Assembly: GCA_950295325.1 (NCBI GenBank)
Contig: OX485803.1
Span: forward strand, 76,275,554 to 76,339,553
Origin: Polytrichum commune
Lineage: Eukaryota; Streptophyta; Polytrichopsida; Polytrichales; Polytrichaceae
Direction: 5' to 3'
Length of the DNA stretch: 64,000 bases
Under the pieces are notes generated by a model that saw only the letters and a list, made by a program, of their open reading frames with translations, did no database searches and was not told where the DNA came from. Of the stretch, positions 1 through 64,000 are shown piece after piece. A program made the translations under genes and the position numbers. The stretch's first letter is position 1; each line of letters begins with the position of its first letter.

Positions 1-1317
1 ATATGGAACTTAGCGCCCATAATAATATTACTAAACTTCATGTGTGTGTTCCATGGGACCCGAAATCAATGACACTTCGATTCTAGGATCAAGAGCATGT
101 CAAAGAATAAATCGTGGCAAATTCAATATGAATATATAAGTTGCAATATATAATATTATTAATATAGTCGAAGTGCCTACTAATATGTGCGTGACTAAGA
201 CAAGTCCTCTAGATAGAATGAGAATGTGGAGTTGAGGTTTAGTGAGGTAGATTCATCCAAGTGACCCCAATTCCAATACCTACTTCCCCCAAAATGGGCA
301 ATTATAGTTTTCGACATGAACGTTATTTGTAATGTTCTTAAAGCATTTATGGGTTAGGTAATGGTCTCTCTCTCTCTCTCTCTCTCGCGTTAATCATAAA
401 GGCACCAAAGTTGGGGAATTTATCTTTACTTGGAAATGGTATACTATAATAAACAAGTACTTAACACTTGCATGGATAACTCAATACTAACTTACTACAC
501 TAAATATTGTTTTCATTTCAAAATGGTATTCTATGTCGGTGTGACAACTTCTCTAGTGACACTACCCAACTTACTTTTAGGGCGTCAAAATGCCGATTAT
601 TGAAACAATGTTTGGGATATTTTGCATCCGCACATTTATGTAAAACGAGACATTGGCACGATTGATTGAAATTTGGATGAAAAATGGCTTAGTGTTGGTG
701 ACACTACACGGGAGGTTTACAATTAGTGTTGAGCAAGGCAAATAGAATGGGTGGCACTAACTAAATACGATTATTTAGTGTAGCGCGTTAGTGTCATAGA
801 AGGAGCATGGGTCTCAAGTACATTGACATCCATATTCACTTGTGCTTCTTGGGGGAAGGCGATGGAGATTTGTAAAGCGACTCAACCTTGCATTTCCAAA
901 GGTGCAAAAAGCGACTCGGGTATGGACACCACCCCTTGTGAGGACCGCGTTGTGCCAGGTGGACAAACCCAAAGAATGTGTTTACTTGTGACAAAGGAAT
1001 GACATAATAAGACAAAGCAAAGCGTGGATATTTATTTGCCAGGTCAGCACTCTACGTCCGCCAGCATGGCGTCAAAAAAATCTTTTTAATCTAACGTGAA
1101 CGATTGGGCTTGAAATATCTGTCGTTCTTCCCACTAAACGTTTGTAGTATGTACCGGGAAGCATATTCCCGATATGCTTATTCCTTCCCCTCTTAGAATA
1201 TCATTGTCCCGAGTCCATGATTTGAAGCCCTTGAGATTTGCAGCACGGATTTTGGATCGTTGTGAAAGGCCGTTAATTCTTGGCTATTGAGAAAGGTGGT
1301 GAGATACACCAAGATGC
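1..1317. other. gene-free AT-rich stretch
   Basis: No reading frame here looks like a gene. A (CT)n tract lies at 365-386. The segment around 540-800 contains several ATTTAGTGT / ACACTAA-like motifs and resembles the transposon family with ACACTAAATA ends seen at 14839 and 28623, in a degraded form. Confidence 0.6.
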
Positions 1318-1704
1318 TAAGGTAGATGGGTCTTAAACGGTTACTTTTTTTTCTTCCAATTAACCCACTTCTCCTAGCACATGAAACACGTGATAAGTGT
1401 GAGATGGTTAGCAAATCCGAATCAAGGTTGTAGTCACTTTCCTTGTATTATTAAGAGTTCATATGAATAGTTTATTTTGTTATCAAAAAGAAGATTCTTG
1501 TGCTCATCAAATGGTCGTATAGGTCCCTCCGATTAGAGTGACTATGGAACCTAGAGTGGTTATCACATTTTGAGCATGTAATCCAAGCTCTTTTGACACA
1601 CATGTGTTTTTGCTATCCGTTATTGGTGTCAAACCTGACCATGTACCACTCAAATATAGGTGCTCGGTTAAGTTAGGTAAAACAAACCATGCACATCTAC
1701 CTTA
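1318..1704. mobile_element. MITE, family A (TAAGGTAGATG ends)
   Basis: A 387-bp element starts TAAGGTAGATG and ends CATCTACCTTA, a perfect 11-bp inverted terminal repeat. Related copies lie at 3637-4392, 6165-6486 (truncated), 8504-9088, 9394-9763 and 35734-36072. All share internal blocks such as AGAGATTGGA and the TATGACCA/TTAATGAGCA region in one orientation or the other. It has no coding capacity. The superfamily is not assigned because no clear target duplication is visible here. Confidence 0.75.
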
Positions 1705-3636
1705 TAATATCTATTGAGCGTCCATAACTCATTACGTAACTTGCCATCCACACTAATAAGGACATGTGGCTCAACATGAAAGGCGTTTGACTCTTGATGC
1801 ATGCAACAATTGTGAATTATGCAAATGTTCATTTTAGAGTTTAAAATTGGAGCACATATGCAAAAGTTAGAAGAGTCCATAGTATTTTCTTTACAAATAA
1901 TCACGTCAATCCTTCATTTCATGTTCATTGTTGAACTTATAGTAAAGAAAAGTTGTGCATATCGTACAATCTTATTGTTACATGAATTGTTTTTTGGGTG
2001 TTTGTTCTTAATTTTGAAGCTTTGCCATATACTACTTGGCTATAGGTCCAATTATGATGAGTGGCCACATAAGGTCCACACACCTTAACTCACCTAATTT
2101 TCCACCCACACTATATCATGTATTAGGCAATGTCAACATGTTACTAAGCATGAGAGGTTGGAGTGGGGCTTGAATGACATCATTTAAATCTCAATGTTGA
2201 CGGGTTTGTGCTGCCAATTGATATCTATGTTTATACGCACAATTAGATCTCATGCACAAATAGGTTGCCTCTTTACCCATGCAACTTACCCTAGGTCAAC
2301 ACCAAATCACAAACACTTGTGATTTTGTTTATTTTATCAACATAGCAACACATAACAAAATAATCATTGTATTTTATATTGTGGTAGTAAATATTCAAAA
2401 TAGTGTGGAATGCTAATAAATGAACATGGGGCAACCTAATTGATGTGACCTTAAAATCATTAAATTTCAAGAAATATCGATCTAAAAAAACATTGACGTG
2501 ATCTTAAAGTTATTAGCATCAACTTTTCCTTTAGGTACAATAAAACTTGCGCTCTAGAAAGCTTATAAAACCACAATACGCTTTAGGAAGTCAAGGGGTT
2601 AATGTAAATTCCTTGGTACATAATTTGGGATGAATACTTGATTGATAGGATAACGTAGTTTAAGTATTTCATTCGTCTTGGACCCTTGAGGTATGTGTAC
2701 CTCATTCGGCTATTTTTCTTAATTGGACACATATATTTGAGTGGTGTGTGATTATATTATACATGAGAAATCCAACAAGACATGTGGACCTTGTGGCGGG
2801 ACACCAATGTCCCATAATACACTGGTTAAACCCTAAAGCATGTGTCGACGTCAAAAATTATTAGTTGAAAGCAATCAAAGCGGAGTTGAGTTGGTTTTTA
2901 TTTTTGATCGCTTACAACCACAAAACCAATCATTAAGGAGGCTCCAATTTATTTGGGACACTATTGTCCCGCCATAAGTTTCATGTGTTGAAAACATATT
3001 GGTCTACATGCTCAACGTTTTTGACACCACTCATTGGGGGGGGGGGGGGGGGGGAGGGCTAGATATTCATTCAAACAATAATACACATGCACTTTCAATT
3101 TTCATGATCAAATCAGAGAAGATTTAATTTTGTTGGTGATGATTCATCATACATTTGCTAATGCAACACAAGTTTTGTTGCATAAATGTAATCGGTAGAA
3201 GTTGGTTGAATATCTAAAAGAACCAGATAACACCCACATACCTTAATTTAGTATAATTTGTCAACCCCCCTTCAACTCTTGCTAATTGAAGCTTTCCTAA
3301 AATTGCCATTCATGTCTCCGACCTCACAACAAATTAATATTTGTTTGTTTGTTTGTTTTAAATAAATAAAATTCACCATACATTGAATGACATATCATTA
3401 TAAAGTAGTGTACTTTCATTCATGTGGGCCCCAAGAATATAACCATGGGATGCCCCAACCTAGTACAAGGAGACTCATATCAAGTTTGAATTTGCACTAA
3501 GTTGGGGCATGCCATTGTTATATTCCCATGGCCCAGATGAATGAACACACACTGCTTAGTAATGTTGTGGAGGTGGCCCGTCAAGAGCACTTTTGAGCGC
3601 CTCATTGTGTGTTGTGAATTGTGCGGTGTGGAACTC
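1705..3636. other. gene-free AT-rich stretch
   Basis: No supportable gene. A short open frame on the plus strand near 1819-2088 lacks any recognisable domain and is typical of AT-rich noncoding DNA. A run of 19 G residues lies at 3036-3054. A small inverted repeat around 3431-3535 (CCATGGGATGCCCCAAC against its complement) marks an old hairpin-type repeat. Confidence 0.5.
3036..3054 (+). repeat. poly-G tract (19 G)
   Basis: Nineteen consecutive G residues. Homopolymer length is likely to be unreliable in an assembly. Confidence 0.9.
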
Positions 3637-4392
3637 TAAGGTAGTTGTGCCTAATTCAGTTACTTACTTAATCAAACACTTATATATTTGAGTGGGTATA
3701 TGGTTAGCGTGACTCCAAGAATGGATACCAAAAAGACATGTCCTCAAAAGAGATTGGACTACCTGCTCAAAATATGATAACCATTCTAGGTTCCACATTC
3801 AACCTAATTGGATTGACCTATATGATCATCTAATGAGCACATGAATCTTAACTTTGAGAAAAAATAAGATATTCATGTGAGCTTTTGAAAATTATGAGGA
3901 AAGTGGCTATGGTCTTGATTTGGATTTGCTAAACATCTCGTACTAATCACGTGTTTCATATCCTAGAGAAGTGGACCGATATGACAAAGTAACCATTTTA
4001 GGGCCAGTTCACATGGGGCCCCAAGTCCTAACTCCCTAGTCACTTGAGATCAATTAGTGCAATCTCAACCATTGACAACATGGGAAATTGGGACTTACCA
4101 CTGCACACGGGGACCCAAGTCTTGAATCCCAAATGTGACATGGATGCCTACATGGCAACACTTTTTGTAGGTGAGGATTGGGACTTGTGTTGTGAGTTGG
4201 GTTGATCAAAAAGCTAGAACCAACCCTCAACACAAGTCCCACAAATAAATTGTATAAAATAATCAAAATCCGACTTGAATGATAATTAGCCATATTTTAA
4301 TGGTGTCGTGAGGCTCACAAGTAGGGACTTTGCTGCCATGTTGGGACTTGCTTAACATGAGTGAGACTTGGGACCTTAGACCCATCTACCAT
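3637..4392. mobile_element. MITE family A copy carrying a nested insertion
   Basis: The left end (TAAGGTAG) is at 3637 and the right end (CCATCTACC) near 4392. Removing the 375-bp insertion at 4001-4375 plus one 3-bp duplication leaves about 378 bp, the size of the other family A copies. This confirms both boundaries and the order of insertion. Confidence 0.75.
4001..4375. mobile_element. PIF/Harbinger-like MITE nested in family A
   Basis: This 375-bp insertion is flanked on both sides by TTA (3998-4000 and 4376-4378), the 3-bp target typical of PIF/Harbinger elements. Its left end has CCAGTTCACATGG followed by CCCAAGTC, and the right end has GACTTGGGAC. A second, roughly 377-bp copy at 36311-36687 keeps a fuller right terminus (CCATGTGAACCGG). 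Noncoding. The superfamily call rests on the TSD and inverted ends only. Confidence 0.65.
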
Positions 4393-4444
4393 TCCCAACA
4401 TTTGGAAAGGTGCCAAGGTAAGGCAATTTTCAAAGTATTCCTTG

Positions 4445-4468
4445 ATATATATATATATATATATATAT
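4445..4468. repeat. (AT)n microsatellite
   Basis: Twelve AT dinucleotides in a row. Confidence 0.9.
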
Positions 4469-5064
4469 GATTATGATACAGTCTACCCTCCATATTTATG
4501 CCACTCAATTATATAACACCTCTACAATATGACGCATTTCTTGTCAACCAAATTTTGTAGTGTTAATTTACCTCCATTCTACGACGCTCGTAATACAACA
4601 TTTTCAGGTCCAATTCATCATATAATATACTAAAGGTGATTAATGTGCACAATTGGTGGGGCTTGAACGTATCAAGGTTCATATGTGATCAATGCTTTGG
4701 AATATGTGAAGGAACCTTGGGAAACCTTGTGAGCATTTTCCTGCATTAAAAATGTTCTCCCATACTTACATATGTTCATTGTGTATACAAAATGGCGTTT
4801 TGACATTGAATTAGGCCATTTTCTTGGAAGACCTCGATAGTATGACATGTGAGGCCAAAATGGCATATTACCCAAGAATACGACGTTTGGATAATACGAC
4901 ATGTTCTTGTGCAACCAAAAGTGTCTTAATAAAGAGGGAGAACAATACAATGGGAGGAAAAGGTACATAAGTATGAAACGTGCCGACCTTACCCACTGCT
5001 CGGGGCATGTCTCATCTTTTGAAGTCCCGTACTACTATGTTGGCGTGATGTGCCCATGTTAGTA

Positions 5065-6123
5065 CAATCCACCCTCAATAAGTGTTACCCTGGTAAGTGT
5101 TGAAATCGTATATGTGTTAAAAAATAAAAAAATGCACTCCAAAAAATACACTAGTAAGTGTTAATTGTTAAATGTTAAGAGAATTTAGAAAATTTACGCT
5201 CCCCTTTTCAATGAATTCACCTCAATAAATTTTAGCTTGAATGAGATTGAGGCTACAAAATTTAATAACTTGTATGAAATTATTGTTGCATGCATACATT
5301 ATGCACACAATCACTTTTAAATGTATAGTGGGTAAAAACGTTTGCTCAGAGTTATTGCATCAACAATCATGAATGGTTGGAAACATACTCGGAGTTACTA
5401 CATGAACAATCATGAATTGTTGGAAACATACATTTGTATTCTTTCGAGGTTTTTTTACAACATGGAATCACAATAGGCAATCATGATAGATAGAGAAGCT
5501 CATAAAAGCAATACAAAAGAAAAAGTTGGAAGAAATTACTACCTTATTGGAACAATTGGCATTAATATCTAAAGAAAGTGAAAGTGGACCCACTACAAAT
5601 GCACATGAGTTCGTCAATTATGAAGTGGAGTTTGATCTAAACAATCGCTACACACCTACTGAGGAGGAAATTATGATTGAGGTATGCTTGATGAAGGAAG
5701 TGATGTAGCTAACAATGAACCCATTGAGGAAGTTGACAATGTGCAAATTAGTGATGTGGTGGTAGATAGAGTAGGATTCAAGGATGTTGAAAGTGCATTA
5801 GTGACCTTGAAACAATTTACGAAACAGAGACCCACTAATGTTACACCTTCCATCCAGAGCATTTAAACACTTAAAAAAAAATCTTGGCGTGCATAAGAAT
5901 CTCATTAAACCACTATAGATTTGTTCTTCCATTACACTTAGATGCATGATAACATTTGCATCTTTGTATTCTCATCCTTTATTTATATAAGTGTTATTTA
6001 GAAAACTCCAAAGTCACATAAGTGTTACAAATTGTCAATGCTACCCCCGTTAAGTGTTAACACCACATTAGTATTTATAGGTTTCCTTGCTATGAATCGT
6101 TAACATATATCGAGGGTAGATTA
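5065..6123 (+). mobile_element. pogo/Tigger-like DNA transposon derivative
   Basis: The 1,059-bp element is flanked by TA on both sides (5063-5064, 6124-6125). The left end reads CAATCCACCCTCAATA; the right end in reverse complement reads TAATCTACCCTCGATA, so the ends are inverted with a few mismatches. Several TAAGTGTTA subterminal repeats occur near both ends. The interior carries a broken transposase C-terminus (5526-5866). TA target, short inverted ends and a Tigger-like tail together fit the pogo branch of Tc1/mariner. Too short to be autonomous. Confidence 0.65.
5526..5866 (+). pseudogene. pogo/Tigger-like transposase C-terminal remnant, frameshifted
   Basis: Two overlapping frames join near position 5685. 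The first (5526-5708) includes TPTEEEIMIEV; the second (5684-5866) includes an acidic stretch and then ESALVTLKQFTKQRP. This order (acidic tail, EEEI...EV, then a short helix with EAL..L..F) is how Tigger/Jerky-type DDE transposases usually end. The catalytic DDE region is absent, so this is only the last part of a former protein. Family recognition is by pattern, not by search. A frameshift at about 5684-5708 separates the halves. Confidence 0.5.
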
Positions 6124-6140
6124 TAGGTATATGGTAGACA

Positions 6141-6163
6141 TCTCTCTCTCTCTCTCTCTCTCT
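6141..6163 (+). repeat. (CT)n microsatellite
   Basis: A CT dinucleotide run directly at the left edge of a truncated family A copy. Confidence 0.9.
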
Positions 6164-6164
6164 A

Positions 6165-6486
6165 AGTGGTATGTGGATTAGCGTGGCTTCAAGAATGGAC
6201 ATTAAAAGGACATGTGTTTAAAAAGAGATTGGATTGCGTGCTCAGAATGCGATAACCATTGTGGACTTAATAGTTAACATAAATGGGGACTCTACTTGGC
6301 CATACAAGGAACATGATAGTATTGTATTTGATAATGAACAAAATATTCACATAAGCTCCGCAAATTATGAGGAAAGTAGCTATGGCCTCTATTTGGATTT
6401 GCTAACCATCTCGTTCTAGTCGCATGTTTCTTATCCTACGAGAAGTGGGTTAAACCGACAAAATAACCATTTAAGACCCATCTACC
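6165..6486. mobile_element. MITE family A, left-truncated copy
   Basis: Shares the internal family A blocks (GAGATTGGATTGCG, CATCTCGTTCTAGTCGC, CCCATCTACC right end) but the left terminus is replaced by a CT microsatellite. Confidence 0.6.
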
Positions 6487-8503
6487 TGACCTACTTATAG
6501 TACTTGGTGCTTCCTTGTTCATGGTTTGCAGGCTGAGCTACGATTTCCCACTTGGAATTTGAGTGGGTCTCCACACATAGATGGATAGATTTTTAACGGA
6601 GTACTTAACCCCGAGGTGCCTAAGTGGTGTAATATGGGCCTCTCCATGCCCAATATTGAGTATATGAGCTACATATTTCCTTGTGCTTGGATGCAAACAT
6701 GTATTTAGTATGTCACATGTGAATTTATTTTTGTATTCTCCTTGACATGAGATAAAACGCAAATGAAGTTTATAACCTGAAAACATCAAAACCATCAATT
6801 ATAGACTTGGAGAATCTTGTAGAAATTGTGTTCATGATCATATATAAAGCCCATAATTTGGTCATATAAGTGGCAATATACACAATTATTATGGGCTCTT
6901 TACCCATAAGCTACTTGGTTTCGCTTGTGTAGAATAAATCATATGCTCAAGGTGGTTCTTTGGTGTGAGGGTCCCATAAAGACGAGGGTGGAGCTCGAGT
7001 TCCTAAGGTAGAGGGTGCTAAAACCAACACCCCACCCAAAACCAACATTCTTAAATATTGCACAATAAGAACATTTGCTGATACTATCTTTTAGCAATTC
7101 ACTTCATATAAATACAATAACACATATATACCTAGCGCTTATAGTGACAATTTTTAGCACCCTCTATTTAGAGACCCTAAAAACCAGGGACCCTGTTGGG
7201 GATATGCTTTACCTTGTGCTTACAATTTTGAAACCTAATAATAACGCACATGCCATGCTGGCGATTGAAATTACGAATGTAGAGCTCTAGTATTGTCATG
7301 GTGTAAGTGCCCTATAATATAAAAGAAAACGTGTCTAAAGTTATTAACAAGGGTCTAACATAGGCACCAAAACACGTTGAATCAAATTCGTCTATAATGG
7401 ATTCGATTTTGGGGTGGGGCAAGTGAAATTCGATGGTGGTATAATGAGTAACATGTGAGGTATAAGCAACCTAGAGGTACATGAATTGGTTCGTGAAGGT
7501 CATGGTTTGTATTGGTGATAGTCCAAGTTCAAAACTCACAAGTTACCAGAGTGCGTAAGAGACGCTGCTCATCCCCTACTTTGAAGTGAGACAAGTAAGA
7601 GACTTGCCAACTACACCTTTCACACCTAATGCTAAGGGTTGCAAGTTAGGATAGGTAGAAACTACATGGCCCATTGTACTTTATGTGTGAGTTGAAAACC
7701 AGGATGGCTCCTACATTAATAAAGGTACAATGATATTACACTATAAAATGATTACAAGATATTGGTAATTTGGTATTATACTAATGGTATGTTGAGATTA
7801 TATTTTTCAACCCACAATAATTCCTGAGTCATGTTTTTGAAAATTCTATACACCTAGTTTTGAACATATGATACTTGTGAGCTCAAAAATGGGGTGGGTT
7901 AATACAAAGTTACATTGACCAATTGTGCTCAAAGTCGTTGGTAGATCTAACCAATATTGCAGTTGGTTCTTTGGGATATGCTTTCAACAACCACTATCTT
8001 AAAGTTGTTGACTAGGCATGAAAAAAAATGGCGCCAAAAATACCTATAGGCATGGTTTTTACATATTGAAGATTATCTCCTAGTCCGATTATGAGGCGGA
8101 CTTTAAGCTAGATTTTGACACGTTTGACTAAATTAATCATAAATTTTAATTCATTTAAAATGTCAAAATTTCAGTGAACCACAATAATAGGTGTGAAAGG
8201 TCTAAATCAATGGAGTTTGACACTTTACAAAATCACGACCTAATACTTATCTATGTAAATTTGAAGGATTAAAAAACTTATAACAATCTTTTTTGCTTCT
8301 TAGATAACTCATGGGTGACATCAATTTGATGTCGAAAGTGATTGAAATTGTCAATGGCTTGTTGCAAATTCAACCACAACTCTGGAGTGTGTGACCACAT
8401 GACTCATGGAGTGTTGGAATTGTCTTCCTTCCGCTTGTAGTAGTTTTTCCTTGAAAATGCAAGTTGGGAACTCTAAAAGCCACAAGTACCTGCCTGAACC
8501 AAG
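6487..8503. other. gene-free AT-rich stretch
   Basis: No gene could be supported on either strand. Open frames around 6538-6798 and 7075-7290 are short and have no recognisable domains. Confidence 0.5.
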
Positions 8504-9088
8504 TAAGGATAGACATGCCTAATTCGGTTACCAATCTTAATTGGACACTTGTATTTGAGTGGTATGTGTTTAGGTGTTGCTCCAAAAAATGGATATAGAA
8601 TTGACATGTGTTTAAAAGAGATTGGACTACGCACTCAAATATGATAACCATTCTAGGTGGGGTAGTCACCACAAATTGGGGGGGGGGGGGTCTATATGAC
8701 TACTTAATGAGCATGAGAATCTTCAATTTGAAAATGAACAAGATATTCATATGAGTTCCAACAATTATGCATACCATTATTCAATTTCTATGAGCCGCTC
8801 CATTTTAATAGTGTTCAATGACAATGCTTCAACAAAGTTTATCAAGCTAAATCTCAGGTAACAGTGATGATATGAGAATAATCATGATATAGTTCATGAA
8901 TAGTATTTGATTTATTCCTAGTCCCACCCACCCTCCGTACTCGACTGAATAATGTTATGTGAGGAAAGTGGCTACAACCTCAACTTAGATTTGCTTACCA
9001 TTTCGCACTAATATGTGTTTTCATATCCTAGGAGAAAGTGTGCGAGTCAAAAAAAAAAAAAAAAAAACACTTAAGACTCATCTACCTA
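8504..9088. mobile_element. MITE family A copy with nested insertion
   Basis: Left part 8504-8769 and right part 8960-9088 match the two halves of other family A copies. They are split at the conserved AATTATG|AGGAAAGTGG block by a 190-bp element. A 13-G run (8678-8690) and a 19-A run (9049-9067) lie inside. Confidence 0.7.
8770..8959. mobile_element. MITE, family B (CATAACATTATTCA ends)
   Basis: A 190-bp insertion into family A. The left end is CATACCATTATTCAAT; the right end in reverse complement is CATAACATTATTCAGT. Related elements with the same ends are at 18454-18599, 27772-27955 and 28065-28220, and an interrupted copy lies within 32010-32795. The internal block GGCCCCACCCAACA or its variants is shared with the 27.8-kb and 32-kb copies. 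Confidence 0.65.
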
Positions 9089-9393
9089 AACATGAAAGAG
9101 TTGTAGACGATGATCACTTGTGACCGCACATGTAGGAAGCAAAATCAATTCAAAACACACACAAGAAGATGTAGAAATATATGCAAAGACTATGATAAAT
9201 AGACCCATTTCTGATACCCCAACCCCCAATCTTAATACATTCAAGTCCCCTAACCCCATGAAGTTCCACACATGTAGCTGTCATATTCGAACTTGATGGG
9301 AAAAGCCGTGAAGAATCACACATGTAGCCTTCACATTTGGCGTGATGGTAGAAGGGCATGGATTTGGGTTCCTTGAAAAGGGCATTGATTGTA

Positions 9394-9763
9394 CTCAAGG
9401 TAGACGTGCTTAAATTGAACACAACAATAATCTGGGCACCTTCATTTTGAGTGATATATGGTGAGAACCGCCCAAAAAAACACACGTTCGAACGAGATTG
9501 GAATATGTGCTCAAAATATGCGAACCATTCTAGGTTCAACAATCAATGTAATTAAAATAACCTATATGACCACTTAATGAGCATGAAAAATTTCACTTTG
9601 ATAATGAATCATATAGTCATATGAGCTATAAAAAATCCTGAGGCAAATGGCTACCCTCACAAATTGGACTTGCTAACATCTTGCATCAATTGCATGTTTC
9701 ATATCCTTCAACAATGGTGGGTGCAAAGAGAAATAAACATGTGAATAACACATGTCTACCTTA
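9394..9763. mobile_element. MITE family A copy
   Basis: Both ends are intact: CAAGGTAGACG at the left and GTCTACCTTA at the right. The internal family A blocks are present (GAGATTGGAATATGTGCTC, CCATTCTAGGTTCAAC, TTAATGAGCATGA). About 370 bp. Confidence 0.75.
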
Positions 9764-10042
9764 CGTATTTACCATTCTTCACCTCGTTCACAAATTCTAT
9801 GCAATCATATGAACTTGGCCCCACCAAATGATATTCCATGGCATCAAGTGCTATGCATTTCCCTTATAGTGGATAAGCATTCATTCTCCTTCATTAATGC
9901 TTTTTTTTACTTGATTTTCCATTGTTTTTTGATGTGCGTGTTTGTTTTTTGGGGGTGGAGCCGGGTTGGCCATATGGACACTTTTTTGACCAATTGGGTA
10001 GTGGATACCACGTTTTCAGCAATGCACGGGGAGAGCTGACCG

Positions 10043-10266
10043 CTACACTATTTGGTCTAATTAGTGTGGGTTGCCATTTGGAGTTATGCATTATTATGAC
10101 ACTTTATTGAGAGTTTCACTTTTTACCCAAACAATATAAGTAGTTAGTATGCACACCAAAGGATATGATATAACTTAGTTGGTAAAAAACAAGAATGTTG
10201 GTGAAAAGGTTATAGTAACACATAACTCCAAATGGTAACTCACACTAATTAGACAAAATAGTGTAG
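10043..10266. mobile_element. MITE, family D (46-bp terminal inverted repeats)
   Basis: The left terminus (from CTACACTATTTGGTCTAATT) and the right terminus (ending CTAATTAGACAAAATAGTG) are inverted copies over about 46 bp with only a few mismatches. The total length is 224 bp. A diverged second copy spans 15488-15715. Noncoding. Confidence 0.75.
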
Positions 10267-10480
10267 TTGCATATGAACCGGTTGAGTTTGAGGAATAACC
10301 GGTTAAAGTTCAAGATTTTAGGACGATTACCAATCAGTTTATAAGAATCTATAGAATATACCTCAATTATATAAAGAAAAACCGAAAGATCACAACATGT
10401 AACCGGTTGGACTTGGAGAAAGTAGGGTTTTTTCAAGATGTGCATCAATGGACATGCACAATTTAAAAAGTTGAAGAAGG
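10267..10480. repeat. dispersed repeat, family C (AACCGGTT)
   Basis: A block containing AACCGGTTGAG, AATAACCGGTTAAAGTTCAA, TACCTCAAT and TGTAACCGGTTGGACTTGG. The same order of blocks recurs at 15970-16155, 33135-33360 and 36095-36310. Function and superfamily are unknown; no clear inverted ends were found. Confidence 0.6.
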
Positions 10481-12152
10481 TGTTCATCTAGGCTTTGGAA
10501 TCAAAGATTCTTTGCTTCCTGATCTAGTGTTATAGGAGGGAAACTCTTCCATCGTTCAATGTAGTGTAAGTGGATGACATCACTAGTAGATTCTACATGG
10601 GTCATTGCCAATGATAAATTTGCCAAGTTTAATGCCAATCTTGACTATGTCATGTCTCTAAAGTGGTCACGGGTAAGATAAAAATGTTGCCGAACTAGCT
10701 TCTCATTATCGAATACCCACGAAACAAGTTGGTCGGCACCTCTGTCACAACCACATGCTGCCTCCTAATTTTCCTAGCTCGTTCACAAAATCAAGTGTAC
10801 TAGGGCTCAATGGGTAGCATTTCTAATTATGGAGGGTGTTGGATGTAGTTTGATTTTTGCAAAGGTGACTAACCCAAATACCATCAAGGTGGTGGCTGAA
10901 TCAACATGTATTACTCATCCACTGAATCAGGGATGCTGATTGAGAGCCAAAAGTAGGTGTATGATTAAGGGAGCTAACCAAATTAGCCTCATCTACCTTA
11001 GGTGACAAAGAAAATGAGAAGATTGTTGATTATATAAAGATATGACATGCCAACGCCTAAACTCAAAGAAGCCCTCCAAGATGCTCTGGTTACACTCAAA
11101 CAAGGGACCATGAAGGCAGTTCAACCCCAATTGATCCTCTTACTCTAATAAAGAATAACATTGGGTTTCTTGTTTCTTTTATCCAAATTTAAAGTTGGTG
11201 ATAGGATGAAATTCTTTCCTAGAACTTCGAGTTAGGTCATAAGGGAGGAGCTATTATGGCTAATGTGTTGGCTATAACATAGGTTGCACCGACCCACCAA
11301 ATCACATTGCTTTGTTGACTTTTTGAATCATTTTTTTCTTTTGATTTTTGTTTAAGAAAGAGAGTCATCTTATTATTTTTGGTGCAATTTGGCCTCGCAA
11401 AGTTAAAAAATAATTGATTTGATGAGTGGGAGGGAACTATTGCATACAAGTGTACCTCTTATTCATTCAATAAAAACACCATCAAATAGCATGTACGTTA
11501 GAGGTTGCATTTTGTAGATAATATGATATTACAATTGGCTTCAAAAACCCCAAATTAGTCTATAGAGATGCATTTGATATTGTATGGAACTACTTACTCC
11601 CCTATTGGTTTCAAAATCACACTATAAATACTACTTACAATCAATCAAAATGTCGAGATGTACCTTTGAAATTTCAAACTTGCATATTTTTATCAAATTC
11701 TATATCTAGTACAAATTGATGAGAATTTATGGTCCTAGATCTACAATAATCATTTTTAACTAGTTGAACATGTTCATTATTGCCAATTGGAATAGGATTT
11801 TAACACATTGTAGCATGATGTGTTTGGCCAGTGTATAAATAAACCATGAGTTTCAAAGAATTGATGATAGCCTGTGTATCCAAAGCTGACCCTAGGCTCT
11901 CATGTTTAAACCATATTCATTTTAGGCAATTATATATGGACTCAGGTTGCTTTGAGTAAAGGTCTCAACTAGGTGCAATTACCTAAGAGACACTAAGATG
12001 AAGTTATGACAATGCTTGGATGATGCATGTCATCCCCATTGAATAGGCTATTATGAATTGTCGCATATGTAGGTGTGCCTCCCATTCATTGAATGACAAT
12101 GTTGGGAACTGTTAATAGTTGTGTATTTCCTTGAAGTTCATTCAACACCGTG
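10481..12152. other. gene-free stretch, possible decayed retroelement
   Basis: No intact frame. The segment at about 10560-10930 is less AT-biased than its surroundings and gives short disconnected peptides in several frames, as an old decayed coding element might. I could not identify a family. Confidence 0.35.
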
Positions 12153-12160
12153 TTTACACC

Positions 12161-12667
12161 TCAAGGAGTGCACTATTCATTAAAACCAAGCATCACGTGC
12201 GTGCATGCCCCTTATTAAAATACCCCTGTATACATTTTATTTTTGCTAAAATCAAGCAATATACTTACAAATCTCATTGCTTCAAAATACATTTCCATAC
12301 ATACACAAGGGTCCAAAAACAAATACAAAAATTGTATATAACATGTGTACAAATGTTTGGAAATGCAAAAATATGGCCCTATTATATGTATAATATCAAA
12401 TCATGGATTTTTAGTTATAAAGTCGTTACTTAGTGGATGAAAAAATGCATGATTCTTGGTCTAGGTTTGACTTGAACGCGTAAACGCGTAAACGCGTACT
12501 TTACATATATTTTTCTATAGCCTTATCTCCAGCCTCATGTATATCTACTTCCTGCTTAATAGCAATATGTCTCTTGTACGTACATTTTGTACATGCTTGT
12601 TCTAAATAATACCCCTTTTGTGCACGCACGTGTATATTTACAGTAATTGAACAGTGCACTCCCTGGG
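12161..12667. mobile_element. hAT-type non-autonomous element, copy 1
   Basis: The 507-bp element is flanked by a perfect 8-bp duplication GTTTACAC (12153-12160 and 12668-12675). Its ends are CTCAAGGAGTGCACT at the left and AGTGCACTCCCTGGG at the right. An 8-bp duplication and short G/C-rich inverted ends are the hallmark of the hAT superfamily. It is the inverted, internally shortened relative of the 643-bp copy at 29063-29705. It has no transposase. Confidence 0.85.
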
Positions 12668-12675
12668 GTTTACAC

Positions 12676-14838
12676 TATTTACTTCAATTGACGTGGATTA
12701 CCATTAGGAGTCACATAGTGTTATTATTAAGATTTTAGGAAGGATGCAATTTTGTATAAAACAATCATGGTTTGCACTTTGTAGAATTTTTTTTTTATTA
12801 TTTAGTATAGAGAGTTACATTTAAAAAAAAATTATAGCACTGGGTAATCACAACACCACAAACGAATAGAAGCCATGTTTTAAGTTTGGATGGATGAAAA
12901 CATGTATCAATTGAATATAAGCTATGCATGATTTTGGATAGAATGAAATTGCATACAATGTGTAGTTCTATGAACGATAGGAATAGGAAAACTAAGACGC
13001 AAATGTAAAATACAACCTGTGTTGTAACCACATTTTTGTCACACTTGCATTGATGGGTTCTTGGTGAATACACGAATAGAGTGTTGTTTCGAACACATTA
13101 CTTTTCAACGCGTTTCCCTCTTATGCCTCTACTAGATGACTTCCTCCTAGCTGTATTTTGCTTCCAATGTGCATGTATAGATGGTGCAAATGATACATCT
13201 CACATGCATTATTATTTTGGAAGAAACTACTCGTCAAAATATACTCAAATCTTAATTATGAGAGATGTTCTTGTATGCCACAATAATTCCACTTGGGCAT
13301 AAATGAATGATGGCTTTGGCAACAATCATGATCACAATATAAAGCTCGTGAATTCGGAGACAATGGATAAGAAAAACCTTTATAAGTCTAAAGCGAGCAA
13401 GGAGCATGTCTGCCAAGTGCAAAGGTCCCAGCTTTTTTGCATTAACTAGTTCGCCACAGTGACGACGATGATTACAAAGATCACGGATTGTTGGCACTGG
13501 TTCTTTGCCACTACGAGGTGGACCTTAAGTACCCGAATCTACCACTCTACATTTAAAGTAATAGATCGCTTGAAATGAACACATGAGAGACGGAATTGAA
13601 GAAGACGACAACGAGTTTACTAAGGACAATTGAGCTCAAAGTCTTCTGGAATCCGGACAAGGAAAGAGAGATCGAATTAAATAAAAGTCCACCACACACA
13701 GAGAACACATCTCAAAGGTTGTGTAGTACCTCGGATGTACGTGCCTTTGTACTCAAAGATTGTGATGAATCCGCATGAAACTCACGCATTTCAACTACAA
13801 ACAATCATTGTTGGGCTTCCTCACTGGACTCCGTGATTGCCACTTCGACATAAATTTTTTGTTCATGGTACGGAATTCGAGAGGCTCCAATGTCATTTGT
13901 ACTTTAAATATGCAAAGATATTTCGATGTCAATAGATATGACTGTTGAAGCAAAAGAAGGGCCTGAGGCAGATAGCTAGATCGATCCAACCTCCTAACGT
14001 TTGAGATCACCAAAATCCTACACACAGAATTAGGCTGCCGTTATGCTAAGTTCGAGCTCGACTGAAGATTTTGAAACTTGCAACTTTCAGGAGCTTCGAG
14101 AATGTGGAGTTGACAAGCTTTTGTTCGAAGCTCAAGCTATGGAGAGCTTCGCCGATATCAATTCGTCTCGAAACCTCTATAACTTGAGCAGGTGTAAAGT
14201 GGCTATGCTCAAAAGTGAGATATATTAAGAGCTGTCATGATGCTAAACAAAGGAGTAATTGTGATGAGCCGAAGAAAGCTTGGAAACCCTGTTGGTTTGG
14301 AATCCAACCCACAAAACGAGTCACGATCAACCTCTCAACATTTCTAGGAGATTGCCATGAAATGGGTCAAGGTTCACTATTAGGATACGATTCATGTGCA
14401 ATCGTCCTATGCAATCATCCCATGTCGATGAAGATCAATGCAATTCTACCACCATGTTAGATTTGTAAGTTTTCTAGTTACATGTGGGACAAGTTTCCAG
14501 TGACGTAGGTCAATTGTCCATGACTCATATGCTTGTAGTGAATTTGACCAAGGCTTGATGTAATCGTTCCACATGGGATCCATCAAGACGCCATGTAGGC
14601 ATTGTAAGCATGGTATAAAGGTCAAGCTCTCAAGTTGAAAGCTCAAGTGTCAAGTGGAATTGAGAGAACAAGCATGTGCAAGTGGACATGGAGAAATTGG
14701 GGGGAACTAGTGGAGATCCAAAATTGTCTAGTGAACATGTTGGTTTTTTTTGAGCTTTCATCAATCACTTTAGAATATATTAAGATTCCATGAAAATGGT
14801 TGAGGATTTGTGTAAGGGAATCGTGGTTCCACACCACT
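12676..14838. other. gene-free stretch
   Basis: No recognisable gene. Short frames at 13596-13778 and 14043-14228 have more balanced base composition but no domain. The part at 14390-14555 resembles the hairpin-forming repeat at 38608-38685 (shared GGTCAATTG and CATATGCTT-like blocks), in a more decayed form. Confidence 0.4.
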
Positions 14839-15361
14839 ACACCATTTATGGTATTTAGTGTTGATTATGTATACTATTTGCAAAGGGCCTAAACAAATGC
14901 TTAGAGCTCTCAAAGTATTAGATATGCTAATTGTCAATAAGATATTATTTGTAACCATAAGTAGCTTTTTGAGGTGAAAACATCTATATTATGACATTTA
15001 ATAGCATAGAACATTGGGGTACTTGAGATGATAATTTTGTGTTTTTGTATGCAAGGGTAAAATATTATTGAACATACTAATGGCAAGTGTCATGTGTTTA
15101 CATTTCAATATTCAAGAGGTAGATATTCTTGAGTATAATAATGTCAAGTGTTATTTGTGTACATTTTAGTCAGCTTGTAGACCATTGTGTAACACATGCA
15201 TGCACCTCATAACACTTTTGAACATATTCATGCCAAGACATTAGTAAACGCACTTGAGCACCAAGTATCATCATGTTGATCAATAATGTTACCTAGCATA
15301 CGCCTCAAAATAGGGTAAGTGACATTATTACACACGTGACACTAAATACCATGAACGGTGT
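14839..15361. mobile_element. DNA transposon, family E (ACACC...TTTAGTGT ends)
   Basis: Terminal inverted repeats of 23 bp: the left begins ACACCATTTATGGTATTTAG and the right ends CTAAATACCATGAACGGTGT, differing at two positions. Length 523 bp, noncoding. Similar ACTAAATA-type ends occur at 28623-29004 and near 40497. Confidence 0.75.
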
Positions 15362-15487
15362 GCTACGATCTTAGATTTCCATTGCACATTCATAGATTTC
15401 AAGCCCGTCTAGTGGGAGCAAACCACAGTTCCCATAGTGATAAACCCTTGATAAACCGCTTGTTTCTCAACCTCAATCAACTGCATT

Positions 15488-15715
15488 CTATTGTCTAATT
15501 AGTGCGGGTTGCCATTCCGAATTATGTGTTGATATAACCTTTTTCTGACATTATTGTCTTTACCAACTAACTTACATCATATTCTTCGGGTGTGCATACT
15601 AACTACATATGCTATAAGGGTTAAATATGATATTCTCGGTAAAATGTTTTAGCAATGCATAACTCCAAATGGTAACTCACGCTAACTGGGCATAATAATC
15701 AAAAAGTGTAGCCAT
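15488..15715. mobile_element. MITE family D, second copy
   Basis: The left end GTCTAATTAGTGCGGGTTGC and the right end CATAACTCCAAATGGTAACT match the inverted ends of the element at 10043-10266. The interior is partly conserved (GTGTGCATACTAACTA). Confidence 0.65.
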
Positions 15716-15969
15716 CGAATCTCCCCATTTGTAGGTGGCTCCCCACCAATGAGATTTGAGCGCTCAATCTTCGAGCTCCAATGAACATGGGAGAATCTAC
15801 TGCTAATCATAGATGAACTTGGTTGAGGGGATGATCACACCGGCCAATTTAGACACCATCCGTCAGCATCTCCGGCTGTAATAGTGTGAATAGTGGTGGG
15901 TCAACATCTATTTCTCAACATAATCTCCAACAATTTCATAGTTGAAACCAGATGGAAACTTTGGTGTGA

Positions 15970-16155
15970 CCGTGACATGAGTTTGATAAATAACTGGTTG
16001 AAGTTCAAGACTTTAGGGAAATTACCAATCAATTTAAAGGAATGTAGAGAATATACCTCAAATTAATAAACAAAAACTGAAACATGTCAACATGGAACTG
16101 GGAAACACTAGGATCTCGATCGACTACGCCCCAAAATCACACTGGACACTGTCGA
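15970..16155. repeat. dispersed repeat family C, second copy
   Basis: Same block order as at 10267: AATAACTGGTTGAAGTTCAA, TACCAATCAAT, ATACCTCAAAT, GGACACTG. Confidence 0.55.
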
Positions 16156-18453
16156 GCTCTAGTCGACTTGTTTGTTGTAGAGGGGGGCCTTATGATTAAA
16201 AAGAAGATCTTAGAGCCTCAGTTCAGTGCATTAAATTGTCAGGGATTACTGTAGTGCTCTCGTGCATAAGTCTGAGACTCTGATGATCAAATGCTTTTCT
16301 CGGGATTGGAGTGCAATCTTTTGTACACTCCATGAAGTTAGGTGCACTTTTGAAGGCGTGTGAGACTTTGCAATCAGTGCTTCGTGATGCCCAACACCTA
16401 TCTGTATGTCCTTATTTACCTTAATTACCATACGGGGAACTACTCCTCGTGACTCGAAATATCTGCAGACAGTGGAATGGAAGTAGGTATATGTGTACCC
16501 CCCCCAAGCCGTACTCTACTTTATATTTATATCACATGAGCCTCATATGCATCCATAACATGAACCGCAGGTTTTTTAAACTTACTTTGGTGCTGAATTC
16601 CACATTCCGAAATACACTCTAAACTCCACAATATCAAACCTCCTTAATACCATAGGAACCCTTATATCATGAAACCCTAGGATGTTCTCAGTTTAAATCT
16701 CACTCCTTGTTGTCACATTTCTCTCCATATATCACGGGTTCCGACATTACAATAAGCCACCAAAGCAATTCAACCACACGCTTGCACGCATCATGTTGTC
16801 ATCATTGAAATTTTTGTCGTTAATACATTTTATAATGTCACGTGCTGCACTAATTCTCCTTTTATCACGCATCCATGCAAACACTACAAAACTCCTTCAT
16901 ATCATGCACACTTTGGTTGCCACAAGCATGATATTACAGAGTTTAGAGTGTAGTTGTGACGCCACGTCAAGCTGATTTGCAGGGGAAAAAGGAAAAGGGC
17001 GTCGCCCATCTTTCGAGATTATTGTGAAACGGGGAACAAGGGTCGCATAATACGTAACCTAAAGCCTTGAATCCCTAGCAGCTCACCACCATCTAAATAC
17101 TCACATGCTCATCACTGTGCAGAAAGCGCATTTTCATACCGTACTAACTTTCCAGCCCGATATCCGATTATATTCTCCTTTGTGCTCCGTGTAATTGTGG
17201 TAAAAAAATTGGAGCTCACTGTGTAAGTTATAAATACAGTACAAAGCAGGTCTTTGCACGAGTTGATGAATATCGAAATGCCACCGGCACGCATGAAAAA
17301 ATCGGGAGGTGGCCCCAGAGATGCGTGGAATTTGATGAGACTTCAAGCCGCAGGGACAATATCTTGCCCCCAGTGCGTTTTTACGCAACTAGATTGTGTT
17401 GAACCAGGTGCCCAGCGGGAAATCTGAAATCCGAAAGTGGGTACGCCGCCCATGGTGTTTTTGACATCTGTAGTGGCTCCTCAACAGGGGCTGCACAATG
17501 TGAGTTTGAGCCTTCAAATTTCGTTCGTACACTATCCAGCTGCCGCAATGCTTTCTTTCATGCATACCAGCAAAGTTGTACCACCGGCGAAGTTCTCAAC
17601 CTAACACCTGGATTTTTAAGGGTAATGGCTTGTCTTGATGTCCTATATGTATCCAAACCCAAAAGTTTTTGGGGCTGGGTTATGTTACTGTTGACATGAA
17701 TTGTGAGTACTAGGTTGTCGCTGCATGTTAGGGATATTCCACCCCTCGAGTTAATGGAAAGATAGTTTCCTCATCCCCGGCCGTTTGTTTTCAGGTATAC
17801 ATGTTCATTAAGAAATAAATCGCAATGCAAGTAAATTGTGTGAAGAGTTTACATAAGTTTCATCGAGGGTGAAGTCCCCATGAGGAAAGGAAACAGTGTC
17901 GTATGCATGTACCTGACAAACAAGAATCATTTCAATATACCGGTTGTGGTTGGGAAGAATGGTGTTGAATCGTCTGGTGGGTCAGAAACATTCTCAAACA
18001 GTGACAAGTGCGATCTACAATCTCCAGCTGAGCTTACACTCCAAATGATAGGTAGATGCATGATCTGAATTCCACTGGAAAGTTCAAATTAAATTATCCC
18101 ACTGCCAACAGATGCACAGAAGTCATTTGAAAGTACAGAATGTGGGTGAAGGCGAGAGTAGGCAGCTCCTTCCAGTGATGTTTGTATCCTCCTCTTGCAA
18201 CGTCAGTAAATAATAGCCTCTTGAAACAGGTGAGCATCCCATGGGACATAGCTGAGAGAGAATTCCATGATCAACAGAGGCTAGCCCTTATAATCCTCTA
18301 TCAAGCCCTGGCACCATAGCATTCTTAAGCATGTGCAAGGACATTCTCTTTGTATAATTCTAGGTTCAAGAAGAAAATCCAAGAATCAGTGTCCTTATTA
18401 CATGCCTGAAAGTTGCCAAGCATAGTCAAATGGCAACCTCATTGTTACCTATC
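16156..18453. other. gene-free stretch with a dispersed repeat
   Basis: No gene supported. The part at about 16630-16990 is an inverted, diverged copy of about 39700-40110 (shared blocks include CTCACTCCTTGTTGTCAC and the CCACCAAAG / CGCATCATG region). The block at 17110-18060 has near-random composition and several short frames without domains. Confidence 0.4.
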
Positions 18454-18599
18454 CATAACATTACTCAGCTGATGAGCTGTGTTCATGGGCCCTGCAATAG
18501 ATTCGAGAATAAAGCGTCTGGATGTCAGAATTCCAGTGCTTCAAATTGAATTTGAAGTCAAGGCAGCTGATCACAACTCAACAATTGAGTAATGTTATG
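18454..18599. mobile_element. MITE family B, 146 bp
   Basis: Begins CATAACATTACTCAGCTGAT and ends with TGAGTAATGTTATG; the 14 terminal bases are perfectly inverted. Confidence 0.7.
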
Positions 18600-20319
18600 T
18601 CTTTGGACGAAGCATTCTCCCATCTATCAAAAACCAACTTAAAGAGCCTCTCCAAAAGGAATCTCACGAGTGTGTACTCTCTCCAAGATGCTTAAAACAC
18701 TCACGAGTCACAACACCACTTAAGAATGCTAAACACGGATGCCTTGGAAAACAATAATTGCCTTTGATTATTTCTTGATATGAATTTGATGCTACAAAAT
18801 GCTTGAAACCATCGGTTTACTCCCAAATTCTAAGTTAAAGAGAATGAGCACAAAAGTTGCCCAAGTTTTCTTGAGGCTTAAATTACCATACACAAAGAGT
18901 GGTGTCAGGATATTAAAAGCCATATTTCCAATTTGTCCTACTAGGATTGGTGGGCCAAGCTAGCCTTGCATAGACCGATTTGGGATTTAGGATAGCGGAT
19001 CTCATGTGCATGCCCTATCTTACATCCCAAAATTCTCTGAAAGTTTTTGAGGTGGAAAAATGAGGTCCCAAAGATTCCACCCAACTCTCAAAATAGGCTC
19101 CGATACATGATGAACTAATAAGCTCTTAATAGAAAGTTTTCTCAAAGTAAGGATCAAACCCATGGTTTCATTCCTCTTTGAGGGGATTTACGGATAACTC
19201 TATTGTTAAGAATATGATACATGCAATTAGCTTCGTGAATTGAGGAAAGTGTCTGCACTATTATTTGCTAGCTGCATCAAATTGCAGTCAATTGATGTAG
19301 GGTGCAAATTGTTTTGCATATGGTTGACAATGTGATGATAATGCTTTTAAACTGGGAGTCAGCTCTTGACAATAGCATTTAAGAGCCATTATTCAGTTTT
19401 TCTCATTGAGATGTGGATATTTTGTGGTCACTCTTCTTAATTGGACACCTAGAAGTTCAATGGTGTATGACAAGGGCTTGTAGTCACCAACGGACACTAA
19501 AAATATATGTTTTAGGATGAGAGTATACTATGTGCTTGGAATATAGACACCGGCCTAAGATCAATCGTGAACACGATTGGGATAGCCTATGTGATCATTT
19601 AGAAATTGAGAGAATCTTCACTCGGGACTGTTATGACCTTTGCAGGTTCTCCACTTCAATTCCTAAACTTGAAATGACAATGTTTGTGATTTGCAAACAC
19701 TAACTGGACGAGACAATTCCCAAGCCAATCCAACAACCAGGAGTGTCTATGGAGTGGCAAGTGCTCACAGTAGGGCATCATACCTTCTGAGCTGCTGACT
19801 TACATATCTTACAGGTTGCTGTAATTGAAACGAGCTCTAGGCTGCTCATCTACATCTAACCCTTGGCTGAGCTTGGGCGCCTGCGTCTATCAAACTATTG
19901 CCACAATGACCATCTCCAACATTCAGGAGACATTCGCCAAGATAAGAGCAAGTAACGGACACAAACAAGGAAATTATTTGCATTGCCGTCTGAGAATATA
20001 AATTGAAGCTCAAAAGACGTTCTTCAGTTTGAAGTGGCATGTCTCTGAACATACAGAAACAGAGGAGTCTAATACAGAATATGACAAGTTCATCTGAGGA
20101 ATAATGTCAAAGGAAAATGTGGAAGGTGCATCCAAGCACCCTAAACTTGTATGTACCCGAATGAAGAGACTCATCAAAGACCACCCTTCTTCATTTCTGT
20201 GAAAGTCACATCCATGGCAGACATGTCAGAACACATTGACATTCAATTGGAGATCAAATATATACATCGCATCCATAGTTTCTAGTTCCCATATGCTTTC
20301 ATTCTGGACATCAAGTAGT

Positions 20320-20399
20320 ATGTACACATATGACCCTTACAGTTTGTCTTAGACCTAGGTAAACCTGACATACAAGATAGTCCTGAGAAGAAGAGGAAG
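20320..20399 (+). promoter_or_regulatory. U1 snRNA upstream region, copy 1
   Basis: The string CCTTACAGTTTGTC, then AGACCTAGGTAAACCTGACA, then TACAAGATA is conserved ahead of both U1 genes and partly ahead of the empty third block. TACAAGATA sits about 20-29 bp before the RNA start, where plant Pol II snRNA genes keep a TATA-like element. The canonical angiosperm USE (TCCCACATCG) was not seen. Confidence 0.5.
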
Positions 20400-20562
20400 A
20401 TACTTACCTGGGCGGGGTCAATCCATGATCAACAAGATTGATGGCCTGGAGGAGCCTTCTCCATTGCACTTTAGGGCCGGGTGACTCTAGTATCTTCCCA
20501 CGGGAGGCATACACGTCATAATTTGTGGCAGAGGGGGCTCGCGTTCGCGCGGCCCTCACCCA
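20400..20562 (+). ncRNA. U1: U1 spliceosomal snRNA, copy 1
   Basis: U1 snRNA base-pairs with the 5' splice site at the first step of intron recognition. The 5' end is ATACTTACCTG, the universal 5'-splice-site-pairing sequence. GATCAACAAG sits in the loop of stem-loop I (U1-70K site), and CCATTGCACT in stem-loop II (U1A site). The Sm site region is CATAATTTGTGG, followed by a 3' hairpin built from GAGGGGGCTCGCG, a TTCG turn and CGCGGCCCTC. The length of about 163 nt matches the family. All key elements are present, so it may be functional. The 3' end is set by the last hairpin and is approximate. Confidence 0.93.
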
Positions 20563-21569
20563 ATCCAATTCTGAAAATTGCAATGTCCAGTGATGAGGTC
20601 TGCATGAGTAGTTGTAAATTTGTGCAGGCATCTCACTCACCTTGATAAGATTTGCTGTTGACTGAATTCATCAAATATCAGTCAATGGGCATTTCACTGT
20701 GCTCATTATTGACCATTAGGTTTCAAGCCCTGAGTCATGTACCGACCATGGCGTTCAAGAGCAATTCCTCAGTTTTGATCTTTAAGATGTCGGCGTTCTG
20801 CGGTCACTCTTCTGAATTGGACACATATACTTGAATTTTGGTATGTGACAAGGCTGGTAGTCAAGAACGGACATCAAAAGGCATTTGTCAGAAAGAGATT
20901 GGACTATGTGCTCACAATTTAGACACCGGCCTAGGTTTAACAGTGAACACAATGGGGAGAGCCTATGTGAGAACGAGGGAACCTTCAATTTGAACCTTTG
21001 CATTCCTACTCCGATTCTTGCACTTGAAGTGACAATGAACGGAAAACAGAGGACCCTAATGAAGAGTATGACAAAGGTAATTATGGAAGGTGCATGCAAG
21101 CACCTAAAAGTTGTACCTGCATGACGAGACTCAAAGAGCACCCATCTCCGGTTCAGATCCATGGCATACATGTCAGGACACACTGACATTCAAGTGGAGA
21201 AAATGATAAACCTAATCTCATACTTTCTTGCTTTCATGCTTTCATTCTCACCATAGAAAATCTCTGGTCATAGCGACAGGTTTTTATAACGTTTAGTGAT
21301 ATACTAGAGGGCACTTCCCGTGAATAGAAATTAATGCATTCAAGGCATATCATTCTTGCGTACCTTGAGTATTTCAATCATGTGGAACTGAGCTCTCTTA
21401 GAGTCACTCGACACTGCGCTAGTAATGAATGTGCATCGAGAATCTGTCAATCTCGAATACTTAGCCTTGCATTCACTAAATGTCATGGCTCTACAATACG
21501 TCTTGCATTTTCTCAACGCCCTACATGTGGAGTTTAGAAGCTGAACTTTCTAAACGTGTCTGGATATCA

Positions 21570-21652
21570 AGTGGAGAGATGTATAACCCTTACAGTTTGT
21601 CGTAGACCTAGGTAAACCTGACATACAAGATACCCCTGAGCAGATGAGGAAG
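21570..21652 (+). promoter_or_regulatory. U1 snRNA upstream region, copy 2
   Basis: Nearly identical to copy 1 over CCCTTACAGTTTGTC...AGACCTAGGTAAACCTGACA...TACAAGATA, with the same spacing to the RNA start. Confidence 0.5.
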
Positions 21653-21814
21653 ATACTTACCTGGGCGGGGTCAATCCATGATCAACAAGGTGGATTGCCT
21701 GGAGAAGCCTGCCCCATTGCACTTCGGGCCGGGTGACTCTAGTATCTTCCTACGGGAGGCATACACGTCATAATTTGTGGTAGAGGGGGCTCGCGTTCGC
21801 GCGGCCCTCACCCA
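21653..21814 (+). ncRNA. U1: U1 spliceosomal snRNA, copy 2
   Basis: Same architecture as copy 1, about 1.25 kb downstream: 5' ATACTTACCTG, GATCAACAAG loop, CCATTGCACT loop, CATAATTTGTGG Sm region and the TTCG-capped 3' hairpin. It differs from copy 1 mainly in stem I/II positions (for example GGTGGATTGCC in place of GATTGATGGCC) and by one fewer base. The base-paired framework appears kept, so both copies look potentially functional. Confidence 0.92.
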
Positions 21815-22689
21815 ATTCAATTCTGAAAATAGGAACGTTCAGGAGCAGGTTTAGGGTTATGGAATTTCTTTGAGGAGAAATTTCAGTGACTTGGATACAG
21901 AGGCTAACTCAAGGAATATGTCTACACTACTGTTTTCTACCTGCATCAACTGTCAGTTAATTGATGTGGAGTGCAATTTGTTCTGCACATTGTTGAGACT
22001 ATGATGATTATTAGGTTTCAAGCCCGGAGTCATGAACTACTGAGCATTTCCTCAGTTTGTCTCTATGAGGTGTGGGCATTCTGTGGCCAGTCTTTTTAAA
22101 TGGACACCTTTAGTTGAATGGTATGTGATACAGTTTGTACAGAAGAACAGAGAAAAAAATGGCTTGTGCTAGGATGAAATTATACTATGTGCTCAGAATT
22201 TGACCACCTGCCCAGGTTGTTCAGTGAACACAACCAGAGACTCGACATTCAACAATGGCCAAGATAAGAGCAAGTAAGCTTAACAAACGTGAACAAGAGA
22301 GTTACTTGAATTTCCATCTGAGAATATGAATGTAAGCTCAAAAGTCATTCTTGAGTTTGAACTGCATGTCTGTGACCATAGAGAAACAGAGGAGTTTAAT
22401 ACAGAATATGACAAGTTGATCTAAGCAATATCTCCATGCATGTTGAAGGAAAAATCTGGAAGGTGCATGCAAGCACCCAAAATTTGTAAATACCTGCAGG
22501 AAGAGACTCATCAAAGAGCACTCTTTCTCTATTTCCCTGAAAGTCAGATCCATGGCAGACATGTCAGGAAACACTCACATTCAAGTGGAGATTCAATGCA
22601 TAACCCTCATCACACCCATTCATACTTTCGTGTACTTTCAAGCACAAAAAATTGCAACCCTTCCATGATAGTTTCACAATTTCATATAC

Positions 22690-22770
22690 TTATATTCTGG
22701 ACATCCGGTGGAGAAATACATATAACCCTTCTAGTTTTGTCGTAGACCTAGGTGAACCTGACATTCCCTG
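22690..22770 (+). pseudogene. orphan U1 upstream region without an RNA body
   Basis: ATAACCCTTCTAGTTTTGTC and AGACCTAGGTGAACCTGACA match the upstream regions of the two U1 genes, but the sequence diverges just where TACAAGATA and the RNA should follow. A third tandem copy has lost its snRNA. Confidence 0.65.
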
Positions 22771-22790
22771 ACCCGATCTATTTGTCAAAA

Positions 22791-25120
22791 TTGCAATTGA
22801 TAGCCTAGAATGTTACAGTTGGTAATTGCAACTGTAACCATTCACTGTGGATTATTCGCATTAACTACTGCAATATATACTCAGACATTCATGACATTTA
22901 TTCAGCTGAGTATGGAGGGTGAGTGGGCCGGGATGAAGTCAGATACTATCTAGGAACTACACCATGGTTATTCTCTTACCAACACTGCTATATGAGATTC
23001 AATCTGATAAACTTGGGTGAAACAGTGTCCCTGGATATTATTAGAAAGGAACGACGGATTGTAGTTGAATAATGTAAAGTCTGCTCCATATGATGTTTTC
23101 ACATACTCTACCAACTTAACACCAAAATTATCTGCAGAACAATAAGTAGAGAGGATGTAGTCAAGACGAAATTGACGTTCTAGATTAAATGGCGTCTGTC
23201 TAGAGGGATGTAATAGTCTACTCGTGTGTTTAGGATAAGGGTTTAGGAAGATTTGGAGGATGTTGGAGAAATTTCGAAAGAATCTCAAAGTAGTGAAACT
23301 CTTTCACCTAATTTTAAGTCTGGCAAGCTTGTACTCTATCACGTAGACATGTCATATCAGAATCTATAATTGAGGATCATACTTGAGAATGGATGTGTAG
23401 CAGTGCGAATTAATGTTTTGGAAGCGTCGAACTCCACAGATGTTTATTTTTGATTGTTGGAACTTTTGGGGAAAAGTGATTACAGGATTGGATAAACATG
23501 CAAACCTAATCGAGCTGCATAACAAGGTGCCCCTTCTGCCCTCGAATGTGGACAATGATATCTAACGTATGCTGCCTTGATACGGAGGGGTGCCCATTCA
23601 CCGAGCTCTAGCGAACAATTTCAAATAATAGGGTCTTAGGGTTTTCAAAGTTGCCAATGTAGTGAATTAGTGAGGGAGGGGAGGTGTCTGAATAAGGTGG
23701 AGCCCATCTCCATGAAGCACTTACATGATTTTAGAAGCACTTACATGGGAGAGGCAAGTACCGAAAACAAGGAACATAATCTATCTAATTATGACAAGGT
23801 GAGCATGCTTTCAAAGACAAGATAATTCCTTCCTATTTCTTTGCTACGATTGGTTGGCTAGGTTGTCGGTTAAAGGGCACTTGGTGAGGATAGCTAGAGC
23901 CAAGTTATTGTGTAATTAGCTCATGATGTGTGTGTAAAGATGAATGAAGAGGTAATAGACATACAATAATTGCTTAGCATGTAGTCGTCTATAACAAGGC
24001 AACATACCTTACCATAGGTTGATAGCATGCTGGGCAAAAAAATGCCCAATAATATATATATATATATATTTAAAAAAGGCTTAGACATTCCGTAAAAGCA
24101 TTTATGAAAAATTAGGCAAATATGTATACATATGAACATTTATTTAAGCACATAACATATCCTACATACAAACCCATGTCTTGTAACTTATATTTCATTC
24201 ATTCATGGTGGCTAAGTACACAATAACAATCTTTAGAGTCTAAAAATAAATCTTCTTAGTGTTCTTTTTAGCGTTGTGAGCAATCTTTTCTGTTGTTTTA
24301 TGCTCATGTTTAATACTGGTTGTTTATGAATTTGCAAGCATGGCTAATAAGTAGAGGCAAATCAATCATATGTTCCATCCCATTAACAAGGATGAAAAAT
24401 TATTGAGTGTTAAGAAATGTCCTAATATTTAGATTTTTTTTTACGATTTTTTTTCCTTCCATTTAGGCCATTTGACTCATTGATTTCCCTAAAAAATTAG
24501 ACTTGAGATTTTTCGATTGTTTTCCTCCCAACTTGCTACCAACCCTACGGTAGTTCTAGCCAGAAACTGAACTTTACTTGCAATACATTTGATGCGGAAA
24601 ATAGCACTCTGTGGAGTTGAGGAAGATTCAAAGTTGTAACCCTAATTGTTGAGGAATATCCCAAATGGTAGCAAGAGAAAGAGAAATAAGGGTCTGATCT
24701 TTGGAAACTCTAATCTGTTCCAGGGAATGCATCCACCACCTTGATTAGTTGCAATTCTCAGGCAAATTAGGAGCACATTTGCAAACATCCACAAACTATT
24801 TGTGGTGCATGCCGGGTTAATCCGATCAATTCTTCTGGAGCTGCAACCTTTTGGGCTTGTGATTCGCAGCAGGTTTTCTTGCTAGAATGTTAAGAGGAAG
24901 TGCATTTAGGCAGAGGAAATTTGATAAGAGTTTGATGTCTGTCTCAATTATGGTAGAAAACCAAAAAACGGTGAATGACTGTAGTAAGTTTTTTCTATGG
25001 CTCAAAACAACAAAACCCAGGGAACAAAGTCTCCAGGAAGACTGAGATAGTGTCTATAAGGGTTAATGTCACATTGGATTTAAGGACTATAATAACAACT
25101 TAGGATCTTTCTTCCTTCAT
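22791..25120. other. gene-free stretch
   Basis: No gene recognised. A family B-like end (GACATTTATTCAGCTGAGTA followed by GGGCCGGG) lies near 22895-22940. A short TATATATATATA run is at 24053-24069. Confidence 0.45.
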
Positions 25121-27060
25121 TCCTTTTTAATTCCACTTATTCCCCACTCTTATGGTTCCTTGTGCTTCCTCCGTCAAAAGTGATTCTGTCCTATCTTTAG
25201 GGAAAGTTTCTATCACTCTATGTCTTTGACCTATTTCATTTGTGAAGCTCAAAAGCTTGGCAAGTAGTCCTTGGCAATTCGTCAGGACTGAAGTCCGGGG
25301 TAATGTCTTTTTGTAACCACATCGTCTTTGCGTAACAAGAATTGAGCTTTGCAATAACTTCAAATTAATTCATCTTAATTTAACTTACAGTCATTCAGCC
25401 AATCTTCACAAGACTGTAATCATCATCTTCATCTTCAACTGATTGGCAACTTGTCCACACAAATCCCCACAACATTATATATGATCAATGCATCAACAAT
25501 GTAGGCGATATTCCTTGATTAAGGCCTAATTACATTTTAAGCTCGAAAGTATTAGCCTTTGGTAATGTCTTACACTAAGTAGGCAACCTCTCTTTCCTGA
25601 GATGGTAATGTCTTTTGCAGCTCACGCCTGCGAATAACTCATCTCGTCTCTGCAGTCACTGCAACGGCTACATGCCAGGTAATGTCTTAGAGTAGGCCTT
25701 TGGCTATGCTCCCACAAGTGGCCTCTCTGTTCTCTTCCTCTCTTCTCTCTCAGGGACGACACCTGCTAAGCCTATAGCCTACATGACGTTACTCTCTCAA
25801 CTCTCATTCAAGGTCTCTCAGTAACCAGATGGGCGATAGCCCAGGGACTCACACGATAGCTCTTCCTCGATGCTTCGGCTCTCTGTCCGAGCAGGCGATG
25901 GCCCTAACCTCGACTATTTACCCTCACGGACTTCTCTCATGACTTCCCTTAACATAGCCTATCGCCCAGGCCTTGCCTCACGGAAGTTACAGACTTCCAA
26001 GACTCTACCACTCACTGCCTAACTGCCAACACTTCTCTGTCCCTCTTGCGGCCATTGCCTTTGTCCTTCTCTCAGGCAAATGGTCTTTAACCTGTGCACC
26101 AGGCTGAGAGAAGTCTCTCTCCTGTCTATGGCCATATTCAAACTTCGACTCTTCCTTCTTCCACTAGGCTATTGCCCTTCTTTCTCGGCAATCGGCCTTT
26201 GCTTCGTTAACTCGACTCACTCACAAGACGATGGCCATAGTCCGACTTCGACCATTGCTATTTCCAGACTCAATTACAAAATTCCTCACCTTCTCGGTGG
26301 ATGATACGTCTATTTCAACGCACACGGTTATTGCCAGAAATCACACAAGACATTTCACGATTATCAATCACACGACAACCAACTTCCACATTGAAGACAA
26401 TTGCATCTCACAAACATTTTACTCATACTGTCAATTTTCCAAGTCACATCAGAGTCCGAATCACTCGGCTCTTGCATCTACTCCTACTTTTGCCAGCCTT
26501 TTGCTTGGCATTGCCTATTGCTGTCGGCCTCAATCACTGAGTGCTCGACTTCCTAGCCTATTGCTCTGATTCTGAGACTATTGCAAGATTCTACAAAATG
26601 ATAATAGCATGTCTTGGCGATGGTCAGCCTCCTCCTTATCAGCGGGGGAGGTGAAGGCGGTTGCAACCGTCTAGGAATGACTATCGCCCTCGTTTCACAC
26701 TGGTGATTTGCCTTTAAACGACTATTGCCACTAATTGTCACTAATTTGAAAATGGTAGCTCTCCAGCTAGGCGATAGCCCAAAAATTGCGTTTACAATGA
26801 CCACTATTGGTGGGCTAGATTTGGGATAGAATGATTCTTGTGTGGATCCAAAATGGCTAATCATGAAAGTGGTGGTCTGAAAAGGATGCAGTGATTGGTC
26901 GGATAGGTGTTGTTTCACATCACTTGCGATCCCTTTTGGGTCTCGGAAGGGGGGTGGGGGGTTCACTCCCTCTTGTGTTATGTAACCACGTGCGTACAAA
27001 GGGTATTTTTATGGCGGCTATTTACCTCCTCATTTGGATTTTAGGGAACCTTTGAAGTAA
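25121..27060. other. pyrimidine-rich, compositionally distinct block
   Basis: This stretch is richer in C and T than its surroundings and contains many variants of short phrases such as AATGTCTT, CTATTGCC and GCGATAGCCC. Several medium-length open frames exist on both strands (26080-26569 plus, 26553-26999 minus) but none shows a domain. It may be the noncoding part or LTR of a retrotransposon; I cannot identify it. Confidence 0.35.
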
Positions 27061-27771
27061 AAGAAAAGCAACTTCACCAAATATTCAGCACCCTATAGGT
27101 AATTATAAAAGAAAACCTAGACTATTTCAAATGATACTTATAAAATTTTGATTTACTCATTCCGCACGAAGGCACACTTAAGACTCCAATGTGGCATGGT
27201 GTATATCCATGTTGCTATATATTGGTGAAAGAAGAGTGTACACATCATAACCTAGTCGTTCAATTTTCATTCATTTTGCATGTATTATATGTGAATATAC
27301 TCATTCTATTTTTTAAAAATCCCTCTATTATTTTTGTCATACTGATTTCTTTCTACCTCAAACCTAAAGTGGGGGTTTTCCCCTTATGCTAAATTATATA
27401 TAATCACATGTTTCGTAATTTAAGTAGGCTATGGTAAATCCAAAGTTTCTAAAAAATTTCTTGCCAATGAATAATAAGCACCCTATGGTTGTTCTCACGT
27501 GGTTTCTACTTTTCGGCTGGTCACCCCCCCCCCCCTGAGTTTTGGGTGTCATTGAGTTAACCGTTTTGTTTGCATTTGTATGCAAAGTAGGATATTTTGA
27601 TGCTCAAATTAGGGAGACTCTACTATACGAGTAGGGGGTTTGACTTACCTGACACTTTCAAAAAATATAACTAATTATTTACATGGAATGAAATTATGAA
27701 ACAACTTGCATTCCTCATCATTTTCTCTACTCCATCTCTAAAAAAAAATGCACACATCTCAAGCCACTCTC
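27061..27771. other. gene-free stretch
   Basis: AT-rich, no gene. Contains a run of 12 C residues near 27525. Confidence 0.5.
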
Positions 27772-27955
27772 CTAACATTATTTACCAGCTATCAACTGCT
27801 CCATTCTAATAAAATCAATGACATTGCTTCACTTGAGTTTACCAAGCTAAATTTTCTCTACTGAGAGAATAAACAAAGCACAAATTTGAATAGAATCTGG
27901 CTTATTTCCGGCCCCACCCAACATACATACTCAATTGAATAACGTCATGCTTTCT
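27772..27955. mobile_element. MITE family B copy
   Basis: Begins ACATTATTTACCAGC and ends TCAATTGAATAACGTCATG. It shares the internal CCGGCCCCACCCAACATAC block with the 8.8-kb and 32-kb copies. Confidence 0.6.
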
Positions 27956-28064
27956 CACCAAATCAACTTATTTTCACCGTTTTCAGTATATCTACCTTAT
28001 TCAATGTCACTAAACTCAAGTGCTATGTCCCTCTTCTATATGAATTTTGCCCCTCTGCCCTCAG

Positions 28065-28220
28065 CATAACATTATTCATATCCATAATAGTGTTTTGTGG
28101 GACAGACAATATTCCATGGAATATTCCCAACGTTCAAACCAAATTGAAAGAATATTCAAAATATTCTATGGAATATCGTCCGTCCCACAGAACATTGTTA
28201 TGGATTTGAATAATGTTATG
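28065..28220. mobile_element. hairpin MITE with ~60-bp inverted arms
   Basis: The 156-bp element has arms of about 60 bp beginning CATAACATTATTCATATCC and, in reverse complement from the other side, CATAACATTATTCAAATCC. They are complementary through TGTGGGAC and ATATTCCAT, leaving a loop of about 35 bp. A transcript would fold into one long hairpin and could feed small-RNA pathways. Confidence 0.8.
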
Positions 28221-28622
28221 ACGAACTTGGATTAAATAATAGCGTTTCCTTGCGGAGGACCAACTTTTGGGGAATAGGTTAGGGACATAGCACATTTCAT
28301 GAATCATGCTGCTTTTGATGGAGTTTTATTTAATGAAACAATTGTGTCCTGAACAACTGGATCACTCACAATCCACATGCAGTGGCAAAAATAATTTAGT
28401 GGAAGAATTTGAATTGACATTTGGAATTGTTTGGAGATGTTCCAAAATGGGGTAGAGTCCTGCAGAGGGGACCTCATCTGCCCTTAGCCCACCCTCGGTT
28501 TCACTATGGAATCGCGGTTCCTTACCATTGGTTCTCTTCCATTACACGAGTTTTAAATCTACGAATATATGGAGTGGAGTCTACTATTGTAATAGATCTT
28601 AAAACCATCCAATGGAGGGGAA

Positions 28623-29004
28623 CTACACTAAATATTGTATTTAGTGTCACCGATTCTATTTGTCAAGCTCAATACTGATTGTAAACCGCCTATGTAGTGG
28701 CACCCACACTAAATGTAAGCCTAGCATTATTTGTCATTCCTTTAAAAAAAACATTGGGCATTATAAATTTACAATGTTGCAATTATTGTCACTAACCAAG
28801 TGTTTATTCATCCAAAGTTCAATAACCCATGCCAATATTTCATTACCGAATTGTTAGGATGTAGAGTACCAGAAGTGGGTGTACTAAATTTAAAAGTAAG
28901 GTAGGTCGACAATATTTGTAAGCTTGTTCATAAGAAGTGTCGATAGAAAAGTTACAAAAATGACATAAAATACCATATGACACTAACTACAATATTTAGT
29001 GTAG
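28623..29004. mobile_element. DNA transposon family E-like (CTACACTAAATATTGTA ends)
   Basis: The left end reads CTACACTAAATATTGTATTT. The right end, reverse complemented, reads CTACACTAAATATTGTAGTT, so the inverted repeat is about 27 bp with one mismatch. Length about 382 bp. A related left end is at about 40497. Confidence 0.7.
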
Positions 29005-29062
29005 TGCTTCTTGGGGTAGAAGTAGGATGTGGAGTTGTCGTGTTTTAAGATTCTTGTAGGGA

Positions 29063-29705
29063 CCCAGGGAGTGCACTGTTCAAGTACTATAAATATACAC
29101 GTGCGTGCACAAAAGGGGTATTATTTAGAACAAGCATGTACAAAATGTACGTACAAGAGACATATTGCTATTAAGCAGGAAGTAGATGTACATGAGGCTG
29201 GAGATAAGGCTATAGAAAAATATATGTAAAGTACGGGTTTACACGTTTACGCGTTCAAGTTAGACCTAGACCAAGAATCATGCGTTTTTTCATCCACTAA
29301 GTAACAACCTTATTTGGAGTTATGATCTCACAGATCATATTATGGTAGAATTGGATACGGTTATTGCTTTGGCCAATTTGACGTATGATGCTGAAACAGA
29401 CACGTACAAACTTCATCCAAGTGATGAAAAAGTCTTTAACGACTTTATAACTAAAAATCCATGATTTGATAGTATACATATAATAGGGCCATATTTTTGC
29501 ATTTCCAAACATTTGTACACATGTTATATACAATTTCTGTATTTGTTTTTGGACCCTTGTGTACGTATGGAAATGTATTTTGAAGCAATGAGATTTGTAA
29601 GTATATTGCTTGATTTTAGTAAAAATAAAATGTATACAGGGGTATTTTAATAAGGGGCATGCACGCACGTGATACTTGGTTTTAATGAATAGTGCACTCC
29701 CTGAG
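29063..29705. mobile_element. hAT-type non-autonomous element, copy 2 (643 bp)
   Basis: Flanked by a perfect 8-bp duplication TGTAGGGA (29055-29062 and 29706-29713). The ends are CCCAGGGAGTGCACT and AGTGCACTCCCTGAG. It matches the 12.16-kb copy in inverse orientation, including CATGATTCTTGG-like and GCATGCACGCACGTGAT-like blocks, but contains about 125 extra internal bases. A 123-residue open frame inside (29297-29668, minus) has no transposase features and is probably incidental. Confidence 0.88.
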
Positions 29706-29773
29706 TGTAGGGAATATTAAGTGTTGATCCCACATGTTTCGAATTTTATTATGAAAAATGAGAAGTAGGTAGG

Positions 29774-30117
29774 TACACTAAATAGGTAGATTAGTGTTAG
29801 ATGAAGATTAGTGTTAGATGCAATAGTTACCTAAAACATTAATTTTCAACTGATATTACAATTAGTGTTTGAATAGGGTTTGAACAAATTATACCTTTTA
29901 CGAGGTTCTCATATTCTTCTTCCTTCAATTATTCATTCCAAGATTTACAAAATATCATCTAACACTAAATGCGCTCATGTAAATATATAAAGTTACTACT
30001 TGGTACAAATAGTGTTAGAGTTGACATTTAGTGTTCTAACACTATAGAGACAATTTACTTTTAGCGTTTTCGTCGACTATTAGTGTTTCCAACACTAATC
30101 TACCTATTTAGTATAGT
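29774..30117. mobile_element. MITE, family F (ACTAAATAGGTAGATTAGTG ends)
   Basis: The left end is ACTAAATAGGTAGATTAGTG; the right end is CACTAATCTACCTATTTAGT, a perfect 20-bp inverted pair. Length about 345 bp. Internal TTAGTGTT repeats are frequent. Noncoding. Confidence 0.8.
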
Positions 30118-30625
30118 GAGCTTGAAAGATTTCAAGAGACGACAACCCAAGGAAAGGCGGGTGGAGATGCTAGGGATGGGGTCCTCTTGGGGCAAGTGTT
30201 AATGACAGCTTCTCCAACACATGGTCCCAAGAATTTAGTGCTAGAATTTGAACCAACATTTGGAATTCTTGAAGATGTTTGAGGATGGGGTTGAGTGCTA
30301 CAAAGTGTTTCCATCTCTCTCTTTCCCCTTAGTTTCTTGTAGTAGGGCATACAAGCCTCTTGTCTTAAGGTTCGTACAAGAAATCTTAAGGGTTGATCCC
30401 ACATGTTTGGATCTTCTATAATAAAAATGCAAAGACAAAAGGTGAGCAGAACATAGGTAATGAGATTAGAAGGTTGCATGAGGTAGAAACTCAAGGAAAT
30501 GTTGGGTAGAGAGGCTTCTCTCCTCTCTGTAGAACTTGTCCCATGAATGTGAGAAAAGAATTTAAAGCCAATATTTAGAATTTGTGCAAGAAAACTACGC
30601 ACAAGTTTCCAGTTGGGAACCATAA
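30118..30625. other. gene-free stretch (decayed repeat)
   Basis: The plus strand carries GATCCCACATGTTT and AGAATTTGAACCAACATTTG phrases that recur at 28400, 29720 and 30540. A 203-residue minus-strand frame (30132-30743) runs straight across these repeats and into the next element, so I do not accept it as a gene. Confidence 0.45.
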
Positions 30626-31608
30626 GCTTAGGGTGAGTTTCCATGTAGGTAGCTCGTCCATCAAATTTTAGTGTGAACAAGAACAAACCTACCCGAATGT
30701 AGAGGGAATCTGGTGGGGTAGGGTTTTCATTTTCCAACGACACTAAATATCATATTTAGTGTCATATGCTATTTAATGTCACTATGGTAAGTTTTCAGAT
30801 GACACTGCTTATGAATGAGTTTACAAACATTGTCATGGATGATGGATGAGTTCATCCATTGGCCATAACTCTACCTTCTCTTGTACAATTATAATTGTTG
30901 ACACTAAATACCATATTTAATGTAGTTACTCCCATCTTCTCAAATCCGAACCCACCTACTAACCTCCGCCTCCCAGTGATCATGATGGAGTTTTGGACCA
31001 TCATTGGTTCTCTTGAGTCTTCAACATATCTTACTCCTTCGGTGACTGACACTTGTAGGTTGAAGATTCTTTAGTGGACACATGGAAATCTAGCAGCTGT
31101 GTCCACGGCCTTCCACATTCTAGTGGACTTCCAGAATGTGGCTAGATAGCGGTTTGTGCTTACTACATGTGAACACCTCGGACCCACTATATTCTAGAAT
31201 TTAGTGGGTGAGTGGCCGACATGAGTTTCCATGTAGGCCGCTCGTCCACGAGATTATAGTGTGAATAAGGACGAACCCACCCAAATGTAGAGGGAAACTA
31301 GTGGGGTAGGGTTCATATGTGTCAACTAGGTACTCCCATCTTCTCAAAGTGGGCCCACATACTAACCTCCTCCTCTTCTAGAAACCAATTTTCAAAAACC
31401 TTTGGTGACCGGCACTTGTAGGTTGAAGACTCTTTCCTTTGTGAACACATGAGAGTTTAGCGGCCCGTGTCTACGGCCCTCCACATTCTAGCAGACCGCC
31501 ATAACGCGACTAGATGGTGGCTTGCGCTCAAATACATGCAAACACCTCCGACTCACTGTTTTCTAGAATCTAGTGGACGAGCGGCCTACTTGGAAACTCA
31601 CCCTTAGC
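30626..31608. mobile_element. foldback-type element (GGGTGAGTTTCCA ends) with internal duplication
   Basis: The left end GGGTGAGTTTCCATGTAGGT is inverted at the right end as CCTACTTGGAAACTCACCC, with GCTCGTCCA also shared. A third copy of the end lies internally at 31225. The segments at 30925-31235 and 31325-31600 are direct duplicates (CTCCCATCTTCTCAAA, CCTCCACATTCTAG-like and TTCTAGAAT blocks). No coding capacity. Confidence 0.6.
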
Positions 31609-32009
31609 AGCCGCCTATCAAACTCGGACATGGTGTACAAAATTGGGAACGGATTAAACATCCCAAAAATTCAAGATTCTCAAATAGTATAGCTTCCATT
31701 TGCTTGAAGATGTCAATAACCTACTAGCGTGGGTGCAGTTGAAAAAACTTAGTGGTGTGGGCATGCAGACCCCCCAAGTGTTGAAATTCAGGAAGCAGTG
31801 CAGAGATGGGTTTGGAATTGCTTCCACGGAATTTGTGAGGAGCCAGCTCCAGGTGTTTTTCATCACATTGAAAACCGTCCTAGTCTCCTAGACTAATTCT
31901 CCTTCGTGTTGCTTCTCTTGGAAGTGAAGTCGAAGACTCGAAGCTTTTAGTAATGACCTCCCCCAGTCTAGCTTGACAGGAAATTATGTATTTGGAATTT
32001 GAGTCACTT

Positions 32010-32795
32010 GACATTATCCAGCTAGTACTGTGTGTTGGGTGGGGCCGGGAATAAGCCACATTTGTAACTATACCCTGCTTATTCTCTTTCACTAGTAGAT
32101 TCAACCTCAGGGCCACTTCACACATGAGCCAACAGCCGTGACCTTGTAATGGTGAGGACCCTTGACTCTCATCCAAAAGCCGTACCATGGGTGTTGGGAA
32201 AGCCATTTTATGTAGTCTTGGGCCCTCAAGCATAGTGTGGAGTGAGAATGGACCATGTTGTGGGACCATAACATATTTTGTTGGCAGAAAAAGAGGGGAG
32301 GATTTGGTTTAATATAATATGTCTCAAACTTTATCAATTCAAGAGAATTACTTGGTGGTGTCTCAGGGGTGGTGTTTGTCGTCTTGGAATCTGTTCTAGA
32401 ATCTTCCCTGCAATCTATCCTGAAATTTGTCCTCCTGGAAAAAATATTAAAAAAGTTATAATCTCCTGGAATTTGTGTCAGGTCCACCTCTTGGAGGTGG
32501 GTCTGACGCACATTCCGGTAGACCATGCACCCTTATCCACGACCTGCCATGTAGGACTCCATGTAGACTTTTCATCCACGAACTTTTCTTTAGGCCTTTA
32601 GGCCTTCACCTCCTAGTGTGAAGTGAACTTGACGGTCTCCATCTTTTTGAACAATGAGAGCTCTTACATTGCCATGGTCAAGGGCCTTCATCCTTGTGTG
32701 TGAAGTGGCCCTAATAAACTCGGGTGAAGCATTGTTATTGATATTATTAGAGTGAAACGGCTGATAGCAACTAAATAAAATTATGCAGTCCCAAG
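32010..32795. mobile_element. MITE family B copy split by another element
   Basis: Left part CATTATCCAGCTAGTACTGT...GGGTGGGGCCGGGAATAAGC (32013-32109) and right part GTGAAGCATTGTTATTGATA...AATTATG (32713-32795) together equal the 27.8-kb family B element in reverse orientation. The element at 32110-32712 lies between them. Confidence 0.55.
32110..32712. mobile_element. nested DNA element (AGGGCCACTTCACACA ends)
   Basis: A 603-bp insertion whose left end AGGGCCACTTCACACA is exactly inverted at its right end (TGTGTGAAGTGGCCCT). An internal short hairpin (GTCAGGTCCACCTC / GGAGGTGGGTCTGAC) is at 32477-32507. Noncoding; several overlapping frames have no domain. Confidence 0.65.
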
Positions 32796-33134
32796 AGTCA
32801 TGTTTAATCATGTTCAATGATTTTTGCGTTGAAAATCTTGAACTAAGGTCGGTGCTATAATTTTTAAAAAATAAACAAAACCTTTCTAAAACGTATTTCA
32901 TTTCCCAACACATACCATCAAGGGTGCAGTGGAAATCTGCCCCTATAGGTTCATAGATAAATCATACCGAATTAATCTCAAAAGGCTAATTCGGGTCTTT
33001 GACCCTAAATTAGGTTTTGTGTTGTTTAAAAATAAAAACTTCATGGTTTACATAAGATTTAGTCCAATTGAAATACACAAATTCCTGTGCAACACTCGTA
33101 GGGCACGCGTGAATCTTGTTTAAACTACTCGACC

Positions 33135-33360
33135 ATTTGATAAATGGGGAGAACCGACGGCTAGTTACGGATGAACCGATTGAGTTGAGAAATTACGGGT
33201 TGAAGTTGCAGTATTCAGGAAAATTACTGATCGTTTTAGAGGAATTTAGAGAAATACCTCAAATCCATAAAGAAAAACCAAAAAGATGTCAACATGTAAC
33301 CAGTTGGACTTGGAAACACTAGGACCTCAACCTCATTACGCTAAAATGTCTCCCCGGGCA
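33135..33360. repeat. dispersed repeat family C, third copy
   Basis: Block order as at 10267: CCGATTGAGTTGAGAAAT, GGTTGAAGTTGCAG, TTTAGAGGAATTTAGAGAAA, TGTAACCAGTTGGACTTGG. Confidence 0.55.
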
Positions 33361-35733
33361 CTGCTACCATTTTGCAGTGGCAGATTGCCTTCCGTTCTAG
33401 TAATTGAAAGTGTTGCACATATTACCACTCCAAGTGTCTTTATCGGCACTTCCAAGCTCAAATTCAGTTAACAACCTCCCTTTAAAAATAAAAAAGCTTG
33501 CAGGCAGTGGTGGGGTAAGTAGACCCCATGCTATATTTGTGCAAAAATTTCTTCAAATGTATCCTGACCAGAATAGTGGACTTTGCTTCACTGTTAGGAA
33601 AAGGTAGCATTCACAACCCCTATAGTGTGATTTGGGCGAACCGACCCATACACTTGTTCCTTGTTGGATGCTTAACCCTTGCCTCCAAGGAACCCGTGTA
33701 CGGGTTGTTTCGCCCCAGCCTATAGTGTGGTCTTTGGTATACCACATCACGCATGAAAATAGCGTGCACTTGCTTGTAATGAAAGTTAGGTACATTTCAA
33801 TCTTCAACCACTCACTATGTTCTCATATAACTAGTTGTGGTAAATTATTAGTTGTAAGGTATTGAGAATGTGAATGCAAAGAGTATAAACTCACTTTTTA
33901 CTTTCAAACTTTGAGAGAGAACACATCAAAAATCAACATGAAGAGTAACTGATCTTTAGATGGTCACTTCACGGGCCAAATGGGTAAGGGTTGGGAGGTG
34001 AGGGTGGTGGGCTCTATAAAAAGAACATGAGAAGCTCAACAAAATTGATTCTTTGTTTGTGGAAAATGAGCAAGATTTGATGGAAATATCCTTAGTTGAA
34101 GCAATTGGAGGTGTTTCTTGAAAGTAGATCTTGATAATCTTTGAATGGTCATTGCACCCCAAATGCTTAAGACATAGGAGAAGATCGAGTGTCCAAGAAA
34201 AGAACGTGAGAATTGAGCTACAAGATTGCCTTCTTAATTTTGGAAATGAGCAAGATCTGATGGAGATATCATGATTCATTTTAAGCAACCGGAGGTGTCT
34301 CTCGAGGGTAGATTTTGGTGTTCAAAATAAAAAGGCATTGTGCCCAAATCACTAAGCATTAATGAGTGATCTTGATCCATATAAAAAGAGCATGAAACAC
34401 TCTACAAGATAGACATACTTTATTAATGGAAAACAAGTAAGATTTGAATCCAAATTCTATCATTTGAAATAACTGAAGGTGTTTCTTGGAAATAGATGTT
34501 GGCAATGAGTAGCACTTGAAAATAGATTTTGGTAAGGGCGTGCTCACTTCAAGGAGAAAAAATCACTTGTTGAATAGATAATAATAGATTACACACTATA
34601 ATTTAGAGGACACTAGAAATATTGAAACCTACAATGTGGACCTCCAATGTTATATACTGTGGTTTGACAAGTGTGCATCCAATGTGTTTAGTGTGGACAT
34701 TTTGTTTCTAGTGTGGCCCCCAATATTTACCATAATCAATATAGTGGTTCCAATCCACTATGCATAAAATAGATTGTGCTAAAGCCAAAGTTGACGTACT
34801 TATGTTTTTACAACTTCTCTCATTTTGATGCACAGATGCAGCAGTGTACGAAACATTTTGTAATCGAGATTACAAAATATACAACAGATGCAGTAGGTGT
34901 TCACTAGCGCCTTATTAGCTTGATACATGTACAACAAATCCTGCCTCCATGGGAGTTAAAATAGAATGGATTATTTCCTCCAGTAAATAAGTATACAGTA
35001 GGCCTCCAGAATTAGTAGTCAAATGCACTTGGTGATAGTTCAATGGTGACCTCAGCTCAGAGATCCAATCTCCGGGGTTGAGGGTGATGACCTCGGGAGA
35101 TACATTGCCAATGCTCTCAAACCTTGACACTCGCTTGTTGTTGATTAAACACATTTAATAGTAGTTATAATAATAATTGTTTAAGGCGTGTGACTCTAAA
35201 CTTGCAGACACTTCAAACTGAACGACTATTTTGGACTGTTGGATTAGATAAAAAATTGAAATCATGAAGTTTTTCATAATTTTAAATTTTAGTATTGGAG
35301 ACTTTGAAATGCAAATGTTCTAAGAGGTCAAAGCGAGGACCCTCTTTCTTAATAAGCTATACCACCCAAATATAGGTGTCCAATTAAGAAGAATGATCTC
35401 ATGAAGTCCACATGGGTCAAAGTAAAATGACCACATATATAAGATCCACGCACTGTCCTCACCTACCTACCACACTGATATGTGCGATAGTAGGTTGACC
35501 TCGTGAATAGTTTGACTCTGTACCCATGTAATTCATTATCTTGTGTCAAAACCAAATCACAAAAATGTAGTACTTCATTTGTTCATCCGTATAGCAACCA
35601 CAATGAAGACACACTTTATTTTCTCATTGTGGTGGTAAATATTCACAATAATGTGGAACATTGACAATGAAGTAGCGTCACCGGTTAACCCAATTGTACA
35701 CATTAGTGTAGCTAACCTTGGGTATAAGTATTA
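33361..35733. other. gene-free stretch
   Basis: No gene supported. The part at 34030-34540 contains three loosely similar units (GAGCAAGAT..GATGGA..AT followed by GGTGTTTCTTG.AA.TAGAT), a decayed tandem repeat with a period of roughly 170-180 bp. Confidence 0.4.
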
Positions 35734-36072
35734 CAAGGTAGATAGGTCTTTTACTTTTTTCAACTAGCCCACTTCACCTAGGATATGAAGCACGCGATTA
35801 GTACAAGATGATTAGAAAATCCAAATCAAGGCATTAGCCACTTTCCTTATAATTAAAGTGAAGATTCTCATGCTCATTTAATGGTCATATAGGCCCCTCC
35901 AATTATGTTGATTGTTGAACTTAGATTAGTTATCATAGTTTGAGCACGTACTTTGATCTCTTTTAAACACATGTCTTTTTGGTATCCATTCTTGGAGCCA
36001 CATCCATCCACATACCACTCAAATATACGTGTCCGATTAAGATAAGTAACAAAATTAGACACGTCTACCTTA
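35734..36072. mobile_element. MITE family A copy
   Basis: Left end CAAGGTAGATAGGTC; right end GACACGTCTACCTTA. Internal family A blocks are in reverse orientation. Confidence 0.7.
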
Positions 36073-36094
36073 GATCACAAACAATGAACATGGA

Positions 36095-36310
36095 GAATTG
36101 ACTATTAATTATATATGAAGTGGTTGAGTTTGAGAAATAGTTGGTCTAAGTTCAAGACTTCAAGACAAATACCAATCATTTTAGAGGAATTTATGAAATG
36201 TACCTCAATTTAATAAAGAAGAACCGGAAGATCACTACATGTAACCAGTTAGACTTGAAAATGCTAGGATTTTTACCGATTATACCCAAAAGTCTCCTTG
36301 GACACTGAAG
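36095..36310. repeat. dispersed repeat family C, fourth copy
   Basis: Contains AAGTGGTTGAGTTTGAGAAA, TTTAGAGGAATTTATGAAAT and TGTAACCAGTTAGACTTG, ending GGACACTG as in the other copies. Confidence 0.55.
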
Positions 36311-36687
36311 GCTGGTGCACACGGGATCCCAAGTCACTTGAGGTCAATCCATGCAATCCCAAGCATTGAGAGCATGGAAATTGGGACTAACCACTTCACA
36401 TGGGTTCCCAAGTCTTAAGCCCCAAGTATGACATAAATGCCTACATGGCAACACTCTTTGAAGGTGAAGCTTGCAATGGGACTTGTGTGGAGAGTTGGGT
36501 CGAACAAAAAGCTAGACCTAACTTTTCAACACAAGTCCTGCGAATGCTTTTGCACAAAACAATGAAGATCCGACTTTAATTAATGAATATAAACCATGTT
36601 TTCAATGGTTTCTTGAGGCTCGAAAGTTGGGGGACTTTGCCTCCGTGTGGAGACTTGGGACTTGGGACTCCATGTGAACCGGTGTAA
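36311..36687. mobile_element. PIF/Harbinger-like MITE, second copy
   Basis: The left end (GGTGCACACGGGATCCCAAG) is inverted at the right end (CTTGGGACTCCATGTGAACC). It is collinear with the 4001-4375 element, including CTACATGGCAACACT. It ends about 275 bp upstream of the TATA box of the DUF3455 gene. Confidence 0.65.
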
Positions 36688-36963
36688 AGAGTTATGGTGT
36701 GAGTGGCGAAAGAGACTGGTAAGCTGCCCAGGGTGGGGACATGGCAATCAGCATATTCCCAACACCTTTCAGTGTCACTGTGGTCCGGAGTCAACACTAT
36801 GGTCGCGTTCGTAAGTTACACCAATATTTACATAAGAACACGTGTGTCATTGGAAGGTCTTCCTGTTCACCAGTAAGACTTTATAGAGATTTATTGATGA
36901 ATACACTTATTAAAAAATAGTGGGTCCATCTTTCAAAGCTGCTGCAACCAAGTGACTGTTTCA

Positions 36964-36970
36964 TATAAAG
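36964..36970 (+). promoter_or_regulatory. TATA box of the DUF3455 gene
   Basis: TATAAAG within CATATAAAGAGCTCC, about 320 bp before the start codon, leaving a leader of roughly 290 nt. The TATA box and surrounding bases also survive in the duplicated promoter fragment at 40200-40480, which argues that this stretch was a real promoter. Confidence 0.6.
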
Positions 36971-37286
36971 AGCTCCCAGGATAAACCTTCTCTCACAACC
37001 AGCACAACTATCACACGCTGCTAACTTAACTCTTTCTTGAAGACTCTTCGGCTCTTCCTTGTTGCAGTCGACGTCAAAATCGTGGCAGGGCTCCATCAAG
37101 TTGTTGTCTTGTATTTGAATCCGAAGCAATCTCCAACAACACCGCCGGTACAAGAGGTGTGATCATTTCAGACTTGAATCCCAACGGCCAGCTGGGTGTT
37201 TCCAGAGGCAAATTCATCCGGAAACCAGCAAGAATATAACTAGCTAGTAACAGTTTCTGCAAACTTGTTCGGCAGTTACAGCGAAT

Positions 37287-37738
37287 ATGGGGACATGGCG
37301 GGGCTCAGGCTCATCAGGTTCGGCAGTGGTACTAATATTGGTTTTTCTATCAGTAGCCGTATCGGTTTGTTACGCTAGAGAGCTGACAGAATCGTTGACA
37401 GTCCCGGAGATCCCAACCCAACTTGGCGTACCTTCAGGGGTTGAGCTGCAAATTGTGCTGTCTGCAAAGGGTTATCAGTACTACAAATTCAACGGTACTA
37501 GCTGGGTGAACAACAACGCATCGGCAAGGCTGTATAACTCGAAGAAGAAAGAGGTGGCGCGTCACTACTACCTGCCTCATGTGGACGACCACGGTGGGCA
37601 GCCTACTTGGGAAACGCTTTCTTCCAACTCTGGAGTTTCCTTCAGCAGAGTGACATGCAAGGCGAGCGTCAAGGTGACCGAAGGAGCTGGCAATATTGCC
37701 TGGGTTCTTCTTCAAGCCACAGACTCCTCGGGGGACGA
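37287..37738 (+). CDS. secreted DUF3455-family protein, exon 1
   Basis: Start of a two-exon gene (37287-37738 joined to 38026-38173) for a 199-residue protein. Residues 1-30 form a signal peptide: a short basic start, a hydrophobic core (VVLILVFLSVAVSV) and CYA before the likely cut. The mature part has the features of the DUF3455 family (VPSGVELQIVLSAKGYQYYK, then ARLYNSK, HYY, PTWE, and AWVLLQATDSSG at the exon end). DUF3455 proteins occur in mosses, fungi and bacteria; their biochemical role is unknown to me. The protein is probably extracellular or cell-wall located. The exon ends before GTAAGT, two bases into a codon. Confidence 0.88.
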
Positions 37739-38025
37739 GTAAGTCACTGCACAGAACTTTTATCAAATTATTGCTCACCCGGAATTGAAATAGAGATTAC
37801 AGGAACGGGATAGGAATCAAGGAGCTTAATTATAGGAGACCGCCTCCAACATGAGGCAGGAGCACTCGGCCCAACACCACCACCACTTCTGGAGCCACGC
37901 TATTTTTCTAGGTGTCTTTAACTACTTGTGTGGAAGACGATGAGAATTTGAATTTGATGAATACTCAAGTACCTGAGACTGAGACTGAATATTGTTGCCG
38001 AAATTATTTGTTTTGGTTGTGGCAG
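37739..38025 (+). other. intron of the DUF3455 gene
   Basis: A 287-bp intron with GTAAGT donor and TTGTGGCAG acceptor. Splicing restores a continuous frame across the DUF3455 domain. Confidence 0.85.
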
Positions 38026-38173
38026 GGAGTATTTTGGCAAGGTAACCTATGTGCAGCGCTACAACACGTACCATGGAATTCCGCCAGCCAAAACAGCCGG
38101 CGTCCGTGAAGGCCACGTCACAAAGTCGTCATACACCGCAAGCTATGCATTCTATGTTCCGAAGTCTCGATAA
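38026..38173 (+). CDS. secreted DUF3455-family protein, exon 2
   Basis: Completes the domain with YFGKVTYVQRYNTYHGIPP, TAGVREGHVTKSSYTASYAF and the C-terminus YVPKSR, ending in TAA at 38171-38173. The pattern (F.KVTY.QR..T.GG.PP followed by a short linker and Y.A.Y.FY) is the usual end of DUF3455 proteins, so the protein looks complete. No stop or frameshift interrupts it. Confidence 0.88.
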
Positions 38174-39699
38174 CTTCAGATTTTAAAAGAGTTAGCAGCA
38201 ATTACGAGGCTCTCGTCAAAGATAGGCTAGGCTACCTCTAAAATTGCATCAACTAGCTTGCAACTGGTGACCCACATCTATACGGACTCAAAATTCTCTG
38301 TCCTGGATTCCTTGAAAGTTCATAATTCACGCATCGATGAACATCAAGGATTGACCTCAGGAGCAATATAAAGGACTTGTGGTAGCGACGATTCCAGGTG
38401 CTTAGAAGGACATACGTCCAGTTGATTGTGGTGAAGAAAATTGCCAAAAAGCTGATCGACTCATGAGTCGAAGCTGGTTGAAACTGGTGGAGAATATTGT
38501 AGCCAATTCAACCTGCAGTATACAATGGGTTTGTGGATATGTGGGTTGCGAACTCATCGACGCCCATGGAATTGGATGCGCAAGACAATACTCGAGGGAA
38601 CACTAGTAGCATACGAGTCCTACGCAATTGTCTCACGTCGACGAAATTCCAGTTACTTAGGTCAATTGCCTAGGACTCGTATGCTTTTATTCGAATCACT
38701 GTCCATCAATGTTACATAATGATCATAGACATGTTGGGAATTATGATCATTTCTGTTACTTTACAAAATAAAAAATCTGCATTCTGAATTCAGGTGGCCT
38801 CCTTTGGTTTTGATATTGATCGGCTTCAGTGGGGGTTCCACGCAAGGAATTTTGGGCGATTTAGACACATGCAATACAGAAGGAAAAACCAGGTGGATGG
38901 ATGGCCTTTGATTTCCAAACTCATTAAAATAACTGAAAAGAGATGTATACAAGAGGGAAGTTGTTGCGACGGATACATTAATAGTTGCCGGTGCGGGTGT
39001 ACAACAACTTCCTCCCCTGCCAACTACAAATATTTTTCAATAGGCCTTTTTTCCCTTCCAAGATTCAAATGAGATTTTTCAATTCATTTGTTGTTTCTTT
39101 GATTCTCGATTTCTCACGTTCATCATCCATGGCACTTTAGTTTGTAGGTAGAATGGTGGACATCTTCCAGTTGGTTCGTATGAGTTGATGATTCATCTCT
39201 CTCCACTCTTGAGAGCTCCACATAATAACAATATTGCTCAATTACAATGCTCAGTCCATGGTAATCCTTGATCTTGGGATTAATCTCAACTACTGCAATC
39301 CCTAAACCATTCAACCTCCACCCAAACCCAAAGATTCAAAAGTGCAATGCTTGTTTTGAAACCAAGGTTTAAAACAATTAATATAAGTTAAGCTAAATTA
39401 AGTTAACCCACTGATGAATTCATTCTATACTTGGAACAACTCCCCAATCCCAAGGTAGACCCTTAGTGTGGGTCCCATCACTTATGCACATTTATTACCT
39501 TTGTTATATGACAAATCAAGCCTAAAAATGTTGTATTATGAGCGTCATAGTCATAGTTGTAATATCGAAGTAAATTAACACTAGAAATTTTAATTGACAA
39601 GAAATGTATCGTACAATCAAGGTGTCGTGTTATTGAGTGTCGTATGATTGAGGTGAGATTGTACCTTCAAAGAGCTATAATCATATCATACTCAAACAT
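38174..39699. other. downstream gene-free stretch
   Basis: 3' flank of the DUF3455 gene. It holds the hairpin at 38608-38685 and, at about 39480-39660, an inverted relative of the 4478-4630 sequence (ends like CAATCTCACCTCAAT and CACTCAATAACAC), probably another mariner/pogo-type fragment. No gene. Confidence 0.45.
38608..38685. repeat. near-perfect 23-bp inverted repeat (hairpin)
   Basis: The left arm 38608-38630 begins AGCATACGAGTCC and the right arm 38663-38685 ends GGACTCGTATGCT. They pair over 23 bp with one mismatch around a 32-base loop. A decayed relative lies at 14390-14555. It could be a MITE core or a microRNA-like precursor; sequence alone cannot tell. Confidence 0.7.
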
Positions 39700-40110
39700 G
39701 TATTTGGAGTTTTTATGATACATTGGTACAAATGTATACACATGGTATTACATATTAATACCAAACGTATGTACACTGTAAAGTCTGTAATATCATGGTT
39801 GTGACAACCAAAGTGCAAGTGATATCAAAGATTTTTGTACTATTAACATGGATGCATGATGGAAGAGATTTAGTGTAACATAATGGAATAATACAAAGTC
39901 GACATTGCAACATTGCAACAATGATAATAATTACAATGATGACAAAGTGATGCATGCGAGCGTGTGATTTGAAATCTTTGGTGGTTTATTTTAATGTCAA
40001 AACCTATAATATATGGAAAGAAAACGTGACAACAAGGAGTGAGATTTTAACCGAGGACATCCGTTCCCTAGGGTTTGGGATACAAGAGAAGGAGAGACAT
40101 TAAGGAGGTT
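39700..40110. repeat. dispersed repeat, inverted copy of 16630-16990
   Basis: Shares TTGTGACAACCAAAGTG-like, TCTTTGGTGG and GTGACAACAAGGAGTGAG blocks, complementary to the 16.6-16.95 kb segment. Confidence 0.5.
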
Positions 40111-40199
40111 GATATTACGGGGATGAGAGTGACATACTCTATTGGGTGATCTAGAATGGATCAGATTCTCCAATGATTGGGATGTTGTCGCCAATTGCG

Positions 40200-40490
40200 A
40201 AACAGGCTAGTAAACTTCCCAGATGTGACGTAGCAATTAGCATGTCATTTTCCAACACCTTCTTGTGTATGTCCTCCAGATTCAACACAGTCGCCGGTCC
40301 ACAAGTAAGTATGATGTATCAATGCCGTGTAGTACTCATCGTTGTGGTTCAAGCTTTTCTTATAATACAGGTATTCTAATATCAACCTTCAAGCCGGCAC
40401 CTTACAGGCTAGCTACTGCCCAAACATCCAAGTGACTCATATAAAGAGCTTCCAAGTCAACTTTCTCTTATAATACTTACTAAACTGTAT
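40200..40490 (+). pseudogene. orphan duplicate of the DUF3455 promoter
   Basis: AGTAAACTTCCCAG, TTCCAACACCTTC, CAACACAGTCGC and CCAAGTGACTCATATAAAGA parallel, in order, the sequence at 36718-36980 ahead of the DUF3455 gene (GGTAAGCTGCCCAG, TTCCCAACACCTTTC, CAACACTATGGTCGC, CCAAGTGACTG...CATATAAAGA). No coding sequence follows. A family E-type transposon end begins at about 40497, just past the TATA box. Confidence 0.6.
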
Positions 40491-40496
40491 TAAACA

Positions 40497-41276
40497 ACTA
40501 CACTAAATATGGTATTTCGTGTCAACGATTCTAATCATTTTGGCATTTTGCTCAATACTAATCGTAAACCATGGTGTAGTGTCACCAACATTAGATGTTA
40601 ACCCAACATTATTTTTCGTTCCTTGTAGATTTTTTGAGGGATTATAGATCTATAGAGTTGCAATTACCGTTACTTATCAAGTGATTTTTCATCCATATTT
40701 CAATCATCCATGACAATATTTCATCACAAGTTGCTGACAAGAGAAAACACTATATTCGTTAAATTGAAACTTTCTCTAGTCTCAAATTAATATATGGATC
40801 AAACAACATTCCGTGTTCCGAAACTATATTGCGAACAATCTCAAATATATTATATGTTCTAATATCCCAAATCTATGGGGTGTGGACATAAGCACATATG
40901 GTAGAGCACTGAACACCAACTTCATCAACAAAAACACTTTGGGTAGAGCACTCCAAACTAGTTTCACCCAAGAAACATATAAAATGATTTCTATTAATAG
41001 CATGGTCAATAAAATATAGACATTGCAACATACAAAGTACATGCAATAAATGCATTTTTCTTCAATGGAAAATTTAGTCCCAAACTTAATAAAAAAATGA
41101 ACTTCACAACTGTATTGAAATATAGTAAATGGATATTCATCCAACCCCAAACAATATAGCATTCGCAAGTTCTACCCAAACTTTGCCCCAAGTTTGAGGA
41201 GCACACATATGAGTAATATATATTCGTCGAATTACATATTACACTATAATCATGCTAACACAATCCTACCAACTTC
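40497..41276. other. family E-like transposon end and gene-free stretch
   Basis: Begins CTACACTAAATATGGTATTT, related to the element at 28623. The matching right end was not located. A 22-base stretch around 40745-40766 is identical to part of the truncated Copia gag region near 63120, which suggests another retroelement fragment. Confidence 0.4.
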
Positions 41277-42763
41277 TCATTCAACGTGGGTTGCTTCTTC
41301 TGCGATCCGAGCAAGGTTGTCTTTTGCAAAAGTTATGTACTTTTGAGGGATGGACACTGATCCACTATGATTTTTCCGTGGTTTCCATGCTATGAATATG
41401 GAATCTGTATCTACCCAAGATGGACCGTGCTCAGAATCCACCTTCCACCGGAAGTTAGGGTTTGTATCCCATTCTGTATAATGCCGAACAACATCTTCAT
41501 TCCGTGCTGTCGGTCGGTAGTACTCTACTTGTATTTGTCGAAAATGAGGGCTGGAAGTTACAAAATTTGGTTTGGACAAAGCTCTTGCCACCCACACTGG
41601 CTTTGCATATGTCTCATCTCCAGGACGCAAAATGAGCATATAACCTTCATGACAATCCACTGCAATGCGGAAAGATGGTGGCGGACGACTACTAGCAGGT
41701 CCCACGTAATGGTCGTCCACATCAAACTCCTCTCGAACCTCTCCATTTCCCAAAAGACTAGCCTCCGAAACTTGTACGTTGACACGTGTTTGTGGCCAAA
41801 ACCCATGCCTTAAAGTAAGGGGTGTATCTTGATGAAGGTTTGCCAAAGCGCCACGAACACGTGTCCAATATTGTATCCAACTTCCGTAACGAAGCCAACA
41901 CGATCCACCAACATCCGCTACCCTCAAACTCTCCCAATATTGTATGAAGCCTGATATGCCTTTACAAATGTCCTCCAAATTCTTCATGGGTATTGGTTTG
42001 CAAGGCTTAGGCTCTCCGTCAGGCAACATCGTCCTTCCCTCCCCATCAACACGCCATACAAGGAGACCCTCCGGCGGGCTCCAGTCTTGTGACGTGCACA
42101 ACAACTTGTATTGCATGGCGGGGACACCATCGTCACGCACGTAGAACCGAAATTGTTGTGCCTTCGTATGTTCGATCAATCGGTGAGCTCCGCTTCGAAT
42201 ATACGGTTCTATAAATGCCTTGAAGTCGGGAACCTCCTCGATCATATGGGGGATGACAGGAATGTTCTCCAAATCCATGTACGACTTCATCAACAATGGG
42301 ATTGTTGGAAAATCCTCCTCGCGCAACTTCATGCTCCAACGCCCAAAAGATGCATTGATATCGTCGTGCATGTGGCCTACCAATAGAAAGGACACAAAAA
42401 CCTCCTTGAAAATGCCTTTCGCAACCAACAACGACCAATATGCAAAAACATATCTACTTTTATAGTCCTTCGCACAATTGTCCAATTGGACACGTAGAGT
42501 TGGGGGCAAATTCTTGGCTATCACATCTTCACTTGGTGGCTCCGGCAAGGAGTGCACGCATACATCTCTTCCATCCAAGACCGCTTCATATAGAGGTGTT
42601 GATCCCGAGTTTTCAAATAACAATCTTGATGAATAGGACGGCGGTTTCTCCAAATCACGTAAAAGCTTTGCAAATGACCCTATTGTGTGGTTTGAATCCG
42701 CCGGATACAAATCAAGAGCATAATGAGCATACTTGACATCACCGTGTCCATGTGCAATTATCC
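41277..42763 (-). CDS. DUF7869-like (transposase-like) protein, exon 2
   Basis: Second and last exon of a minus-strand gene; its coding part starts at 42763 and ends in TGA at 41277-41279. It carries the most recognisable part of the family: HGHGDVKYAHY, PPTLRVQLDNCAKDYKSRYV, then FLLVGHMHDDINASFGRWSM. In DUF7869-type proteins the D of QLDN and the GH.H.D.D/N block are invariant and are plausible active-site positions of an RNase H-like fold (inference). Here the last position is N rather than the more usual D. The C-terminal 250 residues are less conserved. The acceptor is GGCTTTGCAG, and splicing joins the two frames exactly (…FVLLG + IIAHG…). No internal stop. Confidence 0.8.
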
Positions 42764-42847
42764 CTGCAAAGCCAACCCAATGGTTTAATATTCAACTATA
42801 ACACCAAAAAATTCACATGGTGTACATCTATGGCCCCAAGTACAAAC
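42764..42847 (-). other. intron of the DUF7869-like gene
   Basis: An 84-bp phase-1 intron with donor GTTTGTAC and acceptor TTTGCAG on the minus strand. Without splicing the frame stops after about ten codons. Confidence 0.75.
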
Positions 42848-44345
42848 CTAAAAGCACAAATTTGTGTTTAGGTAATGCAATGCAATTGTTATCGAAATCA
42901 TCTGTAACCGATACAGGAAGCTTAAAAAGGCCGTCCGTGGCTTTGATTCGATTTGCAAAACATGGTGAGGCTGTTTTGGCATGGTCCATTTTGTCATGGA
43001 TGATTGTAAGGACCTCCAAAGGCCTAGAGATGGACAAAGCTCTATTTGTGTAGTAATCATTACGGTGTGCCTCTTGCATGTTCACATGCTTGAAATAGTT
43101 CATTTGATGTGCGGCATAGGACTCTGTCCCCATCGTGTGTGCATCTCGAAGGCGTTTCAACTTCTCGCATTTGGAACAACGGGCAAATTTGTCGCCTCGT
43201 CTTTTTGTGATGTATTCGCTAAAGTGAGATTTTTTTATTGCACTCAGTTTCGACAACGAAATAGGGTCCAACCCAGCCTTCTCGCCAACTGCGTTTACGT
43301 CCAACAATATGTCTTTCCATTTCGTGCCTGTAGGAAGAACCTTCTCCACAACCTTTTCACCGGTTGAGAGTGTGCGTGTTTTGTGCGGCATTGCATCGGC
43401 AAGGGGGACAATGATGGTTGCCAGAGTGGCTGTTGCTTGTCTCGTTGCTTCCCTTGGTTTCTTTAAGCCCGTATTCCCATGGTGACGGGACCGGCGTCCT
43501 TCCTTGGCATACGCGGCTTGTCTATAAAATTCCGCTTTCGACACACCGTGAATGGTGTACCATGCCGTACAACACACGTCTATGCTCTCAAGGGTGATGA
43601 CCTTTCGACCCGCTCCGTTCACATGTATCGCCCTATGGACATCAAGCTTTTTGGTGGATCTTAGACGGAAATCTCCAAGCCACATTTCCTCGCGGATGGC
43701 CTTCAATTTATCCCTTGGGAATAATTGGCAACAGCGATGTACACAACAATCCTTTGTGGCAACTTCTCTAATAGACTCCTCACAGAGCAACCTTTGACGT
43801 TTACACTCATTTGCAGACGGAGTAGGACGTGCCAATGTATCGTACTTCCGTAGGCCTTTACGTGGCCGAATGTTTGCTTGGAGCTCCTGTTGGATTTGGA
43901 TGTGTCGTCGCTCATACTCATGCAAATTAACCCCATCAATTGTCACATTCCTCAACGGCCACCTTCGCAACGAGAACCTATGAGTTGGATTCACTTCGGA
44001 ATGTACGAGTGATTCCAATATAACAACTCCAACGTCCTCGGTGCCAAGGGGGTTTTCATCAATGCAATCTTGTGGATGTGTGTTACGACAAATACCCTCC
44101 GCCACAGCAACTCCACTGTCATTAACAAGTACCACATCCAAATTCACCCATGAAGCTCGTGAAAGCCCAGCACATTTCACAGTGGGGCAAGAAGGGGCAG
44201 ATGGCGAAGGACTCCCCAAATGACCTTCATCTGCACTGTCACCAAAACTATCCTCCCCGACAATGTCTAGGTCATCCCCAGACGAAGAATGGGAGTTGCC
44301 CATGTCTTCAGAGAAGGCATCCCCTCTTCCACCAGCTCCCTCCAT
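42848..44345 (-). CDS. DUF7869-like (transposase-like) protein, exon 1
   Basis: First coding exon of a protein of about 994 residues. I chose the ATG at 44345 (context GCGAAATGG) because a good acceptor (GTGTGTAG) lies just before it; ATGs at 44360 and 44366 are also in frame. Residues 1-60 are acidic and Ser-rich. Cysteine pairs at about 200-206 (CCVHRCC), 258-259 (DVCCTAWYTIHGVS) and 390-393 (FARCSKC) look like metal-binding sites. HDKMDHAKT at about 450-458 is the conserved D..D..K motif preceding the DUF7869 core. This architecture recurs in multicopy genes of plants, oomycetes and animals and is often regarded as transposon-derived; a transposase role is inference. The gene is intact and GC-richer than its flanks. 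Confidence 0.8.
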
Positions 44346-44350
44346 TTCGC

Positions 44351-45213
44351 CTACACACATGCACATGAAACCTCAACAAACATGCACACCATGTAAGGGT
44401 TCAAAAGAATCAAATATCAAAAAATGCAAGACATCATGATAAATGGGGACACCGAGGATAAAGACATTTGCAACACAACTACAATGTGAACTCCCAATAC
44501 TTTGCGCAAGTTCCAAAAAACATTTTGGGAGGGGGTTTGGGTCGACCGACCCAAACCTTCTCATGGTCAACCTCCAGCCGGCCAAGATGGGGTTGGGGTT
44601 TGGGTCGGTCGACCCAAACATTGTATGTCAAGGGGTCGAGGGGTTTTGGTCAAGCCCGCCCACACTGGTCGAGGGGTTTGGGTCGACCGACCCAAACCTG
44701 ATCACGGTCAGGCTGAACCCACCCACACTCGTGGAGGGGTTTGGGTCGACCGACCCAAACCTGGTAAGGGTCAGGTTGAAACCCTCCCACACTAGTGGAG
44801 GGGTTTCGGTCGACCGACCCAAACCTGGTAAGGGTCAGGCTGAGACCCGCCCACACTAGTGGAGGGGTTTCGGTCGACCGACCCAAACCTGGTAAGGGTC
44901 AGGCTGAAACCCTCCCACACTAGTGGAGGGGTTTCGGTCGACCGACCCAAACCTGGTTTAGGGTTTAGGGTTAAACCCACCCACACTAGTGGATGGGTTT
45001 CGGTCGACCGACCCAAACCTGGTTAAGGGTCAGGCTGAAACCCTCCCACATGAGTGGAGGGATTTCGGTCGACCGACCCAAACCTGTGTAAGGGTCAGGC
45101 TGAAACCCTCCCACACGAGTGGAGGGGTTTCGGTCGACCGACCCAAACCTGTGTAAGGGTCAGGCTGAAACCCACCCACACTAGCGGAGGGGTTTGGGTC
45201 GACTGACCCAAAC
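44351..45213 (-). other. putative 5'-leader intron holding palindrome array P1
   Basis: On the minus strand a CAG|GTTTGGG donor-like junction (45213) and a GTGTGTAG acceptor (44351) would remove the whole array, placing it in a leader intron directly before the start-codon exon. This mirrors the plus-strand gene, whose leader intron also holds an array. No transcript evidence is available. Confidence 0.4.
44535..45213. repeat. palindrome array P1 (11 copies, centre AC/GT)
   Basis: Eleven copies of an inverted repeat with arms GTTTGGGTCG and CGACCCAAAC (some left arms GTTTCGGTCG) around a two-base centre. Starts: 44535, 44598, 44676, 44739, 44803, 44867, 44931, 44997, 45062, 45127 and 45192. 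The centre is AC in ten and GT in the second. Most sit in a 63-66-bp tandem unit that also has CCCACACTAGTGGAGG and GGTCAGGCTGAAACC. Open frames across this array simply translate the repeat. Confidence 0.92.
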
Positions 45214-45478
45214 CTGATAAGAGTCACACTAAAACCCTCAAAATCCGGCGGATAATGCGGCGGATAATCCGAAATCCCATATGATTTTGAGCTCATTGCA
45301 AAGTTCCCGATGGGCTTCCATGCTGTGGATAGGTGCTCATGAACTTGCATCCTGTGGATAAGTGGTAATGAACGGCAGCATGCACGAACCTTGAAGTATA
45401 GCTCCGACTAAGAGTTCTCTCTACGAATTCAATAGTGGGATAAGAGCAAAAAAGGACAGAGTTTTGGGGGGTGCGTCC

Positions 45479-45485
45479 CTTTATA
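45479..45485 (-). promoter_or_regulatory. TATA-like box upstream of the DUF7869-like gene
   Basis: TATAAAG on the minus strand within GGATAGTATAAAGGGACG, about 1.1 kb before the start codon and 270 bp before the putative leader-intron donor. Position and strand fit a promoter for the minus-strand gene. Confidence 0.4.
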
Positions 45486-45910
45486 CTATCCACCTCCGTT
45501 TCTCCGACTTCCTCATTGGATGCCTTTCCCGCCTTGTTCTCCTGCAGCGGTTTTTTCAAACCTCCTGACATAATTCCCCGTTTTCTGTTTATAGTAGAAA
45601 ATGCGCATCTATCAATGCCCCTCTCATACCCCAGCCGTCATATGACTTAGTCTATGATATTTAATCTTTTTTTTTGTCTTGTGTGGATATGACATACGCC
45701 GTTGGGAGGAAGGGTGGCGGCCACATTAATTTTTTCAAGTATCATCAAGGTATATTTTAACCAATATGTAGACCCAAACACAACTCCATTCAATGCTTTC
45801 AAGTGTAAACCTATTTAGGTGGGGTTTGGGCCATTTGGAGGCTGCAATTATGAGAGAGTTTCCAAGGCTTGAGGCCATTGTCATGATGAATAGAAATATT
45901 TATTTGTCTC

Positions 45911-45929
45911 CCCTAAACCCTAAACCCTA
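45911..45929 (-). repeat. telomere-like tract (CCCTAAA)
   Basis: About two and a half CCCTAAA units. Confidence 0.8.
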
Positions 45930-46640
45930 GAACCTTGCTCTATTATCTCGCATGCAAGAGTGGCAATGACGAACGTATGTGGACGTTGTTAAGGGGATAC
46001 TAACTACCAATGTCCCTTTTTAGTTCAATATTTTAATGTTACTTGAATCCATCCTCAAGTTCACTTCAAGTTTACTAATGTGTGAGAGCAAAACATCGAA
46101 GATTGGACCCTAAACCCTTATAACATCCACAACATGAAATACGCATTGACTAAATACAAAACCAATTAGGATATCATGTTTAAACGTCCCATATAACATA
46201 TTAACATGATCAAGATTGTATTTACTATGACCTTCCGATTAGACTCTTCTTCATATTATGCAAACAATATCTGTTATATCTTCCTCCATTATCTAATACA
46301 CGTGGAGAGAACAATGAATAACAACATGATGTTGTGCTTCTCCGATTTACTTTTACATCACATTCCATATATTAAATACATCATGAACGATGATTTATTA
46401 GCGACTAATATGTGATTCCCTAAAGTGAGCGAAACATCCAAAGTTGGACCCCTAGCCCCTATTAACATCCACAATATTTCATGTTATTTGAATAAACACA
46501 AGACCAATCAATATATCGCGTTTAAACGTCTCAAATAAACACAATATCGTCTTCACTATAACCTTCCTATAAGACTCTTCTCACGAGTAAGACAATGTTA
46601 TACATTGACATTGGATAGATTAATATGTTATAACCCTATC

Positions 46641-46668
46641 CCCTAAACCCTAAACCCTAAACCCTAAA
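46641..46668 (-). repeat. telomere-like tract (four CCCTAAA units)
   Basis: Four perfect units of the plant-type telomere repeat, C-rich strand on the plus strand. It also counts as a cluster of plant telo-box motifs (AAACCCTAA). Confidence 0.9.
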
Positions 46669-47377
46669 CACCAAAATTTAGTAGTGGTTCACTGATGCCC
46701 CCATATACAAACAACATCTATTTTAAACGTTCTTATTAAGTGTATCAAACACTAACTATCATATTGAGTGTAATTATCATATTCATTGTAGTGACACTAC
46801 AACACTTTCATTGACTAGATAAAACTAAATTGGATATATAGAGTTTGATACACTAAATATGAATGCATACACTAATTACCAATATCCCTATGACAATATG
46901 TAAGGTTATATCTAAGGGGTTTTATTCTACTTGGAGTCAAACATTGTGGTATAATTCAAACAATATATTGACAAAAGAGGTGCCAATATTATAAAACCTC
47001 ATATACTAAAAGTCACTAAATATAATAGTTAATGCAATTATTTAGACCCTCACATGAGGACTTATATTTTGAAAACAAGGAATTGATGCCATGACAAAGT
47101 TGAATATTTTGGCCAACTTTCAATTTGCGCTAATCAAAAGAACATATGTTGTTTGTAATGTGTGCACACAACATTGCTCCATCCTCAAGCATGCAAGTGT
47201 GACATTAACCTACGTATGTGGAAGTCATTAATGGAACCATAAATCACAAATGACATTTGTGAGTTCATTCTTTCGTGAATTAGGATGTTATGATGACAAT
47301 ATACATTTGTATTGAGAACTACAAGCACCAAGGCCCTGTCATTTGACGTGTGTGCCATTCATTTATGGTTTGTGGTG

Positions 47378-47397
47378 TTTAGGGTTTAGGGTTTAGG
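47378..47397 (+). repeat. telomere-like tract (TTTAGGG)
   Basis: Almost three TTTAGGG units in the opposite orientation to those at 45911 and 46641. Confidence 0.85.
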
Positions 47398-47934
47398 CAT
47401 CATCGAACAAAAAACTGAATGTTTAAATGGCTTCATATGATATGTGAAGTCCATGGGGTTGAAGTAGATACATTTGTTATCATTTTGTTTCTCCCATGTA
47501 CTTCAAATTTGAGCTTCTAAGTACATATGTTAATGTTCACTGTAATGCTACTTGTTAGGGTATCCATTGTAGTCTAGAGCTTTGTCCTCTACCAACAACC
47601 ATCATAGAAATTAGAATACATAACCCAATACCCTTACCCATGTGAACGGTTACCATATTTATATTATTGCACCGTGTAATTGCCTTTGAAGATTGCAATA
47701 TAATTATGAATTACTCCTCTTAGATTTTGTAACACTCTCATATGATTCCATACGACTACATTATTGAAATACCAAAACAAATAATGGCTACGATGTTATC
47801 AATTATCAATTCCAATGGGCGATCATTCAATTCAACACCATTAAAATCAGAGTTGGCGATGGTGTAAATATTGTGCAACACCTTAGTCTATGTAGCTTTT
47901 TGAATGTTTTTGAATTGCCGGTAATGAATACCGG

Positions 47935-48825
47935 GTTAGAATGCCGGGGCCGGGCGGCCAAGAGAGGCGCCGACCCTCCTATGTCCCGCCCCTAGAGGCA
48001 AGGACAATGCCGAAGGCAATGTCCATAGGGTGCCATGTGTCAACACCAGAAGCCGCGCGGGCAACCACCTCCACCAAGGAGGTTTGGACACCTGGCAGGG
48101 TTTTGGCCCGCGAGGCTTCTGGGCCGTTGATGGGCCCGAGAAATCGCATGGCCAGGATTGTCTGAAGGGGAACCCCTTCGGCTCTCCCCTTCTCTCCCCT
48201 CCTCTTTCTCTCTTTCTCTCTTTCTCGCTTTCCTCTCCCTCCGCACGAAGCGCCGCCGCTTTCCATAGCGACGCGCCAAGCGATTGTGAGTTTGTCTTTT
48301 CGCATAGCTTCTTGCGCTCATTGGGTATTGCTTGGACGCGCCGCTTCCCGCGAAGCGCCGCTTTCCTCTTTGTCTTTCTCTTCACTTCTTCCTTTGCATT
48401 CTTCTTCTCCTCTCTGGTCCTTCGAGTCCTCTTCTAGGATTATAGGCTTATTCTCTCTTCCTGGTTCAGCGTGCACGCATTGAGTGAGTCCGGATCGCTT
48501 TAGTTGAGTGTCATTCATTTCTTATTGTAGAGTGGATGCGGTGAGTGACATCAGAGTTTTGTTGTTGTTGTGGAGTGATTTCAGGTTGTTATTAGTAGTG
48601 ATCAGAAGGCTTGCAAGAATCAGGGTGTTTGTGAGAGGGTTTTAGAGTGCTTGTGAGATTCATAGTGATTTTTAGGTGTTTCTGAGTGTTGATTTTTAGT
48701 GATATCACAGAGTTTCAGGATTCTGGATCTAAGAATCAGCTTGTAAGAGCAACTCACAAGAGTTTCTGGATTCTGGTTATAAGAATCAGCTTGTAAGAGC
48801 AGCTTACAAGAGTTTCAAACACAAG
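47935..48825 (+). promoter_or_regulatory. GC-rich promoter/leader region of the ParB-methyltransferase gene
   Basis: Composition changes abruptly to GC-rich at about 47935. There are two strong hairpins: GGACAATGCC/GGCAATGTCC at 48002-48024, and 17-bp arms at 48046-48062 and 48106-48122. A long CT-rich tract (48173-48240), typical of plant leaders, follows. A direct duplication of about 48 bp (AGAATCAGCTTGTAAGAGCA) lies at 48718-48812. The leader exon would end at ACAAG|GTATAT (48825). The start of transcription cannot be placed. Confidence 0.45.
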
Positions 48826-49578
48826 GTATATCATTTCACTCTACACAATTTGCTTCACTTCCTTTACGATCATGTTTCATATACAATGCATTGTATATGA
48901 TGTTTAAACATTAAACATGCCTCTGGAAACTAAGTAGTTTCGGGAGGCGACCCAAACCCCAATTTAAAATGTAACGAAACATTTAAAATCAGCTTGAAAA
49001 TTGATTAAATGTTTGGGTCGATCGACCCAAACATTGCAGCCTCATGTTTGGGTCGCTCGACCCAAACCCCAAAGGCTCATGTTTGGGTCGAGCGACCCAA
49101 ACATGAGGCTGCAATGTTTGGGTCGTTCGACCTAAACCCCAATTCAAAATATAAAAAAACCCTTGAAACCATATTAAGAATTAATAAAATGTTTGGGGTC
49201 GAGCGACCCAAACCACAGAGCCTCATGTTTGGGTCGCTCGACCCAAACCTCAATTAAAAAAAAAACTTGAAACCAGATTGAGATTTAATAAAATGTTTGG
49301 GTCGAGCGACCCAAACCCCAATTTCAAATCTATTGAAACACTAGAAATCAGCTTTAAAATTAATGAAATGTTTGGGTCGCTCGACCCAAACACTCTAGCC
49401 TCCACATTTAAAGAATACGAGCCACCAAGTGTTCAAGGTTTTGGTCGATCGACCCAAACCTTGAATTCGGGCTGGTCAATAAAATACATTTGTTCCATTT
49501 CCACCAAATGTTAAATGCATTGTCGACTACTTTGGGTCGATCGACCGAAACTAATAGTTTTAATTTCTGGACTTACAG
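48826..49578 (+). other. leader intron of the ParB-methyltransferase gene
   Basis: Donor GTATAT and acceptor TTCTGGACTTACAG immediately before the ATG at 49579. It holds palindrome array P2. Confidence 0.6.
49011..49551. repeat. palindrome array P2 (10 copies, mixed centres)
   Basis: Ten copies of the GTTTGGGTCG/CGACCCAAAC inverted repeat. Starts and centres: 49011 AT, 49046 CT, 49081 AG, 49116 TT, 49191 AG, 49227 CT, 49295 AG, 49370 CT, 49438 AT, 49530 AT. Spacers contain recurring TTGAAAC-like and TTAATAAAATG-like phrases. A lone half-site (GCGACCCAAACC) lies at about 48948. Confidence 0.92.
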
Positions 49579-50904
49579 ATGGCCCCCAAGAAGAGACCTG
49601 GAGAAAGGTTCTTTATGCTCGCGCCAGACGTAATATGGCAGGAGTATGAAACCCCCCAGGACGACTCATACGTGCCCAAGGATGGGCTTGTCCTTGCGTG
49701 GTCAGTTCAGGTTGTAAAGGGCTCCCAGTTCAAGCTCCTATTCGTGGTAAAAGTAGGGACCCACGAGAACCACACTTGGACAACGTTGACAGGATGGGAG
49801 GTTGCGTCCGTCCAAGCCCTCGGGGATTACGTGGACGTAATTCTCGAGAACTCCGCCGTGCACAACGCCCACATGTTCATGCACCAGTTCTCCAAGTCAT
49901 TCGACACTATATACGCCAAGGAGTCATGCGTGGAGCCTGAAACAATTAAACCGGAGACAATTTTCATAGATGGCAATGTAACCAACACGAAGGTTGCAAG
50001 TAGGTTTACAAAATTGAAACAGGCCATCACGGTCCTCAACAAGGCGCTGCAAAGTAAAGCCAAAACGCAGAAGCCTGTGAGGCGTAAGGCAACGGCGGAA
50101 GAAGGCGCAGGGTCGTCCAGACCCCAAACTGTGAGGATACCGTGTCCGATCCCTGCAGACTCCAGACGGCCTAGCACTACAGGAACGCTGGCTGACAGCG
50201 AGACGCCCACACCGTCCGGAAGCCGGCAGACGACCCCGTCGAAGAGGGCGAGAGAGTCCTCCGTCATGACCACCGAGCCAGTTTCCCCGGAGCTGCGGAT
50301 GCCAAAACCTGGCCAAGAGGTGGATGCAGGCGAGATACAGAAAATCAATGATAACTTCGAGACGAAGTGCCTGCATTGCTTCTTCATGGGCAGGGACTTC
50401 AAGTTCGAGGTGAACATTGCACAGTGCTACCTTGTGCCACCTGAGAAGTGTGTCCGAGCCAAGGAGGACGCCTACGTCGACTGGATGGTCGCTCAGATCT
50501 TGGGAGGGCAATTCAAAGACGACAGGCAGACGATTGTTGTCATGCCGCAAGGGCTGAAGAGAATGCCGACGCCTGAAATGTGGCCGACAATATGCAAAGG
50601 CGACTTCTGGCTGATTGATGGCCAGCACAGTGTGGAGGCGTCTAAAAAACTTCAGCTGATGACCGAGTGGGACGACCCCAACAACCAAAAGGAGAAGCTA
50701 AAGGTGTGGAAGGCATTGGTGGTTTGGTCTGACAACGAGACCGTACTAACCGACATCTCACGCTTCTTCAACATGGGAAACAAGAAGAGGGCGTACCAGG
50801 CATCCTGGATTCGGAACATCATGGCCTCGAGGGAGGTGTGGGAGTTTTACGGCAGGCCTCCCAAGGAAAGGGAGAATGCTATAGACAAGAACCCAAAATG
50901 GGAG
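49579..50904 (+). CDS. ParB-like domain / methyltransferase-like protein, exon A
   Basis: First coding exon (442 codons, phase 0 at both ends). Residues 1-150 form an unidentified domain. Residues 160-260 are a basic, Ser/Pro-rich, probably disordered linker. From about residue 280 it resembles the ParB/Srx N-terminal fold: YLVPPEKC near 284-291, IVVMPQG, then WLIDGQHSVEASKKL with DGQHS at 347-351 (the ParB G.HR-type motif), and a following VW.AL.V...N segment. In bacteria and phages ParB-like domains are often fused to DNA methyltransferases, which matches exon B. The ATG directly follows a good acceptor. GC content is clearly higher than in the flanks. Functional assignment is by motif only. 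Confidence 0.75.
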
Positions 50905-51323
50905 GTGAGTATGTTTGGGTCGATTGACCCAAACTCTTGAATTGTTTACCTTTTTTATTCAGGTTTATAGTTTGGATCGATCGACCCAAACTATAACATT
51001 GCTTACTTTTTCTCTTCAGGTTTATAGTTTGGGTCGATCGACCCAAACTCTTGAATTGTTTATTTTTTTTATTCAGGTTTATAGTTTGGGTCGATCGACC
51101 CAAACTCTTAAATTGTTTACTTTTTTTATTCAGGTTTATAGTTTGGGTCGATCGACCCAAACTATAACATTGTTTATTTTTTCTCGTCGTGTTTATAGTT
51201 TGGATCGATCGACCCAAACTGTAACATTGCTTACTTTTTCTCGTGAGGTTTATAGTTGGGGTCGATCGACCCAAACTCTTGCATTCGCAGTTTTCTCACG
51301 TGTGTTATTTACTTCATGTGCAG
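50905..51323 (+). other. intron between exons A and B
   Basis: GTGAGT donor, CATGTGCAG acceptor, phase 0. Almost entirely composed of palindrome array P3. Confidence 0.8.
50913..51276. repeat. palindrome array P3 (7 copies, centre AT, exact 57-bp period)
   Basis: Copies start at 50913, 50970, 51027, 51084, 51141, 51198 and 51255, exactly 57 bp apart. All have the centre AT, giving the core TCGATCGA. Each unit after the first begins GTTTATAGTTTGG; most are preceded by a T-rich tract ending TTCAG. A unit therefore looks like a 57-bp mini-intron (GT…CAG). Confidence 0.93.
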
Positions 51324-52655
51324 GACTTCAAATACCAGATGATCAACAAATTCTCCTCGATTGACAACGCTTCCCACAAGCAGAAGAAGTACAACGAGCT
51401 AAGAGGAGAAATTTATTTGATCACAGCGTCTGACTCCGTGTGGGGGAGATGGAAGAGTGTTTTCGAGAAACACGAGACAGGGGACCTCATGGATCCCGAC
51501 ACCGGCATGCTCTTCAATCAGACTACGCGCTTCAAGCAGATGAAGCCTCTGGTGAGGGAGTTCTTCAGGGCTCTTCAAGGTCTCTCGGAGACAGAGATGG
51601 GAAAGGCGGCGTCCCACATCCTTCACGTGCAGCCGACGGCGAAGAGATGTTGGGTCCACCCGAAGATCGTCTTCATCAAGCCCAAAATCTTCGTCCCTTC
51701 ATGCTACACCATGAAGGAATGGACGGAGAATAGGAAAAAGAAGACGACCATCGTCCAGGAGCTGCACAAGCTGGTGCCGGAAAGGAAGCTCATAGTGGAT
51801 GGAGAGATCGACGAGGCGCACTGGAGGGCATTCAAAGCCGACTACAAGTTCACCAGTGCGTCAATGGCGGCACTCATCAGGGAGGCGGGAGACGACTTCC
51901 TGAAGTCCAAGCTTGTGAAGGGGGGGAGGAACCGAGCGCTTCCCGAACACTCCGCGCGTGCCTTCTCGAACTTTATAAAGGAGAAGAAGATCGTCAGCTT
52001 CGAGGGCGACGCCTACTTCAACTTGGTCACCCTCGAGCCTCTCAAGATCCAAGGATGGCCGGGCTCTGATGCCAGGAAGGCTATCAGGACAAAAGCCGGG
52101 GACCGCTTCCCCTTCGGAATGATAGACTTCAGGAACATCCCTGGAGCCTCATTCGAGGTGACAATGAGCACCCCATTCTACGAGCCGTTCTTCACGAAGT
52201 TTGTGGATTACGGCAGCCCCAAATTCAGGGAGGTCGACGTCTGGCTGTGGATTGTCGAGGACAGGAGGGCAGAGCACGTGTACGAGATCGTGCGGAAATT
52301 GCAGCCAGAGTACGCCGTCTCAAAATCTCACTACGTTGCTGCACCGGCGGAGGGGGCGTACAGCACGCTGAAAGACAAGAAGACGAAGATCGTCAACGTG
52401 CTGTGCTTGTACTTTGTGTACAAAGCTGAGCTGCTTAAGGTGCCAAACCATCCCATAGCCAGGATAGAGAAGCTCTTCCAAGTCCAAGAAGGGTTGGGCA
52501 CCAGCAGGAGCTTGTACGACGAGGCGAAGTACGCCAACTACCCCGCGGATGAGCTGCGCATGGAGTTCTACCTGCGGATGATGAGGACCCTCACGAAGAG
52601 AGGGGACTGCATCTTCAACGTCTTCGGGGGCTCCAAACCGGTTTTCGCAGCCATG
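51324..52655 (+). CDS. DNA N4/N6-methyltransferase-like domain, exon B
   Basis: A 444-codon exon, phase 0 at both ends. The C-terminal half follows the order of the N6_N4 methyltransferase family in which the catalytic motif precedes the AdoMet motif. STPFYEPF at 724-731 (numbering from exon A) stands where DPPY is expected. ELRMEFYLRMMRTLTKRGD leads into NVFGGSKPVFAAM at 874-886, where bacterial enzymes have DPF.GSGTT..AA. Both motifs are eroded, so catalysis is doubtful and a DNA-binding or regulatory role is possible. The N-terminal half (KWE|DFKYQMINKFSS, WGRWKSVFE) is unassigned. The exon has no stop and ends at ATG|GTAAGC. The domain call is by pattern, with moderate certainty. Confidence 0.7.
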
Positions 52656-53001
52656 GTAAGCAAATAACCTGAAGGAACTATATGGACGGTTTGGGTCGAG
52701 CGACCCAAACTAGGGCATGCATTGTTTGGGTCGCTCGACCCAAACTAGGGGCACGGTCTGTTTGGGTCGAGCGACCCAAACTAGGGGCATGGTTTGTTTG
52801 GGTCGAGCGACCCAAACTAGGGCATGCATGGTTTGGGTCGCTCGACCCAAACTATGGGCATGCACAGTTTGGGTCGAGCGACCCAAACTAACTATTATTG
52901 TTTTTTTGGGTGTCATTTTTCCTTATTCTTCATTGGTGATACTAATACTATTGATTTGGATTGTGCATATGTCTGGGTTGAACATCTACTCCTATGTGGA
53001 G
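52656..53001 (+). other. intron between exons B and C
   Basis: Donor GTAAGC, a branch-point-like TACTAATAC near 52940, and the first AG after it at 53000-53001, which keeps phase 0. This acceptor has a weak pyrimidine tract and would drop SGLNIYSYVE, residues that fit the methyltransferase fold (see findings). Confidence 0.5.
52689..52888. repeat. palindrome array P4 (6 copies, centre AG/CT)
   Basis: Starts and centres: 52689 AG, 52724 CT, 52760 AG, 52796 AG, 52831 CT, 52867 AG. Spacing is 35-36 bp, with ACTAGGGGCATG-like spacers. AG and CT are the same site read from opposite strands, so the six sites are in mixed orientation. Confidence 0.93.
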
Positions 53002-53962
53002 GATACCGATGTTCAATTCTACAGGACCCAGAAGGCACTGGCGAAGAGAATGGACATCCTCGACTGGATACCCGGATCCTACGTCGAAGAGATCGTCGAG
53101 GGGGGCGAGAATCCTTTGGATATGGCGAGGCGAATCAACCCGGGGGAATTCGCCATGCGGGCCCCCATTCAATTGCCAGAGCCGCTCATCGGGTTGCATC
53201 CGGGCAATCCCTCTATGGGAGTAGGTGGCGAGGTTGCGGAGGAGGGGGAGGAAGAGGAGGAGGAGGAGGAAGCAGAGAAAGTGGAGGGGGAGGTGGAGGA
53301 AGGGGCAACAGGATTCACTCAAGAATCCGAGGCCCCTCAGCGGAAGAAGGCCATGCGAGCTGCCACGCCGCAGAGCAAGCTAGTGCCCGTCCTCACGGTG
53401 GCCGACGCGAAGGACATGTATTCGAGGGACGCGACGGCCACCTTCAGGGAGCGGCGAATGCTGAAGGGGAAGAAATTATACAGCGACTATGCGGTGGAGG
53501 AGACGATCGCCATAAGCTCCGAGGACGAGGACAACATGGAGCTCGCGAAGAGGCTGAGGTCGGATCCTGCCTCCCCCACAGCGTTCGCCGGGATGGTGAG
53601 GGTGAAACCCGAGGTCCTCACCGTGGAGGAGGCCAACGCGAAGATGCTCCGGGACGAGGAGCAACACGTCCGATTGCAAAAGGCCGCCGCCGAGGAGCCC
53701 TCGGTCCGCAACGAAGTCGCGGAGTTGAGGGCTCTCCTGTTGGAGCAGGAGCGGCAAAGGGCGATGGCCCCACCTCCGTCCCAAGCGGACCTAATCACGC
53801 AAGTGATCCAGGGCATGCTGGCGCAGGGATTGGTGATGGCTCCCCCGAGTTCATTCCCTCACTTGCCTGCAGGCTTCCCTCCACAGGATATCCGCCCGCG
53901 GCCGGCGCCGCAGCAGTCCTTCAGCTTCGCGCACTTGCTGCAGCCGCACGCCCGTCCAGCAG
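53002..53962 (+). CDS. end of methyltransferase-like domain and acidic linker, exon C1
   Basis: TDVQFYRTQKALAKRMDIL at the start fits the helix after the AdoMet motif of N4/N6 methyltransferases. This supports exons B and C belonging to one protein. A Glu-rich stretch (about 53236-53310) follows. A predicted coiled-coil region holds EEANAKMLRDEEQHVRLQKA and EVAELRALLLEQERQRAMAP, and then a Pro-rich tail. In frame it could run on to a stop at 54079. I prefer an exit at CAG|GTGGAC (53963), because the phase then matches the downstream exon. An alternative start is the in-frame ATG at 52969, which would make this a separate gene. Confidence 0.6.
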
Positions 53963-54113
53963 GTGGACGACCCCAACCTTTGGCGCGTCCCCGGAGCTTC
54001 CAGCCCGTTGGCACCCCCGCCGCTCCGGCCTCCCATCCTCTCGCCCCCACAACACCAGCGGGACGACCCCCACATGTTTAGGTCGTCCGACCCAAACAGT
54101 GCCGACGTTGCAG
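53963..54113 (+). other. candidate intron (phase 1) around a palindrome
   Basis: Donor CAG|GTGGAC and acceptor GACGTTGCAG; 151 bp, C-rich. It removes the stop at 54079-54081 and one palindrome and reconciles the two frames. The donor is weak; a frameshift is the alternative. Confidence 0.35.
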
Positions 54114-54470
54114 CGTCCCAGAGCGACGTTCGCCAACCAGCAGGGTTTGGGTCGGCCGACCCAAACCCCGTCCCCGACCAGACCCCGGTGGACGAGCCCA
54201 TGTTAGACGTTGAAGGCCCGCAAGGGCCTGGTGATACCTCTACTCCTAACCCAGTCGATGAACCAATGCATGATGCGCATGCGGAGGTTGGGTTGGGACA
54301 AAGGCCTGACAGTCAGCCTTTGCAGGAGCAGGTTGCGGCTGACGTCGTCGTCGGAGGCGGCGGTGACAGAGGTGGGGCAACGCACGCGATGCCGGCATCA
54401 ACGTCGTCGAGGCACGACCAAGGCGAGGTAATGCACTGACCCCACTCAGTTTGGGTCGGTCGACCCAAAC
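54076..54470. repeat. three dispersed palindromes P5 (centres TC, GC, GT)
   Basis: Single copies at 54076-54097 (centre TC, one arm mismatch), 54145-54166 (centre GC) and 54449-54470 (centre GT). The second lies in what appears to be coding sequence and is read as FGSADPNP. The third is in the next intron. Confidence 0.88.
54114..54427 (+). CDS. disordered linker, exon C2
   Basis: The frame reads SQSDVRQPAG, FGSADPNPVPDQ (a palindrome in coding sequence), then two similar phrases TPVDEPMLD and NPVDEPMHD, and a Gly-rich end. Ends at GGCGAG|GTAATG in phase 0. Low complexity; no domain. It serves as a linker between the methyltransferase-like part and the phosphatase-like part if the exons are joined as proposed. 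Confidence 0.5.
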
Positions 54471-54945
54471 TCCCTGGGTCTTTGTCTTCTTGCCTTGGTC
54501 GTGTCCCCTAGCTACCCTAAACTCACGCACATGTCGCCCCCCCCCCGGCACTCGCGCCCTTCGCCACATCCCCCCGACCATTCGTTCGTCCACATACCCC
54601 CCGGCTTGCGACGAAGTTTTCATCACGGCAGCCCGTCTCTTCAATTTTTGCTAGATGTAGAAGTAGGCTAGTTTGAACGCATCGTTCAACGCGGCTCCCC
54701 CCAATCAAGATGTACATAGAGCATTGTATACAATATAATCGCCATTTTTTACTCCTATATACTTGTATCTTGTGTTTGAATGTATGTTGTATGCTCTTGC
54801 CTCTCTTGTATCCCTTGTTGCACCCCCTCCAAAAATGAATCAAATGGTTTTGTGTTTGCACCGAGAACACTCGTTTCTTTAAATGCTTCGTTTGGACATA
54901 GCATGACATAAGTCGCCCACCGTTTTCTCTCGATCGTATCCGCAG
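54428..54945 (+). other. intron between exons C2 and D
   Basis: Donor GTAATG, acceptor CTCGATCGTATCCGCAG, phase 0. Carries one palindrome (54449) and a run of C (54539-54547). Confidence 0.6.
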
Positions 54946-55758
54946 GGCTCGGAGCATAGCGTAGCGGCTCCCCGACGCTCTTCTCCAAGGAGCAAAGAGG
55001 GCAGCGCGGCGGCGCCCCCGATTTTACCCGCCCCGCCCCCGCGGCCGAAGAAACGATTCCTGGTGTTAGACCTGAACGGGGTCCTCGTCCAATGCGTTCA
55101 TTGCCCGAGGACCCCCACGGTGCCCTTTTGCAAGCCCGAGGACGCGAATTACGACGGGCCGCCCACGTTCATAAAGAGCAAGCTAGTTCACCTCCGCCCG
55201 TGGCTTCGGACCTTCCTCCAGATGGCCCAACAACGATGGTGGGTGGTCGTTTGGAGCTCCATGACGGCCGAGAACACCAATGCCGTCGTGGAGTTCATCT
55301 TCAAGGGCATCGAGCCCCCGTGCATGGTCCTAGCACAGGAAGCCTGTAGAATATTGTACACACCGGACGGCAAAGTCGTCAAAAAACCAAACAACCCCGC
55401 TTCCCCCCAATACCTCAAGGTCTTGAAGCCCATTTTTTGGGACCAGCGGCCGTCCTTGATAGGCGTCCCCTACGACGTCCGTCCCACCCGCGAGAACACG
55501 CTCATGGTGGACGACAGCGCCGCAAAGAACATGTTGAACCCGACGGCCAACCTCATAGTTTGCCCTACCTGGACGGTCGAGAAGGTCCGGGACCGATTTT
55601 TGTTAGACCTTGGTAAATACCTCCAGGCGCTCTGCGGAAGCGGACTGCCCGTAAACAATTTTGTTAGGAACAATCCGATAGGCGAGAGATACTTGGATCC
55701 ACGAGACCATTTGTACAGAGAGTTGTTATCTCACGCGAAATTTAACAAGCTCATTTGA
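54946..55758 (+). CDS. FCP1/NIF-type HAD phosphatase-like domain, exon D
   Basis: A 270-codon last exon, in phase 0 with exon C2. After a Pro-rich linker comes KKRFLVLDLNGVLVQ (motif I; D at exon residue 42), WWVVVWSSMTAENTNAVV (motif II), LKVLKPIFWDQ (motif III lysine region) and TLMVDDSAAKNMLNP (motif IV). The family tail V..FVRNNPIGERYLDPRD...Y follows. These are the landmarks of FCP1/CTD small phosphatase-like domains, here of the size usual in plants. The second Asp of the D.DG catalytic motif is Asn, so the general acid is missing and phosphatase activity is uncertain. There is no ATG before the domain, so upstream exons are required. Ends in TGA. Confidence 0.8.
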   Translation, partial: GSEHSVAAPRRSSPRSKEGSAAAPPILPAPPPRPKKRFLVLDLNGVLVQCVHCPRTPTVPFCKPEDANYDGPPTFIKSKLVHLRPWLRTFLQMAQQRWWVVVWSSMTAENTNAVVEFIFKGIEPPCMVLAQEACRILYTPDGKVVKKPNNPASPQYLKVLKPIFWDQRPSLIGVPYDVRPTRENTLMVDDSAAKNMLNPTANLIVCPTWTVEKVRDRFLLDLGKYLQALCGSGLPVNNFVRNNPIGERYLDPRDHLYRELLSHAKFNKLI

Positions 55759-55775
55759 GACACTACGTGTGTTTG

Positions 55776-55816
55776 TATGTGTATGTATGTATGTATGTGT
55801 GTGTGTGTGTGTGTGC
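55776..55816 (+). repeat. (GT)n / (TATG)n microsatellite
   Basis: GTATGTATGTATGT followed by a GT run, 18 bp after the stop of exon D. Confidence 0.85.
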
Positions 55817-55927
55817 GCACGCGCCCGTTCATTTTGTGTAATATATGCTTCATATGTATCTTGATTTTCACGCGCTCTAGCAAACCCTCCTCCCTTGGGT
55901 TTTGTTTCGTTTCATTTTTTGCGCCAG

Positions 55928-56281
55928 CGTTTGGAGCCCTCGATTGACATCGTCAGCGAGTCGGACTTGGGGAGCTTCTTCTACGAGACCGTCTACGACG
56001 CCGCGTCGACCATTGACTACTCCAAGGAGCCTCTTGACGCCGGCGTCGTCGATAGCCCCCCACCCAAGCAAATCTTCCGGCATTCTCCGTCCCCGTCACC
56101 GCTCAAGGGCATAAATCGCAAATGCGTCCGGACATCCCCCTCTCCACCCGGCGGCAGTAGTACACCTCAACGGCGGCTACGGATGGACGCTCGGCCAACG
56201 AAGAGTGGAACCCTTCCTATTCCTTTGCGGGACGCATTGCCCCTCCTCGCCGACTCCGACGGGAACGCCCCCGGTGACAAG
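55928..56281 (+). CDS. orphan exon E of unknown product
   Basis: A 118-codon open frame between a good acceptor (TTTTTTGCGCCAG) and a donor (GACAAG|GTGAAC), phase 0 on both sides. It contains PSIDIVSESDLGSFFYETVY and a Ser/Pro-rich tail. It has no ATG, so it needs an upstream exon. The only phase-compatible link found is a weak donor (CTGCCC|GTAAAC, 55651) inside exon D, which would replace the last 36 residues of the phosphatase-like domain. It may be an alternative 3' part of the same gene or a remnant of another gene. Confidence 0.45.
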
Positions 56282-56409
56282 GTGAACCCCCCCCCCCAAC
56301 CTGGTTAACCGCGCATTACAATCATTTTGCACTTAAAAAATGAACGTGTGACACGTTTGGGTCTTCCTCCCTAAACTAACACATGTGGTCTTGCATTGAC
56401 ACGTTGCAG

Positions 56410-56727
56410 GTTGCTCCCACCCGTAAACCTATGCGGTCTAGTGCGTCCATCGAGTTCGAGCGTATGTACGCCATGACCAGAAATGCGAGACAATCCACTT
56501 CATCGTATTCGAATTCTTCGACGTATATTTCGGGCGGCCGACGGACTCCAAAATGTGTTATGGATGGCGGTCACCCCAAGAATGGCTATAGTCGCGGGGC
56601 GGAGATTTTCAGGAATGTTGAAGCAATGCGAGCAAAAGAAGCTGCAGCAAAAGAAAAAGAGGCAAAAGAAAAAAAAACAAAAGAAAATGAAGCAAAAGAA
56701 AAAGAGGTAGTATCCGAGGCTAGATAG
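56410..56727 (+). CDS. orphan exon F, charged C-terminus
   Basis: Follows exon E across a 128-bp intron (acceptor GACACGTTGCAG, phase 0). It encodes RKPMRSSASIEFERMYAMTR, a Ser/Thr-rich part and a Lys/Glu/Ala-repeat helix before the TAG stop. No domain is recognised. The intron contains a degenerate palindrome half-site (GTTTGGGTC at 56354). Its phase-0 layout matches the rest of the unit. Confidence 0.45.
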   Translation, partial: VAPTRKPMRSSASIEFERMYAMTRNARQSTSSYSNSSTYISGGRRTPKCVMDGGHPKNGYSRGAEIFRNVEAMRAKEAAAKEKEAKEKKTKENEAKEKEVVSEAR

Positions 56728-56872
56728 GCCATAGTAGGCGTAGGGTTTTGGGCCATAGGCAAGAACATTTTGGGTCGCACTATCCAATGGATGTGTGGTG
56801 TTAGCATGATATGCATTTTACATGCCACACTTTGTATGTTTTTTTTTGCAATAATATAAGTTAGACATGATT

Positions 56873-57122
56873 TCCCCTTCCATATGGTCTAAGGTTTGGA
56901 GTGCCTTATTGTGTGCATTAATATGAATGTTTTAAGATTTCCCCTTCAATAAGATCTATGGTTTGGATTGCCCTACCTAAACCATATTCATACAAGCTCT
57001 CATATTTTGTGTGCATTAATATGAATGTTTTAAGATTTTCCCTTCAATAAGATCTATGGTTTGGATTGCCCTACCTAAACCATATTCATACAAGCTCTCA
57101 TATTTTGTGTGCATTAATATGA
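56873..57122 (+). repeat. 98-bp tandem repeats, left cluster
   Basis: About two and a half units containing TTAAGATTTTCCCTTCAATA, AGATCTATGGTTTGGATTGC, AAACCATATTCATACAAGC and GTGTGCATTAATATGAAT. The same units occur inverted at 63316-63570. Confidence 0.9.
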
Positions 57123-58810
57123 ATTGTGAACCCTTTGAGTGGTCCACCACTCTGCGGGATCACTTTTAGTTAGAATGTTAGGATTAAAAGTTAGAATTGA
57201 TAGGGAATTTAGGAAAAATTAGTTCATTTAGCATTTAGCCTAGAAGAAGGAAGGTCAAAATGAAACTAAGTAGTGCTAGAAGATAGCAAAGTAGAAAAAA
57301 TGTGCTAGCTAGTAAAAACAACTAGCTAAGCAAATATTAGTAGATGCTAGCTATTAAGCAAATGTTAGTAGATGCTAGCTAAGCAAGTGTTAGTTTATTA
57401 GTTAGTGTGAGGCACACAAGACTATTGGAGGTGTTTTACGTAAGAAGATAAAATCGGCGTGAAGACTTTTGAAGACAAAAAAGAAAGAGAGCAAGGGGGC
57501 TACTTGCCCACTTGCCCCCTTGCCAACTCGATGGCGAAAAATTAGAAAGATTTCTAGGTTCCCCGTCGGAGCCACCTCGGCGAGAGGGTGGCAACCTCAA
57601 CCGGGAAAACCCCCGAGCCAAAATTTCGGGAAAGGGTTTGAAAAATGGATCCGGTGGAGGAGGGGTCCAACCCTTTTGTGAGAGGGTTTAAAAACCCCTC
57701 CTTCCACCTTGTAGCTCTCTTTCTTTCTCTAGTTTTTGGGCGAAGCCCTGCTTCAATGTAGTTAGGAAAAAATCCTTTAGCATGTATTCTCAATGGTCTA
57801 GAAGAAAGGCTTGAGAACCTCCTCTACTCTCTCTCTCCTAGTTAGGTTGTGTGTTTATTAACACACCAACAAAATTATTCCTTCTTTTGTAGAGGTAGGT
57901 TGGATGGTAGAGTTTTGAGTAGAGGCATTATAGACCTCATCTGCCAATGCCCTGAAGGCTTAGTTCAAAAGCTAGAACAAGATACTTATCATTTTTCTCT
58001 TAGAGAGATTTCATATAGCTATCCATAGCCGTTTCCCATTTGTGATTTGGTTGAGATGACAATTAGTTATGGATTTTCAAAGATGGAGTAGAAAAACTGG
58101 GTGGTCTTGTGGGTAGCGGCTGCTGGATCAGACCTGCGAGCCCAATAGAAATTTTAATTCCAAGAAATTATATTTTTCCCAAGTAGAACTTTTGTGTAGC
58201 TTTCCAAAATGGCTTAGAACATTTGATTTGAGCATGATTTGAATTAGATATGAATTGTGCAAGATGGGACACATAGTTTGAGAACTTTTGGTTGACTGCT
58301 GCATTACAGAGGACCTGCTGGGTTCACTTCGGCTTACCTTTCTAATCACATATTTTTATCAAATACATCTTTTTAATATCTCTCCAGGGTCATATAGAAC
58401 GTTTGATTTGACTAAGATTTGAATTAGATATGAATTGTTGAAGGCGAGATACATAGTTTAAGCCTTCTTGATTGACTGCTGTGTTACAAGGAGTCCGCTG
58501 AATTTCTATTAGCTTAACCTGCTGATGTCATAATTTTTCTAGTTAGAGCTTGTTCATAGCTTTTCAATGGTATAAGGAAAGCCTAGATCCAAGTAGTAAG
58601 GAATGTGCTATAAATTTTTGAAGTTAGAAGGTAGATAGGTGGGTTGGAAGGGTCGGTTGAATCGACCTCACACTTCCAACCCTCATAACTTTTGCATTTC
58701 TTATCCGATTAGAGTGATTTTTAGATCATTGGAAAGATAATTTGGTGCACTAAGTATAAATATTATGCTTAGGATTAAATTACAGGGCAGAATAACACTT
58801 TATATTTTAA
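57123..58810 (+). mobile_element. probable LTR-retrotransposon remnant (noncoding)
   Basis: From TGTGAACCC at 57124 the sequence has features of a retrotransposon LTR/leader: a TATA-like GGGTTTAAAAACCCC (57683-57699) followed by a CT-rich stretch, then two diverged repeats with GATTTGAATTAGATATGAAT (58229 and 58410). No gag/pol coding region, matching second LTR or primer-binding site was found, so the class is not settled. Confidence 0.4.
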
Positions 58811-60272
58811 TTGTTAACTAAGATACGCTTACTACCAAACTAGTTACAAAGAAGGAGGCAAGGTCGACGCTCGGAAAGTGGAGCAAGGAAGGAGGTAGCG
58901 GCTCGGCCTACATCAAGCCCAAATCAACCGAGGAAAATTGAGGTAAATTAACTAACCTTAAGCCTTCCATTTAGGATTGGAGGGAGCACGGCTAAGGTAC
59001 GCATCTCTAAACCCACTCACCTATCTCGTAAGGTCAAGTGGCTTGACCACTTGACCGCCAAGGGAGTACCCAATTCCATTGTTTTCGGGGCCCTTGGTAT
59101 GTTTTGTGGTAGTAGCTTCATTTATTAGCAAGTTTCGTGTGTGGTAAGTCGGATTAATCACCGACACGACCACTCTGAATGTTGTTGGTGGAAAGGTGGG
59201 GTTAATGACCCGCGAATCCACTATTATGTTGTTGGCCCCATAGATTGGGAGTAATGGCCCCAATTTATGAAGATTGCGCAACAGGTTGAACCTACAGGTC
59301 GCCCGTCACCCTGGTCCCATTGAGTTGCATTTCGTGGTCTATCCAGTGTAAACACATTTAACAATCAAAACATACCAAATAAATCGTAAACCCTTGTTGG
59401 CAAGAGACCCGAGGTAAGGGGTGATGCCTAATATGTTAATGTAGTAAGTTAGGACGTGCAAACAAAAGTAAGTAATTAAGAAGGAATTTGTGTGAAGGGT
59501 GGGACTTAGGCCAAGTTCCCTCGCTTAGAAAACTAAATAGAACTAAATAAAGAAATAGGAAGAATTGAATGGTCCATCAAATTGTTGTTATTCCGTTCGT
59601 TGAGTTAAGGTGGTATGAGTCACACCCGGTTGGGTGTATCAGAACCATCCCAATTCACAAATTAGGATTGCCTTGGTTTCAAGGCTGGTGCGTCTGCGCG
59701 TAGAATAGGTTGTAGGTTAAGGTTAGAACTAGATATGAAATTGGTTAGTGGAGTTTAAAGCCACACTAGTAAAAAACTAAGGCCTAACTTCCGGAGGTAC
59801 TACGACGCATATTTAATCTCCCTTAAAAATCTAACTACTCACGTTATACACCTATCATCCGGGTTCGGCTTGGGCGCCTGCAAATGCAGGCCACCTTCAC
59901 CGAAGGGCTTGTGTGATACTTTTAGGCTCCCTCGAAAGGGGGTGGCCCAAAAGTACCACAACGTACCATGCGGAAACCTTAATTGAGGGCATCGAAGTGT
60001 AACCTCTATTTCAAAATGTGAGAGAATTTATGAACTCAAGATTGTTGGGATTATTTGTCATCCTATGATACTAACCATTGAATGGACATCACCCATTTTC
60101 TTACCTTGATGGGTGAATGCGTTGGAAGGGTTCATGTGCCTTGACATGTGTTTCATTTTTTTATTCTAGAGGTCGGAGGTGGTATAATAAAATACATTTA
60201 AAAATAATTCAAAACATTATTTAATGTTTTTTAAAATTGAAAACCATTGAAGACATCAATCCGTGAGGTTCT
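58811..60272. other. gene-free stretch, likely transposon-derived
   Basis: No gene. A perfect hairpin with 10-bp arms (GGTCAAGTGG / CCACTTGACC) is at 59032-59056. Confidence 0.4.
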
Positions 60273-60449
60273 TTATCGCAAATCATTGTTGAAAACATTC
60301 TCCTCTTCCGAGATTAGTTCTTCGAGCTCTTCTCCACCCATGTATTGATCCAAGACTACACCTGGATTGTCCCCGATGTGAAATTTGTCTTGTTCAATGT
60401 CGTCATTGTTGCCAAAAAAATGGGCAGGATGACCACGCTTCGAAGACAT
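60273..60449 (-). CDS. short open frame with acidic C-terminus (58 aa), unknown
   Basis: Starts MSSKRGHPAHFFGNNDDIEQ and ends with an acidic stretch containing GGEELEELISEEEN. The ordered, acidic composition is unlike random AT-rich translation and resembles a fragment of a transposon protein tail. No family is recognised. It may be noncoding. Confidence 0.25.
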   Translation of the reverse strand: MSSKRGHPAHFFGNNDDIEQDKFHIGDNPGVVLDQYMGGEELEELISEEENVFNNDLR

Positions 60450-62166
60450 TGCGAATGCAAACCATCATTCATGACTTGTTCGGTGTGCCATGTGGCGCAT
60501 TCCGTAGTCTGGTATTAGTTAGTTCATGTGGCAGGGTTTTAGGCTCAGGCGTTGCCGTTATGTTTGAATGTATTAATGCTACATGGCAATATGAAACAAA
60601 TTGGCAAAGTTGCGCTTGTCTATATTTGCCCTACTGGCCTAGACCGACTGTAGTAGTGATTTTATAATAAGAACATTAAAAATACCTCAAAATTTGATGA
60701 GTATTTTAAAATGCATTTTGAAATGCACATTTTAAAATAAATTTAAAATAGATGCACCACTAGCCTTGACCCTTGCATATTACCTGAATATAAGATAAGC
60801 CGCTTCCTTACATATAGATGTCGTACTTTATGATGTTCTTTGAAATATGTCCATTGTTTAACAAAATCCACTCATTTGAGGTGACAATGCATTGTGGCCC
60901 ATGTAATGCCTGCCATACAGTGCTTTATGCCATAATGCCAATCGTACGCCGTCTATCACCATCATTTCTTACTTTGTGTGGTGTCTGATGAGCCATACAG
61001 TTGATCTCAAATGTTAAGCATATTCCCCTCCATGCACCACATTTATTCACCAGTTTAGAAGTGTTTGGGCCATATATGCCGAAGTGCTATATTGTAATTC
61101 AAGGCAACAGGAAGCTTCAGATTATTGCCTAACCACTAGATACAAGTCATGATCCGCTTAGACTTTTCGTCAATTCGCTACACAAGAGCTTAGTTTACCA
61201 ACAGAAACATTTGGAGTTCATACATCCGAAATTTTCATGATTGTCGTAAACTTTACAAAAGATTAAGATCTGCTTTCGTTGCAGCAATTTAGCTCAATCT
61301 ATTACAGATGACTGCATCTCAGCGAGAGGCTACGGATTGACATCACGTGTTATTACCACTCCCCCGAGGTCGGAAGAGAATTCGGAACTCACTTCCATTC
61401 TCTTTCGCACACCTAGGTCCTATCGGTGACTCAGTCTAGCTCTTAAGACGTGGTCCAAACTGTCGCATCGAAGCCAAAGCTCTATGTACCTATGTACCAT
61501 ATATTGTCGTACAAAACAATGGAAGAACTGAATCTGCTGATGGAGGCGCCGTCAAATTATCCACAAGTGCTCTTGGAATTTCAACACCTACGGGGGTGAC
61601 ATGGCTCTGCACCATCAGGTTAAGATTCTTTCTCAATTGAACAACTGGGAAGACACTGGAATGTAGGGCCGCAAATTAGAGAATCTTTCTGTATGTCAAG
61701 CGATATTTGATGTAGTGGGGCTCTGTGAAGAGCTTCTAAGATGTCGTGGTTTTGCACAACAACTGTTGAGTTTATTACTTACATATACTCAATATGTCAT
61801 GATATATTGTTGAGGACGACAACATGGTACCCAGTTCCTATTATTTACAATGTTTCTTTCAATCCCGCAGACAGATCACAAGAGATAGTCATCCACAAAG
61901 GCCTTCTTTAGTTTAGTGCTTTACAATAACACTTCCACTCAGGGTGTCTTTATTTCGATTACAAAGTAGTACACACACAACTGCATACATCATACATATG
62001 AAACATCTGCAACGATTGGTATAAAGTATAAACATCGTGATCATATCTTATCCCTAGTCTGACATGCAAGCAAGCACTGAACAAAGATCATGATATCAAA
62101 AGCCAAGTCAAGACCATATGTCATGCATTCCTACAGGCCTGTCTTCAACACTCTTCGGCCACCACC
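60450..62166. other. gene-free stretch
   Basis: No gene supported on either strand; AT-rich with short frames only. Confidence 0.45.
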
Positions 62167-62773
62167 TTACAATGGAGGATATGGCTGGTCGGAGGGGACG
62201 AGGTTGACCAACTGAGGGAGGTTGGCTCTGATAGAATTCGCCATGAGGTTTGCATAGAGGATCCGAATGGAATTCGCACGCTGGGGGGTACCCGAAGTCT
62301 CGAAGGCATCGGTGAGCCCATCCCTCAACCTGTACACGTAGGAATACACACATGCGAAGGATCTACGCGGGGCGTTGTATGACAACGCCAGCTGGATATG
62401 GCCGTAGACGTTGTTAGAAGGAACTGTGGGCGCCCCACCTTTACCAAGGTGGAGGACCCTCTTGTTGAGGGAGATGATATCCCAAATTTCATGAGCACCA
62501 TCACCTGGGTTTCTCAGGCGCTCAATGAGAAAGCCTGCGACTAAATGCTTCAGCCTGTCCGTAGTACTTCCGAGGCCTTCCTTCGCACCGAGTACTCTGA
62601 AAAGCTCGAAGAGGCCTCTCAAAATCTGCAAGGCGCTGCAACCCGGCCCTATGGCGGCCCCACGGAGCTCTCCATTTGAAGGTGGCTTGATGCCCCAATC
62701 TGCTACAGTCTTATGAGCCCTTCCGAGCAGAGTAGGGGTGGGCACTGTTGGTCCATATGCGCACAGGGCACAC
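62167..62773 (-). pseudogene. 5'-truncated coding remnant of unknown family
   Basis: An open, GC-richer frame of about 200 codons on the minus strand, containing GCSALQILRGLFELFRVLGA, STTDRLKHLVAGFLIERLRN and LVPSDQPYPPL before the stop. It has no ATG at its 5' end. Instead the frame runs directly into the Copia-type LTR that begins at 62774, so the start has apparently been cut away by that insertion. An upstream exon is the alternative, but the acceptor there is poor. The product family is not recognised. Confidence 0.4.
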
Positions 62774-62977
62774 TGTGATTTGTACACTTGTCACCTTAGG
62801 GTTAAAAGTAGAAGTTAAGTTAGGGTTAGGCGTAGCTGATTAGGGTTAGCATTAATTAATTAGGTTTAGGGACTTTGTATTTATTCTTAAGCCTCTCAAG
62901 GCTCTAATCGAACAGTTTGTTTCGAGTCAGTGAGTCTGTCTCTACATCGAAATAGTATTTTAGTCACGATACCAACA
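62774..62977 (+). mobile_element. Copia-type LTR
   Basis: A segment of about 200 bp beginning TGT and ending CCAACA, directly followed by a Copia primer-binding site. It contains a TATA-like TTGTATTTATTC and TTAGGGTTAG repeats. The 5' limit may be 62774 or 62781. No second LTR lies in the window. Confidence 0.65.
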
Positions 62978-62989
62978 TGGTATCAGAGC
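62978..62989 (+). other. Copia primer-binding site (initiator tRNA-Met)
   Basis: TGGTATCAGAGC, the classic plant Copia primer-binding site complementary to the initiator tRNA-Met, adjacent to the LTR end. Confidence 0.9.
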
Positions 62990-63041
62990 AGGTTAGAAGC
63001 ATGTAGTATAGGACTAGAAGCTCGATCTGTCTCTCTTTCAG

Positions 63042-63233
63042 ATGTCGTCCATTGAAGTTGACACAACAGCTAGCCACCAGACTCTTAGGAATCATTCCTC
63101 CACCATGGCCGGAGATAGTAACACTATATTCGTTAAATTGAGACTTTTTGGGCATTTTGAGACATTCATAGAAATAAGAACAAGGATAAATGGAACACAT
63201 ATTGGTGAAAGTTGTAAGATGCGAACACTTTGA
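63042..63233 (+). pseudogene. truncated Copia gag start
   Basis: ATG at the expected distance from the primer-binding site, then SSIEVDTTASHQTLRNHSS and TIFVKLRLFGHFETFIEIRT, ending after 63 codons. The position and leader fit a Copia gag. No zinc knuckle or pol follows, so the element is cut off after about 200 bp of gag. Confidence 0.5.
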
Positions 63234-63315
63234 AGCGGGTGTTTAGACCAAGAACCCCATTAATAACTCATATTTGTGATGGTATAGGGTGGGCAATCGA
63301 AACCTTAGACCAAAT

Positions 63316-63570
63316 TGAAGGGGACATCTTAAAACATTCATATTAATGCACACAAAATATGAGAGCTTGTATGAATATGGTTTAGGTAGGGCAATCCAAA
63401 CCATAGATCTTATTGAAGGGAAAATCTTAAAACATTCATATTAATGCACACAAAATATGAGAGCTTGTATGAATATGGTTTAGGTAGGGCACTCCAAACC
63501 ATAGATCTTATTGAAGGGAAAATCTTAAAACATTCATATTAATGCACACAAAATATGAGAGCTTGTAATG
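63316..63570 (-). repeat. 98-bp tandem repeats, right cluster (inverted)
   Basis: Units begin at 63335, 63433 and 63531 (CATTCATATTAATGCACAC), exactly 98 bp apart. They are the reverse complement of the units at 56873-57122. Confidence 0.92.
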
Positions 63571-63595
63571 TATGGTTCAGGGTTGTCTATCGCGA

Positions 63596-64000
63596 CGTCA
63601 TGACGGTGTCGTGCCGTCATGTCGTGTCGTGTCGTGACGGACCCCTCCGTCACTACACAATAGGGTCCACGTAGGGTCAACATAGGGGGAACGGACTAGG
63701 GTGGGTAAAATACTTACCTTCTTGCCAAGGTGGCGTCCTATGTGGCAGAAAACGCCGACGTGGTCGTGGATATGCCTAGCGCCAGGTAAATCATTTTGCC
63801 ATTTTGTTTACCATTTTGTTAAAATCAAAGTAGTAAAAAACGACTAAGGAGGGTGTGGGGCGGACGGGGGTGGGGGGGGGGAACGGAGCGGACGGGGTCG
63901 GGAACGGGGTTGGGAACGGGAGCGGACGGGGTCGGGAACGGGGGCGGACGGGGGGAACGGGAGCGGACGGGTGGGGGAACGGAGCGGACGGGGGGAACGG
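63596..64000 (+). repeat. CGTCATGACG palindrome and G-rich minisatellite at window edge
   Basis: CGTCATGACG followed by GTCGTGTCGTGTCGTGACGG at 63597-63640, then from about 63847 irregular copies of GGAGCGGACGGGG and GGAACGGGG to the window end. Many G-runs of three or more in close spacing could form G-quadruplexes. Confidence 0.8.

Follow-up and report, generated by a model that had tools for sequence, protein, structure and literature searches.

A constrained 22-bp spaced palindrome arrayed in a DUF7869 DNA transposon of Polytrichum commune, with a candidate VANC-like companion protein

A 64-kb stretch of Polytrichum commune DNA (hereafter the window) carries dozens of copies of a 22-bp palindrome, built of two 10-bp arms around a 2-bp centre, which raises the question of what kind of locus carries these sites, what holds their sequence constant and what might bind them.

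Results

Scanning the whole window recovered 37 palindromes with at most three mismatches, all at 44535-54470 and 21 of them exact, against none in 100 shuffles, which bears out the count given in the first-pass annotation. Its further statement that the rest of the window is free of sites holds at the same threshold of three mismatches, while looser relatives with 4-5 arm mismatches (chance rate 0.35 per window in 20 shuffles of 3-base blocks) start at 40937, 56355, 56768, 56961, 57059, 63380 and 63478, all seven of them in the end regions of the element that carries the 37 sites. One additional five-mismatch match at 33630, outside that element, looks like a chance occurrence. By a gene model inferred from reading frames and splice signals, 35 of the 37 sites lie upstream of genes or in introns, and two fall within a probable coding stretch (Table 1).

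The palindromes sit in a DNA transposon of about 17 kb with terminal inverted repeats (TIRs), a DUF7869 transposase and a long, divergently oriented companion gene, P2. The element ends begin AACACTATA and include CACTATA, and 4-bp target duplications (CAAT, TTTG, TTAT) were observed in all three other copies that retain both ends; the window copy is rearranged, and no 4-bp target duplication was found for it. Palindromes were present in all eight further copies picked by gene homology alone (C5, C1b, L034-L039). That the carrier is a transposon had gone unrecognised in the first-pass annotation.

Table 1 Features of the transposon copy in the window (positions within the window; a dot marks features given without strand).
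Feature	Position	Strand	Evidence or remark
DUF7869 DNA transposon, main body	40746-57124	.	blastn to two other copies, both from 40746; TIR at 40746, 1 mismatch against 25-bp end of other copies
Degenerate 22-mer, left-end vicinity, 5 mismatches	40937-40958	.	identical in three other copies with fetched left end
Transposase gene, DUF7869 exon	41277-42710	-	PF25273 E=1.1e-33
Transposase gene, first large exon	42831-44366	-	84 genome matches scored; 41% identity to sister DUF7869 transposase
11 palindromes upstream of transposase gene, mostly 63-66-bp units	44535-45213	.	
10 palindromes 5' of P2 start codon, probably 5'UTR intron	49011-49551	.	intron inferred from GT..AG signals only
P2 exon 1, 442 aa, GQH motif in last third	49579-50904	+	
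7 palindromes in P2 intron 1 (50905-51323), 57-bp units	50913-51276	.	
P2 exon 2	51324-52655	+	94 genome matches scored, 91-100% identity; GT after ATG
6 palindromes in P2 intron 2, 35-36-bp units	52689-52888	.	
P2 exon 3 region, reading frame shifts within, provisional model	52969-54427	+	
2 palindromes in open proline-rich frame; would encode FRSSDPN, FGSADPN	54076-54166	.	
1 palindrome in P2 intron 3	54449-54470	.	
P2 final exon, encoding the NIF-type phosphatase domain; phase matches 54427 if intron as read	54946-55758	+	PF03031 E=8.3e-15 on 54946-55755
Degenerate 22-mers, right-end vicinity, 4-5 mismatches	56355-57080	.	likewise near right end of five other copies
Element right end: 98-bp subterminal repeats and TIR; displaced, inverted relative to intact copies	63113-63581	-	

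Genome-wide, 9,231 exact sites were counted. Among 100 of these, tallied by eye over one 1.7-Mb stretch of one contig, 77 belong to DUF7869 elements and 23 to a second transposon family (M), leaving none elsewhere, in agreement with the association with particular gene families that had been anticipated. The M family is unrelated to the DUF7869 elements and combines strict sites with a different transposase-like gene and a companion gene of its own, whose protein shows no detectable similarity to P2 (hhalign probabilities 0.6 and 1.3 percent). DNA-methyltransferase profiles were hit by this companion gene alone (PHROG, best E=5e-5), for which Pfam returned nothing. A plasmid collection searched with one palindrome array gave no match.

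The spacing of the arms is rigid genome-wide, with 9,231 sites at 2 bp, two at 0-1 bp and 175 at 3-30 bp, the last group showing an 11-bp centre in all listed places but one; the dimer-binding layout proposed in the first-pass annotation is supported. The centre is not the free dinucleotide described there: pyrimidine-purine steps occur in just 38 of the 9,231 exact sites, every one of them CA/TG, against an expectation of 4 in 16. Ten kinds of centre were counted among 350 profiled sites (those with at most three arm mismatches), several of them side by side within one element copy. Conservation of the arms, also claimed earlier, was confirmed. Within arrays, which are partly non-independent because the fetched copies are related, per-site variation was 0.029 in the arms, 0.223 in the linkers and 0.328 in the centre, with arms below linkers in 38 of 41 arrays, above in one and equal in two. 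With seven mismatches allowed, the values were 0.051 for arms and 0.213 for linkers, and arms were lower in 40 of 45 arrays and higher in four.

No DNA-binding domain was recognised in P2, and Pfam searches with single exons, from the window and the sister family alike, gave no match to DUF1985 or DUF287. AlphaFold models of exon 1 (7 sequences) and exon 2 (9 sequences) were of very poor quality, with a mean pLDDT of 31 and 33, respectively; the protein alignments leave out the L012, L016 and L017 versions, which contain stop codons. Among the members of the NIF-type phosphatase family, matched by the last exon, are phosphatases that act on the tail of RNA polymerase II.

An identity of P2 as a ParB or methyltransferase protein was considered on account of two motifs, GQH in exon 1 and FGGSKP at the end of exon 2. 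Neither Pfam, PHROGs, NCBIfam nor PDB lent it support, and we therefore do not claim it. Listed PDB matches comprised Cas1 chains, a fiber protein, a cytochrome c555 trimer and a chain named Nanosota-MB1, with no ParB among them, and no ParB N-terminal domain was matched in Pfam, PHROGs or NCBIfam. Bacterial ParB/parS systems place palindromic sites over a gene region, and the first-pass annotation had likened the repeat to a ParB-type palindrome; the likeness extends to the GQH motif, which recalls ParB-like domains, yet no profile or PDB search backs membership, and the present sites belong to a eukaryotic transposon with tens of them per copy.

A sister DUF7869 family, read at two loci, has no window-type sites and carries another palindrome, CCCACGGGTGNNCACCCGTGGG, in the identical 10+2+10 layout and in similar places; its 20-bp core was found at 819 sites. 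The sister transposase is 41% and 48% identical to that of the window in its main parts and 35% in the C-terminal part, which diverges nearly as fast as P2, and CCCACGGGTGNNCACCCGTGGG sites lie upstream of its gene and in one intron. A P2 homologue was found at a locus picked by its palindrome, which contains no transposase; identity to the window P2 is 19% in the GQH region and 27% in exon 2, and sites occupy the 5' region, introns 1-3 and exon 3. The shared palindrome and a divergently oriented 692-aa DUF7869 match at a distance of about 15 kb (C1:33993299) provisionally tie this homologue to the sister transposase; at the sister transposase locus read first (C2:4.16-4.18 Mb), no P2 was seen. 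Taken side by side, the window and sister palindromes look like a private lock-and-key system.

In a third DUF7869 lineage (two loci), GTGAGGCANNTGCCTCAC is repeated, and a P2 homologue was detected at one of the two loci (domain E=1.8e-5). Its centres are CA, TG or TA, so that the avoidance of pyrimidine-purine steps fails in this lineage. The last of the four lineages sampled, represented by a single 9.9-kb locus (L044), lacks an array of this kind.

Discussion

The transposon context, the constraint on the sites, their spacing and centre rules, their similar positions and the lineage-specific palindrome beside a diverged P2 are direct observations. From them we infer, as a somewhat probable reading, that the palindromes are dimeric binding sites for a fast-evolving protein encoded by the element, most likely P2, which may act in VANC-like anti-silencing. 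A dimeric, sequence-specific DNA-binding protein from the transposon itself would occupy the 22-bp palindromes, dozens of which, lying ahead of the transposase gene as well as within the introns and 5' region of P2, would have been amplified by tandem duplication, with the palindrome alone kept constant as the arrays duplicated. Binding across these mostly non-coding stretches would keep the chromatin of the element open and its genes expressed despite host silencing, as VANC does for VANDAL elements, and sister lineages would have switched protein and palindrome jointly, with each family served by its own protein. As the M family shares the palindrome and has a companion unlike P2, either P2 is used in trans or the binder is another protein.

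Alternatively, the transposase or a TnpA-like helper could bind the sites to assemble a transposition complex, in the manner of the En/Spm subterminal repeats, which are bound for this assembly. The degenerate 22-mers near both element ends, which other copies show at corresponding places, would suit such a role. However, it is the end sites that are degenerate, the strict ones keep to the interior (those of copy C5 start 3.8 kb from the left end and end 3.0 kb before the right end), and the M family with its different transposase-like gene has strict sites as well; we regard this alternative as credible but unlikely.

Could the binder instead be a host transcription or chromatin factor that the transposons exploit? 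Sharing of one palindrome by two families with unrelated transposase genes would follow naturally, but a single host factor is insufficient as an explanation because another palindrome occupies similar places in a sister DUF7869 family of this very genome. Moreover, the 1.7-Mb tally placed none of its 100 sites outside the two transposon families, and we consider a host factor improbable.

Three further readings, as an RNA hairpin, an att site or a neutral satellite, were tested and came out as unlikely. The palindromes are near-perfect inverted repeats and many are intronic, as would be expected of intronic hairpins or small-RNA sources, but none of the 152 altered arm pairs among the 350 profiled sites was compensated and 115 were neither Watson-Crick nor G-T, a pattern that fits DNA half-sites and not RNA pairing. 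Furthermore, the innermost arm positions, which would flank a 2-nt loop, show roughly the conservation of the outer ones, pyrimidine-purine steps are avoided at the centre and sites also lie upstream of genes, so that a function as RNA appears very improbable. The unit length and copy number of the arrays shift quickly between element copies, as would be seen if unequal exchange had spread a neutral tandem repeat or satellite. Arms and linkers, however, share a duplication history, yet their divergence differs about 8-fold, or about 4-fold with the most permissive mismatch limit, and one rigidly spaced palindrome is common to arrays at different positions whose linkers look unrelated by eye; neutral growth is thus hardly plausible, and the earlier rejection of a microsatellite origin is supported. 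The serine-recombinase att core suggested in the first-pass annotation, or any similar recombinase core site, has a dinucleotide between inverted arms in its favour and is the least probable of all, given several centres among the 26-40 sites of each large copy (counted over the window copy and others), no recombinase match among nine window ORFs, and an element with TIRs and 4-bp target duplications.

The VANDAL transposase is Mutator-like (MULE), whereas Pfam searches of the transposase exons here gave DUF7869 as the sole match in one exon, nothing in the other and no MULE match. Sequence-specific anti-silencing by transposons has been described from Arabidopsis VANDALs (PMC5735166, PMC10398659). 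There, VANDAL21 motifs lie in tandem repeats within introns and upstream regions, and VANC diverges faster than the transposase (PMC5735166); a figure legend of the same paper assigns DUF1985 or DUF287 domains to VANC companion proteins. The likeness to the window system (PMC5735166, PMC10398659) consists of a short motif arrayed in tandem within introns and upstream regions, rapid gain and loss of units, a companion protein that outpaces most of the transposase in divergence, and related families that differ in motif. Other motifs with diverged companions were found here in two lineages, at two loci each. The window system differs in its 22-bp spaced palindrome, against the 9-base YAGTATTAY, in a P2 that ends in a NIF-type phosphatase domain, in the sharing of its motif with a second transposon family, and in a function proposed from sequence. 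Its best reading would be as VANC/VANDAL-like in working, not as a member.

En/Spm (CACTA) elements have TIRs that start CACTA, a 3-bp target duplication, a CACTA transposase domain and TnpA subterminal sites. The window element resembles them in the CACTATA within its TIR, in its repeated, partly inverted sites and in the degenerate copies near its ends, but it differs in its 4-bp target duplication, in TIRs beginning AACACTATA, in internal strict sites and in its DUF7869 transposase, for which DUF7869 alone was matched in Pfam and no CACTA transposase domain was found. A full-text literature search for DUF7869, with coverage mostly outside subscription papers and preprints, found no paper; literature on related systems, judged by titles and abstract openings, yielded none describing this element; and for the 9-base half sites none of the matches listed was related by title.

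A broader proposal, which we put forward tentatively and with some doubt, is that the DUF7869 transposons of this genome carry private recognition systems of a family not described so far, in which every lineage pairs its own spaced palindrome with its own version of P2, a giant DNA-tethered effector ending in an NIF-type phosphatase that would be anti-silencing or transcription-promoting. An unrelated transposon family may have adopted the window palindrome and be served in trans, one selfish password then working for two families. If the anti-silencing reading is true, an independent system in a different type of transposon would make private motif-protein pairs a recurrent transposon strategy, and the lineages would provide natural palindrome/protein pairs for direct tests. 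That two transposon families share one motif would amount to parasitism between transposons.

Arrays of one palindrome within a DUF7869 transposon

The first-pass annotation had claimed 37 recurrent palindromes in the window, and a search allowing up to three mismatches returned the same number: GTTTGGGTCG-NN-CGACCCAAAC occurs 37 times at 44535-54470, 21 of these sites being exact, while the same search found no copy in 100 shuffles of the window sequence. Comparison with two other copies placed the arrays in one repeated element, the ends of which are formed by the inverted repeat AACACTATATTCGTTAAATTGAGAC. Both ends are in place, 16.6-17.0 kb apart, in three other fetched copies, all flanked by 4-bp target duplications (CAAT, TTTG, TTAT); in the window copy the bases adjoining the two ends disagree and no matching target duplication is seen. 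The gene model, predicted from open frames and GT..AG signals and provisional for exon 3, comprises a leftward gene for a DUF7869 domain protein (E=1.1e-33), taken from its sequence as the transposase, and a long rightward gene, P2, the last exon of which encodes a NIF-type phosphatase domain (E=8.3e-15).

Palindrome sites and other features of the window, with site placement relative to genes according to the predicted gene model
Feature	Position	Description
Array upstream of transposase		11 sites, mostly 63-66-bp units
Array before P2 start codon		10 sites, units of 35 bp and longer
Array in P2 intron 1		7 sites, 57-bp units
Array in P2 intron 2		6 sites, 35-36-bp units
P2 proline-rich open frame	54076-54166	2 sites; read in frame, would encode FRSSDPN and FGSADPN
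P2 intron 3		1 site
P2 intron 2 acceptor	52965-52968	broken in window copy; GCAG or GTAG in other ten aligned copies
Element main body	40746-57124	element starts at 40746 and extends past 57124
Segment before right end	57125-63112	probably an inversion or second insertion
Element right end	63113-63581	inverted, about 6 kb off
Interstitial AAACCCT repeat	46632-46669	resembles plant telomere repeat, which suggests a plant host
GC-rich minisatellite	63876-64000	at window end

Across the genome (407.8 Mb, 64 contigs), P2 exon 2 gave at least 94 scored matches at 91-100% identity, exon 2 of a second subfamily at least 136, some common to both sets, and the transposase exon at least 84. Sites were present in all eight further copies picked by gene homology alone (two large copies and six 4.5-kb stretches), and three more copies, picked by their sites, carry them at corresponding places, two of which share just 75.7-77.1% identity with the window in the P2 half. 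One joined copy (L017+L018) is a mosaic relative to the window, 92.6% identical in its transposase half and about 76-77% in its P2 half, which suggests recombination between subfamilies. An extra site with two mismatches was observed in this copy (position 10068, reversed) and in another (L015, position 7628), where it directly adjoins another TIR-like sequence, an arrangement that resembles a nested fragment of an element end.

Constraint on arms, centre and spacing

Units of a tandem array have one common history, which permits a direct comparison of arms with linkers. In 41 arrays, taken from 20 copies or loci, differences per site averaged 0.029 in the arms, 0.328 in the centre and 0.223 in the linkers, in agreement with the earlier claim of conserved arms; arms differed less than linkers in 38 arrays, more in one and equally in two, although these arrays are not all independent, since the copies are related. 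Because sites had been picked by likeness to the consensus, the comparison was rerun with five mismatches (arms 0.031, linkers 0.213; arms lower in 38 of 43 arrays, higher in three) and seven (0.051 and 0.213; lower in 40 of 45, higher in four). By eye, linkers of arrays at different positions have no evident likeness, and the palindrome is thus what these arrays have in common.

Exact sites with a 2-bp centre number 9,231 genome-wide, those with the same arms and a 0-1-bp centre two, and those with a 3-30-bp centre 175. Among the places listed from the 175, the centre is 11 bp long with a single exception, and the 11-bp sites resemble one dispersed repeat; they are single sites (GTTTGGGTCGAGCAAAATGCTCGACCCAAAC) that occur, for example, at C1:1020527-1020557 (C1 being a contig of this genome). 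The centre had been described as variable, and several dinucleotides are indeed used (mainly AT, AC, CT, GT, TT, AG and AA in 350 fetched sites), but it is not free, as pyrimidine-purine centres occur in just 38 of the 9,231 exact sites, every one CA or TG. Among 152 altered arm pairs none was compensated (37 G-T, 115 unpaired), which fits a protein reading two DNA half-sites and speaks against selection on RNA pairing.

Different palindromes in related DUF7869 lineages

A sister DUF7869 transposase, read at one locus (contig C2:4.16-4.18 Mb), is 41% and 48% identical to that of the window in its main parts and 35% in the C-terminal part. This locus contains neither a window-type site nor a detectable P2, and carries CCCACGGGTG-NN-CACCCGTGGG upstream of the transposase and in a transposase intron, a place in which the window element has no sites. 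The 20-bp core of the sister palindrome occurs 819 times genome-wide, with centres AA/TT in 47 and AT in three of 50 places listed (by eye). A locus picked by this palindrome (C1:34.009-34.019 Mb) encodes a P2 homologue 19% (GQH region), 27% (exon 2) and 31% (NIF domain) identical to the window P2. Sister sites lie in its 5' region, in each of introns 1-3, in exon 3 and also downstream, and no window-type site is present. Since a sister-type DUF7869 match lies about 15 kb away (C1:33993299) in divergent orientation, as in the window element, we take sister P2 and transposase as one family, pieced together from separate stretches. In a third lineage, GTGAGGCA-NN-TGCCTCAC occurs eight and four times at two loci, one of which has a P2 homologue (domain E=1.8e-5 among 1,267 frames). 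The centres of this palindrome are CA, TG or TA, and this lineage thus follows a different centre rule. A fourth lineage, represented by one 9.9-kb locus, showed no array.

A second carrier of the window palindrome

Among 100 sites listed from C1:0.44-2.16 Mb, a non-random sample, 77 lie in three window-type elements and 23 in copies of a second family, M (tally by eye). M has a different transposase-like gene (2,226 candidates), for which no Pfam match was found, and its arrays, of 31-34-bp units, occupy two places, an intron of this gene and the upstream region of a divergent companion gene. The intron array was present in five of five copies at 96-97% identity and in none of four at 80-92%. 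The companion of a site-bearing copy (L020) shares 25-43% identity with its counterparts in two site-less copies, exceeded only in stretches of 14 and 32 residues (50-56%). In the transposase-like exon, by contrast, these two site-less copies show 80-81% identity, here to another site-bearing copy. As a control for the palindromes of the different lineages, perfect 8+2+8 palindromes numbered one and two in two site-less M copies (shuffles, 0.3-0.35) and 6-17 in each of the five array-bearing loci tested. The companion gene (L020 7766-9999 with L033) encodes a GNHR motif, and part of it matches phage DNA-methyltransferase profiles (PHROG E=5e-5); a 360-bp tandem repeat of 5.4 units lies near this gene in site-less copies (L031 5695-7633, L032 1588-3506).

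A candidate binder and the likeness to VANDAL elements

The layout, spacing, symmetry and constraint of the palindromes point to sites for a dimeric DNA-binding protein; all four fit the dimer-binding layout proposed in the first-pass annotation, the binder itself being predicted. The different motifs at similar positions in sister lineages point to an element-encoded binder. P2, which diverges fast and accompanies arrays in three lineages, is the best candidate, with the transposase as the alternative. Weighing against P2 in a VANC-like role are the lack of a DNA-binding domain found in it, for which predicted structure models were useless, the lack of detectable similarity between P2 and the M companion protein, and the array-less fourth lineage.

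For the Arabidopsis VANDAL transposons and their VANC anti-silencing proteins (see also PMC10398659), PMC5735166 describes, for VANDAL21 and VANC21, tandemly repeated motifs located in introns and upstream regions, motifs that differ between families, and VANC proteins diverging faster than the transposase. As P2 matches neither DUF1985 nor DUF287 and the transposase shows no MULE match, the element is not filed as a VANDAL/VANC member. In site placement, change of motif between families and a fast-diverging companion it matches the VANDAL pattern described there, and it looks as if the element works like VANDAL/VANC.
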